Shown here: one piece after another, positions 1 through 49,878 of the stretch | Layout: the number at the start of each line of letters is the position of its first letter | Numbering within the stretch: the first letter of the stretch is position 1 | Assembly (NCBI GenBank): GCA_015064355.1 | Contig: SVSJ01000020.1 | Location: forward strand, 1 to 49,878 | DNA length: 49,878 nucleotides | Source: Oscillospiraceae bacterium | GTDB taxonomy: Bacteria; Bacillota; Clostridia; Oscillospirales; CAG-272 | Direction of reading: 5' to 3' | Made by a program: the position numbers and the translations under genes | The notes under the pieces: generated by a model | Seen by the model: the letters and a program-made list of their open reading frames with translations, nothing else | Database searches by the model: none | Told to the model about the DNA's origin: nothing

Positions 1-453
1 GGAGTTCTGACCGAGAGAACCGCCGTGACGGTGAACAGGGCCGCCGCCGTGTGTCATTCTCTTGATCTTGAAGTTCCATCTCTTTACTACGCCGCTGTAG
101 CCGTGACCCTTTGTAATACCTGTAATGTCGACCTTATCGCCAGATGCGAAGGTATCGGCGGCTATTACATCGCCAACGTTCATTGCGGAAATGTCCTCGA
201 GACGGAATTCCTTAAGGTGACGCTTTGCATTTACGCCAGCCTTCTTGAAGTGACCAGCCGCGGGCTTGTTAACGAGCTTTTCGCGGATGTCTTCGAATGC
301 GAGCTGTACAGCTTCGTAGCCGTCAGTCTCAACTGTCTTCTTCTGTGTAATGGAGCAGGGACCTGCTTCAATCACAGTCACCGGGACTACAGATCCGTCT
401 TCCATGAAGATCTGTGTCATTCCCAGCTTCTTTCCGATGATACCTTTTTTCAT
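1..453 (-). CDS. rplC: 50S ribosomal protein L3, partial (C-terminus beyond window edge)
   Basis: Large-subunit ribosomal protein L3, an early assembly protein that binds 23S rRNA near the peptidyl transferase centre. The 151 visible codons start [16 protein letters not shown], the classic L3 N-terminus, and run through the [15 protein letters not shown] stretch near the left edge. L3 is about 205-210 residues, so roughly the last quarter is missing. The ATG at 453 has a perfect AGGAGG ribosome binding site nine bases upstream. It follows rpsJ as expected for the S10 operon, but with an unusually long 172-bp gap that contains its own promoter-like sequence. Confidence 0.96.
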
Positions 454-495
454 CGAAATCTTCCTCCTATTATAGGTTATTGGTTGACCGCTTGA

Positions 496-524
496 ATTTT
501 ACCGGAGCTACCCGGTACAGTCAA
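496..524 (-). promoter_or_regulatory. Internal promoter before rplC
   Basis: On the minus strand TTGACT and TAAAAT are separated by exactly 17 bases, inside the rpsJ-rplC gap. The spacer contains an inverted repeat, ACCGG-GTAGCT-CCGGT, so a regulator or RNA structure may act here. The promoter is inferred from consensus match only. Confidence 0.6.
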
Positions 525-625
525 CTTGACCCGACCGCCATCAAGCTTTCGGAAGTTGCGCAGGAGACGCTGTTCCTTAACTGCTCTGTACGGTGTTCGG
601 TTTAGCTTTTTCAGTGTTAATTGGA

Positions 626-937
626 TTAGAGCTTAACGTCGATGTCAACGCCAGCAGGGAGTTCAACGCTCATGAGAGCTTCAACAACCTTCTGGGAAGG
701 CTTCTTGATCTCAATGAGTCTCTTGTGAGTTCTCTGTTCGAACTGCTCACGGCTGTCCTTATACTTGTGAACCGCACGGAGAATTGTGATGATCTCCTTT
801 TCAGTAGGAAGCGGAATAGGACCGGATACTTCTGCGCCGTTGCGCTTTGCGATATCAACGATCTTAGCTGCTGCCTGGTCTGCGAGTGTGTGCTCGTAGC
901 TTCTGATCTTAACTCTGATTTTTTCCTGTACTGCCAT
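626..937 (-). CDS. rpsJ: 30S ribosomal protein S10
   Basis: Small-subunit head protein S10 (NusE), which also acts in transcription antitermination with NusB. The 103-residue product is full length and carries the family signatures [15 protein letters not shown] near the N-terminus and [12 protein letters not shown] around residues 39-50. The ATG at 937 follows a GGAGG ribosome binding site eight bases upstream. It is the first gene of the S10 operon here, with rplC downstream and a leader of about 280 nt upstream. Confidence 0.98.
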
Positions 938-1220
938 TTTGTTTGCCTCCTTTGAGCTATACTTTGATAATAGTTTGAGGCGATGAACACGGCTCCGGGT
1001 GTGTCGAGCGGGTACTTAATGAATCCGAACCATGGGAATCGCTAGGATCGCAGGGCTCGGTAAACACAGCGAGACTATTGCCACGCTGTAAAACCCGTCA
1101 TACACGGGGAGACTGTTCGTCTTCGCCCGATTACTCGGACATACTCCACGGAAATTACCTGCAATTCGTCTGACAGTATTTGACGAAAGCAGCAACCTCC
1201 CGCTTCTTCGCACATCAAGC
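938..1220 (-). promoter_or_regulatory. Long 5' leader of the S10 operon
   Basis: About 280 nt of non-coding sequence separate the S10 promoter from the rpsJ start codon. It is GC-rich and rich in short inverted repeats, for example a CCCCGTG/ACGGGTT segment near 1105. In other bacteria S10 operon leaders are bound by L4 to control the operon; whether this one does so is inference. I did not recognise a known Rfam structure. Confidence 0.45.
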
Positions 1221-1226
1221 AGAGCT

Positions 1227-1255
1227 ATTTTACCATAAATACTAAATAAAATCAA
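1227..1255 (-). promoter_or_regulatory. rpsJ: S10 operon promoter
   Basis: On the minus strand TTGATT and TAAAAT are 17 bases apart, with AT-rich sequence upstream. It is the only good sigma-A-type promoter seen between the repeat block and rpsJ, and would start the transcript near 1220. Confidence 0.65.
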
Positions 1256-1381
1256 GGTTTTTATAAAAATCGGCAAGAATTTTGTGCGTAGAATTTTTGA
1301 CGAAGTTTACGGCGATAATTTGTATATATTGCACAACATCGCATTTCCAACCCTCTTTATATGGTTTTACCCTTCGAAATT
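1256..1381. other. AT-rich spacer without recognisable gene
   Basis: This stretch between the S10 promoter and the composite repeat is AT-rich. I see no coding signal, strong hairpin or promoter in it beyond what could act as upstream A-tracts for the S10 promoter. Confidence 0.5.
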
Positions 1382-1914
1382 TAGAAAAACAAAACCATAG
1401 GTTTAATTACCTGTGTTAATTTGAACCTGAACTAACGACTTAGCCTCACTAAATTGGTGAAGCCACGAACAGCATCCTTGCAAATTTGCTGTGCACGTTG
1501 TGCCAAGAGAGGAGATTCCAAAGAGGAGAGAATCAGAACACGCAAGTGTTCCTCTTCTCTTTGGTGCCGGGGTTCACAGGGATGCGGCATGAGCATTCCT
1601 GTGTTCCGTGCGAACAGCACATAACTCGCTTCACGCGTAGTGCATTTCAGCTATGCGCTAGGCACATAAGGAGGTTCATGCCACCTCCTTATGAATCCAG
1701 GCACTTAAAGGGGGAAAGACGCAGGCTCAATTTCCCCCTTTAAGAATTCCCCCTTTGTTTTCCACGAGAGTGGAAACTCGTTAGTACAGTCGTCCGTGGC
1801 CTACAGTTTTCACGCATAGTGAAAACTCGCTCGCCTCGGTTCGATTTGGAACAGGTATTTTTTCAAACATTTGCTTTTCTAAATGTAGAAAAACTAAACC
1901 ATAGGTTTGATTAA
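1382..1914 (+). repeat. Composite modular repeat, locus A
   Basis: Non-coding composite of modules also found at 16085-17200 and, inverted, at 37885-38302. Module M0 (1382-1467) matches 16505-16590 over the same 86 nt with only about three differences. M2 (about 1500-1605) has a long stem 1518-1530/1552-1564 capped by a GAACAC-GCAA-GTGTTC hairpin. M1 (about 1651-1758) has two perfect stems: 11 bp at 1665-1675/1683-1693 and 14 bp at 1704-1717/1731-1744. A connector with an 8-bp GTTTTCAC/GTGAAAAC hairpin leads into a second partial M0 (1885-1914). Short ORFs here show no coding constraint. Confidence 0.8.
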
Positions 1915-1952
1915 CCACTCAAGTAATACACGCAAAAAATCCCCCTACCCCC

Positions 1953-1981
1953 TTGTTATTTGCCGCATTTTGTGGTATTAT
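1953..1981 (+). promoter_or_regulatory. Promoter for the 2023-4984 gene group
   Basis: TTGTTA and TATTAT are separated by 17 bases, about 40 bases before the start codon at 2023. The -10 is strong and the -35 moderate. Confidence 0.55.
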
Positions 1982-2022
1982 ATATAATGTATATTTAGGT
2001 AAGTTATTGAAAGGCCTTTGCC

Positions 2023-2859
2023 ATGAAGAGAAAAGCATTTTTAAGCGTATATAAAAAAGCCGCACCGATCCTCCCGGCACTGGGAATCATCATCGCCATC
2101 GGATATTTCCTGGCTATGAAAAGAGACTTTGAATACTCCATTCACCATTTTGCCCGCGATTCCGTTTGGTTCTGGATATTCGCAGGCGCAGGAGTCATCG
2201 CTTTTGCCATTTCCGCCATTCTGGCCGTTATTCCTATGAAGACATTGGCAATCGCAAAATCCCCCATTCCCTCTCCGGCAGGATTGTTCGCAACCATCCT
2301 TTGCGCTGTAATGTGCATAGGTACCCTCATCACTGAAACAAGGGTTGGACCTGAGCAGATCATCAGCCCCATGCAAAAGCTGGGCGGCCTCCTTTGCATC
2401 TTTATCGCACTCACATTTGCCATGTCTTGCGTAAAGAAATATCGCGGTGGCCTCCTCCACAAGATCGCATCCATTCTGGGCCTGTTCTCCGTTAATGCCG
2501 CAATGTTCGCGTGCTATTTCGATTTCTCCGAGCCTCTGAACGGTCCCGTCAGAAATATTACAACAATAATGCAGGCCGCTGTAATTCTGATTCTAATTTC
2601 AGAAACTCGCCTCGCCTTCGGTGTTCCCGCAAAGAGAGTAACTTCCGTTCTGTATATCTTCTCTTCCTGCGTAACATCATCCCTTGCCCTGGGCTTCTCA
2701 CTTGGCGGAATCATTTACGGAATATTCTCTTCAAACTCCGCCGACCCCAACCTGCCCCTCTTCAGACTTGGCGTGTATCTGGCAGTTGCAATCTTTGCTG
2801 TGGATAGAATGATCCAGCTTCCCGCCATCGCAGCAGACGCAGTAAACGACCCCGAATAA
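2023..2859 (+). CDS. Uncharacterised polytopic membrane protein
   Basis: A 278-residue protein I do not assign to a known family. It has about eight hydrophobic segments, roughly residues 14-32, 47-68, 86-104, 122-138, 148-170, 182-198, 212-236 and 243-262, with short charged loops, so it is almost certainly an integral membrane protein. The ATG follows AAAGG at suitable distance. It is followed 48 bp later by a TelA-family gene and then a TPM-domain gene, which may form one transcript from the promoter at 1953. No catalytic motif is visible, so no function is proposed. Confidence 0.8.
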   Translation: MKRKAFLSVYKKAAPILPALGIIIAIGYFLAMKRDFEYSIHHFARDSVWFWIFAGAGVIAFAISAILAVIPMKTLAIAKSPIPSPAGLFATILCAVMCIGTLITETRVGPEQIISPMQKLGGLLCIFIALTFAMSCVKKYRGGLLHKIASILGLFSVNAAMFACYFDFSEPLNGPVRNITTIMQAAVILILISETRLAFGVPAKRVTSVLYIFSSCVTSSLALGFSLGGIIYGIFSSNSADPNLPLFRLGVYLAVAIFAVDRMIQLPAIAADAVNDPE

Positions 2860-2907
2860 CAAAAAACTTCAGAAATAAAATAAATCAATATATAAGGAGA
2901 CTATACT

Positions 2908-4062
2908 ATGGATAACGAAATCAAGCTGACTCTTGATCCTACCGCCGGAATATCAACACCGGCAACCGCAGCGGCTGCAGCAGCAGAAGCTCCCAAGGTA
3001 GAAATCCCCGCAGAGCAGGTAAAGGTGCTCGACGAATCCCAGTTCACCGAAAGCGAACGCAAGGTCATTGACGATTTCTCGGCGCAGATCGACATCACCG
3101 ACTCCGCTATGATCCTTGGATATGGCGCGGCTGCCCAGAAAAAGATCTCCGACTTCAGCGATACAGCCCTCGGCGGCGTAAGGAACAAAGACTTCGGAGA
3201 GGTTGGCACAATGGTGACCGATCTTATCTCCAATCTTCGCGAAATGAACGACGAGGCCGAAAACGACACCGGTTTCAAAAAGCTTTTCAGATCAACAAAG
3301 CGCAAAATACAGGATATCAAGCTGAAATATGACAAATGCGAAAGCAGCGTAAACTCTATCGTTGGAATCCTCGAGCAACACCAGATCACCCTTCTCAAGG
3401 ATATTTCAATGTTCGACGAGCTTTACGAAATGAACCTCTCCTATTTCAAGGAGCTGTCAATGTATATCATCGCCGGCAAGAAGAAGCTTGAAAAGGAACG
3501 CGCTACTACCCTTGTTGAGCTGAAGGAAAAAGCAAAGACAAGCGGTCTTCCTGAAGACGCACAGGCTGCAAACGATTTCGAGGAGCAGTGCGTACGCTTC
3601 GAGAGAAAGCTCCACGACCTTGAGCTTACCCGTATGGTATCCATTCAGATGTCTCCTCAGATCAGACTGGTGCAGAACAATGATACCATGATGACCGAAA
3701 AGATCCAGACAGTTATCATGAACACTATTCCTCTCTGGAAGAGCCAGATGGTTATTGCGCTGGGAATCGAGCATTCCCGTCAGGCAATGGAAGCTGGCCG
3801 CGCTGTTACCGATATGACAAACGAGCTTCTCAAAAAGAACGCATCTGCACTGAAGCAGGCAACTGTTGAGATCACCAAGGAAGCGGAGCGCGGTATCGTG
3901 GATATCGAAACCCTCACCCAGACCAACGCAGACCTTATCGCAACTCTTGACGAGATCCAGAATATTCAGAAGGAAGGCCGCGACAAGAGAGCCCTGGCGG
4001 AAGCAGAGCTTGGCAGAATCGAATCCGAGCTTAAAGCAAAGCTTATCGGCATAAATTCATAA
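2908..4062 (+). CDS. TelA/toxic anion resistance family protein
   Basis: A 384-residue, mostly alpha-helical cytoplasmic protein of the TelA family (tellurite/toxic anion resistance; homologues include Bacillus YceH). After an Ala-rich N-terminal stretch (residues about 17-33) it has the typical charged helices, with a coiled-coil-like middle (about 110-230) and a conserved-looking segment RAVTDMTNELLKKNA near residue 300. AAGGAGA precedes the ATG. The family is linked to envelope stress and tellurite resistance but its biochemistry is poorly known, so a specific role here is not claimed. It is followed four bases later by a TPM-domain membrane protein. Confidence 0.85.
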   Translation: MDNEIKLTLDPTAGISTPATAAAAAAEAPKVEIPAEQVKVLDESQFTESERKVIDDFSAQIDITDSAMILGYGAAAQKKISDFSDTALGGVRNKDFGEVGTMVTDLISNLREMNDEAENDTGFKKLFRSTKRKIQDIKLKYDKCESSVNSIVGILEQHQITLLKDISMFDELYEMNLSYFKELSMYIIAGKKKLEKERATTLVELKEKAKTSGLPEDAQAANDFEEQCVRFERKLHDLELTRMVSIQMSPQIRLVQNNDTMMTEKIQTVIMNTIPLWKSQMVIALGIEHSRQAMEAGRAVTDMTNELLKKNASALKQATVEITKEAERGIVDIETLTQTNADLIATLDEIQNIQKEGRDKRALAEAELGRIESELKAKLIGINS

Positions 4063-4078
4063 AAAAGTGGTAAACGCT

Positions 4079-4984
4079 ATGAAAAGAAATAATTATATCC
4101 GCATACTTACATTTATCATAGCCGTAATAACGGTCTGTGCCCTTGCTTTGCCCACCTTTGCGGCATATCCCAAGGCTGACGGTTATGTAGCAGACGAAGC
4201 GGGAGTTCTTGCACAGTCCACAATCCGCCAGATTAACAAGACAAACGAAACTCTCAAGAAAGACGCCGGCCTTACAATCGCAGTATGCGCTGTCAAGACC
4301 ACGGGAGACGTTTCGATTGCTGAATATGCCAGGGGACTTTACACCGAGTGGAAGCTTGGTGAAGGCGTGCTTATTCTTATTGCAGCAGAGGACGAGAACT
4401 ATTACATAGTTCAAAGTACCGGCATTGAAAACCAGCTTACCAACGCTGACATCGAAGCTATCCGCGACGGTTATCTTGAAGACGATTTCGCCGCAGGAAA
4501 TATTGACTCCGGTGTGCTCAAGGCGTTTTCCAAGCTGACCTCCGAACTCGAGGACGGAATCGAAGCACCTGTGGCAGATGATACCCCGGCAGACGACACA
4601 AATGAAAATAATAATGAAGAAAACGAAGGCACTACCGCAGGCAAGGTTATCGTAACAATCCTGAAAGTGATCCTTTACATAGCTCTCTTTGCTCTGGCAG
4701 CCTTTGTTATCCTCTTCGTTGTGGCTATGTTCAATGATGACGCGGCAGCTCTTCTTCAGAGATATGTTTTCCGCCGTGGAAAGTACAATCCCGCGCAGCA
4801 GACATATTATGACGAGAGACTTTACGGTAACGGCAATCGCCGACCCCAGCAGCAGAGACCGCAGCAGAGACCGCAGAATCCCGGTCAGAGAAGAAACCCC
4901 AATCAGATGTACAACGCTGACGGCACACCCCGCAAGCCACAAAACAGCGGCAACCGTAACAACCGCAGCGGCTACGGCTATTGA
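4079..4984 (+). CDS. TPM-domain membrane-anchored protein (YgcG-like)
   Basis: An N-terminal signal segment (residues about 7-25, ending near TFA) is followed by a TPM domain, about residues 30-150, with the usual VADEAGVLAQSTIRQIN start. A low-complexity acidic linker, one transmembrane helix (about 186-212) and a Gln/Asn/Arg-rich cytoplasmic tail follow. TPM domains have been reported with phosphatase activity in plants and occur in bacterial membrane proteins of unclear role. The ATG at 4079 is preferred because it leads directly into the basic signal peptide and has GTGG upstream; an in-frame GTG at 4067 is the alternative. It lies just downstream of the TelA-family gene. Confidence 0.8.
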   Translation: MKRNNYIRILTFIIAVITVCALALPTFAAYPKADGYVADEAGVLAQSTIRQINKTNETLKKDAGLTIAVCAVKTTGDVSIAEYARGLYTEWKLGEGVLILIAAEDENYYIVQSTGIENQLTNADIEAIRDGYLEDDFAAGNIDSGVLKAFSKLTSELEDGIEAPVADDTPADDTNENNNEENEGTTAGKVIVTILKVILYIALFALAAFVILFVVAMFNDDAAALLQRYVFRRGKYNPAQQTYYDERLYGNGNRRPQQQRPQQRPQNPGQRRNPNQMYNADGTPRKPQNSGNRNNRSGYGY

Positions 4985-5001
4985 TCCACAAACCAATAAT
5001 C

Positions 5002-5030
5002 AAAAAAGGCGGACAATGTTCGCCTTTAGA
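5002..5030. terminator. Hairpin after TPM gene
   Basis: AAAGGCG (5005-5011) pairs with CGCCTTT (5021-5027) around a nine-base loop. The plus-strand T-run is interrupted, so it is a weak terminator in the direction of the upstream genes and stronger in the other direction. Confidence 0.5.
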
Positions 5031-5059
5031 TTTATTAATACTAACACAAGGAAAACACA

Positions 5060-7009
5060 ATGATCTCCATAAGCACTACCGATCTTTCATACAGGATCGG
5101 CACACGAGAAATAATCGCAGACGTATCCTTCTCCTTAGAGGAAGGGGATCGCCTTGCAATTGTGGGAGTAAACGGAAGCGGCAAGTCCACACTTCTGAAA
5201 ATGCTCTGCGGCGAGTACGAGCCCGACGAGGGAAACGTGTACATTGCCAAGGATAAAACTGTGGGAATGCTCCACCAGGACGACGCATTTAATATAATTG
5301 AAGGAAACGGTGGTCCGGACTCCCCTATAAACAACACAGTACTCGGTCAGATGTACGCTGTTTTTGCGGAGCTTTGTACAGCAGAAGTGCGACTGGCGAA
5401 GATCCAAACAGAGCTTGACCGCACGTCTCCCGACGACACAGAGACCCTGAATCGCCTTTCCACCGAGTACAACAATCTGAACAACCGCTACATCCGCGAC
5501 GGCGGCCTTTACTATCAGTCCCGTTGCCGCAGTATACTTGAAAATCTTGGATTTGGCGAAGAATACTGGAATCTTCCAGTTACCAGCATGAGCGGAGGTC
5601 AGAGGACGAGACTCGCTCTTGCCAGACTCCTTTCCCGTGAGCCTGACATTCTCATCCTCGACGAGCCCACAAACCACCTGGACCTCGACACAATGCTGTG
5701 GCTGGAGAATCATCTGGCAGCTTACAACAAGTCGAAAACCGTGATCCTTGTTTCCCACGACCGACTGTTCCTTGACCGTGTCACAAACAAGACTCTCGAC
5801 ATCGAGAATCAGCGGGCAAAGCTTTATAAATGCAGCTATTCCCAGTACGTAGTGGAAAAAGAAAAGTTCCGCAAGGAACAGGAAAAGAGATATGATCTTC
5901 AGCAAAAGGAGATCGCGCGGCTTGAAGCTTACATTGAGCAGCAGAGACGATGGAACCGTGAGCGGAATATCATCGCCGCAGAATCCAGAGAAAAAGCGAT
6001 TGCCCGAATGGAAAAGGTTGAAAAACCAAAGGCGGCCCCCAAATCCATCAGCTTTGCCCTGCACTCTTCCGGGGAATCGGGCAACGACGTAGCGAAGATC
6101 AAAAATCTCACTATGGGATTTGGGGAGAACATCCTCTTCAAGAATGTGTCCTTTATGGTAAAAAAGCGGGATCGCTTGTTTATCACAGGCCACAACGGCT
6201 GCGGAAAGTCTACGTTTATCAAGATACTCCTCGGTCAGCTTGAGCCACTTGCCGGAGAGATCGAGTTCGGTTACAACGTAACTGTCGGCTACTACGATCA
6301 GGAAAACCAGAATCTTGACGAAGGAAACACAGTTCTTGACGAGCTGTGGAACGCCTACCCCAATCTGACCCAAACAGAGATCCGCAATACCCTAGCCCTC
6401 TTTATGTTCCGGGGCGACGATATTGAAAAATCCGTGTCAGTCCTCTCGGGCGGTGAGCGTGCACGGTTGACTCTGGCAAAGCTGATTCTTTCACGAATGA
6501 ATCTACTGATCCTTGACGAGCCCACAAACCACTTGGACATCGAATCACGCGAGGCACTTGAAAATGCCCTCCGTGAGTTTGACGGAACTATAATCACCGT
6601 GTCTCACGACCGTTATTTCTCCCGTCAGCTTGCAACAAGGTTTATTGATCTGGGCGCAGGTGGCAGAGAATTCAACGGAAACTACGACGAATATATGGCC
6701 TGGAAGGAAGCACGGGCTGCCGAGGGATACTTCAAGGATGACAAGCCTGCCGAGCAAAAAGGCAAGGAGGAATACCTGGAGCGGAAACGGTCAAACGCGG
6801 AGCGTCGCAAGGCTGAAAAGCGCAAGGCTGAAGTTGCACGCGAGATCGCAAAGCTGGAAAAAGAGATCGTGGAGATCGACGATCTGCTCTTTGGCGAAGC
6901 GGCAACAGACTATATCCGCGCAGCAGAGCTTACTGATCGGAAGATCACCGCAGAGGACATACTTATGTCTCTCTACGCCGAGGAAGAAGAACTCGCAGAC
7001 CTTGAGTAA
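5060..7009 (+). CDS. ABC-F family ATPase
   Basis: A 649-residue protein with two ATP-binding cassettes in one chain and no transmembrane segment, the pattern of ABC-F proteins that act at the ribosomal E-site. Cassette 1 has Walker A GVNGSGKST (about residue 36), signature SGGQRTRLALARL (about 178) and Walker B LDEPTNHLD (about 201). Cassette 2 has GHNGCGKST (about 377), SGGERARLTLAKL (about 463) and LDEPTNHLD (about 485). A Lys/Glu-rich coiled coil forms the last 100 residues, as in Uup/YfmR-type members. A role in translation rescue is more likely than antibiotic resistance, but the sequence cannot settle this. Confidence 0.93.
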   Translation: MISISTTDLSYRIGTREIIADVSFSLEEGDRLAIVGVNGSGKSTLLKMLCGEYEPDEGNVYIAKDKTVGMLHQDDAFNIIEGNGGPDSPINNTVLGQMYAVFAELCTAEVRLAKIQTELDRTSPDDTETLNRLSTEYNNLNNRYIRDGGLYYQSRCRSILENLGFGEEYWNLPVTSMSGGQRTRLALARLLSREPDILILDEPTNHLDLDTMLWLENHLAAYNKSKTVILVSHDRLFLDRVTNKTLDIENQRAKLYKCSYSQYVVEKEKFRKEQEKRYDLQQKEIARLEAYIEQQRRWNRERNIIAAESREKAIARMEKVEKPKAAPKSISFALHSSGESGNDVAKIKNLTMGFGENILFKNVSFMVKKRDRLFITGHNGCGKSTFIKILLGQLEPLAGEIEFGYNVTVGYYDQENQNLDEGNTVLDELWNAYPNLTQTEIRNTLALFMFRGDDIEKSVSVLSGGERARLTLAKLILSRMNLLILDEPTNHLDIESREALENALREFDGTIITVSHDRYFSRQLATRFIDLGAGGREFNGNYDEYMAWKEARAAEGYFKDDKPAEQKGKEEYLERKRSNAERRKAEKRKAEVAREIAKLEKEIVEIDDLLFGEAATDYIRAAELTDRKITAEDILMSLYAEEEELADLE

Positions 7010-7040
7010 GAGAGCATTTGCGGGAAAAATTATATACACA

Positions 7041-7081
7041 AAAAAATGGTGGAATGTCAACTGGCACTCCACCGTTTTGTT
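7041..7081. terminator. Bidirectional terminator between ABC-F gene and dxs
   Basis: GGTGGA (7048-7053) pairs with TCCACC (7068-7073), extended by an inner TG/CA pair, with an A-run before and a T-run after. It can serve both convergent transcripts. Confidence 0.8.
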
Positions 7082-8920
7082 TTATCTCTTATCTATAATT
7101 TTTCTTATTCCCTCCTGGTCAAGTCCTGTGTACTCCATTAAGTACCCAAGATCTCCGTGGGGGATCATTGTGTCTTCAATCGCCTTGATCTCAACTCTGG
7201 GCATTACCCAGTCAGCCGACGCCAAATGCTCTCCTATTCCGCCGGACCGCGCAGATTCTTCAACGAACAGCACGCGCTCTGCTGAATTTATGAGATTTTT
7301 AAATTCCTCATCCTGCGGTAAGGGATATATTCTGCGCAGTACTGCAACGGTGGTGTCAGTCTCTGCCATGCCTGCCGCCCGAACTACGTTCTCTGCGATC
7401 CTACCATAGGTTACGATGACAGTCTTGCCGTTGCCCATGGATTTCCACTCACCGTGTTCGGTAAATTCGCAGTCGTATTTCGCCTCCCCTGCCTTGGGAT
7501 ACCTGACCACCGTCAAACCGCTGCCCATTTCCGCGTCCTTCATTGAGGTACGGAATGCTGCAAAATCGTCCGGGGAGTAAATAGTCGCACCGGGAATCCT
7601 TGTGAGAAGGGACACGTCGAAAATTCCCTGATGTGTAACTCCGTCACCGGGCACAAGGCCTGCGTGGCTTAATAGAAGCATAATATGCACGTCCTTCTGC
7701 AGGGCAACGTCGTGCCAAAGCTGGTCGAAAACTCTCTGGGAGAACGTGGAATACATAACAAGCGCTGGGAGGATGCCCTCTTTAGCTCCACCGATGGCAA
7801 GACCTGCCGCAGTTGTGACCGCGTGTTCTTCTGCGATTCCCACGTCAAAGAATCTCTCCGGGAATATTCCCGCAAAATTTCCAAGGCCGCAACCGTCAGT
7901 CATGGCCGCAGTAATGCCCACGATTCCACGGTTTTTCGCCGCCATTTCACAAAGGGTGTCAGACACCTGGTCGGTAAAGGTTCGTTTTTTCGGCTTGTCT
8001 TCATTTCCGTCAAGAGCAAATCCACCGGTACTGTGATACCGCTCGGGATGCTCCTCTGCCGGGGCGTAGCCAAGTCCTTTTTTCGTTTTTATATGCACGA
8101 TCACGGGGCAGGCCATAAACTTTGCCTCCTCGAGAACGCTTATCATCTTGTTTATGTTGTTGCCGTCAACAGGACCGATATATTCAAGTCCCAAAGACTC
8201 AAACCAGGTCTGGGCGCCGAGTAGTCTTTTCGCAAACTCCTTGACCTTGTACGCGCCAACTGCAACGGTTTTTCCTATAAGAGGAATGCCGCGGAGAAAT
8301 CCGTTGATCTTCATTTTGAAGTTGAAGTAGCTCTCCGAAGTGCGGATCTTGGAGAGGTAAGCAGAAAATCCGCCCACGTTTTTGGAAATGGACATTTCGT
8401 TATCGTTTAGCACGATTATGAGCCGCAGATTCTTCGCCGCGATCTGCTCAAGTGCTTCAAACACCATTCCGTTGGTAAACGAGCCGTCGCCGATCACCGC
8501 TATGGCCCAGTTGTCACGACCCGCAAGCCGGTTTGCTTCAGCAATTCCAACCGCAGTTGAGAGAGATGTGCCGCAATGTCCCGCTGTAACGGTGTCATAA
8601 GAGCTTTCGCCACGGTTTGTAAATCCCGACAGCCCGCCCTTTTGACGAATGGTGGAAAACTCTGCCTGTCTGCCAGTCAAAAGTTTGTGAGCATATGCCT
8701 GATGACCCACGTCGAACACAATGGAATCGTCAGGGCATGAAAAGACGCGGTGCAAAGCAACAGTCGTATCCGTTATTCCAAGGTTGGATGCAAGATGACC
8801 GCCATTTTGCGCCGCCGTTTCGATTATTTTTTGCCGTATCTCACCGGCGAGGATGGGTAGCTCCTTTTGGCTAAGGGCACGCACATCCTCGGGCGAGTTT
8901 ATTTTCGGTAGTATTTGCAT
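7082..8920 (-). CDS. dxs: 1-deoxy-D-xylulose-5-phosphate synthase
   Basis: Thiamine-diphosphate enzyme that condenses pyruvate and glyceraldehyde 3-phosphate, the first step of the MEP isoprenoid pathway. The 612-residue product has the TPP-binding GDGSFTNGMVFEALE motif near residue 143, the HLASNLG start typical of the family and the catalytic-Glu region GIAEEHAVTTAAGLA near residue 360. TGGAG precedes the ATG. It lies 23 bp after dnaB, so it is probably the last gene of the gdpP-rplI-dnaB-dxs transcript. The last codons overlap an AGATAAGAGATAA tract. Confidence 0.96.
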   Translation of the reverse strand: MQILPKINSPEDVRALSQKELPILAGEIRQKIIETAAQNGGHLASNLGITDTTVALHRVFSCPDDSIVFDVGHQAYAHKLLTGRQAEFSTIRQKGGLSGFTNRGESSYDTVTAGHCGTSLSTAVGIAEANRLAGRDNWAIAVIGDGSFTNGMVFEALEQIAAKNLRLIIVLNDNEMSISKNVGGFSAYLSKIRTSESYFNFKMKINGFLRGIPLIGKTVAVGAYKVKEFAKRLLGAQTWFESLGLEYIGPVDGNNINKMISVLEEAKFMACPVIVHIKTKKGLGYAPAEEHPERYHSTGGFALDGNEDKPKKRTFTDQVSDTLCEMAAKNRGIVGITAAMTDGCGLGNFAGIFPERFFDVGIAEEHAVTTAAGLAIGGAKEGILPALVMYSTFSQRVFDQLWHDVALQKDVHIMLLLSHAGLVPGDGVTHQGIFDVSLLTRIPGATIYSPDDFAAFRTSMKDAEMGSGLTVVRYPKAGEAKYDCEFTEHGEWKSMGNGKTVIVTYGRIAENVVRAAGMAETDTTVAVLRRIYPLPQDEEFKNLINSAERVLFVEESARSGGIGEHLASADWVMPRVEIKAIEDTMIPHGDLGYLMEYTGLDQEGIRKIIDKR

Positions 8921-8943
8921 TATTACTCCAAATTAATTGCCCC

Positions 8944-10281
8944 TCAGGCTTCTGTTTCTCTTGCAAGGTTGGTAAATTTGGTGTATCTGCCGATCCAGCC
9001 AAGCTTTACCTTGTCAAGTGAGCCGTGACGGTTTTTCGCAACGATCACTTCTGCAACAGACTGGTCAGTAGTCGCGTCCTTGTAGTACTCGTCACGGTAG
9101 AGGAACAGAACGATATCTGCGTCCTGCTCGATTGCGCCGGAGTCACGAAGGTCGGACAGCATAGGTCTCTTGTCAGGTCTGTTTTCAGGTCCACGGGAAA
9201 GCTGCGCGCAACAAACCACAGGTACACCAAGCTCCTTAGCCAGAAGCTTCAGACCTCTTGAAATGTCGCCGACTTCCTGAACACGGTTATCGTTCCGACG
9301 GTCTCCCTGCATAAGCTGAAGGTAGTCGATGAGAACCAGACCCAGGTTCTTTACTCTGCGAAGCTTTGACTTCATTGCAGTAACGGAAATACCGGGGGTA
9401 TCGTCAATGAGAATATCAGTTTCGGAAAGGCGTGATGAGGCATGAGCGATGGCGTTCCAGTCCTCGCCGCTAAGCTCACCGGATCTCATTTTATAGCTGT
9501 CGATCTGCGCTTCACTGGACAGCATACGGTTTGCAAGCTGTTCAGCGGACATTTCCAGAGAGAACACGCAAACGGTCTTTTTGGTCTTGATAGCCGCCTC
9601 TGTTGCAATATTCATTGCGAATGAGGTTTTACCCATACCGGGGCGGGCACCGATAAGAACCAGGTCAGAGTCACCCATACCAACGATAACGTTGTCAAGG
9701 GCGGAGAATCCCGTGGGGGTTCCGCGAAGTGCATCCGGATCCTGGGAAAGCTTTGTGAGTCGGTCGTAAACCTGAACCAAGGCGTCGCGGATATGTACGA
9801 AGCTTTTGTTTTCTCTGCCTTCGGCAATTCTGAAAACCTTGCCCTCTGCGTATTCAACAAGGGCCTCTGTATCGTCATCTCCTGCGTAAGCCGCTTCAGC
9901 AATATCCTCACCTGCTTCAACAAGCTGACGAAGCACTGCCTTGTCGCGCACGATCTTGGCGTAGTCCATAGCGTTTACTGCCGCGGGCACTGCCTCTGCA
10001 ACAAGCTTGAGATATTCACGTCCGCCGGCCTCATCGTAAGTTCCGCTCTGAACAAGCTCTTCAATAAGGGTGACCACGTCTATGTTCTTTGATTTCAGAT
10101 ACATAGACTGCATAGCGGTGAAGATCTGGCTATGCTCCGGGAGATAGAAATCGTCCGCCTTGATTACCGCAACAAGATCATCAAGACACGCAGGCTTTAT
10201 TAGAATGGAGCCAAGAAGGGATTGCTCCGCTTCAAGTGAGAACGGCATCCGCCGCTCCAGTTTATCAAAATCCGTATTCAT
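8944..10281 (-). CDS. dnaB: Replicative DNA helicase
   Basis: Hexameric 5'-3' helicase that opens the replication fork (DnaC in Bacillus). The 445 residues comprise the N-terminal primase-interacting domain, beginning with the family signature SLEAEQSLLGSIL near residue 15, and a RecA-like domain with Walker A GARPGMGKT near residue 208 and the LVLIDYLQLM Walker B segment. GGAGGAG precedes the ATG. It is downstream of rplI, as in many Firmicutes. A 20-nt tandem hairpin array lies in the 200-bp gap to rplI. Confidence 0.97.
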   Translation of the reverse strand: MNTDFDKLERRMPFSLEAEQSLLGSILIKPACLDDLVAVIKADDFYLPEHSQIFTAMQSMYLKSKNIDVVTLIEELVQSGTYDEAGGREYLKLVAEAVPAAVNAMDYAKIVRDKAVLRQLVEAGEDIAEAAYAGDDDTEALVEYAEGKVFRIAEGRENKSFVHIRDALVQVYDRLTKLSQDPDALRGTPTGFSALDNVIVGMGDSDLVLIGARPGMGKTSFAMNIATEAAIKTKKTVCVFSLEMSAEQLANRMLSSEAQIDSYKMRSGELSGEDWNAIAHASSRLSETDILIDDTPGISVTAMKSKLRRVKNLGLVLIDYLQLMQGDRRNDNRVQEVGDISRGLKLLAKELGVPVVCCAQLSRGPENRPDKRPMLSDLRDSGAIEQDADIVLFLYRDEYYKDATTDQSVAEVIVAKNRHGSLDKVKLGWIGRYTKFTNLARETEA

Positions 10282-10365
10282 TACGGCTCCTCCGAATTCA
10301 TTTCTTAATAAATGCTGACTAATTTAATAACATAACACTTTTTGCCGTCAGGCTAAAATAACCAT

Positions 10366-10470
10366 AGCTCGACGAAGTCGAATACAACTTGACGAAGTCA
10401 AATACAACTCGACGAAGTCGAATATCACTTGACGAAGTCAAATATAACTCGACGAAGTCGAATATAACTG
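10366..10470. repeat. Tandem mini-hairpin array 1 (five 20-nt units)
   Basis: Five direct 20-nt units (starting near 10368, 10388, 10408, 10428, 10448), each with a 13-nt hairpin and a linker close to AATATAACT. The stems alternate: units 1, 3 and 5 read TCGAC-GAA-GTCGA, units 2 and 4 read TTGAC-GAA-GTCAA. Both arms change together, so pairing is preserved. It lies between rplI and dnaB. Confidence 0.9.
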
Positions 10471-10481
10471 CGCCGGGCAGC

Positions 10482-10925
10482 TTATTCGTGTACCAGCACG
10501 TTGATCTTGCCGGAGATCTCGGGATAAAGCTTAACGTCAACTGTGTATGAGCCGTATGCCTTGATCTGATTTGCCATAACGATCTTGCGCTTGTCGATCT
10601 CGATCTTATGCTGTGCGAGAAGTGCTTCAGCGATATCCTTGGTGGTAACAGAACCGTAGAACTTGCCGTCGTTACCCTGCTGGATCTTGATCTTTACAAC
10701 AAGAGCCTGGAGTGCAGCGGCAGTTTCTCTTGCAGCCTGCTTCTCAAGCTCGATCTTGCGAAGTCTTGCTGCTTCCTTGTTCTTTATATCGTTAAGGATC
10801 TTTGCATCAGCTTCAACAGCCAGCTTCTTGGGGAAGAGGAAGTTACGCGCATATCCATCGGAAACGTTGATGAGCTCGTCCTTCTTGCCCTGTCCTTTAA
10901 CATCCTGTAAAAGTACTACTTTCAT
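10482..10925 (-). CDS. rplI: 50S ribosomal protein L9
   Basis: L9 binds 23S rRNA with its N-terminal domain and reaches along the ribosome surface through a long helix. The 147-residue product starts [15 protein letters not shown], has the [15 protein letters not shown] signature near residue 22, a Lys/Glu-rich linker helix and a C-terminal RNA-binding domain. The start at 10925 is chosen because GGAGG lies seven bases upstream; a longer frame begins with non-family residues. It sits between gdpP and dnaB, the usual Firmicutes order. Confidence 0.97.
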
Positions 10926-10963
10926 TGTTATATCCTCCGTTGTATAGAAAATGCTATTTATGT

Positions 10964-11035
10964 TGAGACTCTGTCTCAAACTCTGCCAAAGAAACTTTTT
11001 GAAAAAAGTTTCCTTGGAACCTTCAAAAACTTTCC
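10964..11035. other. Two hairpins between gdpP and rplI
   Basis: A perfect 17-nt hairpin, TTGAGAC-TCT-GTCTCAA (about 10964-10980), is followed by an AT-rich hairpin made of GAAACTTTTT and AAAAAGTTTC (about 10991-11012). On the minus strand these lie in the gdpP-rplI gap and could attenuate or process the transcript. They could also be remnants of the repeat families seen elsewhere. Confidence 0.5.
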
Positions 11036-11053
11036 TGATAAATAAGTTCGTCC

Positions 11054-13069
11054 TTACGCGACGTACTTGTCGATGGCGGATCTAAGTCTTGCGATGATCT
11101 CGCCCATTGTGGATTCCTTGACCTGCGCAGCAGCTCCGTCGAAGTGACCGCCGCCGCCCATTTCTTCCATAATTAGCTGAACGTTAAGCTCACCTGCGGA
11201 ACGTGCGGAAATGTGAACCGTGTCACCGATACGCACAGCCGCAAAGCTTGCTTTGATTCCCTCAACCTTCAGCAGATTGTCAGCCGCCTTTGCCGCGATA
11301 ATTCTGTAGGATCCGTCCGCCTCGTCATCATCGCCGACCACAGTGATAGCGCACACGCCCTTGTAGGTTTCCACGTTACTGCGGAATTTCGCTTCACGCT
11401 TGTAATCGTCAACGCTTTCTCTGAACAGCTCCTGAACCACTGTAGGATCAGCCCCCCGGTCACGGAGATACATAGCGGCGGAGAAAGTTCTCGTACCGGT
11501 GTTCTTCGTGAACTGTTTTGTATCAAGGGTGATGCCCGCCAGCATTACGTTTGCTTCAGCCGCGGAGAGATAATCCTTGGGGAGAACCTGCTCCAGCATT
11601 TCCGCCACAAGCTCACAGGTAGCAGAAGCGGAAGGCTCGATATACTCAACGTCCGGCTCGTTCTCGAACTCGGATGTTTTTCTGTGGTGGTCAATGATTG
11701 CCAGCTTGTCCGTGCGGTAAGCAAGCTCGGGCATCTCGGCGATAGTCAGGTTGTTCACGTCTGACACGATAACCAAAGTGCCGGTTTCGAGAGTGTCGAG
11801 AGCAGTTGCACCGTCAATAAGCACGCCGCGGAATATTTCTTCCGTTTCAAGGAGCTTGCGGCAGCCGAGAAGATTGGCATCAGCCATATCTATAACGATG
11901 TTGACCCTTGCACCGCAGAACATGGCGATTCTTGCAAGGCCTACACAGGAGCCGAATGCATCAAAGTCCGCGTACTTGTGGCCCATAATAAGCACGTTGG
12001 TTGCTCTCTTCATTGCAGCCATCAGCTCATTGGAAACAACTCTCGCACGGACGTTGGTTCTCTTCTGAACGGTCTTTGTTACCCCGCCGTAGAAGTCCAT
12101 AGATTCGTCGCTCTTAACCGCCGCCTGGTCGCCGCCTCTCTGGAGAGCCATATCAAGAGCCGCATGTGCCGCCCTTTCCTTGTCCTCGAATGTTCCGTGA
12201 ACCGCAGACACGCCCATAGAGATAGTCAAGGGCAGATTTGTGTCTCCAACCTTAACTCCGCGAACACGGTCGAGGATCTCGAACTTTTCACTGATAAGCT
12301 CGTCCAGCACCCGATTTTCGGTGATGAACAGGTACTTGTCTCTCTCAAACTCCTTGAGAATACCGTTGTATTCGTCAGCCCAGGAGCGAAGAAGCTCGTC
12401 TATCTTGGAGGATGCGGGGCGGTACTGCTCACTGTCGTACTGCATCATTTCGCTAAGGTTGTCGATCATAATGTAGCATACAACCGCTTCGTCCCCTGCC
12501 ATCTTCTCGCTTATCATATCAACTTCAGTGGTTTCTGTGGTGATTATCAGAGCGAAATCGTCTTCTTCGGTTTTTATGTGATGATATTTAGCTGTAAAGG
12601 ATCTCTCTCCAATGGAGAAACGGGCACCCGCCTCGCTTCTGTCGTTTCGTATATCTGTAAGGGATACTCCGCAGATCTCCGAAACTGTAACTCTGTGGGA
12701 TTTGCTTTTCTCACCGCGCAGGGTCTCAAAAGCGCTGTTCGACCAGAGGATCTGCTCGGCAGAATTGCAAATAAACACAGGCGACTGCATCTTCAGCACA
12801 GCATCATACATAATGCGTCCCATAACAGGGGCCAGGGTCTCGTCCATTACATCTCTGCCCCTGATCTTTTCGATGATCAGATACGCGCTAATACATATAC
12901 CTGCGTGAACGACAAGGGCAAGGACTCCCCAGACAATGGGATTGACCTTTGTAAACACAGACAGAACCGTTGCCAATGCCAAGCACAAAATACCGCTTCC
13001 GCCGGCAATAAGGACACTTTCCAGCCGCGCCTTTCTCACGTCATTTTTATCTTTAACGTTTTTAGTCAT
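11054..13069 (-). CDS. gdpP: Cyclic-di-AMP phosphodiesterase GdpP
   Basis: Membrane-bound DHH-DHHA1 enzyme that hydrolyses c-di-AMP, controlling osmolyte balance and cell-wall stress. The 671 residues show two N-terminal transmembrane helices (about 18-40 and 44-66), a PAS-like domain (about 80-150), a degenerate GGDEF domain ending in the GdpP-typical RGGDQAAVK near residue 318, and a DHH domain with [12 protein letters not shown] (about 361) and DHH (about 458). DHHA1 has [10 protein letters not shown] near residue 643. The length is close to the 659 residues of Bacillus GdpP. It leads the rplI-dnaB-dxs transcript. Confidence 0.96.
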
Positions 13070-13166
13070 AAATCAAGTCAGCCTTTCTAAAATTATGTTG
13101 GGATACGCTGTAGCCGCATCCGCATTTTTTGGTATACTAACCCATAGTAAGACTATTATAAAGTAT

Positions 13167-13172
13167 ATTATA
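13167..13172 (-). promoter_or_regulatory. gdpP: -10 element of the gdpP promoter
   Basis: TATAAT lies on the minus strand about 100 bp before gdpP, preceded by GAGTGTGG, exactly the context of the rimP promoter -10. The -35 box is poor. The rest of 13070-13404 holds only the divergent gdpP and galK promoters and AT-rich sequence. Confidence 0.45.
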
Positions 13173-13312
13173 CCACACTCTTTCGCGTTTATCTACATCT
13201 ATTATAAGAAAAAATAAATATTTACAATTATTTTTTGCCTTTTTATTAGGTTTTTTCGTGTTTGTGAGGCGCTCCCGGCACGGAAATTAATAATAAATCC
13301 CCTCCTTTTCCA

Positions 13313-13341
13313 TTGACACCCCCTCCTCTCTCTGCTATAAT
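13313..13341 (+). promoter_or_regulatory. galK: galK promoter (perfect sigma-A consensus)
   Basis: TTGACA and TATAAT are exactly 17 bases apart, 64 bases before the galK start. No obvious operator palindrome was seen around it. Confidence 0.85.
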
Positions 13342-13404
13342 ATCATTGATGCAATATGCCTTATCTTACAAAACAACTCAATTATACATAAAGGAAACAC
13401 TACT

Positions 13405-14700
13405 ATGACAGCAGCTGAAATCAAAAAAGTTATAAGAGACGGTGGAATCGACACCACCCTTACAAACGGACTTGCAGTACCCGAAGACAAGCTCGGCGAC
13501 CAGAGAACCCGCTACGAAAACGCAGTTGACTCCTTCACCGATCTTTACGGAGACGGAGATATTTCCCTCTACTCCGTTGGTGGCAGAAGCGAGATCTCCG
13601 GCAACCACACTGACCACAACTTCGGTAAGGTTATTGCCGCAAGCGTGAATCTTGACATTCTGGCAGTTGCAAAGAAGACTGAGGGCGGCGTTATCAGAAT
13701 CAAATCCGAAGGATTCCCCGAGGATGTTGTAGCCCCCGCAGCAGCAGAAGCTCCCGACGCAGACAAGTTCTTCACCTCTGCCGCAATTATCGCAGGTATG
13801 GAAAGAGCATTCCTTGACGCAGGATACGCGGTTGGCGGATTTGACGCTTACACCACATCAAACGTGCTGAAGGGCTCCGGTATCAGCTCCTCTGCCGCTT
13901 TCGAGGTTATGGTTGGTAATATTCTCAACTATCTCTACAACGATGGCAAGGTTTCAAACGTTGAGATTGCGAAAATGGCGCAGTTTGCTGAAAACAAATT
14001 CTTCGGCAAGCCTTGCGGACTTATGGATCAGACCGCTTGCGCTGTCGGCGGATTCATCACCATTGACTTTGAAACTCTCGGCTCCCCTGTAATCGAAAAA
14101 ATGGACTTTGACCTTACCTCTGCCGGATACCGCCTCTGCATCGTTAACACCGGCGGTAACCACGCGGACCTCAACGAGGATTACGCATCTGTTCCCGGCG
14201 AAATGAAGAAGGTTGCGGCAAAGCTTGGTGTACCCGTGCTCCGTCAAACAAGCCGCGAGGCTCTCACAAATCTTATTTGCACAGACTCCGGTGTAAGAGA
14301 AGAGCTTGGCGACCGAGCTATTATGCGTGCGTTCCACTTCTTTGACGAAAACGACCGTGTTACCGCACAGGTTGCAGCCCTCAAGGCAGGAGATATCGAA
14401 GGATTCAAGGCAGGTGTGACCGCATCCGGCAACTCCAGCTTCAAGTACCTTCAGAACGTTTACACCACCAAAAACGTGGAAGAACAGGGACTCTCTCTGG
14501 CTCTTTACATAACAGAAGAATTCCTCCGGGGAACAAGTGGTGTTTGCAGAGTGCACGGCGGCGGATTTGCAGGCACTATCCAGGCCTTTGTTCCGGCAGA
14601 GCTGACTGACGCTTATTCAGCAAAGATGAACGCAGTATTTGGCCAGGGTGCTTGCCACGTTCTCAGTGTTCGCAAGAACGGCGCTTGCCGCGTTCTGTAA
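13405..14700 (+). CDS. galK: Galactokinase
   Basis: GHMP kinase that phosphorylates galactose at C1 in the Leloir pathway. The 431-residue product has the galactokinase substrate signature GRSEISGNHTDHN near residue 60 and the GHMP ATP-binding motif KGSGISSSAAFE near residue 156; the C-terminal GHMP motif CRVHGGGFAGTIQAF is near residue 379. AAAGGA precedes the ATG. No galT or galE lies nearby; the downstream genes are a small membrane protein and rlmH. GRSE replaces the more common GRVN in the first motif, as in several Clostridia galactokinases. Confidence 0.92.
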   Translation: MTAAEIKKVIRDGGIDTTLTNGLAVPEDKLGDQRTRYENAVDSFTDLYGDGDISLYSVGGRSEISGNHTDHNFGKVIAASVNLDILAVAKKTEGGVIRIKSEGFPEDVVAPAAAEAPDADKFFTSAAIIAGMERAFLDAGYAVGGFDAYTTSNVLKGSGISSSAAFEVMVGNILNYLYNDGKVSNVEIAKMAQFAENKFFGKPCGLMDQTACAVGGFITIDFETLGSPVIEKMDFDLTSAGYRLCIVNTGGNHADLNEDYASVPGEMKKVAAKLGVPVLRQTSREALTNLICTDSGVREELGDRAIMRAFHFFDENDRVTAQVAALKAGDIEGFKAGVTASGNSSFKYLQNVYTTKNVEEQGLSLALYITEEFLRGTSGVCRVHGGGFAGTIQAFVPAELTDAYSAKMNAVFGQGACHVLSVRKNGACRVL

Positions 14701-14719
14701 TTATTTCTTTGGAGAAAAT

Positions 14720-15094
14720 ATGAAACCGAAATTCCCTCTGAAAAAGCTCCTTTTTCTTGTAATAAACTTCATAATATCCTTTGTTCTTCTCAGAATAATA
14801 ATCGAGGTGTCCGAGCGGACAGGTATGCTGTGGATCTATATAACAGGAGCATGCATTTACGCCGCGCTGATAATCGGGCTGTTTCTGGCGTACTTTGTGT
14901 TAAACGGGTACACCTTCAATAAAGAGCCACTCACCGCCTGTGACCTTTCCGACAAGCTGACAGATGAGCAAAAGGCGGATTTTCTCGCAAAGCAACCGGA
15001 GCGCAAGGAAAAGGCGCAAAAGCTTCTCCTTGTTCTCTTCCCCTTGATCCTCACCTTTGCCATAAGCTATATTGAGCTTTACATCATCGGTTAA
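14720..15094 (+). CDS. Small uncharacterised membrane protein
   Basis: A 124-residue protein not recognised as a named family. It has three hydrophobic segments (about residues 9-28, 36-60 and 103-122) separated by a charged cytoplasmic-looking stretch with DLSDKLTDEQKADFLAK near residue 75. The ATG at 14720 is chosen because GGAG lies five bases upstream; the longer open frame would begin inside galK. It sits 11 bp before rlmH and is probably cotranscribed with galK and rlmH. Confidence 0.75.
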   Translation: MKPKFPLKKLLFLVINFIISFVLLRIIIEVSERTGMLWIYITGACIYAALIIGLFLAYFVLNGYTFNKEPLTACDLSDKLTDEQKADFLAKQPERKEKAQKLLLVLFPLILTFAISYIELYIIG

Positions 15095-15105
15095 GGGGGA
15101 AAACT

Positions 15106-15588
15106 ATGCAGAAGATCAAAATTATCGCAATGGGCAAGCTGACCGAGGGGTATACTAAGGATGCATGCGCTGAATTTTCCCGCCGTATCTCACGGTTTTA
15201 TCAGCTCACGGTAGTTGAACCCAAGCCCGAGGCTACACCGTCAGACCCCTCACCGGCAGAGATCGAAAAGGCTCTGGCAAAAGAAGCGGAAAAGATCATT
15301 TCGGAGATTCCTGCCCGCGCCGCAGTATGTGCAATGTGTGTTGAGGGAAAGACTATGTCCTCGGAAAAGTTCGCTGAATACATCGGCGACACCGCCAACC
15401 GCGGGGTAAGCGAGATCTGCTTTATTATCGGATCGTCTCACGGACTTCACGATTCGGTGAAACGCCGTGCGGACCTCAAGTTGTCCGTCTCCCCCATGAC
15501 CTTCCCCCACGAGCTGTTTAGAGTAATGCTTCTCGAGCAGATCTACCGTGCAGGGGAAATATCCGCAGGCGGAAAGTATCACAAATAA
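15106..15588 (+). CDS. rlmH: 23S rRNA (pseudouridine-1915-N3)-methyltransferase RlmH
   Basis: SPOUT methyltransferase that modifies pseudouridine 1915 in helix 69 of 23S rRNA (YbeA/YydA family). The 160-residue length and the features MGKLTEGYTKDACAEFSRRI near the start, FIIGSSHGL (SAM-binding knot) near residue 108 and the family's C-terminal FRVMLLEQIYRA with GGKYHK are diagnostic. AAGGGGG precedes the ATG. It lies downstream of galK and a small membrane gene and upstream of a SecB-like gene. Confidence 0.96.
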   Translation: MQKIKIIAMGKLTEGYTKDACAEFSRRISRFYQLTVVEPKPEATPSDPSPAEIEKALAKEAEKIISEIPARAAVCAMCVEGKTMSSEKFAEYIGDTANRGVSEICFIIGSSHGLHDSVKRRADLKLSVSPMTFPHELFRVMLLEQIYRAGEISAGGKYHK

Positions 15589-15605
15589 TCTTCTTGGAGT
15601 TGTTT

Positions 15606-16034
15606 ATGGAAAACTTTGAACAAAACGGAACAGACTTTAACTTTAACCGATATTTCCTGGCAGAGAGAAGATTTCTTCTTGAGAATATCAGCTTTGAGAC
15701 CCAGCGTCCCGCACAAGGCACCGGCAAATATCAGCTTGGCGTAAAAGACACTATAGTTGCCCAGCTTGTTGGACAGACCGGTTTCAAGGTTACCTACAAC
15801 CGTGCGCTCCGCTTCGAGCCGGAAGGACCATTCACTCTGTCGGTTTCCTACGGAGTAATGCTGGTATTCAACCCGGGCACGCGAGACGAGGTGGACTGGA
15901 AAACAATAGACGTTGCCACGGAATTCAAAAAGAACTGTCAGGGGCTTTGCCACGCAATGTCCGCAAAGGCGGCGCTTCTTGTGGCAGAGATCACAAATGA
16001 AGCGACCGGCAGCCCGGTTATTCCCATAAAATAA
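15606..16034 (+). CDS. SecB-like protein (putative chaperone)
   Basis: A 142-residue soluble protein. The layout ENISFETQRP, a beta-rich middle (about 45-95) and a C-terminal helix followed by SPVIPIK resembles SecB, where a beta fold is followed by a helix and a short FPPL-type segment. SecB-type proteins bind unfolded polypeptides for export, but Gram-positive homologues are little studied, so function is tentative. The ATG at 15606 is preferred, with GGAG eight bases upstream; a TTG at 15594 is the alternative. A strong terminator follows directly. Confidence 0.55.
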   Translation: MENFEQNGTDFNFNRYFLAERRFLLENISFETQRPAQGTGKYQLGVKDTIVAQLVGQTGFKVTYNRALRFEPEGPFTLSVSYGVMLVFNPGTRDEVDWKTIDVATEFKKNCQGLCHAMSAKAALLVAEITNEATGSPVIPIK

Positions 16035-16059
16035 AAAAGACCCACAGGGGTCTTTTTTT
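16034..16059 (+). terminator. Terminator after SecB-like gene
   Basis: AAAAAGACCC pairs with GGGTCTTTTT around a four-base loop and ends in a run of seven T, a classic Rho-independent terminator for the galK-rlmH transcript. Confidence 0.9.
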
Positions 16060-16084
16060 GTTTTTCACACCGCGCGTGGGGCGT

Positions 16085-17200
16085 GTAATAGCACTACGCG
16101 TAGTGCATAAAAACCGAACGAACCGAGGATGAAATCCTCGAGGGTTGGATTCTTTTTGTTCGCACAAAACTGTATATCCCATCTAACACATATACCAAAA
16201 CGAACCGAGGATGAAATCCTCGGGGGTGGGATTCTCTTTGTTCGCACAAAACTGTATATCCCACCCAGGCTATGCGCAAGGCACATAAGGAGGTTCATGC
16301 CACCTCCTTATGAATCCAGGCACTTAAAGGGGGAAAGGAGCAGGCTCAATTTCCCCCTTTAAGAAACCCCCCTTTGCTTTCAATGAGAGTAGAAGCTTAT
16401 TAGTGTGGTCGTCCGTGGCTTACAGTCTTCACGCATAGTGAAAACTTGCTCGCCTCGGTTCGATTTGTCACGGATATTTTCTCAAACATTTGCTTTTCTA
16501 AATATAGAAAAACTAAACCATAGGTTTAATTACCTGTGTTAATTTGAACCTGAACTAACGATTTAGCCTTACTAAATTGGTGAAGCCACGGAAGGCAAAC
16601 TAACGAATTCCGCCTGCACGTGGTGCCAAGAGAGGAGATTCCAAAGAGGAGAGAATCAGAACACGCAAGTGTTCCTCTTCTCTTTGGTGCCGGGGTTCAC
16701 AGGGGTACGACACGAGTATCCCTGTGCGCCAGCCGCGTAGGCAAAGATTGCGCCCCACGCGTAGGGCATGAAAACCGAACAAACCGAGGATGAAATCCTC
16801 GAGTGTGGGATTCTCTTTGTTCGCACTTTCTATATATCCCACCCAGGCTATGCGCAAGGCACATAAGAGGCCTCCGCGTCAAGGCTCTCTTTCCGAGGTT
16901 GCGAAGCAACTCATCGAGTTCGCGTTGCGAATCTCGGATGAATCACCTGCCGCTTAAGGGAGGAGAGTCAAAGCCTGTCCTCCCTTAAGAATCCCTCCTG
17001 TTTTCAACGAGAGTGAAGACTTATTTGTACGGCTGCACGTATTGTCAAGAGAGGAGATTTTTAAGAGGGGAGAATCGAGCTTGCTCGCCTTCCCTCTTAA
17101 AAGCCGGGGATCACAGGGGTACGGCTCGAGTACACTTGTGCGCCTCACGCGTAGTGCTGTTGTATGCCAACCGCGTAGGCAAAGTCTGTCGAACAGATTT
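16085..17200 (+). repeat. Composite modular repeat, locus B (largest block)
   Basis: About 1.1 kb of non-coding modular repeat. Order: palindrome CACTACGCGTAGTG (16092-16105); M3 twice (about 16107-16266), each with hairpin CGAGGAT-GAA-ATCCTCG; M1 (16267-16374); connector; M0 (16505-16590); M2 (about 16618-16722); M3 again (about 16768-16850); a variant M1 (16853-16998) whose second stem is CTTAAGGGAGGA/TCCTCCCTTAAG; and a variant M2 (about 17045-17145) with stem TTTTAAGAGGG/CCCTCTTAAAA. The contiguous part 16267-16722 reproduces the module succession of locus A. I see no conserved protein in any frame. Confidence 0.82.
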
Positions 17201-17204
17201 AATC

Positions 17205-17236
17205 AAAAAAGACCTTCAACCGAAGGTCTCTTTTTT
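17205..17236 (-). terminator. infB terminator
   Basis: GACCTTC (17211-17217) pairs with GAAGGTC (17222-17228), flanked by A- and T-runs on both sides. It ends the rimP-infB transcript and could also stop transcription coming from the repeat. Confidence 0.88.
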
Positions 17237-17243
17237 ATTTCAT

Positions 17244-20096
17244 TTATCTGGCTACTTCTTCCATGATATATGCTTCGAGTACGTCGCCTTCGCGAATGTC
17301 GAGGCACTTCTCAAGGCCGATACCGCACTCGTAACCTGCAGCAACTTCACGAACGTCGTCCTTGAAGCGGCGGAGGGAGGAGATCTTGTCTTCCATTATA
17401 ACGATACCGTCGCGAACGATTCTGATCTGGGACTGGCGAGTTACCTTACCGTCCTGAACGTAAGAACCTGCGATCATACCAACGCCGGGAACCTTAATGG
17501 TCTGGCGAACGGAAATGTGGCCCTGGAGAACTTCCTTGAATGTGGGAGCGAGCATACCCTTCATAGCTGCGGTGATCTCTTCGATACACTCGTAAATGAT
17601 ACGGTATGTGCGGATGTCAACGTCCTGTCTTTCCGCAGAGTCAAGAGCAGACTTGTCGGGACGAACATTAAATCCTACAATAATAGCACCGGAGGTAGCC
17701 GCAAGCATAACGTCGGACTCGCTGATACCACCAACGGCAGAGTGGATAACGCGAACCTTAACCTCGTCTGTGGAGATCTTTTCGAGAGACTGCTTAACAG
17801 CTTCCGCAGATCCGCCAACGTCAGCCTTAACGATAATGTTAAGCTCCTTAACACCTGCAGCGATCTGGCTGAACAGGTCGTCAAGGCTTACCTTTGCGTT
17901 AAGTCTGAACTGCTCTTCCTTAGCCTTCATCTTTCTCTGCTCTGCAAGCTCACGAGCCATTCTTTCGTCTTCAACAGCGTTGAACTCATCACCTGCCATA
18001 GGAACCTCGGAGAGACCAATGATCTCAACGGGAACGGAAGGACCGGCAACCTTGAGGGTTCTGCCCTTATCGTTTGTCATAGCACGGACGTGACCAACAG
18101 ATGTGCCGGCAATAACGATGTCGCCTGCTTTGAGGGTACCGTCCTGAACGAGAACTGTCGCAACGGGACCGCGGCCCTTATCGAGCTTCGCTTCAATTAC
18201 AACACCCTTCGCTCTCTTTGCGGGGTTAGCCTTGTATTCCTTAACGTCAGCAATAAGGAGGATGTCCTCAAGAAGATCGGTAATACCCATTCTTGTGTGA
18301 GCAGACACGGGAACGCACATAATGTCGCCGCCCCATTCTTCGGGAACGAGGTCGTACTTTGTGAGCTCTGTCTTAACTGCTTCAGCGTTTGCGTGAGGCT
18401 TATCCATCTTGTTGATAGCAACGATGATCTCAACTCCCGCAGCCTTTGCGTGGTTGATAGCTTCAACTGTCTGGGGCATGATACCGTCGTCACCCGCTAC
18501 AACGAGAATAGCGATGTCAGTACACTGTGCACCGCGGGCTCTCATTGCGGTAAACGCTTCGTGACCGGGGGTGTCGAGGAATGTGATCTCACGACCGTCG
18601 ATCTCAACTCTGTAAGCACCGATGTGCTGTGTAATACCGCCGGCTTCGCCTGTTGTAACGTTTGTATGACGGATAGCATCAAGGATAGATGTCTTACCGT
18701 GGTCAACGTGACCCATTACGCAGACAACGGGTGCGCGGATCTCGAGATCTTCTTCGTTTTCGGGCTCATCCACACCGAAGAGCTTTTCTTCGATAGTCAC
18801 CTTAACTTCCTTGGTAACAACAGCGCCAAGCTCGTCAGCAATAAGATATGCTGTATCGTAGTCGATGATCTGGTTAACAGTCGCCATAACGCCCATCATC
18901 ATAAGGCGCTTGATACATTCAGCCGCTGTAACCTTAAGTCTTTGTGCAAGCTCGCCAACGGAGATCTCGTCGGGAATAGTAACCTTGAGAGGCTGCTTCT
19001 TTGCCTTTTCCTGGTTAGCCTTCTGAAGCTTCTCCATAGCAAGACGTTCCTTGTCGTTCTTCTTGCCCATGGGACGGTTGTTGTTCTGCTTCTTCAGCTT
19101 CTGCTTGTTGGACTGTGTATCGTCGATATCGTGAGAGAAGTTCTCAAGACGCTCGTCGTATTTGGAAAGGTCAACGTTACCACCGCGAGTATCAACTACG
19201 CGCACGTTACCTGTTCTCTTCTTTTCAATACCCTGCTCAAACTTGGGCTTGGGCTGGGGCTTAATGGGTGCTCTGTCCAGGCCGTAGTCCTTATCCTTTG
19301 CGGGACCGCGGTTCTGGTTAAAGCCGCCCTGCTGGTTGCGATTGTCACGGTTCTGGTTGAAACCGCCCTGACCCTGCTGACCGCCAAATCTGTTCTGACC
19401 CTGCTGGCCTCCCTGACGGTTGTCGCGGTTCTGGTTAAAGCCGCCCTGCTGATTATTATCGCGGGGCTGGAAGCGGTTGCCTTGCTGGTTGTTAGCCGGA
19501 CCGCGATTGTTGTCACGGTTGTCTCTGGGCTGGAAGCGATTGTCAGCAGGCTTGGTCTGTGCATTTGCCTTAGCTTTTGCTTCAGCTTCCGCCTTTGCTT
19601 TTGCTTCAGCTTCTGCCTTAGCCTTTGCTTCAGCTTCTGCCTTAGCCTTTGCCTCAGCTTCTGCCTTAGCTTTTGCCTCAGCTTCTGCCTTAGCTTTTGC
19701 CTCAGCTTCCGCCTTTGCTTTTGCTTCAGCTTCTGCCTTAGCTTTTGCCTCAGCCTCCGCCTTAGCCTTTGCCTCAGCTTCTGCCTTGGCTTTTGCTTCA
19801 GCTTCTGCCTTGGCTTTTGTTTCAGCTTCCGCGGCCTCGCGTGCAGCCTTCTTTTCGGGGGATTCAGGCAGTGTAATCTGAGTCTTACCCTTCATATATC
19901 CGTCAATATCCTTAATACTTGCTTTAGCGGTAAGACTACCAAAAAGGAGGTTTACCTCATCAGCCTCAAGGGATGCGGAATTGCTCTTAATAGCTATACC
20001 AAGGGTCTCAAGTTCTCCTGTGAGCTCCTTGGGCTTAATTCCCAGGTCTTTTGCGATTTGGTTAATTTTGAACATCGAATTTGACTTCGTTGCCAT
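17244..20096 (-). CDS. infB: Translation initiation factor IF-2
   Basis: GTPase that brings initiator tRNA to the 30S subunit. The 950 residues comprise a short N-terminal IF2N-type domain (1-55), a long low-complexity linker, a second IF2N domain (about 350-400), a G domain with GHVDHGKTS (about 460), DTPGHEAF and NKMDK, and the C-terminal domains ending in YIMEEVAR. The linker has about eleven copies of an AEAKAKAE octapeptide (residues about 90-178) and then Asn/Gln/Gly/Arg-rich repeats with QNRDNR units. It is the last gene of the rimP-nusA-rnpM-ylxQ-infB operon. Confidence 0.97.
19566..19830 (-). repeat. infB: 24-nt coding tandem repeat in infB
   Basis: About eleven 24-nt units encode AEAKAKAE-type octapeptides in the IF-2 linker. 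Units differ mainly at third positions (GCTTCTGCC, GCTTCCGCC, GCCTCCGCC), so the peptide is conserved beyond the DNA. Copy number is likely to vary between strains. Confidence 0.9.
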
Positions 20097-20099
20097 TAA

Positions 20100-20429
20100 T
20101 CAATCATCCTTTCTATCTTCTGTAAGCGTCGTTCCTTCAAAGTGCTCGAGCACACTTTTATAAGGACCCTTTCCCGTAAATGCAGCGGCTGCGCACACGG
20201 CTCTTTTGCCGATCATATCCGCAATCTCGACTCCGCTGTATTCCGAGTGAAAATATTTAATTCCGTAAAATTTGCATTTGTCTGTTAGCTGCTTCTTTGT
20301 ACGGTCAGATGCGTCGCTTGCGATGATAACGAACTTTGCTCGTCCGCTTCTGATCTCGCCGAGGATCAAATCAAATCCAACCTTGACTCCGCCTGCCGCC
20401 ATACACAGCCCGATAAATCTGTCTATCAT
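20100..20429 (-). CDS. ylxQ: L7Ae-family RNA-binding protein (YlxQ-like)
   Basis: A 109-residue L7Ae/L30e-fold protein. The segments GLCMAAGGVKVGF, EIRSGRAKFVIIASDASDRT and KQLTDKCKFYGI (residues about 7-70) are typical of YlxQ, which binds RNA with kink-turns and is encoded between ylxR and infB in many Firmicutes. The ATG at 20429 begins eight bases after the rnpM stop; the ribosome binding site is weak, so translational coupling to rnpM is likely. The longer open frame upstream overlaps rnpM and does not look like this family. Confidence 0.85.
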   Translation of the reverse strand: MIDRFIGLCMAAGGVKVGFDLILGEIRSGRAKFVIIASDASDRTKKQLTDKCKFYGIKYFHSEYSGVEIADMIGKRAVCAAAAFTGKGPYKSVLEHFEGTTLTEDRKDD

Positions 20430-20436
20430 AATATAT

Positions 20437-20739
20437 TTACTGTCCCAGCTTAACTTCTTTTTCCAGCTCGTCGTAGATCTCGTCTGTGATCTCGCATTCA
20501 AGGGCGCGGCGGATAATGCCGGATTTTCTCGCCTTCTTGAAGCAAGCCTCGTTTTTGCAGAGATACGCGCCGCGGCCGGATTTCTTACCCGTAAAGTCAA
20601 TGGATATCTCACCCTCGGGAGAGCGGAGAACCCTGAGCAGGTCTTTCTTCGGGAATGTTCCCTGGCAACCTACACAGCGTCTTTCGGGTACTTTCTTTGT
20701 GCCGGGCTGGGAAGTTGTTTTTTTCTTTGTTACAGCCAT
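20437..20739 (-). CDS. rnpM: RNase P modulator RnpM (YlxR, DUF448)
   Basis: A 100-residue YlxR-family protein. The motif PERRCVGCQGTFPKKDLLRV (residues about 18-37) and the GRGAYLCKNEACFKKA segment are diagnostic. In Bacillus this protein binds the RNase P RNA and modulates its activity. The ATG at 20739 has GGAG five bases upstream; a GTG at 20745 is possible. The four Cys residues suggest a zinc or structural site. It lies between nusA and ylxQ as is usual. Confidence 0.92.
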   Translation of the reverse strand: MAVTKKKTTSQPGTKKVPERRCVGCQGTFPKKDLLRVLRSPEGEISIDFTGKKSGRGAYLCKNEACFKKARKSGIIRRALECEITDEIYDELEKEVKLGQ

Positions 20740-20763
20740 ATTCACTCCACCTTCAGGAAAAGG

Positions 20764-21801
20764 TTATCTGATTTCCTTGGTACCCTTGATGTCGATCTTG
20801 CAGCCGGTGAGCTTTGCAGCAAGGCGAACATTCTGGCCTTCCTTACCGATAGCAAGGGAGAGCTGGTCGCCTGCAACGTGAACGCAGGATGTGCGCTCTC
20901 CGTCAAACTCAACTTCAAGAACAGTTGCGGGGGAGAGAGCTGCTGCAATGAATTCTTCGGGATGCTCTGAGAACTCGATAACGTCGATCTTTTCGCCGCG
21001 GAGCTCTTCAACGATAGCTGCGATTCTGGAGCCGCGGTTACCGATACAAGCACCAACTGCGTCAACGTCAGCGTCACGGGAGAGAACTGCGATTTTTGTT
21101 CTGCTTCCTGCTTCACGAGCGATACCCTTAACAATTACAGTACCGTCTGTGATTTCGGGAATGTCAGTCTCGAACATTCTTTTTATCATAGCGGGAGCAG
21201 TACGGGAAAGTGTAACGAGGGGGGTGTTTTCTGTGTCTCTTGTAACCTCAGTAACGAATACTCTGATTCTGTCACCAACGTAGAGCTCTTCGCCGGGGAT
21301 CTGCTCACTCTTGGGAAGGATAACATCGGATGTACCGGTGTCAACCCAAACGTCACCTGTGCTGTCGTCTCTCTTATTAACGATAGCAGAGATAACTTCT
21401 TCTTTCTTGCGTTCATATTCGCGGGCAATGTTGTCCTTTTCAGCCTCTCTGATACCCTGCACAATAACCTGCTTTGCAGTCTGTGCGGAGATTCTGCCGA
21501 AATCCTTGGTCTTGATCTCGTTTTCAACAACGGAGCCAAGCTCGTAGCGGCGGCTGATTGCCTGTGCGTCTTCATAGGAGATCTCGGACTTGGGGTCAAC
21601 AACCTCTTCAACTACTGTGCGGCGGCGGTAAACCTTAACGTCCTTTTTTGCCTTGTTGATGTCAACTCTTACAGAAGCGCTGCCGTATTCCTTCTTGAAT
21701 GCGGAAACGAGAGCTGCTTCAATCTTCTCGAGCATGTAATCAACGGGAATGCCTTTTGTCTTTTCAAGCGTTTCAAGAGCCTCAAAAAGCGCTGCGTTCA
21801 T
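20764..21801 (-). CDS. nusA: Transcription termination/antitermination factor NusA
   Basis: RNA-polymerase-binding elongation factor. The 345 residues cover the N-terminal domain (1-125, starting MNAALFEALETLEK), an S1 domain (about 130-200) and two KH domains, with RDADVDAVGACIGNRGSRI near residue 237 and SLAIGKEGQNVRLAAKLTG near residue 317. As in Bacillus there are no C-terminal acidic repeats. The start at 21801 matches the family; an upstream extension would run into a repeat element. The gap to rimP (174 bp) is unusually long and holds that repeat. Confidence 0.96.
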   Translation of the reverse strand: MNAALFEALETLEKTKGIPVDYMLEKIEAALVSAFKKEYGSASVRVDINKAKKDVKVYRRRTVVEEVVDPKSEISYEDAQAISRRYELGSVVENEIKTKDFGRISAQTAKQVIVQGIREAEKDNIAREYERKKEEVISAIVNKRDDSTGDVWVDTGTSDVILPKSEQIPGEELYVGDRIRVFVTEVTRDTENTPLVTLSRTAPAMIKRMFETDIPEITDGTVIVKGIAREAGSRTKIAVLSRDADVDAVGACIGNRGSRIAAIVEELRGEKIDVIEFSEHPEEFIAAALSPATVLEVEFDGERTSCVHVAGDQLSLAIGKEGQNVRLAAKLTGCKIDIKGTKEIR

Positions 21802-21880
21802 TTTCGTGTTCCATACCTTTCTGTTATTTATGTGAGTTTTTATTTTTCGTGATGTTTGTGTAGAAGCTGTGCCTTTTGGG

Positions 21881-21946
21881 CGGAATCCCCCCGTCACGCT
21901 ACAACTTCGTTTTGCGTGCCACCCCCCTTTAGCAAGGGAGGCTTGG
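21881..21946 (-). repeat. Palindromic intergenic repeat inside the rimP-nusA gap
   Basis: Contains CACGC (21895-21899) pairing with GCGTG (21914-21918) and, next to it, a CCCTTT-AGCA-AGGG-type stem, flanked by GGGGGG/CCCCCC tracts. On the minus strand it would be transcribed between rimP and nusA. I believe similar GGGGGGTGGC...GACGGGGGGATTC elements are common in gut Firmicutes, from memory and not verified. Confidence 0.65.
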
Positions 21947-21975
21947 TGCGGTATATCTCTTATCTGTTATCTTGT

Positions 21976-22446
21976 TTACCAATCAAATACCGTTTCGCAT
22001 TTAGCAACGGCTTTCTTCGGGAATCTCTTTTCTCCCTCGTCGGTTTCTACTACGATATCCTCGCCGTCAAGTCCGACAAGACGAGCACGGAGGCTCTTTG
22101 AACCGTCAACTGCGGTGTAGAACTTCAATTCCACATCCCAGCCGCTCATTCTCTCGAAATGAAGGGGCTCTGTGAGAACTCTCTCAACTCCGGGGGAGGA
22201 AACGGAAAGCATATACGCGCCCTCGATAGGATCAGCCTCATCAAGAAGGGGGTCGATTGCGCGGTGCATTTTTTCGCAGTCCTCGATTGTAATGCCGCCC
22301 TCTGCATCTGTGTCGATTGTAATGCGGAGGACCATGTCAGCGCCCTCTCTCACATATTCAACGTCCCACAAAATGTAGCCGAAACTTTCAGCCAGAGGCT
22401 GTGCAATATCGCGGACTGTGCCTGCAATGTTTTTCTTTTGTTTCAT
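21976..22446 (-). CDS. rimP: Ribosome maturation factor RimP
   Basis: A 156-residue factor needed for 30S maturation. It shows the family features DIAQPLAESFGYILWDVEYV near residue 15, LRITIDTDAEGGITIEDCE (about 40-58) and the SVSSPGVERVLTEPLHFER signature near residue 82. AAAGGAA precedes the ATG. It is the first gene of the nusA-infB operon and has a promoter and hairpin leader upstream. Confidence 0.96.
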   Translation of the reverse strand: MKQKKNIAGTVRDIAQPLAESFGYILWDVEYVREGADMVLRITIDTDAEGGITIEDCEKMHRAIDPLLDEADPIEGAYMLSVSSPGVERVLTEPLHFERMSGWDVELKFYTAVDGSKSLRARLVGLDGEDIVVETDEGEKRFPKKAVAKCETVFDW

Positions 22447-22469
22447 TTGATTCCTTTCTTCATAAACAA

Positions 22470-22497
22470 GAGAGTGGACTTTGTTTCGCCCACTCTC
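22470..22497 (-). promoter_or_regulatory. Leader hairpin upstream of rimP
   Basis: GAGAGTGG (22470-22477) pairs with CCACTCTC (22490-22497) around a 12-base loop, between the promoter and rimP. There is no T-run, so it is a leader hairpin rather than a terminator. NusA autoregulates its operon in some bacteria; a link here is inference. Confidence 0.6.
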
Positions 22498-22522
22498 AAT
22501 ACTTAATATCCTCTTGTACTAT

Positions 22523-22551
22523 ATTATACCACACTCTTTAGGTTTTTTCAA
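22523..22551 (-). promoter_or_regulatory. rimP: Promoter of the rimP-nusA-infB operon
   Basis: TTGAAA and TATAAT on the minus strand are 17 bases apart. The -10 is preceded by AAAGAGTGTGG, shared with the gdpP upstream region. Confidence 0.8.
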
Positions 22552-22616
22552 GGGTAAAAGTACGTCAGAATAACAATTTTTCATTTTATTTATAATAGCG
22601 CTTTGTGAGATTTGTA

Positions 22617-23285
22617 TTATTCACCCAGCCGAACTCCAACCTTGCAGGCAAATTCCGTAAGGCTTGTGGCGGTGTAATCAAGGTCCACATCCTCCGCCGG
22701 AGACCTACCGTCAGGCAGGTGCGGGGGATAGTTTACCAGTGCTCCGCTCATTCCCGCGTTTCTGCCGCAGGCTCCGTCGATAATGCGGTCACCTATCATA
22801 ATCGACTCACTCAGTACGAGTCCGTTTCTCTCGCACAGCGCCAAAAGCCCTTCGGGAGACGGCTTCATCGGGAAATGCTCGTCTGATGTCACGGCATCTG
22901 TGAAGTAGCCGATCATACCGTACTCTGTGAGATACCAGGTGAGGGTTGTCTTGTCGCGGTGGGTGTAGATATAGTTTCTGCCACCGTTTTTCACAATAGC
23001 GGAGAGGACCTTGCCACAGTCCTCGAAGGGGAGTATCCGCGGCTCGTGCTCCTCGTCACCAATTTTCAGTCCCTCGTGGCGGAATTCGTTGTATATCTCC
23101 TCCGTTACGCCGGGGAAGCGAGTGATATTGCCATATCCCACCCTCATCCAGCGGTACATTTCTTCCTTATTTATGGTTTCGGTGAGACCGTGGCGGCCCA
23201 GCACCTCCCACATCACCTTGATCTCGTGAACGTAGGTGTTGTAGAGAGTTCCGTCAAAGTCCCAGATATAGTTTTTGTATTTCAT
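22617..23285 (-). CDS. HAD-family hydrolase (phosphoglycolate-phosphatase-like)
   Basis: A 222-residue haloacid-dehalogenase-superfamily phosphatase. Motif I WDFDGTLYNTY (residues 8-18) carries the nucleophile and acid/base Asp, motif II is in IYTHRD, motif III Lys lies in MKPSPEGL, and motif IV is GDRIIDGACGRNAGM near residue 170. A helical cap occupies about residues 20-85. The substrate cannot be read from the sequence; phosphoglycolate, sugar phosphates or nucleotides are all possible. It lies downstream of the cysteine desulfurase gene. Confidence 0.88.
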   Translation of the reverse strand: MKYKNYIWDFDGTLYNTYVHEIKVMWEVLGRHGLTETINKEEMYRWMRVGYGNITRFPGVTEEIYNEFRHEGLKIGDEEHEPRILPFEDCGKVLSAIVKNGGRNYIYTHRDKTTLTWYLTEYGMIGYFTDAVTSDEHFPMKPSPEGLLALCERNGLVLSESIMIGDRIIDGACGRNAGMSGALVNYPPHLPDGRSPAEDVDLDYTATSLTEFACKVGVRLGE

Positions 23286-23339
23286 CTCTGTTTGCTTTCC
23301 TTGTATTGGTTCACACCAATATCTTTTTTCTATTATCTT

Positions 23340-24539
23340 TTATCTTTTCTTCTGAAGCCCTTTTATTCCCTCAGCCAAGCCTTCGACAAGCGCATCGATG
23401 TCCTCTTCCGTATTGGTGTAGGACAGGCTTATGCGGAGAGTTGAATCCGCATCTGCCGCAGTTGTACCAAATGCCTCAAGGGCGCCGCTTTTCTTCTTGG
23501 AGTATGCGCTGCAGGCTGATCCCGCGGAGACGTACACTCCTCTGCCTGAGAGATAGTTGAGCATAGTCTCGCTTTTGATCGCGGGCAAAATAATACTGCA
23601 AATATTCGAGAGGCAGTTTGCGGGCTTATTATATCGAAGCTCCGGGCATTTTTCGAGAAGCTGATCTTCAAGATATGTCCGAAGAGCCTTTACCCGAGCG
23701 GTGTTTTCGTCGAAATTTGCCGTCCCCTCTTCTGCCGCTGCCGCAAAGGCTGCAATTGACAAAAGATTTTCCGTGCCGCTGCGGAATCCGCTTTCCTGAC
23801 CGCCGCCGGGCATTACGGGAACGATATTCTTACGCTTGATGGTTTCCGCGGAGATAAACAATGCCGCAGCACCACGTGGCGCGTGTATCTTGTGTGCGCT
23901 GACGGTTAGTGCGTCAACTCCAAGGGTGGCAGGGGTGAAACGAAGCTTCATAAATCCCTGCACCGCATCACAGTGAACAGTTGCATCGGGATACTTGATC
24001 TTCACAAGGCTTGCCGCCCGTTTCACGTCGTAAATTGCCCCGGTCTCGTTGTTCACAAGCATAAAGGAAGCGAAGATCACGGGGGCGGGAGCGGTATCAA
24101 GGGCATTATTCAAGACGTCCATGTCGATCTCGCCGCCGGTGGTGGGAATACGGATAACTGCGTATCCCTCTTTCTCAAGAAGGGTAGCTGGGTTGTCAAT
24201 GGACGGGTGCTCCCCTGCTGTGATTATTATAGTGCCGAGAAGACCCCGGCCGTTTGGTGTGCGTTTTTTTGATCTGGCACAGCCGAGGATCGCTATGTTG
24301 TTTGATTCCGTACCGCAGGAGGTAAACAGGAGCATATCCTTTGAGAAACGCTGGAGTCCCAGAGCCTTTGACAGCTTACTTCGGGAATCCTTCAGTACAG
24401 CCGCCGCACGCTGACCGTGTGAATGAACAGAGGAGGGGTTGCCCCAAGCCTCTGCTGCATTTGCAAGAGCCGCCATAGCCGCAGCCGACGGTTTCGTTGT
24501 GGCGGAATTATCGAAATAGTGTTCCATACTGTTTGCCAT
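23340..24539 (-). CDS. Cysteine desulfurase (NifS/IscS-type, aminotransferase class V)
   Basis: PLP enzyme that removes sulfur from cysteine for Fe-S clusters or tRNA thiolation. The 399 residues start HYFDNSATTKPS, have GTESNN (about 75), the PLP-binding Lys in SAHKIHAPRG (about 214) and the sulfur-accepting Cys in SAGSACSAYS (about 341). The start codon overlaps the stop of the upstream lipoprotein gene in a TAATG junction, so they are translationally coupled. The Cys loop is short and followed by KKK, as in group II or NifS-like enzymes; the sulfur acceptor is unknown. A TtcA-like thiolase lies 6 kb upstream. Confidence 0.92.
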   Translation of the reverse strand: MANSMEHYFDNSATTKPSAAAMAALANAAEAWGNPSSVHSHGQRAAAVLKDSRSKLSKALGLQRFSKDMLLFTSCGTESNNIAILGCARSKKRTPNGRGLLGTIIITAGEHPSIDNPATLLEKEGYAVIRIPTTGGEIDMDVLNNALDTAPAPVIFASFMLVNNETGAIYDVKRAASLVKIKYPDATVHCDAVQGFMKLRFTPATLGVDALTVSAHKIHAPRGAAALFISAETIKRKNIVPVMPGGGQESGFRSGTENLLSIAAFAAAAEEGTANFDENTARVKALRTYLEDQLLEKCPELRYNKPANCLSNICSIILPAIKSETMLNYLSGRGVYVSAGSACSAYSKKKSGALEAFGTTAADADSTLRISLSYTNTEEDIDALVEGLAEGIKGLQKKR

Positions 24540-25069
24540 TATTTTACCGTAAGGAATTCAAGCATTTCCGCCACGTCTTCAAGGTGTGAATCGAAATTCT
24601 CGGGGATCGAAGTGTAGGTAAGAAGGTACACAGAGCCGTCCTTAACAAACGCCACCTGCATATACTTGTAGTCAACTCCCGCAAGGCTGGCGGTGTAGGT
24701 ATATGACTTGCCGTGAGCCTCGTCAACGGTAACGTTCTTCTCTTCAACAAGAGCAAAATCATCAAAAACCTTTTCCAGTTCACTTACATTGGTGGTCCAC
24801 CAGTCCTCAACCTTTGTGTCAGTATTCGGAAGCGCCCAGGCCATAACGGAAATGGAAGAGGGGTCACTATCGCTAAAGTATGCGCCGCCTGTTCCGCGGG
24901 TGTAATCAACCTCCCACTCTTCGGGAACGTAAAGATAGAAGGAAGCCAAGGGGTCTGCCGCGTGTTCCATACCCTTCGGAGGTGCAAACTCGTCCTTCTG
25001 GCATCCAACTGCAGTTATGAGCAGGAGAATGATTCCCGCAAGCATGATCTTATTAAGAATTCTTTTCAT
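24539..25069 (-). CDS. PsbP/MOG1-like lipoprotein
   Basis: A 176-residue predicted lipoprotein. The signal peptide has a basic start, a hydrophobic core and an ITAVGC lipobox with Cys23 as the lipid-modified residue. The mature part, with FYLYVPEEWEVDY followed by alternating strands and a C-terminal SHLEDVAEMLEFL helix, resembles the PsbP-like fold common in Firmicutes lipoproteins. No enzyme motif is visible. It overlaps the cysteine desulfurase start by one base; the functional link is unknown. Confidence 0.8.
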   Translation of the reverse strand: MKRILNKIMLAGIILLLITAVGCQKDEFAPPKGMEHAADPLASFYLYVPEEWEVDYTRGTGGAYFSDSDPSSISVMAWALPNTDTKVEDWWTTNVSELEKVFDDFALVEEKNVTVDEAHGKSYTYTASLAGVDYKYMQVAFVKDGSVYLLTYTSIPENFDSHLEDVAEMLEFLTVK

Positions 25070-25160
25070 TTTTGTATTTCCTTTTTTGTTGATATCTTGG
25101 TATTTAGTATATTATCCGAAAATGGCAATTTCCACCGTGAAAATGTGAACAATCCACACT

Positions 25161-27458
25161 TTATTCCGCGCTTGCCAGAAGCTCCTTGATCTTTGCTAAG
25201 TCCTCACGACACAAGAGCTTCATTTCTTCTGCTCTCTGTGCAAGCTCTGCCGCTATCTTATCACGGTCAGCCAGAACAAGGTCCGCATCATTTATAAGCT
25301 CAACCGCAAAATCAAGCTGGCCGCCTGTGAGATCAACGAAATACTCCTGACCAAGCTGGCGCATCATTGACTTGACCTTCGGGTCATAGGACATACCGAT
25401 AACGGGAGTGCCGGCAGATGAAGCAAAGATTATGGAGTGGAGTCTCATTCCCACAATAAACTGTGCCTCTTTGAGAATACCGATCATTTCAGAAGCGTTC
25501 TCCGGCTTGTAAATGGAGTTTTTCACACCGACCGCAGTCAGCTTCTCGCATATAAGGGTGCATATCTCAAGATCTTGCTCCTCTTGCATTGGGATAAGGA
25601 GGGGGATGAGACCGTGCTTTGCGGAAATCTCCTTGCAAAGGGTGAATACCTCCTGTGCGACCTTTTTATCGTCGTCTGTAAGCTGGTACGCACCTTTTCT
25701 GCCGCCCTTAAGAGGTCTGACAGATACGGCAAAATAGTCACCGCAAATGCCCAGTCCGGAAAGAGCCTTTGAGAGAGCAGCCTCTCCGCAAGGCTTGATC
25801 AAAAATGCCGGGTCAGCAGTTACGTTGATCTTGTCGCCGTCAACTCCAAGAGTCACAAGCTCAGCCTTTGAGTCAGCGTCACGGACAGAAACGTAATCCG
25901 CGCCACTTACCACGTGGCAAGCGAGGGCTTTGTTCGATTCATAATTTATAGGTCCGATACCGTTTGCGAGGACGCAGACCTTGGCACCGCTTTGCTCCGC
26001 AAACTTCATTATACCTGCATAATAGCTGAGGCTTCGCTTACTGGTAGCATCCTGGAGAAGGCTTCCGCCGCCGGAGATGAGCATTTTCGCTCTGTTCAGA
26101 TTCCGTGAAACAGACAAAACGTTGAATCGCGAAATACACGCAAGACCCGTTCTTCCTTCTTCCTTCTTTGGATTTTTCGTCAGCGCCGCCAGCTTTACGC
26201 CGGGTATCGTCTCTGCCACCGAGTCAGTGATTATATCAAGGAGGCTTTCGTCTCCCAGGTTTCCGAATCCATAGTATCCGCTGAGGACGATATCCGGGTC
26301 TCCCTTTCTCAGATTAAACGGAACAGGAGACGACAGGGTGCGCTCATACATCCGGAGGTAATCCTCGGCCATTCTGCGGGAGGTGTATCTATCAAGAATC
26401 AACCTACGGTTGAATTTTCCCATTTCCCGGAGGGTGTCCTCGGGAGAATCAAGAAGAGTTGAAATATCCCTAAAGAGTGATTCCTCATCCGCCACCGGGC
26501 ATCCGCGGCAGCAGAAATTTGTGTTAACTCCCACGTCAACCTTTGACTCGTCGAATATGCCAATGGAACCCTGGTTGCCTGCCACAATAACAGGCTTTTC
26601 CCCAGCCATTGCCTCAAGAGCCGAGCGGGATACGCCTACGAAAATATCAGCTGCGGCGCAGTATTCGTTGGTGTTTGATACGCCACCTGTAACTGTAACG
26701 TATGATCTGCCAATCTTGCCGTTTGCTTCATCCGCAAGGGCACGGATCCGTTCAAGCTCGTTACCGCCGCCTACGATCACAAGGTTTGTGTAGGGGTATT
26801 TTTCAGCCAGTCGCGGCGCAATATTCACAAGTCTGAATGCAGGGTCCGCACGGTCCGTGTCAAGTCGGCTCATATATACGATACGGCGGTTTACAGGATC
26901 GAGACCGTGCTTTCTGATAATTGCCTCTGCAGAAGTGTCGGGGGAAAATTTATCCGTATCAATACCGTTGATTGTTACGTGGATCTTGTCTCTGCGGTAG
27001 CCGTATTCCTCCACCATATAGTCGACGATATCCTCGGAAACCGCCATAACTCGCTCGCCCCAGCGGGAGATCTTACGCAGAAGGGGATTTGTCGAGAAAT
27101 TCAAGTGAGACGTGGTGACAAATCGGAACTTTCGCCCCCCCGTGAATGTGATCCTGTCGTGGAGAAGTCCGCAAATGAATGCGGGGATTCTGGCGTGGGC
27201 GTGGACTATGTCAAACTCGCCCTTTGTTATAAGCTCTTTCAGCCCCAGATATGATTTCATAACCGCGGTAGGTTTTTTCGTGTGCAGCGGCAGTTTTACG
27301 TGTTCCACTCCAAAGGAGACCGCCATATCAGCATAAACGCCGCCGTTTGATGCAAGGGTAACTTTGTGTCCCAGAGCAATGAGCTCACGGCACAGTTCGA
27401 GAATGTGAGTCTCTGCCCCGCCGATGTTCATTGACATTGTCACCATCAGTATTTTCAT
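25161..27458 (-). CDS. csaB: Fusion of glycosyltransferase (GT4-like) and CsaB pyruvyl transferase
   Basis: A 765-residue two-domain protein. Residues 1 to about 375 form a GT-B glycosyltransferase starting MKILMVTMSMNIGGAETH, with the GVSRSALEAMAGEKPVI donor-site region. Residues from about 387 form a CsaB domain starting DIVLSGYYGFGNLGDESL and containing ISGGGSLLQD and GMRLHSIIFASSAGTPVIG. CsaB transfers pyruvate to cell-wall polysaccharide, which anchors SLH-domain proteins. The fusion suggests one polypeptide adds and pyruvylates a sugar. SLH-like lipoproteins occur later in this window (46036-48813). AAAGGAG precedes the ATG. Confidence 0.9.
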   Translation of the reverse strand: MKILMVTMSMNIGGAETHILELCRELIALGHKVTLASNGGVYADMAVSFGVEHVKLPLHTKKPTAVMKSYLGLKELITKGEFDIVHAHARIPAFICGLLHDRITFTGGRKFRFVTTSHLNFSTNPLLRKISRWGERVMAVSEDIVDYMVEEYGYRRDKIHVTINGIDTDKFSPDTSAEAIIRKHGLDPVNRRIVYMSRLDTDRADPAFRLVNIAPRLAEKYPYTNLVIVGGGNELERIRALADEANGKIGRSYVTVTGGVSNTNEYCAAADIFVGVSRSALEAMAGEKPVIVAGNQGSIGIFDESKVDVGVNTNFCCRGCPVADEESLFRDISTLLDSPEDTLREMGKFNRRLILDRYTSRRMAEDYLRMYERTLSSPVPFNLRKGDPDIVLSGYYGFGNLGDESLLDIITDSVAETIPGVKLAALTKNPKKEEGRTGLACISRFNVLSVSRNLNRAKMLISGGGSLLQDATSKRSLSYYAGIMKFAEQSGAKVCVLANGIGPINYESNKALACHVVSGADYVSVRDADSKAELVTLGVDGDKINVTADPAFLIKPCGEAALSKALSGLGICGDYFAVSVRPLKGGRKGAYQLTDDDKKVAQEVFTLCKEISAKHGLIPLLIPMQEEQDLEICTLICEKLTAVGVKNSIYKPENASEMIGILKEAQFIVGMRLHSIIFASSAGTPVIGMSYDPKVKSMMRQLGQEYFVDLTGGQLDFAVELINDADLVLADRDKIAAELAQRAEEMKLLCREDLAKIKELLASAE

Positions 27459-27503
27459 AGGTGTGTCTCCTTTTGCGTGATGAGTTATTTTGGACGTTTG
27501 GTT

Positions 27504-29492
27504 TTACTTTTTTCGGCTTCTCTTAGAACTGACTTTTCCGCGAGAATCCTTTTTCGGCGATCCTTTCGCATTTGGCTTTCCGCTTCTGCCGTGCTTGTCG
27601 GCACTTTCGTTCTTGTGCGTCGGTTTCTTCTGATTGCCGGATCTATGTGCGGCAGGCTTTTCCGCCTTGGGCTTCTCCTCGCGGGACATACCAAGCAGCT
27701 CGCGAAGGTCTTTTACACCCTCTTCGGAGCAGTAGTTCATAGCCTCGTAGATCTTGCGGCGATTATCGGGTTTTCTCCACTGGAGAAGTGCTCGCTGAAG
27801 CTGCTTTTCGTGGTAATCAGTCACCGCATACACAGCCTTACCGGTAAATGGATCAATTCCCGTGTAGTACATTACAGTAGATGCGGTACCGGGAGTAGGA
27901 TAGAAATCCTGCACCTGCTCCGGCGCAAGTCCGATCTTTTTTGTGTAAAGAGCCAGCCGCGCCGCGTCATCCATTGTGCATCCCGGGTGAGATGACATAA
28001 GATATGGCACGATGTACTGCTTCTTTCCGCACTCCTCAGACAGGCGGGTGTATTTTTCTCTGAATTTGTCGTAGACTTCAACACCGGGCTTACCCATACG
28101 CATCAAGGCGTTGGGAGCGCAATGCTCGGGGGCAACTTTAAGCTGACCGCTTACGTGATCACGCACCAGCTTTCTGAAGAACGCATCAGACTTGTCGTGC
28201 ATCATATAGTCAAATCTGATACCGGAACGGACAAAGACCTTCTTCACTCCCTTGACCCCCTCGATAGCCTCAAGAAGGCGGATGTATTCCGAGTGATCCG
28301 CTTTGAGATTGGGGCAGGGCTTGGGGAACAGGCACTTTTTACCTGGGCAGACCCCTTTTTCAAGCTGTTTGTCGCAGGCGGGATGTCTAAAGTTGGCTGT
28401 GGGGCCTCCTACGTCGTGGATATATCCCTTGAAATCGGGCATTGCGGCGATCTTCTCCGCTTCTCTCACACAGGATTCAATGCTTCTTGATCTGACAGCG
28501 CGTCCCTGGTGAAAAGCAATAGCGCAGAAATTGCATCCGCCGAAGCAGCCGCGGTTGTGTGTGATGGAGAACTTCACCTCGGTAATTGCGGGAACACCAC
28601 CCATCTCCTCGTACATTGGGTGATACGTGCGAGTGTACGGCAGGGAGTATACCCGGTCAAGCTCTTCCCTCTCAAGGGGGGCCTGAGGTGGATTTACAAC
28701 CAGCATCTTGTCGTCATAGTACTCCACGATAGCCTTGCCGTTTACCGAGTCGTTGTTGTAATACTGTATTTTGAAAGCCTTGGCGTAGGCTTTTTTTACT
28801 TCTTTAAGCTCATCGTAAGTGTAGCCGTTTGGGAGTCCGTCCTCGTCAAATCCTTCGGCACATTCGAAGAAGATCTTATCACCGGGCTTTGAAATATATG
28901 CTGTTCCGCGGACGTCGCGGATCTTTTTCACAGGCACTCCCTTGTCAAGAAGCTGCGCAAGTCGGACAACGGATCTCTCGCCCATACCGTACATAAGAAT
29001 GTCGGCACGGCTGTCAATAAGAACGGAGCGGCGCACCTTATCCGACCAGTAATCATAGTGAGCGAAACGGCGGAGAGATGCTTCAAGTCCGCCAATGAGG
29101 ATCGGTATATCCCCGTATGCCTCGCGGATACGGTTGCAGTACACGATGACCGCACGGTCAGGGCGAAGTCCCGCCTTGCATCCGGGGGAGTAGTAGTCCT
29201 CGCTGCGGCGTTTCTTGGCGGCAGTATAATGAGCCACCATGGAGTCAATATTGCCCGAGGAGACCAAAAAACCCAGGCGCGGTCTGCCGAATTTCTTGAA
29301 ATCGGTGGTATCCCGCCAGTCGGGCTGTGGGAGCATTGCAACGGTGAATCCTGCGTCCTCCAGTACTCGGCCGATTATTGCCGCGCCAAAGGACGGGTGA
29401 TCCACGTATGCATCCCCGTTTACGTATACAAAGTCCGGCTGACTGTCCAGCTCATCCGGCGTTACCGGAAGGAATTTCAGTTCTTTTTCCAT
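27504..29492 (-). CDS. YgiQ-family radical SAM protein
   Basis: A 662-residue protein of the YgiQ radical SAM family. The [4Fe-4S]-binding Cys motif is in NRGCFGGCNFCAIAFHQG near residue 315, preceded by an N-terminal B12-binding-like domain with GGLEASLRRFAHYDYWSDKV near residue 145. The C-terminal 65 residues are extremely Lys/Arg/Ser-rich and probably disordered. The reaction of YgiQ proteins is not established to my knowledge. It lies 46 bp upstream of csaB and 21 bp after tadA in the same direction. Confidence 0.92.
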   Translation of the reverse strand: MEKELKFLPVTPDELDSQPDFVYVNGDAYVDHPSFGAAIIGRVLEDAGFTVAMLPQPDWRDTTDFKKFGRPRLGFLVSSGNIDSMVAHYTAAKKRRSEDYYSPGCKAGLRPDRAVIVYCNRIREAYGDIPILIGGLEASLRRFAHYDYWSDKVRRSVLIDSRADILMYGMGERSVVRLAQLLDKGVPVKKIRDVRGTAYISKPGDKIFFECAEGFDEDGLPNGYTYDELKEVKKAYAKAFKIQYYNNDSVNGKAIVEYYDDKMLVVNPPQAPLEREELDRVYSLPYTRTYHPMYEEMGGVPAITEVKFSITHNRGCFGGCNFCAIAFHQGRAVRSRSIESCVREAEKIAAMPDFKGYIHDVGGPTANFRHPACDKQLEKGVCPGKKCLFPKPCPNLKADHSEYIRLLEAIEGVKGVKKVFVRSGIRFDYMMHDKSDAFFRKLVRDHVSGQLKVAPEHCAPNALMRMGKPGVEVYDKFREKYTRLSEECGKKQYIVPYLMSSHPGCTMDDAARLALYTKKIGLAPEQVQDFYPTPGTASTVMYYTGIDPFTGKAVYAVTDYHEKQLQRALLQWRKPDNRRKIYEAMNYCSEEGVKDLRELLGMSREEKPKAEKPAAHRSGNQKKPTHKNESADKHGRSGKPNAKGSPKKDSRGKVSSKRSRKK

Positions 29493-29513
29493 TTCGTCTC
29501 CTGATTATGTCTG

Positions 29514-30080
29514 TTATTTCTCTCTTTTCTTCTTAAAGAAGCTCTGCAGCATTACTTTTGATTCTTCCTCGAGGACTCCGGTGGTGACTTCAGGCTTGTG
29601 GTTTACCGGGTATTCGTTCAGCTCGAACAGGGAGCCGTAAACTCCACCCTTCGGATCACGGGCACCAATAACGATTCGCGGCACTCTCGCGCACATAATA
29701 GCGCCGCCGCACATTACACAAGGCTCAAGAGTGACGTATAAGGTGGATCTGGTCAGCCGCCATCCCCCAAGCAGTCGCCCTGCTTTTGAAATAGCCGCTG
29801 TTTCCGCGTGATAGGTTGCATCTTTAAACACTTCCCTGCCGTTACACTCTGCGGCAATTATATGCCCGTCGCGCACGATAACACAGCCAACCGGCACGTC
29901 GTCGTACTCCGCCGCAAGGGAGGCAAGATCCAGGGCAGCCATCATATAAAACTCGTCCGCCGCCTCCCGATCCTCGAGAATATACGGCATTTCCGCTGCC
30001 CGGGTCTCATACCCTTCGATTATTTCAGAGATCCGCCTCTCTCTTTGAGCAATGATCTCGTTTCTTTCAGCTTCAGTCAT
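29514..30080 (-). CDS. tadA: tRNA-specific adenosine deaminase TadA
   Basis: Deaminase that makes inosine at position 34 of tRNA-Arg(ACG). The zinc ligands and catalytic Glu are in YHAETAAI (about residue 91) and EPCVMCGGAI (about 120). At 188 residues it is longer than usual (about 150-165) because of a charged helical N-terminal extension of about 45 residues. Its ATG overlaps the upstream CPBP protease stop by eight bases (ATGACTGA), indicating coupled translation. Confidence 0.92.
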   Translation of the reverse strand: MTEAERNEIIAQRERRISEIIEGYETRAAEMPYILEDREAADEFYMMAALDLASLAAEYDDVPVGCVIVRDGHIIAAECNGREVFKDATYHAETAAISKAGRLLGGWRLTRSTLYVTLEPCVMCGGAIMCARVPRIVIGARDPKGGVYGSLFELNEYPVNHKPEVTTGVLEEESKVMLQSFFKKKREK

Positions 30081-30846
30081 TTTCTTTTGTCTCCCGTGGT
30101 GTTTCTTTCTGCTGTCCGTCTACCGCAAGGGCCGCTCTGCCTCTCATTATAAGAAGGATCAGCAAAGCAAGTATTCCCACTGAAACAAAGGCAACGTCCG
30201 TCTGGTGGCGGATGGTGTTATTCTCCGCAAGCCAAGTCAGATATACAAGAGAGCGGGCATTGATGAAAATATGCACAGCGCAGGGCACCCACATTTTGTC
30301 GGTCTTTTCCATAGCGATGCCTAGGAATATGCCCGAAATCAGGGCGTAGCTCATTCCGTCAATGGTTCCGTGGATTATTGCAAACATAACCGCCTGCGTG
30401 ATCACACCAAACATGGGGCTGAGCTTGCAGAGTTCCTTATAGAACAGGTTTCGGAAGATATACTCTTCAACAAGAGGATGGATCACAAGGACAGACACTA
30501 TGTAAACGGGAGTCACTTTCGCCGGTGCCGAGGAGTAATTGGAAATAACCAAGGACACAGCATACATTGCGAGGATGAGTATAGCCGCTGTGCAGAAGAA
30601 ATACATTACACAGCCTACTACACCCACATTTCTCGGCTTGGCAGGCGCCTCTTCGGGGACCTCGTATGTTTTTATATGAAAAATGAATATAGCTGCGGCC
30701 GCTGCAATAATAAAAGCAACCAGGGATGGGATCACACCGCTTACCCCTGCCTCCCCAAACAGTAACAAGAGCAGGTTTTGCACCATTACCATTGCAATAA
30801 AGGGGATAAAAACGTGAAGCAGTCGGTTAATATTCGTTTTTTCCAT
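30073..30846 (-). CDS. CPBP-family intramembrane metalloprotease
   Basis: A 257-residue membrane protein with about seven transmembrane segments. It carries the CPBP (Abi, Rce1-like) motifs: EEYIFR near residue 125 (EExxxR), FAIIH near 153 (FxxxH) and HIFIN near 197 (HxxxN). Family members cleave prenylated or peptide substrates within the membrane, and some act in bacteriocin self-immunity. No bacteriocin gene lies nearby, so a housekeeping role is as likely. It overlaps tadA by eight bases. Confidence 0.9.
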   Translation of the reverse strand: MEKTNINRLLHVFIPFIAMVMVQNLLLLLFGEAGVSGVIPSLVAFIIAAAAAIFIFHIKTYEVPEEAPAKPRNVGVVGCVMYFFCTAAILILAMYAVSLVISNYSSAPAKVTPVYIVSVLVIHPLVEEYIFRNLFYKELCKLSPMFGVITQAVMFAIIHGTIDGMSYALISGIFLGIAMEKTDKMWVPCAVHIFINARSLVYLTWLAENNTIRHQTDVAFVSVGILALLILLIMRGRAALAVDGQQKETPRETKEND

Positions 30847-30873
30847 ATTTCGGTCTCCTTTCTGAAAAAAACA

Positions 30874-31683
30874 TCAATACTCGTCAAGGAACGAGCACTG
30901 CTTGTCTTTTAGTTTATATCCAACCAGGGTGTCTACGTTTGCACGGTGGATGGAATTAAAAATATTCTTCTCAACGTCCGGGTTTGTTTTTTTCAGCTCG
31001 CGGATCAGAGCTTTGGTCTCACGCCTCTTTGATGCGTTTTCGTCGATGACAGCATTTTCGGTCATTCTGCAAGCGCAAGCGAGAAATTCAAGTCCGTTGT
31101 GCTTCGCCCAGGCGATTATTGCGTCCTCGTGGATCTTGTAAAGAGGGCGGATCAGCTCCATTCCCTCGTAATTTGTGCTGTGCAGTTTGGGTAGCATTCC
31201 CTGAATTTGCGAGCCCCAAAGCATACCCATAAGGGTGGTTTCGATCACATCGGAAAAGTGATGGCCCAGAGCGATCTTGTTACAGCCCAGCTCTTTTGCA
31301 TAGCTGTAAAGATGACCGCGGCGCATTCTGGCGCAAAGGTAGCAGGGATTCTTCTCCGTCTTCTCGGTTACGGAGAAAATATTGGTTTCAAACATTTTCA
31401 CAGGCAAGTCGAGGAGGCGACAGTTTTCCGTGAGACGTGCGAGATTTGCCTCGCTGTACCCCGGGTTCATCGAGATATATTCAAGCTCAAAGGGTGCGTC
31501 AGAATGTCTTTGCAGCTGTCGGAGAAGGACTGCAAGAATTGCGGAATCCTTTCCACCGGACATGCAGACTGCGATCTTGTCCCCCTCGGAAATGAGGCAG
31601 TAGTCCTTGATTGCAGTAATGAACGGCCCCCAGATCTCTTTGCGGTATTTTTTCAGTATGCTGTTGATTATTTTCTCGTCCAT
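30874..31683 (-). CDS. TtcA-like tRNA thiolation enzyme (PP-loop ATPase)
   Basis: A 269-residue ATP-pyrophosphatase of the TtcA family, which makes 2-thiocytidine 32 in tRNA. It has the PP-loop CMSGGKDSAILAVLL near residue 40, a CYLCARMRRGHLYSYA Fe-S motif near 110, GHHFSDVIET, and a further CACRM pair near 210. The ATG at 31683 (MDEKIINS) is preferred; the in-frame ATG at 31719 falls inside a copy of a dispersed repeat and has no ribosome binding site. The cysteine desulfurase encoded downstream could supply sulfur. Confidence 0.88.
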   Translation of the reverse strand: MDEKIINSILKKYRKEIWGPFITAIKDYCLISEGDKIAVCMSGGKDSAILAVLLRQLQRHSDAPFELEYISMNPGYSEANLARLTENCRLLDLPVKMFETNIFSVTEKTEKNPCYLCARMRRGHLYSYAKELGCNKIALGHHFSDVIETTLMGMLWGSQIQGMLPKLHSTNYEGMELIRPLYKIHEDAIIAWAKHNGLEFLACACRMTENAVIDENASKRRETKALIRELKKTNPDVEKNIFNSIHRANVDTLVGYKLKDKQCSFLDEY

Positions 31684-31715
31684 GATTATCTTTCGTTTGT
31701 TTGGATTATGTTCAT

Positions 31716-31746
31716 TCAACGGGACGTCCAGGACGCCAGTCCCTAC
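31716..31746 (-). repeat. Degenerate copy of the GGGACG repeat core upstream of the TtcA-like gene
   Basis: CGGGACGTCCAGGACGCC and the following CCCTACGG match the inverse of the core at 43184, 48863 and 49677 with a few changes. It lies in the gap between tcdA and the TtcA-like gene. Confidence 0.65.
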
Positions 31747-31761
31747 GGATTATTTCGTCTA

Positions 31762-32508
31762 TTATCTGTTTTCCAAGCTTTCTTTTATCTCCGTTTTGCA
31801 CAGATCCTTTATTACTTCCCCTGCGATGATCAGCCCGCTGACCGACGGAACAAATGCAGCAGACGCGGGAGTAGCTTTTCTGAACGCTTTTTCCTCGTTT
31901 TCGGCGCCGCCCGGCTGGAATTCCGGCTTGATTGCCACTTCCTTGGAGTACACGACCTTGAGGCTCGGTATCCCTGCCTTGCGTAGCTCACGTCTGATCG
32001 CCGCGGCAAGGGGGCAAACGGAGGTTTTGTATATATCCGTTACTTCAAATTGAGTCGGGTCAAGCTTGTTACCTGCGCCCATTGCGGAGATGATCGGAGT
32101 GCCCACAGCGTAGCAGGCTTTTATCATCGCAAGCTTTGCAGAGACTGTGTCAATGGCATCGACCACGTAGTCGAACTTTGCAAAATCGAAGGTGTCGATA
32201 TTTTCGGGAAGGACGAATTGTGCCCGCAGATTAAGCTTGCAATCAGCACCGATCTCACGGATTCTGGCGGCAGCCGCCTCTGTCTTCAGCATTCCAACGG
32301 TCCGGGAAGTGGCGATGATCTGCCTGTTAAGGTTCGATTCGGCCACCCGGTCAGCGTCCACCAAAGTCAGCTCGCCCACACCAGAGCGCACCAGTGCTTC
32401 AACCGTGTGTCCCCCTACTCCGCCCAAGCCAAATACTGCAACGTGGCAGTTTTTCAGCTTGTCTACAGCCATCTTGCCTATGAGCATTGAGGTTCTTTCA
32501 AGATCCAT
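31762..32508 (-). CDS. tcdA: tRNA threonylcarbamoyladenosine dehydratase TcdA (ThiF/E1-like)
   Basis: E1-like enzyme that cyclises t6A37 of tRNA to ct6A in an ATP-dependent step. The 248 residues contain the nucleotide-binding HVAVFGLGGVGGHTVEAL near residue 22, DADRVAESNLNRQI near 53 and a late SVCPLAAAIRRELRKAG segment near 170, all typical of TcdA. The ATG at 32508 is listed; a GTG at 32517 with AAGGA at good distance is an equal alternative. It starts the long minus-strand gene run down to 22617. Confidence 0.9.
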   Translation of the reverse strand: MDLERTSMLIGKMAVDKLKNCHVAVFGLGGVGGHTVEALVRSGVGELTLVDADRVAESNLNRQIIATSRTVGMLKTEAAAARIREIGADCKLNLRAQFVLPENIDTFDFAKFDYVVDAIDTVSAKLAMIKACYAVGTPIISAMGAGNKLDPTQFEVTDIYKTSVCPLAAAIRRELRKAGIPSLKVVYSKEVAIKPEFQPGGAENEEKAFRKATPASAAFVPSVSGLIIAGEVIKDLCKTEIKESLENR

Positions 32509-32642
32509 ATTTCGCACCGTCCTTTCCTTTACTACAAATAGTGGGTATATTCCATATTATTATATCACAAGTTATGGTGGTATTGCAAGGGGAGGAGAAA
32601 TATAAAAGATAATACATAAGAGATAATAGATAAAAGATATAA

Positions 32643-32671
32643 TTGACAATAGCACACCTGTGTGATAAAAT
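32643..32671 (+). promoter_or_regulatory. Promoter with inverted repeat upstream of 32702 gene
   Basis: TTGACA and TAAAAT are 17 bases apart. The spacer has CACAC-CT-GTGTG and the -10 overlaps GATAA-AA-TTATC, so a repressor could bind between and over the boxes. TGTGATA at the -10 edge recurs in the promoters at 36329 and 37824. Confidence 0.7.
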
Positions 32672-32701
32672 TATCTCACAATAAAACCGCTTGAGGTGTA
32701 T

Positions 32702-34807
32702 ATGACTACATTAGCTATAAAGAACAACAACAAGCTTTTCTCCGTTGATAAAGAAGCCAAAACCGCTTCTTTATATTTCGGTGAAGAATGCATCTGGTCA
32801 CAGCCTCTCGCGGAGCTTTTCTTTGCCTCCGCAAAGCGCCCCTGGGAAATCGACTACGCATTCACTATTGACGAGATCACAGAGGCCGCGGAAACCGTAA
32901 CTGTTTCTTTTTTCTGCAAGGCTCTCTCCGGAGTGGCACAGTTTTCCTTTGGTGAGCCTGACGCACTCCGCCTGAACGTATCAGTTAAAAACAAGATCTC
33001 CTCACCTCTTGAGTGTTTCACCTTTGGCGCAACCTTTAAAACAAACGCACCGACTACACAGAAGGTAGTGATTCCCCACGTTATTTACAATGACAACCCC
33101 GGCGCCGACCCTTACCGCACTGTTGCGCACATCGGCAAGACCGAGGGCCTCGGCATTATCGTTGAAGAGCACCGCTTGCCCATTCCTGCCGTAAATATCG
33201 AGTGGGAGCAGGGCGGCGGATTTAGATATATTACAGTCCTTTCCGTTCCTCACGTTGTTACAGGTGCTGACCACGACTATTGGTCTCTCGGTGCGCTGTA
33301 CGGCGGCGAAGGCAAGGCTCACACCATTACCTCAACCAGCGGCCCCCTTATGTTCAACGGAATGCGTGACATAGTGTACGGCGGCCAGGGTATGCCCCTC
33401 CCCCTTGAGAGAGGATATCGCACCCTCCAGCCCGGTCAGGTTCTTGAAAAGACCTTTATTATCGACGTTGGCGAAACAAAAGAGGGTCGCGGCTTCCGCA
33501 AGCTGGTTGATTTGGGTTACGGCATTCTCAAACCCGACAACAAGCCCGACCACCCCTTCCGCGACATGATCGAATACAAAAAATCCGTTGTGGACAGCAG
33601 ATACAGAAAAGAAAGCTACTGCTCCGGCTACAGCTGTTTCGGTACAGCTAACGATTTCGGCGATTTTTCCGGCAGACCCGACTATTTCCTCTACGCTTGG
33701 ACAGGTCAGGCATTGAAGATTGCGTGGGGCGAGATAAAGCTTGGCCTCGACTACGGTGAAACAGAGCGATACAACCGCGGGGTTGAAGCCGTTGACTTCT
33801 TTGTTCGTGAAACCGAGGGTCAGACGCCCGGTCTCCTACGCTGCTATTATCTTGTTGACACAAAGGAATGGGGCGGCAGTTGGGACAACCCCGGAACCAA
33901 TCTTGCATCCCGTATGCAGGGCGAGGCGCTGATGGATCTTGTTGACATCCTATCCCTTCTTCGGGATCACGGCAAGGAAGTTCCGAAATCTTGGGAAGAG
34001 TTGGTGCGCCGCGCTTGCAAGTTCCTCACAGACCCCGCGAGCCTGACTGCTGACGGCATATTCCCCCTTACCTGGAATCACAACGGTACTCCCGCGGAGC
34101 AGTTTATCAACACAGCCGGTGTCCCCTGCGTTGACGCTCTCGCGAAAGCTGCAATGTACTTCGATAGCGAAGAATACCTGAGCGCCGCAAAGCTGATCTT
34201 CTCCAGATATTACGAATATCACATGAGAACCTTTGACCGTCACTTCGCTCGCGCCACCTTTGACGCAAAGTGCGAAGATAAGGAAGCAGGAATCTACGTT
34301 TTCTGCGCGGCGGCTGATCTTTACAAAGCCACCGGTGACGAGTTCTACAAAGAAGCGGCAGACGACGCAGCAGACTGGCTTCTCACATTCGTATTCTTCT
34401 GGGAGATCGGATTCCTTCCGGGCAGTCAGTGCGCTGAAAAGAAGTTCTGCTCCCTCGGTTGGCCCGGTGTCAGCGTGCAGAATCACCACCTTGATGTGTT
34501 CTTCCCCACATTTGAAATGTACGAGTACGGCAAGATGACCAGCAACGAAAAGATAATGCACATGACCCTCTGCGTTGCCAATGCTCTGACCTACGGCGTG
34601 TGCACATACCCCGGCGAATGGGGCTTTACCGTAATCGGTGAACAGGGCGAGCAGTACTACCACACCAATTACTTCCAGGGATGGTACCCGGATCTCCTTA
34701 ACAATATGCACTTCTGGAGAGGCAAAATGCGCACCTGGAATCCCTCCTGGATCACAGCGCAGGTGCTTCAGTCCTCCCTCAAGTTTTTCGACGGAGACAA
34801 GGCTTAA
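32702..34807 (+). CDS. Uncharacterised protein resembling (alpha/alpha)-barrel glycosidases
   Basis: A 701-residue soluble protein without signal peptide. The N-terminal 250 residues look beta-rich. The C-terminal part (about 290-701) has repeated helices rich in Trp and aromatic residues, for example YLVDTKEWGGSWDNPGTN near residue 382, which resembles six-hairpin glycosidases. I do not recognise the GH family. GAGGTG precedes the ATG at five bases. Neighbouring sugar isomerase and Gfo/Idh genes and a shared promoter motif suggest catabolism of an oligosaccharide inside the cell. The frame could also start at GTG 32696. Confidence 0.75.
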   Translation: MTTLAIKNNNKLFSVDKEAKTASLYFGEECIWSQPLAELFFASAKRPWEIDYAFTIDEITEAAETVTVSFFCKALSGVAQFSFGEPDALRLNVSVKNKISSPLECFTFGATFKTNAPTTQKVVIPHVIYNDNPGADPYRTVAHIGKTEGLGIIVEEHRLPIPAVNIEWEQGGGFRYITVLSVPHVVTGADHDYWSLGALYGGEGKAHTITSTSGPLMFNGMRDIVYGGQGMPLPLERGYRTLQPGQVLEKTFIIDVGETKEGRGFRKLVDLGYGILKPDNKPDHPFRDMIEYKKSVVDSRYRKESYCSGYSCFGTANDFGDFSGRPDYFLYAWTGQALKIAWGEIKLGLDYGETERYNRGVEAVDFFVRETEGQTPGLLRCYYLVDTKEWGGSWDNPGTNLASRMQGEALMDLVDILSLLRDHGKEVPKSWEELVRRACKFLTDPASLTADGIFPLTWNHNGTPAEQFINTAGVPCVDALAKAAMYFDSEEYLSAAKLIFSRYYEYHMRTFDRHFARATFDAKCEDKEAGIYVFCAAADLYKATGDEFYKEAADDAADWLLTFVFFWEIGFLPGSQCAEKKFCSLGWPGVSVQNHHLDVFFPTFEMYEYGKMTSNEKIMHMTLCVANALTYGVCTYPGEWGFTVIGEQGEQYYHTNYFQGWYPDLLNNMHFWRGKMRTWNPSWITAQVLQSSLKFFDGDKA

Positions 34808-34851
34808 TTTTTTGAAAAAATAAATCTTTATGAAAGGTTATGGGAAATAAA

Positions 34852-35079
34852 ATGGATATCAAAGCAAAGATCGAAGAACTGGTTGAGAAGATCAAATCAG
34901 ACAAGGACCTTCTCGCAAAATTCAAGGCAGACCCTATCAAAACAATCGAAGGGATCATCGGAATGGACCTTCCCGACGACAAGATCACACAGGTCGTTGA
35001 CGGAATCAAGGCAAAGCTGGCCATTGACGACATTGGCGACGTGTTCGGCAAGCTCGGCGGCCTCTTCGGAAAGAAATAA
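34852..35079 (+). CDS. Small conserved helical protein, Nif11/NHLP-leader-like
   Basis: A 75-residue, mostly helical protein: MDIKAKIEELVEKIKSDKDL, then FKADPIKTIEGIIGMDLPDD and a tail ending in GKLGGLFGKK. The layout (charged helix, DPI... turn, second helix, Gly-Gly near the C-terminus) resembles the leader parts of Nif11- or NHLP-type peptides, but there is no core-like cassette after GG and no maturation enzyme nearby. ATG 34852 is preferred; ATG 34840 is in frame and possible. It follows the 701-residue gene by 44 bp, with a terminator behind it. Confidence 0.7.
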   Translation: MDIKAKIEELVEKIKSDKDLLAKFKADPIKTIEGIIGMDLPDDKITQVVDGIKAKLAIDDIGDVFGKLGGLFGKK

Positions 35080-35082
35080 GAC

Positions 35083-35117
35083 AAAAAAATCCACCCGTAA
35101 TGATGGGTGGTTTTTCT
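35083..35117 (+). terminator. Terminator after the small helical protein
   Basis: CCACCC (35091-35096) pairs with GGGTGG (35105-35110), preceded by an A-run and followed by TTTTT. Confidence 0.88.
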
Positions 35118-35174
35118 TATGCGGGCATAGCCCAATGCATTTATTTTATAAATGCGGAACTTGCGATATAGTTG

Positions 35175-35224
35175 AAGAGAGGGTAACACGATCTCAAAAT
35201 ACCGTGAAGCTCTCTCTTTTTTTG
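35175..35224 (+). other. Hairpin with T-run, possible end of a small RNA
   Basis: AGAGAG (35176-35181) pairs with CTCTCT (from 35210) and is followed by seven T. Upstream is a perfect GCATTTA-TTTTA-TAAATGC hairpin (about 35137-35155). Together they could be a short non-coding RNA with its own terminator, but no promoter is clear between 35118 and 35137. Confidence 0.35.
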
Positions 35225-35403
35225 TGATATTATTGCTACCGCAATAGTGATATTGAAGCCTTGCTGCTTCAGTGATATTCTATTCGCCTCGAAACTCGCA
35301 TAGCGAATATCACTTGGACGAAGTACAAATATCACTGCGCCAGCAATATCACTCGCCTAAGGCGAATAGAACTGGCGTGATACTCCGCTAAGAGTATCAC
35401 GCC
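35222..35403. repeat. Mini-hairpin array 2 with inverted linkers
   Basis: Short hairpins joined by a 9-nt linker. The left half uses AGTGATATT, the right half its complement AATATCACT, so the array is itself a large inverted repeat centred near 35300. Hairpins include ATTGC-TACC-GCAAT, GAAG-...-CTTC, TTGGAC-GAA-GTACAA, a TCGCC-TAA-GGCGA stem, and a final perfect 12-bp stem GGCGTGATACTC/GAGTATCACGCC (about 35374-35403). It lies between convergent genes and may end transcription of the sugar isomerase gene. Confidence 0.8.
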
Positions 35404-35434
35404 AACGGGTGGGTTTTATTTATGTATTATTTTA

Positions 35435-36289
35435 TTACCACATATATTTCATAAGGTTGTTTCTGCTGATGCGAATACCGAGGAGGTTGTCTTCGATACC
35501 TTCGAATTCAACGGTGATCCAACCGTCATATCCGTTCTTTCTGAGCGCACCCATAGCTCTGGCAATATTAACGTCGCCGTGACCGAGAATCGCCCCTCTG
35601 AGGAAATTGTTACCGCGAGTTTTGTGCCAGCCTTCACCGGGATCGTTTACGCCGCCCTCTTTGAAGTGATAGTCCTTACCGTGTGCGTGGAATGCGTATC
35701 TTGCAAGCTTGCCCACAGCGTACGCCGGATCCTCGTCCACATTAAGAAAGTTGCCCATATCAAGCATAAGGCCGAAGTTTTCGTGGTTTACTGTGTTTAT
35801 AAACCTCTCAATAATTGCTGCCTCATTCAAAAAGTGGCCGTGGTTTTCGAGAGAGGTCTTGATTCCGAGAGACGCCGCATACTCTGTAACCTTACGAGTG
35901 CCGTCCGCCAGCATATTGAAAACATCGTCGAAGCTCTTGCCGGGGAATCTGGGCGGGAGACCGTCGACAACGTCGTGTCTAAACATAGGCGCGCCCACAA
36001 AAGCAGCCTTGTCAACATCTGCGATCGCAGACTTAACAACGTCATCCACGCGAGTGCCCCCGTCTCTGAGGAAGTTCTTGTAAACGAGATATGCAACAAT
36101 GGGCATATCAATTTTCTTGGAGTACTCTGCTACCTCGTTAAGGTCCACGTCGTATTTTTCCAGATTGTGCTGAACCAGCTCAAGACCTTCAAAGCCCTGC
36201 TCCTTTGCCCAGTCCATACATCCGCGTATGCCCAGCTTGTCCTTTGAAAGATAATCACCAAAGCTGTATGATGACACTGCCATTTTCAT
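35435..36289 (-). CDS. Sugar phosphate isomerase/epimerase-like TIM-barrel protein
   Basis: A 284-residue xylose-isomerase-like TIM barrel (AP endonuclease 2 superfamily). The start MKMAVSSYSFGDYL, GFEGLELV near residue 33, the metal-binding SLENHGHF near 147, LMLDMGNFLNVDED near 176 and the ARYAFHAHGKDYHF segment near 199 match this family. Such enzymes isomerise or epimerise sugars or inositol derivatives; the substrate is unknown. GAGG precedes the ATG. It is encoded next to a Gfo/Idh dehydrogenase, a frequent pairing in sugar or inositol catabolism. Confidence 0.88.
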   Translation of the reverse strand: MKMAVSSYSFGDYLSKDKLGIRGCMDWAKEQGFEGLELVQHNLEKYDVDLNEVAEYSKKIDMPIVAYLVYKNFLRDGGTRVDDVVKSAIADVDKAAFVGAPMFRHDVVDGLPPRFPGKSFDDVFNMLADGTRKVTEYAASLGIKTSLENHGHFLNEAAIIERFINTVNHENFGLMLDMGNFLNVDEDPAYAVGKLARYAFHAHGKDYHFKEGGVNDPGEGWHKTRGNNFLRGAILGHGDVNIARAMGALRKNGYDGWITVEFEGIEDNLLGIRISRNNLMKYMW

Positions 36290-36328
36290 ATTAGTTACCT
36301 CATCTGTGGTTTATTTTGATTATACTCT

Positions 36329-36358
36329 ATTTTACTCTATCACAGGCGTGTATGTCAA
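36329..36358 (-). promoter_or_regulatory. Promoter of the sugar isomerase/epimerase gene
   Basis: TTGACA and TAAAAT on the minus strand are 18 bases apart. The spacer contains ACACGCCTGTGATA, similar to CACACCTGTGTGATA in the 32643 promoter. Confidence 0.6.
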
Positions 36359-36412
36359 GAAAAAAGATAATAGAATAAAAATACTTTTTGACCGCAAGGT
36401 CTAAAAGTTTCC

Positions 36413-36490
36413 TCTACTGCGCCAGCAATAAAACTGCGGAGCAATATAACTCCACGAAATGGAATATCACTGCGAAGCAATATAACTCAA
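36413..36490. repeat. Mini-hairpin array 3
   Basis: Four hairpins, TGC-GCCA-GCA, TGC-GGA-GCA, TCCA-CGAAA-TGGA and TGC-GAA-GCA, are separated by linkers ATAAAACT, ATATAACT, ATATCACT and ATATAACT. The linker type is that of arrays 1 and 2. It lies downstream of the Gfo/Idh gene and upstream of the sugar isomerase promoter. Confidence 0.8.
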
Positions 36491-36521
36491 AAAAGAGGCA
36501 ACCCGTGGGTCACCTCTTTTG
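36487..36521 (-). terminator. Terminator after Gfo/Idh gene
   Basis: On the minus strand AAAAGAGG (36513-36520) pairs with CCTCTTTT (36491-36498), extended by TGACCC/GGGTTG, followed by a T-run. Confidence 0.85.
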
Positions 36522-36533
36522 TTGTATGTTCGA

Positions 36534-37784
36534 TTAGTCGTCGAGAGTTGTTTCCTGGCAAGTCTGGGAAAGAGAAGAAGGACGGATCGGTGCGGGACGA
36601 GGACACTTTGTGGTCATCTCGTAGATCTTACCTGTCTTGCAGGATTCCTGGATAGCGTGGATAACTTCGATAGCGTGGAGACCGATATCGTAGTGGCAAC
36701 GAGGACGTCTGTTGTTGAGAATAGCGTAGCACATATCAGCAAGACCTACGCCGCGGCTGGATGCATAGTAGCCGTGGAGGAGAGGAAGCTTAACCTTCTG
36801 GATAGGTGTGTATTCGCCGAGCTGCTGGTCGTCGTTTCCATCGTCGAGGATGTTTTCCATCTTGGATGTGGGCATCTGACCTGCAAAGATTGCTTCGGGA
36901 GAAGGAGCAGCACCTGCGCGTTCAACGGAGATCTCATCAGAGAATGCGTTGGGGTCGCCGAGGTTGAATACGCCATCAGTACCTGTGATCTGGAACTTGA
37001 TAGTGTTAGCGGAGTCGGAAGAAATGTGGAATGTACCGAGAACGCCGTTTTCAAATTCAAGAGCAGCAAGGAGAGTTGTGGGTGTATTTACGATGAACTC
37101 TTCGCCGTACTTGGGGTGGTGGGGGTTCATGTATGTACGAGTGGGGTTAAGGTTGCCGCCAAAGCCTGTTACTCTCTTGATGGAACCGAGAAGGTTGATC
37201 ATCTGGTGGAGGTAGTAACCGCCAAGGTCGAAGGGGAAACCGCCGCCGTAGTGGAGGGGGAAGAAGAAGTACTTAGGAGCGAGATCGAAGAAAGGTGTCT
37301 CGGGGTTGTAGTGGGATGTGCACTGTGCGTGAATTGTCACAGGCTTACCAATGATACCGTCGTCGAGATACTTACGTGCGGACTGTTCCCATGCGCCGAG
37401 GAATGTGTCGGGAGCTGTTGTGAAGAGAACGTTGTTTTCTTCAGCAAGTCTGCCCAGTTCAAGAGCTTCCTCGAATGTAGGAGCCATCATCTTTTCGCAG
37501 TAAACGTGCTTACCTGCCTTCATAGCTCTGGAGGAGATCTCAAAGTGAGATTCAGGATATGTAAGGTTTACGATGATCTCGATTTCGGGATCTGCAAGCA
37601 TTTCGTCAACTGTCATCTTCTTTACGCCATACTTGTCAACCATGTACTGTGCGCGGGAGTCGATGAGGTCTGCACAAGCAACAACATCGATAACGCTGAA
37701 TCTGTACATCATGTTTTCCATGTATGTACCACGGCAGATACCGCCGCAGCCGATTACGCCGACTTTAACTTTTCTTTTAAGCAT
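36534..37784 (-). CDS. Gfo/Idh/MocA-family oxidoreductase
   Basis: A 416-residue NAD(P)-dependent dehydrogenase family protein. The Rossmann motif VGVIGCGGICRGTYMENM begins near residue 8. The canonical EKP motif reads CEKMMAP near residue 96, so the usual Pro is Met. A C-terminal alpha/beta domain, with GGGFPFDLGGYYLHQMINLL near 180, binds the sugar. The substrate is unknown; pairing with a sugar isomerase gene suggests a pyranose or inositol. GAGGG precedes the ATG. Confidence 0.9.
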   Translation of the reverse strand: MLKRKVKVGVIGCGGICRGTYMENMMYRFSVIDVVACADLIDSRAQYMVDKYGVKKMTVDEMLADPEIEIIVNLTYPESHFEISSRAMKAGKHVYCEKMMAPTFEEALELGRLAEENNVLFTTAPDTFLGAWEQSARKYLDDGIIGKPVTIHAQCTSHYNPETPFFDLAPKYFFFPLHYGGGFPFDLGGYYLHQMINLLGSIKRVTGFGGNLNPTRTYMNPHHPKYGEEFIVNTPTTLLAALEFENGVLGTFHISSDSANTIKFQITGTDGVFNLGDPNAFSDEISVERAGAAPSPEAIFAGQMPTSKMENILDDGNDDQQLGEYTPIQKVKLPLLHGYYASSRGVGLADMCYAILNNRRPRCHYDIGLHAIEVIHAIQESCKTGKIYEMTTKCPRPAPIRPSSLSQTCQETTLDD

Positions 37785-37823
37785 AATTTAACCCTCTTTT
37801 TAAAGAATTTTTTGGTTAAAATC

Positions 37824-37852
37824 ATTGTATCACATTCTTTTTCTGATTACAA
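37824..37852 (-). promoter_or_regulatory. Promoter of the Gfo/Idh gene
   Basis: TTGTAA and TACAAT on the minus strand are 17 bases apart. The -10 context TGTGATACAAT resembles TGTGATAAAAT at 32643. Confidence 0.6.
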
Positions 37853-37884
37853 GTAGGTTTTTGATTTTTCTGCGATTTTTTCTT

Positions 37885-38302
37885 GTGTGGAATTATGCAC
37901 TGCGCGTGGGGTTGGGTGGGATATATCATTTTGTGCGAACAAAAAGAATCCCACCCTCGAGGATTTCATCCTCGGTTCGTTAGGTTTTCATGCACTGCGC
38001 GTGGGGCGCAAAAAGCACTGCGCGTGAGGCGCACAAGAGGTGTTCCGTGTCCACACCTCTTGTGAATCTCCGTCCACTCAAGGAGGGAGGCTGACGCTGA
38101 TTCTCCCTCCTTAAGAATCCTCCCTCTTGGCACTACGTGCACAGCAGATTCGCAAGGATGCTGTCCGTAGCATCACTGAATGTTGGCTTCGCCAAATTCG
38201 CGAGGTTTCCATGGCACGGGGAAACCTCGGCCTTCAAAACCGTTATTTGACCTTCAAATTAACACAGGCAATTAAACCTGTGGTTTAGTTTTTCTGAATT
38301 TT
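37885..38302 (-). repeat. Composite modular repeat, locus C (inverted)
   Basis: Read on the minus strand it has M0 (from about 38302), a CGAGGTTTCC/GGAAACCTCG hairpin with TTGGC-GAA-GCCAA, an ACAGCATCC...GCTGTGCACGTAGTGCC segment, a stem of 38103-38115 with 38077-38089, an 11-bp stem 38054-38064/38032-38042 (CACAAGAGGTG), CACGCGCAGTGC copies, and M3 with the CGAGGAT-GAA-ATCCTCG hairpin. The module order is the same as at loci A and B, although stem sequences differ. Confidence 0.8.
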
Positions 38303-38387
38303 GGGAGACAGATTTCCGAATAATGGCCGGAAATAGGCCGAATATTTCACTCTGATAAAACAAAAACAGAAAAAACGTTAAATAGTC

Positions 38388-38416
38388 TTGACACAGAGTG
38401 ATATCCGTGATATACT
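38388..38416 (+). promoter_or_regulatory. Promoter of LTA-synthase-like gene
   Basis: TTGACA and TATACT are 17 bases apart, about 110 bases before the proposed TTG start. Confidence 0.75.
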
Positions 38417-38420
38417 GCAG

Positions 38421-38443
38421 CTGTATTATTTCGAATAGTACAG
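38421..38443 (+). promoter_or_regulatory. Hairpin at the expected transcription start
   Basis: CTGTATTATT and AATAGTACAG form a 10-bp stem with a TCG loop and one T-G wobble. It starts five bases after the -10 box, so it could be an operator or a stabilising 5' hairpin. Confidence 0.6.
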
Positions 38444-38527
38444 TATAATGTGACTATTTTTATATATCAAATAATCATTCGAATTACCACGAGAACCGCG
38501 GTGGATGCCGCATCGGAGGATTTAGTT

Positions 38528-40126
38528 TTGATAAAGGAACCCAAAAATAAAAAAACAACTCAACCGGACGAGAAAAAGCGCGACCGCAAAAAGCTTATCG
38601 CCGCGCTCATTATTGCAGAACTCGGCAACATCGTCCTGTTTCTGACAATTTGGCTTCTCGGAAAATACGACAAGATCTGCTTTGACCAGATCCTGTTTCA
38701 GCTGAAGACCACCTCGCAGGGAGTGCACGGCGGACTTGCCTTAAGCGGTTTTTTGCAGGTAGGCTCTTTCTCCGTTCTCACAACGGCGGTGGAAATGCTT
38801 TTGTACCTGCTTCTGTCTGGCAGACTCAACGGCAAGATCAAGGAAAAGCTTGCACGCAGCCGCAAATATATCGACTACTGCAAATCAAAAAGCTGCCGTT
38901 TCTTTATGAAGCGCGCCCTCACCCTTGCCCTCTCCGTTTTCCTTGTTTGCACGGTGGTTTTCGTCACACAGCTTGACGTATTGGCCTACGTGTATACTAT
39001 TTCCACAGAATCGGATTTTATTTCCGAACACTACGCAGACCCTGAAAACGTTACCCTCACCTTCCCCGAGGAAAAACAAAATCTCATTTACATCTTCCTC
39101 GAATCAATGGAAAACACCTATGCCGAGCCGGGTGTTTCAGCTAACATAACCGAAAATCTCATTCCGGAGCTTACCGAGCTGGCGAACGACAACGTGAACT
39201 TCTCAAACACCGACGGACTTGGCGGTGCCTTTGCGTTCACAGGTACAACCTGGACAGCGGCTGCTATGGTCTCCCAGACCTCCGGTGTTACTATTAAAGT
39301 GCCTCTTGGCGCTGACGTTTACGGTGATGAAGAGGACTTTATGCCCGGCGTTTATTCACTGGGAGAGATCCTATCAAACGCAGGATACAACCAGACCCTG
39401 CTCGTTGGCTCTGATGCTGTTTTCCACGGTCGCAAGGCGTATTTCACTCAAAACGGCAACTACAAGATCGTTGACATAAACTCACTCAAGGAAGAGGGCC
39501 GACTGGACGAAGAATACGAGGTATGGTGGGGATTTGAAGACGAAAAGCTTTTCTCTTACGCCAAGGAGGAGATCACCAAGTTGGCTGAGGAAGGTGAGCC
39601 CTTCAACTTCACTATGCTGACCGTTGATACCCACTTCCCTGCAGGATACGAATGTCAGCTTTGTGGCAACGAATACGAAAACCAGTACGCCAACGTGCTC
39701 TCCTGTTCCTCCCGTCAGGTGGCCGCTTTCGTTAACTGGATCAAGTCGCAGCCATTCTATGAAAACACCACGATCATCATAAGCGGCGACCATCTCACAA
39801 TGGATTCGGATTTCCTTGCAGACGTTGACGAAGGCTACGAGAGAACTATTTACAACTGCATCATAAATTCCGCAGTTCAGCCCATCAAAGAAAAGAATCG
39901 AGAGTTCGGCTCCTTCGATATGTTCCCCACGACCCTTGGTGCTATGGGAGTAAAGATCGAAGGGGACAGACTGGGCCTTGGCACAAATCTCTTCTCCGAC
40001 AAGGAAACCCTCACGGAAATGTACGGATTTGAGGCACTTGACGAAGAATTACAGCTCCGCAGCATATATTACAATGAGGAGCTGCTGAAAATGGAAATAA
40101 TGAACAAAGAACGGCAAGAGGGTTAA
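38528..40126 (+). CDS. LTA-synthase-family sulfatase-like membrane protein
   Basis: A 532-residue phosphoglycerol-transferase-like protein. Three transmembrane segments (about residues 22-42, 72-95, 118-140) precede an extracellular alkaline-phosphatase-fold domain with IFLESMENTY (metal Glu), FAFTGTTWTAAAMVSQ (candidate nucleophile Thr near 239), TVDTHFPAGY and SGDHLTMD. Enzymes of this family polymerise or add glycerol phosphate to lipoteichoic acid or glycans. LtaS normally has five helices, so this may be a glycan-modifying relative. The TTG start at 38528 is chosen because GGAGGA lies seven bases upstream; earlier in-frame starts have none. Confidence 0.87.
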   Translation: MIKEPKNKKTTQPDEKKRDRKKLIAALIIAELGNIVLFLTIWLLGKYDKICFDQILFQLKTTSQGVHGGLALSGFLQVGSFSVLTTAVEMLLYLLLSGRLNGKIKEKLARSRKYIDYCKSKSCRFFMKRALTLALSVFLVCTVVFVTQLDVLAYVYTISTESDFISEHYADPENVTLTFPEEKQNLIYIFLESMENTYAEPGVSANITENLIPELTELANDNVNFSNTDGLGGAFAFTGTTWTAAAMVSQTSGVTIKVPLGADVYGDEEDFMPGVYSLGEILSNAGYNQTLLVGSDAVFHGRKAYFTQNGNYKIVDINSLKEEGRLDEEYEVWWGFEDEKLFSYAKEEITKLAEEGEPFNFTMLTVDTHFPAGYECQLCGNEYENQYANVLSCSSRQVAAFVNWIKSQPFYENTTIIISGDHLTMDSDFLADVDEGYERTIYNCIINSAVQPIKEKNREFGSFDMFPTTLGAMGVKIEGDRLGLGTNLFSDKETLTEMYGFEALDEELQLRSIYYNEELLKMEIMNKERQEG

Positions 40127-40145
40127 TTCCCCGGCCGTTTTTTTG
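40110..40145 (+). terminator. Terminator overlapping the end of the LTA-synthase-like gene
   Basis: ACGGC (40111-40115) pairs with GCCGT (40134-40138), followed by seven T. The stem's left arm is within the last codons of the gene. Confidence 0.7.
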
Positions 40146-40184
40146 TTAATCTTCTCTCGCAGACTCGGATTTTTTCTTTAACTC

Positions 40185-40213
40185 TTGATAATTCGCTACA
40201 AATATAGTATACT
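40185..40213 (+). promoter_or_regulatory. xylB: xylBA promoter
   Basis: TTGATA and TATACT are 17 bases apart, 38 bases before xylB. No clear XylR palindrome or xylR gene was seen nearby. Confidence 0.7.
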
Positions 40214-40250
40214 GTAGTTAATCAAATTCATCTGAAAAGGACTGTCATAT

Positions 40251-41747
40251 ATGAAGAGTAAATATTATATTGGCATAGACCTTGGCACGTCTGCCGTAAA
40301 GCTTCTTCTCGTTGACGGAGACGGCAAGGTTGTCCGCACCGAAAGCAGAGAATACCCCCTTATCTTCCCCCACCCCGGCTGGTCTGAGCAGAACCCCTGC
40401 GAATGGTGGAACGGTGTAAAGAGCGGACTCTCCGCGCTCATCAACGGAATTGATGCTTCCCTTATCGAGGGTATCGGTTGCGGCGGACAGATGCACGGTC
40501 TCGTTGTGCTTGACGAGAATGATAACGTGATCCGCCCGGCAATCCTCTGGAACGACGGACGCACCTACGCCGAAGTTGACTACCTCAACGGCGAGATCGG
40601 CAAGGAAAAGCTGTCTGCGCTGACTGCTAACATCGCGTTTGCGGGATTTACCGCTCCGAAGATCCTTTGGGTGAAGAAAAACGAACCCGAAAACTTCGCG
40701 CGTATCGCAAAGATCATGCTCCCGAAGGACTACATAAACTACCTCTTGACAGGTGTGCACTGCTGCGACTATTCCGACGCCTCCGGTATGCTTACCCTTG
40801 ACGTTGAGCACAAGTGCTGGTCCGCGGAAATGCTGGAAATTTGCGGTGTGACCGAAGAGCAGATGCCTGCCCTTTACGAAAGCTCCGATGTGGTTGGTGA
40901 GATCCTTCCCAAAGTCGCAGCTGAGCTTGGCTTGCCTAACGGCATCAAGGTTGTGGGCGGCGCAGGTGACAACGCGGCAGCGGCTGTGGGCACAGGCATC
41001 GTAGGTGAAGGCGGATGCAACATATCCCTCGGCACCTCCGGCACTGTGTTTATCTCCTCCGAGAAGTTCGGCGTTGACCCAAATAACGCACTACACGCAT
41101 TCGCTCACGCAGACGGCGGCTATCACCTTATGGGTTGTATGCTCTCAGCAGCCAGCTGTAACAAGTGGCTCTGCGAGGACATCCTCGGCACAAGCGATTA
41201 CGCAGGTGAGCAGAAAGACATTACTGACGCAGACCTCGGCAACAACCGGGTGTACTTCCTGCCTTATCTTATGGGTGAGAGAAGCCCCATTAACGATACA
41301 AACGCTCGCGGCACATTCACCGGTATGACAATGGACACAACACGCAAAGATATGGTTCTTGCAGTCCTCGAAGGTGTTGCCTTTGCTATCCGCGACAGCG
41401 TTGAGGTTGCAAAGTCTCTCGGCATCAAGATCGACAGAAGTAAGATCTGCGGCGGCGGCGCAAAATCCCCCCTGTGGCGCAAGATCATGGCAAACGTGCT
41501 GAACATTCCCCTTGACATTCCCCAGACAGAAGAGGGGCCCGGATACGGCGGCGCAATGCTTGCTATGGTTGGCTGCGGCAAGTATCCCACAGTTATCGAC
41601 GCGGCTGCTGCTTTGACTGCGGTTTCCGCAACTGTTGAGCCTGACCCCGAGATCGCCGCAAGATACGAAACAAAGTACCATATTTTCAAAAAAATATATC
41701 CTACAATGAAAAACCTGTTTTCTGACATGAAGGAGGAAACAAAATGA
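40251..41747 (+). CDS. xylB: Xylulokinase
   Basis: FGGY-family kinase that phosphorylates D-xylulose so that it enters the pentose phosphate pathway. The 498 residues start [20 protein letters not shown] (phosphate 1 loop), with [12 protein letters not shown] near residue 82, [12 protein letters not shown] near 175, [14 protein letters not shown] near 235 and [17 protein letters not shown] near 402. The order of motifs and length match XylB. Its stop overlaps the xylA start (ATGA), so the two are translationally coupled. Confidence 0.94.
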
Positions 41748-43063
41748 GCGAGATCTTCAAGAATATCCCCGAAATAAAGTATGAAGGACCCCAGAGCAAA
41801 AACCCTCTTGCGTTCAAGTATTACGATCCCGATAAGATCGTTCTCGGCAAGAAAATGAGCGAGCACCTTCCTTTCGCTATGGCTTGGTGGCACAATCTTG
41901 GCGCAGCAGGCACCGATATGTTCGGTCGCGACACAGCAGACAAGTCCTTTGGCGCCGGCGAAAAGGGCACAATGGAGCACGCACGCGCAAAGGTTGACGC
42001 AGGCTTTGAATTTATGAAGAAGCTGGGCATCAAGCTGTTCTGCTTCCACGACGTTGACCTTGTTCCCGAGGCTGACGACATCAAGGAAACAAACCGCCGC
42101 CTTGACGAGATCACTGACTATATTCTCGAAAAGATGGAGGGAACAGACATCAAGTGCCTTTGGGGTACTGCAAATATGTTCTCCAATCCTCGCTTCATGA
42201 ACGGCGCAGGCTCTACAAACTCCGCTGACGTATACTGCTTCGCTGCGGCACAGATCAAGAAGGCTCTTGAGCTTACAGTTAAGCTTGGAGGTCGCGGATA
42301 CGTATTCTGGGGCGGACGTGAAGGATACGAGACCCTTCTCAACACTGACGTTAAGTTTGAGCAGGAAAACATCGCTCGACTTATGCATATGGCAGTTGAT
42401 TACGGCCGCAAGATCGGTTTCACAGGCGACTTCTATATCGAACCCAAGCCCAAGGAACCTATGAAGCACCAGTACGACTTCGACGCAGCTACCGCTATTG
42501 GTTTTGTTCGTCAGTATGGTCTTGACAAGGATTTCAAGATGAACATCGAAGCAAACCACGCAACTCTTGCAGGTCACACCTTCCGTCACGACCTCCGCAT
42601 TTCCGCAATCAACGGTATGCTTGGCTCCATTGACGCAAACCAGGGTGACTATCTCCTTGGCTGGGACACAGACGAATTCCCCTTCGACGCATACGAAGCA
42701 ACATGGTGTATGTACGAAGTTCTCAAGGCGGGCGGTCTCACCGGCGGATTTAACTTTGACGCTAAGTCACGCAGACCCAGCTACACTATGGAAGATATGT
42801 TCGAGAGCTACATCCTCGGTATGGACACATTCGCACTAGGTCTTCTCAAGGCTGCTGCAATTATCGAAGACGGCAGACTTGACCAGTTTGTGGCTGACCG
42901 TTACGCAAGCTTCGGCACAGGCATCGGCAAGAAGATCATCGACGGCGAAGCTGACCTTTGCACTCTCGCTGCATACGCTGAAGAAATGGGCGCGCCCGAG
43001 CTCCCCGGCAGCGGCAAGCAGGAAAGACTCGAGGGCATCGTAAACCAGATCATGTTTGGCTAA
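41744..43063 (+). CDS. xylA: Xylose isomerase
   Basis: Class II xylose isomerase, converting D-xylose to D-xylulose. The 439 residues show the catalytic His in [11 protein letters not shown] near 101, [15 protein letters not shown] near 189, the metal-ligand Glu in [17 protein letters not shown] near 232 and [17 protein letters not shown] near 268. GGAGG precedes the ATG inside the end of xylB. A strong terminator follows. The order xylB-xylA reverses the common xylA-xylB order. Confidence 0.97.
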
Positions 43064-43071
43064 AACAAAAC

Positions 43072-43096
43072 AAAAAGACCCCGCGGGGTCTTTTTT
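43072..43096 (+). terminator. xylBA terminator
   Basis: AAAAAGACCCC and GGGGTCTTTTTT pair around a short CGC centre and end in a T-run. Confidence 0.92.
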
Positions 43097-43127
43097 GGTT
43101 TAAGTAAAAGATAATGGATAATAGATA

Positions 43128-43310
43128 TCCGAGGTTTCCACGTGTCATGGGAACCTCGCGAATTTGGCGAAGCCAACATTCACCGTAGGGGACGGCGTCC
43201 TCGACGTCCCGCCTGTTAGGTTTTCACCGTACGCCGCGGACTAGGGCAAGCTTCGCCCATACGGGGTTGGCGTTTCAACAGTTCGACAAGTTGGGATTCA
43301 TTATACAAAG
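43128..43310 (+). repeat. Repeat block D with GGGACG core
   Basis: Contains CGAGGTTTCC/GGGAACCTCG, the C-GAA-G hairpin TTGGC-GAA-GCCAA (43164-43176), both shared with locus C, then the GGGACG...CGTCCC core (about 43187-43210) shared with 48863 and 49677, and ends with TTCGACAAGTTGG like those copies. It runs to the stop of the zinc-ribbon gene and joins the two repeat families. Confidence 0.72.
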
Positions 43311-43702
43311 AATGAAAACAAAACCGCTACCCCTGCACATAGATATTTCCACATGGATATTTTAAATTCTGCATATTCTCCCATATGTATATATTTCCAT
43401 CGAATTAAATCGGGCAAATAACGTTGAAAGATAGACACAACGATGGAAATCAGCAAAAGTCCTGCCATACCAAACAAAAGTGGTGATATTTGCGGTCTTA
43501 CTATCGCTACACGAACAACACATACAATTAAACATAAAAGAGGAAACCACGTTGTTTTTGCAAAGTAGACCCAATAATACTTATTTAATATAATGTGTTC
43601 TTTTTCAGCGTCTACGATAGGCTCATATGTCAATGTCGTGCCGCAGATTGGGCATTCGTTTTTTGCGTCAACCGTCATTTTACAAGTCGGACATTGTTTC
43701 AT
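43301..43702 (-). CDS. Zinc-ribbon membrane protein
   Basis: A 133-residue protein with an N-terminal zinc ribbon, MKQCPTCKMTVDAKNECPIC (Cys 4, 7, 17, 20), and two or three hydrophobic segments (about residues 55-75, 80-100 and 118-133). The function is unknown. ATG 43702 is preferred because GGGAG lies seven bases upstream; a nine-residue longer form from 43729 is possible. Base composition looks more AT-rich than its neighbours. It lies between the repeat block and the fur-type gene. Confidence 0.75.
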   Translation of the reverse strand: MKQCPTCKMTVDAKNECPICGTTLTYEPIVDAEKEHIILNKYYWVYFAKTTWFPLLCLIVCVVRVAIVRPQISPLLFGMAGLLLISIVVSIFQRYLPDLIRWKYIHMGEYAEFKISMWKYLCAGVAVLFSFFV

Positions 43703-43941
43703 TCGTATGCTCCCTTCAAAATTTATCAACTGCAGAGTTCAAGGCAAGTTGTTTTTGCCGGTTCGGTAGCTACATAACGAGTCTTGCTTACTTCTCATTT
43801 TTTAACTATTTACATATATATAGTATATCATAGGCTTATTGTGTTTGCAAGTACATTACAGGATATCATACCCCATCCACGCCCACTATTCTGACACAAA
43901 AACACCCACAAAAAATTTTTTAAAAAATTTCAAAAAACCTA

Positions 43942-43970
43942 TTGACAAACTCTTTTCTGTCTGTTATACT
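43942..43970 (+). promoter_or_regulatory. Promoter of the Fur-type regulator gene
   Basis: TTGACA and TATACT are 17 bases apart and preceded by an A/T-tract palindrome (about 43913-43935) that could act as an UP element. Confidence 0.8.
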
Positions 43971-43984
43971 ATAGACACAGCAAA

Positions 43985-43999
43985 TGAGATTCAGTCTCA
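43985..43999 (+). promoter_or_regulatory. Putative Fur/PerR operator
   Basis: TGAGA-TTCAG-TCTCA is an inverted repeat just downstream of the -10 and before the regulator gene. With its flanks, AATGAGATTCAGTCTCAAT resembles the classic Fur box (AATGAGAATCATTCTCATT). Autoregulation of the Fur-type gene is a natural inference. Confidence 0.65.
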
Positions 44000-44018
44000 A
44001 TAAGAAAGGCGGACAGCA

Positions 44019-44444
44019 ATGGAGAACAAAACAACCCATCGCCGCAATACCGCCCAAAAGCAAGTCATACTTGACACACTGATATCTCTCGGCAGCCACA
44101 AATCAGCTACCGCTGTGTATCGGGAATTGCAAAACACACATCCCGAGATCGGCCGCGCAACAGTGTTCCGTGTGCTGCGGGGCATGGCGGACGACGGTTT
44201 ACTCCTGCGGATCCCCGTATCCGACGGCGAAGACAGATTTGACGTGACACACTTCCCTCACAATCACGCAGTATGCAGAATGTGCGGAGCGGTTGATGAC
44301 GTCTGGCTGGACGACGGTATGAAGATCGACGATCACATCAAAAGCTCCTCCGGATTCACAATTGAGAGCGAGCGGATCGAGTTTGTAGGACTTTGTAAGG
44401 CCTGCGGCGAAAAAGTAAAAAATGCCAAATGCGCTGAGGCGTAA
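44019..44444 (+). CDS. Fur-family transcriptional regulator (PerR-like)
   Basis: A 141-residue metal-dependent repressor. An N-terminal winged helix (about 10-75, with recognition helix in GRATVFRVLRGMADDG near residue 45) is followed by a dimerisation domain. The structural zinc site is complete: Cys86, Cys89 (CRMC) and Cys126, Cys129 (CKAC). His80-82 residues could bind the regulatory metal. The rubrerythrin gene 51 bp downstream supports a peroxide-sensing PerR-type role, but iron sensing is not excluded. A likely Fur-box operator overlaps its promoter region. Confidence 0.88.
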   Translation: MENKTTHRRNTAQKQVILDTLISLGSHKSATAVYRELQNTHPEIGRATVFRVLRGMADDGLLLRIPVSDGEDRFDVTHFPHNHAVCRMCGAVDDVWLDDGMKIDDHIKSSSGFTIESERIEFVGLCKACGEKVKNAKCAEA

Positions 44445-44495
44445 GGCAAAAAATCAAAAATAAATAATATCTAACATATTTAAGGAGAAATTATT

Positions 44496-45080
44496 ATGAA
44501 AAAGTTTGTATGTCCTGTTTGCGGTTACGTTCACGAAGGTGATTCTGCTCCCGAAAAGTGCCCCATCTGCAAGGTTCCCGGCGAAAAGTTCAAGGTAATG
44601 GAAGATGGCGCAAAGCTCGCTGCTGAACACGAGTACGGCGTATACGCTAAGACTGTTAAGAACAACCCCGATATCAGCGAAGAAGACAAGAAGTACATAT
44701 TCGAGCAGCTCATGGCTAACTTCAACGGCGAGTGCGCTGAAGTTGGTATGTACCTCTGCATGGCAAGAATCGCACACCGCGAAGGTTATCCCGAAGTAGG
44801 TCTCTACTGGGAAAAGGCAGCTTTCGAAGAAGCAGAACACGCTGCAAAGTTCGCTGAGCTCCTCGGTGAAGATCTCGAGCCCAACATGAAGGCTACAACA
44901 AAGGATAACCTCAAGTGGAGAGTTGACTGCGAATACGGTGCAACAGCAGGTAAGTTCGATCTCGCAGCTTGCGCTAAGAAGAACGGCCTCGACGCTATCC
45001 ACGACACAGTTCACGAAATGGCTCGCGACGAAGCAAGACACGGCCGCGGTCTCGAAGGTCTCCTCAAGAGATATTTCTAA
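44496..45080 (+). CDS. Reverse rubrerythrin
   Basis: A 194-residue oxidative-stress protein, usually an NADH-linked H2O2/O2 reductase in anaerobes. The rubredoxin domain is N-terminal (Cys6, 9, 22, 25 in CPVC and CPIC), the reverse of classic rubrerythrin, and a diiron four-helix bundle follows with [20 protein letters not shown] and [17 protein letters not shown] carrying the metal ligands. AAGGAG precedes the ATG. In Clostridium such genes are repressed by PerR, fitting the upstream regulator. The gap to that regulator has no clear terminator, so they may be cotranscribed. Confidence 0.93.
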
Positions 45081-45167
45081 TCAGGGAAGCCCCTGCGGGC
45101 AATCTGACAAAGTACACCTTGATTTTTAAGTAAGAAATCCATCCATCCTAAAAAAGTCCATATAAAT

Positions 45168-45201
45168 CAAAAAGAGGGAGCAGTTCGCTGTTCCCTTTTT
45201 G
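45168..45201 (+). terminator. Terminator after rubrerythrin gene
   Basis: AAAAAG...GGGAGCAG pairs with CTGTTCCC...TTTTT around a TTCG loop. It is nearly identical to the one at 45978. Confidence 0.88.
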
Positions 45202-45333
45202 TTAAAAAATTGTAAAAAGTTGCATCTTTCACTTGCCAACCTTCGGGCTTGTGGTGTATGCTATTAAACAGTATTATGCACGCCCGATCCGGCACTGCAT
45301 ATATGCTAAAATCTACATAAATGCGAGGACAAT

Positions 45334-45960
45334 ATGAAGATCAAAAAATTACTGGTGATCCTTCTTGCCGCTGTTCTTCTCACAGCTTGTGGCGGTGAAA
45401 AGAATGATGGCATCGCAACCCCCGGCAACCCGGACAACGTATCCGATAACTCCGCAAAAGAAACTGAAGCACCCGCACCCACACGTCCCGACATTCAAAT
45501 GAGCGACAACCTTGAGGACTTCACCGTTTCCTTAAACGGCCTTGTATATCAGTTCCCCTGCGACGTGCAGATATTCCTTGACGACGGTTGGGCACCTGAA
45601 GCCGGCGCTGTCAGCAGAGGAGTTCTCACTAAGATCCGCAACCCTGACGAAGAAATGTATGTAACGTTCTATTACAAGGAAGACCCGGACAATCACATCG
45701 ACCTGTTCTTCTGGACCGGCAACGGCGAGCGCAAGAGCCTCGAGGACAGCCAGGTTTCCGGCGTTGGATTTATCAGCAGCAAGACCGAGTTTGTCCTGCC
45801 CGGCGGATTCCGCTTTGTTGAGGGCGTTACCACAAAGGACGACGTGATCGCGCAGTACGGCGGCAACGGCACAAACTACAAGTTCTCAAAGAACTCTTAT
45901 TATCAGTTCATTGAGTCCGGCGATTCATTCGATTTCCGCGTATGTGAAAACCACGAATAA
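45334..45960 (+). CDS. Predicted lipoprotein, uncharacterised
   Basis: A 208-residue predicted lipoprotein with a basic start, hydrophobic core and LLTAC lipobox (Cys19 lipid-modified), followed by a Pro/Thr/Glu-rich linker to about residue 55. The mature domain has many beta strands and no motif I recognise; the repeated hydrophobic-aromatic pattern may form a surface substrate-binding domain. An in-frame ATG with weak AGGAC upstream is used. It is a single gene between two similar terminators. Confidence 0.8.
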   Translation: MKIKKLLVILLAAVLLTACGGEKNDGIATPGNPDNVSDNSAKETEAPAPTRPDIQMSDNLEDFTVSLNGLVYQFPCDVQIFLDDGWAPEAGAVSRGVLTKIRNPDEEMYVTFYYKEDPDNHIDLFFWTGNGERKSLEDSQVSGVGFISSKTEFVLPGGFRFVEGVTTKDDVIAQYGGNGTNYKFSKNSYYQFIESGDSFDFRVCENHE

Positions 45961-45977
45961 CAGATACGCAATAGAAA

Positions 45978-46009
45978 ACAAAGGGAGCAGTTTTCGCTGT
46001 TCCCTTTTT
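45978..46009 (+). terminator. Terminator after lipoprotein gene
   Basis: AAGGGA-CAG pairs with CTG-TCCCTT around a TTTTCG loop, then TTTTT. Sequence nearly matches the previous terminator. Confidence 0.88.
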
Positions 46010-46035
46010 GTATTTGGTTTTGACGTTTATCTTTA

Positions 46036-47292
46036 TTAACTTAGCGGAATATCATCTTGAGGTAAATCCACATACAATACTTTGCTGCTATCATCAAATA
46101 TTGCACGCACATTGTCCCACTTTAAGCCAATATTTACACTGCATAATGATTCACCGTCTATATAAACCGGCAACATTATATCTCCTCGGGAAACGCGAAT
46201 ATTAACCTGCTTGCCTGCAACCTCTACCGAATATCCGCCGCGTGCTGCTAAAACATCATCCCCATACCGTAAATACATTTCCAGCTTTGTACTGCTCCAT
46301 TTAAGTTTGCCAACATTCGGGAAAAACTTGCATGGTATTTCAACAAATTTCGAGAATGAAATGTATTTTATACCGTCGCACTCTATGATTTTTGTGTCAA
46401 TTATTGTGCCGTAATCTTCATATTCTCCGTTATTTTTGATTAATGCACTTTTTACGGTTATATCAGTTCTATATCCTTGTTCTGTGTAGTCAACGGTTCG
46501 TTTCAGCATGTCGCATGCTTCTTCAAGAGATATTTCGTCGCTCTCCATGTATCCAGCGTTATCTCCTACTAAAATCCCCGCCATTGTCAGATAATAAATT
46601 TCACCCAAACATTCTCTGACAGCCTCACCATCATTCTGTCTTTTTTCGTTGTTGTATTGCTCTGCTTGATATGATAGCCCTGCTATTCTGGCAATCAAAA
46701 TATATGCATCATATCTGGTAATATTTGCAGACAAATTAACCACCATCGGATCTGTTTCTCTCAACAGCCCATAGTCTAATGCTAATCTCGCATATTCTTC
46801 ATTCAATTCCGGCGGAATAGCACCGGCAAAAAAACTTTCGGAATCGGTTATTTCAGATATCAGCTGCCCAATTTCACTATCAGGAGTCAGATATACCGCA
46901 GTCATAAGCATTTTCACAAATTCAGCGCGAGTTACGAGAGAATCAAAAGCTCGGTCTTCTGCACCAATTGATTCAAGAATTCCGCAAGATTTCGCCCAAT
47001 TGTGTAATTCTTCAGTTGTGAAGATGATGGGGGACTCAGTTTCGACTGGTTCAGTTTCAGCGGAAATAGTAAATTTAGAATTACTCTCATTATCTGTATC
47101 AACGGTGCCGGTGTTCGCTGGTTCGGTTTCGATCGGTTCAATTTCTGTCACAGGAGCATTAGATTCCGTCGCACCGTCTGACTGCCCGGCATCAGGCACA
47201 TCTACATGTGTACATCCAACCAAAGAGAGAAATATTGAAATAGCTATAACAAGCAATAGTGGGATAACTCTTCTTATTTCCAGATTTTTCAT
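46036..47292 (-). CDS. Lipoprotein with SLH-like and stalk domains, copy 1
   Basis: A 418-residue predicted lipoprotein. After a signal peptide with SLVGC lipobox (Cys27) comes an acidic Thr/Glu linker (about 30-85), then SLH-like helices with VTRAEFVKMLMTAVYLTP (about 118-135), ITRYDAYILIARIAG (about 195) and SLEEACDML, and a C-terminal domain with paired strands and VLYVDLP near the end, resembling copper-amine-oxidase-like stalk domains. ATG 47292 is used because it matches the paralogue; ATG 47298 is possible. The first 140 residues are nearly identical to the gene at 47461. Confidence 0.78.
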   Translation of the reverse strand: MKNLEIRRVIPLLLVIAISIFLSLVGCTHVDVPDAGQSDGATESNAPVTEIEPIETEPANTGTVDTDNESNSKFTISAETEPVETESPIIFTTEELHNWAKSCGILESIGAEDRAFDSLVTRAEFVKMLMTAVYLTPDSEIGQLISEITDSESFFAGAIPPELNEEYARLALDYGLLRETDPMVVNLSANITRYDAYILIARIAGLSYQAEQYNNEKRQNDGEAVRECLGEIYYLTMAGILVGDNAGYMESDEISLEEACDMLKRTVDYTEQGYRTDITVKSALIKNNGEYEDYGTIIDTKIIECDGIKYISFSKFVEIPCKFFPNVGKLKWSSTKLEMYLRYGDDVLAARGGYSVEVAGKQVNIRVSRGDIMLPVYIDGESLCSVNIGLKWDNVRAIFDDSSKVLYVDLPQDDIPLS

Positions 47293-47344
47293 AGTCATCT
47301 ACCTCCTTTGCTTATTTAGACGTAAAAACTTCGGATTTATTCCA

Positions 47345-47396
47345 TAAATACAGTTATATCTAACTGAATTCTTAATCTGTTCGATTTGTTGGGTGT
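47345..47396. repeat. Possible internally deleted relic of the MITE-like repeat
   Basis: Carries only the outer parts, ATATCTAACTG and ATCTGTTCGATTTGTTGGG, of the elements at 48841 and 49658 without the GGGACG core, in the gap between the two paralogous lipoproteins. Confidence 0.5.
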
Positions 47397-47460
47397 GGTA
47401 GAACTGAATATGGCAACATTAGTGCTGACATCACCGCTCAGCTTATACCAATTACTATTC

Positions 47461-48813
47461 TCAGCTATTAGGTGTCACTGCACTTGGCAAGTCTATGTAT
47501 AATGTATCATCAGCTGTGCTATATTGAGAACATATCGGGCCTGTCCATTCATTGGCGCACCACGTCATATAAACCCCTTCAATTTCTCCTTGAACAGGCA
47601 CTAATATTTCACCGCGATACATTCTGATCGGAAAACTTTTTGACAATCCGGTGAACTCCTTGCCGGAAGTAAAATACATATATCCAACACAGTAACTTGC
47701 CTCAACGCTAATATTATCGGCGTCCCATTTTATAGTCACATACGGTTCTTGTTCCTTGGCTACTTCAAGAAGATCCCTCACGGAAATATATATAATTCCA
47801 TCAACGATTCTAAGTGTTGGAGATATCTCAACAATATTTGAATTAGAAGGTTCCAGATTGTCCCCTATTTTATAGAAGTATAGCTGTCCCTGACCATATG
47901 GCACGCGCTCTGTCATCTCCGAGTTGCCGGTCACTTCCGCATACTGATATATGATAACTTTAGAATTGAGCTTTTCTCCAGATTCTGTATATTTTACTGC
48001 ACGCAAAATAATTTCGCATGCTTCCTCGAGAGTAATGAATTCTTCGCCTTTAAAGCTTTTTCCATAGTCTTGCAAAATTCCCACATTAGTAAGCGCGCGG
48101 ATCACACCAATATATTTACCGGAATCAACGTCATTATATTGTGTGTTGTTTACATAATCATAACTATTTGCCTGTTTTCCAAATCCTGACACTCTGGCAG
48201 TGAGGATTGCCGCATCATATCTGTTAATACTGCTGTCGGGCCTGAATCCTTCACCCAACTCACCGCGCTGTATTAGTCCGAAATTTATTGCTAATCGTGT
48301 ATATCCTTGCTCGGTTAGCCAATGATCTTCCAGATCAAAAACCTGCATATCGGAACTGTTTTTCGGATCACAGTTCGATAGAAACTCCGCAATTTCACTA
48401 TCAGGAGTCAGATATACCGCAGTCATAAGCATTTTCACAAATTCAGCGCGAGTTACGAGGGAATCAAAAGATCGGTCTTCTGCACCAATTGATTCAAGAA
48501 TTCCGCAGGATTTCGCCCAATTTTGTAGTTCTTCAGTTGTGAAGATGATGGGGGACTCAGTTTCGACCGGTTCAGTTCCAGCGGGAATAGTATATTTAGA
48601 ATTACTCACATTATCTGTATCAACGGTGCCGGTGTTCGCTGGTTCGGTTTCGATCGGTTCAATTTCTGTCACAGGAGCATTAGATTCCGTCGCACCGTCT
48701 GACTGCCCGGCATCAGGCACATCGTTATGCGTACACCCAACCAAAGAGAGAAATATTGAAATAGCTATAACAAGCAATAGTAGGATAACTCTTCTTATTT
48801 CCAGATTTTTCAT
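47461..48813 (-). CDS. Lipoprotein with SLH-like and stalk domains, copy 2
   Basis: A 450-residue paralogue of the previous lipoprotein. Signal peptide and SLVGC lipobox are the same, as is the Thr/Glu linker and the first SLH-like helix. From about residue 141 the sequence diverges sharply, though the layout (SINRYDAAILTARVSG, a TLEEACEIILRAVKYTE helix, C-terminal LYIDLPS) is retained. GGAGG lies five bases before the ATG. Tandem copies with a shared start and variable rest suggest duplication followed by gene conversion or 5' reshuffling. CsaB-type pyruvylation could anchor such SLH domains. Confidence 0.8.
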   Translation of the reverse strand: MKNLEIRRVILLLLVIAISIFLSLVGCTHNDVPDAGQSDGATESNAPVTEIEPIETEPANTGTVDTDNVSNSKYTIPAGTEPVETESPIIFTTEELQNWAKSCGILESIGAEDRSFDSLVTRAEFVKMLMTAVYLTPDSEIAEFLSNCDPKNSSDMQVFDLEDHWLTEQGYTRLAINFGLIQRGELGEGFRPDSSINRYDAAILTARVSGFGKQANSYDYVNNTQYNDVDSGKYIGVIRALTNVGILQDYGKSFKGEEFITLEEACEIILRAVKYTESGEKLNSKVIIYQYAEVTGNSEMTERVPYGQGQLYFYKIGDNLEPSNSNIVEISPTLRIVDGIIYISVRDLLEVAKEQEPYVTIKWDADNISVEASYCVGYMYFTSGKEFTGLSKSFPIRMYRGEILVPVQGEIEGVYMTWCANEWTGPICSQYSTADDTLYIDLPSAVTPNS

Positions 48814-48840
48814 AGTCGCCTCCTTTGAAAAATTCAGTTT

Positions 48841-48953
48841 TATCGAACTGTTTTCATATATTCGTAGGGGACGGCGTCCTCGACGTCCCGCTTCGTTGGC
48901 TTTCGCCGTACAATAGCCCGGGCAAGCCTCTGCTCCTTAACTGTTCGACAAGT
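48841..48953 (-). repeat. MITE-like repeat E
   Basis: About 113 bp with imperfect ends TATCGAACTGTT and, inverted, TGTCGAACAGTT, and a GGGACG...CGTCCC hairpin core. It is nearly identical to 49658-49770 and lies between the CAT-family gene and the lipoprotein gene, right after the first one's stop. Confidence 0.72.
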
Positions 48954-48963
48954 TGGAATTTGA

Positions 48964-49632
48964 TTATTTCAACCAGCCATCTGCTTTATCTGCAAGGTTT
49001 TGCAAATAGTCAAAAAACTGTCCTGCGTGGTAGCCGTCGCAAATTGAGTGATGGACTTGCAGACAGAACGGGAGCTTCACTCTACCATTCTCTTTAATCA
49101 GCTTTCCTGTGGTAAAAATAGGCGGCAGGTGTGTGCCTGTTGAGAACACGTTGAGGTTGAAGGATGTGAACTCTATCCACGGTACAGAGGATATATCAAA
49201 GCAGTTCCCTGGCATATCACTCATCGGGAACATTTTGCTTGTATCACAGGCATCCATAACTTCAACACAACGGTCGTAAAACTCCTTGAAGCTGCGGTCA
49301 TATTTGCACCACAACACGTGGAATTTCTCGCTTCCCTGCGGCATAAAGGTAAAGGACGGATTCACTTCATTATAGTATCCGATGCTGCCATCCTCGTCGT
49401 GATTAAAACGCAAAAACTCAAAATGATTGACGGCATTTGCTATCCACCATATCAAGGTCGGATACAGTCTGAGGCTGTTTTCTTTCACTCGGTTGTATAT
49501 TTCTGTTATGTCCACGTTGACAGTAATGCTGTAAGTACAGCGAACGTCATTGTAGTAGTGAAGAAAGTATTCTTTTCTTTCCCACGATTCCATATCTATT
49601 TTTGAAAAGATTACACTCTGATTTACTTCCAT
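48964..49632 (-). CDS. Chloramphenicol-acetyltransferase-family (CatA-like) protein
   Basis: A 222-residue protein of the type A chloramphenicol acetyltransferase family, full length. The catalytic His is in QVHHSICDGYHAGQF near residue 193, and MESWERKEYFLHYYNDV near 14 and GNCFDISSVPWIEFTSFNLN near 145 are family hallmarks. GGTGAG precedes the ATG. The family has members that do not confer resistance and the acceptor substrate cannot be read here. No transposase or other resistance gene is nearby, though the region looks accessory. Confidence 0.88.
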   Translation of the reverse strand: MEVNQSVIFSKIDMESWERKEYFLHYYNDVRCTYSITVNVDITEIYNRVKENSLRLYPTLIWWIANAVNHFEFLRFNHDEDGSIGYYNEVNPSFTFMPQGSEKFHVLWCKYDRSFKEFYDRCVEVMDACDTSKMFPMSDMPGNCFDISSVPWIEFTSFNLNVFSTGTHLPPIFTTGKLIKENGRVKLPFCLQVHHSICDGYHAGQFFDYLQNLADKADGWLK

Positions 49633-49657
49633 ACTCTCACCTTCAAATTCAGTTTTA

Positions 49658-49770
49658 TCTAACTGTTTTCATATATTCGTAGGGGACGGCGTCCTCGACG
49701 TCCCGCTTCGTTGGCTTTCGCCGTACAATAGCCCGGGCAAGCCTCTGTTCCTTATCTGTTCGACATATTG
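49658..49770 (-). repeat. MITE-like repeat F
   Basis: Near-identical to 48841-48953, including CGTAGGGGACGGCGTCC and CCGGGCAAGCCTCTG segments. It follows the stop of the truncated gene at the window edge, the same relative position as repeat E after its upstream gene. Confidence 0.72.
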
Positions 49771-49782
49771 GAATTTGACATC

Positions 49783-49878
49783 TTAACCATAATATTTGTC
49801 TATTCCGCCAAAGCCGACAATCAATTTTCCATTACGAGTCTTTTTAATAAAACTTTCAAGGCGTTTTTTGAACTCGTC
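49783..49878 (-). CDS. C-terminal fragment of an unidentified protein (runs off window)
   Basis: The last 31 codons of an open frame entering from the right edge, reading DEFKKRLESFIKKTRNGKL and ending GFGGIDKYYG before the TAA at 49783. No family is assigned from this fragment. It is followed by the same repeat unit that follows the CAT-family gene. Confidence 0.6.
   Translation of the reverse strand, partial: DEFKKRLESFIKKTRNGKLIVGFGGIDKYYG

Follow-up and report, generated by a model that had tools for sequence, protein, structure and literature searches.

REPINs are described, in the available part of the source, as inverted doublets of REP sequences in which the spacer is fixed and changes are compensatory, and excised doublets are reported for them from junction reads (PMC3116915). 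In the accessible text of a REP survey, head-to-head dimers predominate in most families and tail-to-tail dimers in some, direct ones are absent or rare, and G.T pairs are common in the DNA stems and are taken as a hint of RNA; the terms Firmicutes and Clostridia have no occurrences in that text (PMC3733652). As far as their available text goes, the REP/REPIN papers tie such doublets to RAYT enzymes. BOX elements are presented, in the portion of the source at hand, as modules in a fixed order, one of them with variable copy number, which are folded if transcribed, and NIME and Correia elements as small intergenic composites, the Correia ones bounded by 26-bp inverted repeats (PMC3049150). A literature search for such repeats in Clostridia or Oscillospiraceae returned nothing fitting, judged by title and start of abstract within a partial collection.

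The window analysed here, a stretch of 49,878 nucleotides from an Oscillospiraceae genome, carries three related loci, A, B and C (Table 1). A preliminary description had reported that modules M0, M2, (M3), M1, a connector and again M0 follow each other in the same succession at all three, with locus C inverted, and this order was confirmed, with coordinates right to some tens of bases. A de novo repeat search recovered all three loci through the direct families D3, D4, D7, D8, D10 and D12 and the inverted pairs I1-I6 and I8. ORFs of 85 aa are present in loci A and B, on different strands. The sequence of locus A folds far better than its shuffles on both strands (z -12.0 and -9.2). When the source assembly (G000; 2.17 Mb, 57 contigs, 80% complete) was searched, locus A gave 56 matches (best non-self E 3.2e-101) and locus B 51, one of them with 92% identity over query 115 to 680. 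Covariance model R1 found 46 units at E of 5.6e-5 or better, in 24 clusters, across the window and 20 fetched stretches, with covariance-model E-values reaching 1.9e-20. Model R2 found 50 units in the whole assembly, so that a few lie outside the fetched stretches. Three contigs of the assembly (C41, C55 and C5) end inside a copy. A structured interspersed repeat is thereby well supported.

The preliminary description had named a known Rfam family as a counter-explanation, and none of the elements matched one at the gathering cut-off; Gut-1 and an S10 leader were the only matches in the window, and neither lies within an element. A scan below the cut-off, run on elements A and B (locus C was scanned at the gathering cut-off), gave at best E 0.036 with 24.5 of 91 bits, far under the cut-off. 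The Gut-1 match (10397-10470) lies wholly inside an array of tandem 20-nt palindromic units (CTCGACGAAGTCGAATA...; window 10348-10487) and may therefore be repeat rather than an RNA gene.

M1 and the connector are a diverged form of the M0-M2 unit, in reverse complement. A covariance model, the check that the preliminary description had proposed, was built from six plus-strand units and finds the opposite-strand units at E 4.3e-13 to 5.6e-5. Since a model trained on plus-strand units alone finds this other half, the repeat consists of one end unit of ~100 nt in two diverged versions, P and N, arranged as an inverted pair. Across the source genome, unit order is not random: of the 22 pairs of adjacent units no more than 700 nt apart, 21 alternate in orientation, and the sole exception (L079) involves a degenerate stretch in which plus and minus matches overlap. 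Head-to-head pairs measure 341-349 nt start to start in 8/11 cases and 134-142 in the other three, and the ten tail-to-tail pairs 138 to 424. In loci of relatives, the best 64 of 74 matches (the 10 weakest were dropped) form 25 neighbouring pairs, of which 24 are head-to-head, one is tail-to-tail and none is direct; among these matches, the head-to-head centre spans 70-73 nt in 14/14 pairs of G008 and 156-303 nt in seven pairs of G005. The commonest spaced arrangement is accordingly the head-to-head inverted doublet N-centre-P, which in locus B measures 443 nt from Y end to Y end. This predominance and the near-constant centre make the doublet the likely propagating unit. Locus B is an array of two head-to-head pairs and three M3 modules, locus C a lone P unit with M3, and locus A a tail-to-tail permutation of the usual doublet. 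The preliminary description had been right in kind in proposing an amplified structured element rather than ordinary terminators; its sampling of circular or tandem copies is not needed, as alternating inverted units and recombination between copies account for the fixed cyclic order.

Table 1. Positions of repeat features at loci A, B and C within the 49,878-nucleotide window.
Locus	Feature	Position	Strand	Evidence
A	P-unit head (M0) with AAACCATAGGTTT palindrome	1382..1503	+	repeat search, genome matches, sequence
A	P-unit X-Y core, two hairpins; TGCC(G) pairs with loop (C)GGCA	1504..1603	+	R1 93.8 bits
A	Tail-to-tail joint, mini-hairpins (Z slot)	1604..1664	.	sequence, fold
A	N-unit X-Y core	1665..1758	-	72.7 bits with plus-only model (E 4.3e-13); 98.6 bits with R2
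A	N-unit head, M0 palindrome at end	1759..1914	-	repeat search, genome matches
B	Two M3 modules (CGAACGAACCGAGGAT...TTGTTCG, TATCCCA downstream)	16091..16267	+	D7, I1, I4
B	N-unit X-Y core, left end of head-to-head doublet	16284..16377	-	72.1 bits, E 5.7e-13
B	Head-to-head centre (N head, M0 palindrome, P head)	16378..16626	.	343 start to start
B	P-unit X-Y core, right doublet end	16627..16726	+	92.3 bits
B	Third M3 module	16752..16850	+	D7, I2
B	Second N unit, type AGGAGGGATTC; other palindromic sequence in Y slot	16912..17003	-	33.3 bits, E 5.6e-5
B	Second P unit, X allele TTTTTAAGAGGGGAG; short head-to-head joint, 134 start to start	17046..17140	+	covariance model
C	M3 module, inverted	37911..38007	-	I1, I2, I4
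C	Single P-unit X-Y core, Y2 allele; loop GGACACGGA unpaired with strand GTGGAC	38032..38129	-	covariance model
C	P head (M0) with 54-nt insert at 38177-38230	38130..38302	-	I3, I5, I6, I7

The window also holds other repeats. The insert in the head of locus C forms a 54-nt inverted-repeat pair with 43129-43182, and similar inserts occur in C22c, C30 and C35b. A second interspersed repeat (CGTAGGGGACGGCGTCCTCGACGTCCC) is found at 43184-43232, 48863-48911 and 49678-49726, and pieces similar to it lie at the edges of element copies in C19, C31 and C22. A 300-nt stretch (46856-47155 and 48377-48676; 95% identical) is shared by a pair of adjacent ORFs, one of which has a weak SLH domain, and a 134-nt repeat by 48830-48963 and 49645-49778; recent duplication or conversion are alternative origins for these two. 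A 12-nt tandem repeat lies within the IF-2 gene (19504-19880).

Read outward, each unit consists of a purine-rich strand, a GGATTC-like box, hairpin X, a knot strand, a GATTC box, hairpin Y and mini-hairpin Z, and both doublet ends share this architecture. In most units, the short strand between X and Y pairs with the Y loop as a pseudoknot. Covariation was assessed on 12 diverse units from 10 genomes, which were picked for a longer Y stem; 23 pairs, knot included, were paired in 95.6% of cells, and 18/23 had changed on both sides, all four knot pairs among them. The covariation score was 0.531, compared with 0.189 for shuffled alignments (0/500 reached the observed value) and at most 0.138 when the alignment was slid. 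Both the stems and the knot are maintained by covariation as the sequence changes. From 150 aligned of 185 matches, 84 distinct units were obtained, and a knot of at least four Watson-Crick bases was present in 65 of them. In 500 rounds of loop swapping, a control that ignores the relatedness of units, the count was 24.6 on average and 35 at most; for a knot of five bases the figures were 46 of 84 versus 7.5, with a maximum of 15. The knot is missing in 19/84 units, including the common Y2 allele of locus C. Among the 27 assignable of 29 P units, 9 of the 12 possible pairings of an X with a Y allele occur, which argues for recombination among copies. A triplex or H-DNA arrangement, with the purine strand as mirror repeat of the X stem, was considered and rejected: in four relatives (G011, G015, G019 and G003) the purine strand is kept and the X stem is not purine-rich.

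The strand on which the fold acts was examined by counting G.T against A.C pairs in the outward sense. With the stricter symmetric ends, Y stems gave 39 to 4 (82 distinct stems) and X stems 35 to 9 (74). By three counts, the totals were 26 to 6 and 28 to 3 in the model alignments, 69 to 27 summed over the loose symmetric ends and 74 to 13 summed over the stricter ones, and p-values for this excess are overstated because related units are not independent. The X stems of the source-genome N units carry A.C 6 to G.T 4 in the looser-ends count. On these counts the outward strand of each end seems to be the one that acts folded; RNA is favoured as the folded form by the G.T pairs, and it may instead be single-stranded DNA.

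One alternative reading takes the units as structured non-coding RNAs, transcribed outward from the centre; the doublet would then be a multiplied pair of divergent RNA genes, and the RNA fold would be what selection maintains. We consider this unlikely. The marked excess of G.T over A.C in the outward strand points towards RNA, but such pairs are also found in REP DNA stems, where, in the available text of the survey, they were likewise taken as an RNA hint (PMC3733652). The covarying hairpins and pseudoknot agree with this reading too, as do the terminator-like hairpins noted by eye after units in G012, G004 and G022; yet a single transcript of a doublet would carry one unit in sense and the other in antisense, and the loci lie between genes of every relative orientation. 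A search for sigma-70-like consensus sites found none in elements A or B, a weak test given that B has 0 against 1.1 expected by chance. The terminator-like hairpins (GAAAAACGCC...GGCGTTTTTC) stand outward of units at L107, L118, L109, L112 and L150, as if the element in these three genomes brought its own terminators.

The distribution of the repeat was surveyed in 25 genomes of the genus, whose assemblies are 66-94% complete. With model R3 at E ≤ 0.001 and 150 candidates scored per genome, 12 genomes match: 11 hold 33-102 matches each, G024 holds two, and the other 13 have none. Model R2 at E ≤ 0.01 matches 11/25. A nucleotide search with locus B gave matches in 4/40 genomes, the source included. 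In a tree built from the final 390 residues of IF-2 in 22 of the 25 genomes, nine high-copy rows fall into three groups among non-carriers; the carrier trait requires four changes, and its clustering is reached by 2/500 shuffles, on a tree with several weak forks. Beyond the genus, at least 7/295 genomes of the order match at E ≤ 1e-5, the source included, and at least 1/391 genomes of the class at E ≤ 1e-6, this one being the source itself; both counts are lower bounds, with 15 and 11 candidates scored per genome, respectively. Eleven out-of-genus loci were inspected, the three units tested in G301 are without the knot, and membership of these hits in the repeat is uncertain. One strong unit of the G010/G011 type (L189; E 1e-14) occurs in G077, from another family of the order, through either transfer or a misbinned contig. 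The exact Y2 hairpin pattern occurs in 10 stretches of a genome collection, all in one Oscillospiraceae MAG (SIG667; the source genome is possibly not included there), and has no matches in viral contigs. A near-search of phage records with one window gene returned none.

In G011, 21 of the 62 matches listed (102 in all) are on the plus strand and start within 170 bases of the first base of their contig, as expected if near-identical copies break assembly. The repeat may also explain where contigs end in some of the drafts. Within 20 kb of G008 sequence there are several doublets (L132 and L133; contigs C99 and C108), flanked by chains of other small palindromes (CGATTT..AAATCG, GCAATTTGC..GCAAATTGC).

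Insertion sites were compared between the source genome and G005, which are 92% identical in IF-2. Four of five compared sites are occupied in G005, with the matching flanks 25-136 nt apart in the source, where the spacer of 136 nt contains unrelated sequence; the fifth site is not an element. Across these spacers, neither precise excision nor target duplication was demonstrable, the flanks being too diverged between the species. At L075, next to a gene of gyrase B type, the source genome, G005 and G008 all carry an element, so that not all copies are recent. Overall, the repeat is likely mobile. A breakpoint in gene order between the source genome and G005 (window 1336-1948) coincides with locus A and, on the G005 side (contig C41, 4102-4889), with an element. 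Window 1948-13088 is inverted in G005 and adjoins the same S10-side flank, with elements at that junction in both genomes. That the element caused the inversion was considered and is not claimed, as the other junctions carry none.

A simple rule, in which ORFs within the element are disregarded, was used to classify 22 loci lying between long ORFs: 21 of the 24 clusters (three at contig ends were left out) and C18, where only M3-like modules are present. Ten were tandem, seven divergent and five convergent; at locus C the rule chose the wrong strand, and a Pfam-supported gene corrects it to divergent, giving 9, 8 and 5. Copies adjoin genes encoding subunits A and B of gyrase/topoisomerase, DNA ligase, RNase P protein and IF-2, as well as an S10 leader. 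These neighbours, and the gyrase B-type site shared by three species, are consistent with host-serving palindromic spacers of BIME-like function (binding sites, insulators or terminators) that spread only by recombination between copies. We regard this as improbable: a propagating unit better accounts for the nearly all-or-none occurrence across the genus and for the fixed head-to-head centre, and the mixed flanking orientations are unlike those of a terminator. That the loci are relics of unrelated terminators and palindromes with an accidentally shared order, as the abundance of other palindromes in the region and the terminators flanking locus B might suggest, is refuted for practical purposes by the genome matches, namely the long 92% identity (locus B query 115 to 680), the 21/22 alternation and the E-values down to 1.9e-20.

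A gene for the mover was sought by domain. Y1_Tnp is present in 8/25 genomes, four of the 11 high-copy ones and four of the 14 others, and does not track the repeat; no repeat unit was found near the Y1 genes at 11 loci, with ~1.5 kb inspected on each side where the contig allows. The source genome has a single Y1_Tnp, and its protein presumably is of the IS200 TnpA type, as it reads like one. RVT_1 occurs in 12/25 genomes, including 3/11 high-copy ones and none of the source genome, G005 and G008, and likewise does not track the repeat. Cas12f1-like_TNB (TnpB) was found in 2/25 genomes, once under the cut-off, and in 0/11 high-copy ones, and does not track the repeat either. Of 30 ORFs beside copies in the source genome, 22 have Pfam matches and eight have none, and no mobility domain was detected among them. 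No autonomous transposon sharing the element ends was seen in the loci read or in these ORFs, in genomes that are incomplete. Such absences of mover genes are soft because the assemblies are incomplete. The division into 11 high-copy and 13 match-free genomes makes a search for the mover by phyletic profiling feasible.

We consider it reasonably probable that the element is an interspersed repeat of REPIN/BIME type, mobile but non-autonomous, with folded ends, and that it is shuffled by recombination between copies. A trans-acting enzyme would recognise the folded single-stranded ends and would move or copy the doublet into spaces between genes. Homologous recombination or conversion between copies could then generate the longer alternating arrays, the tail-to-tail locus A and the orphan units, and could likewise swap X and Y alleles. 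More tentatively, and with some doubt, the element may represent a distinct class of mobile repeat, in which recognition of the ends depends on a conserved two-hairpin pseudoknot fold and not on sequence, the enzyme is other than Y1, TnpB or reverse transcriptase, and hairpin alleles are interchangeable.

Compared with known systems, the repeat resembles MITEs in being small, non-coding, multi-copy and highly paired with inverted ends; it differs in that the folding itself is conserved. Across flanks too diverged between species no target duplication could be shown, and no parent transposon was found in the loci read or the 30 flanking ORFs. An IS200/IS605 derivative does not fit, with Y1_Tnp absent from 7/11 and TnpB from 11/11 high-copy genomes, nor does a retroelement-derived RNA, with RVT_1 in only 3/11 of them, all counted in incomplete assemblies. 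NIME and Correia elements are likewise small intergenic composites and are likened by analogy only, on the available text; Correia elements have inverted repeats of 26 bp, and covarying hairpin-pseudoknot ends such as those found here are not mentioned in that part of the source (PMC3049150). The fixed module order recalls BOX, whose boxA-boxB(n)-boxC succession is not described, in the same portion, as an inverted doublet of one unit, so that BOX is set apart by arrangement only (PMC3049150). The likeness to REPINs and BIMEs lies in the inverted, mainly head-to-head doublets with a fixed spacer (8/11 in the source genome and 14/14 in G008). REP sequences, however, are single hairpins of 20-40 bp with GTAG/CGTC tags, whereas the present units comprise two hairpins and a pseudoknot over ~75-100 nt and carry GATTC boxes instead. 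REPs and REPINs are tied to a RAYT (Y1) gene flanked by repeats, and the present repeat has no Y1 link; its host belongs to the Oscillospiraceae, and the available text of the REP survey does not mention Firmicutes (PMC3733652). The repeat thus works like a REPIN but departs from it in two defining features, size with tag and the RAYT association, and is therefore not filed as one. If this reading is true, it would be a pseudoknotted Oscillospiraceae counterpart of REPINs that does without a RAYT-type enzyme and is nearly all-or-none between species, and would suggest a further route by which small DNA is moved.
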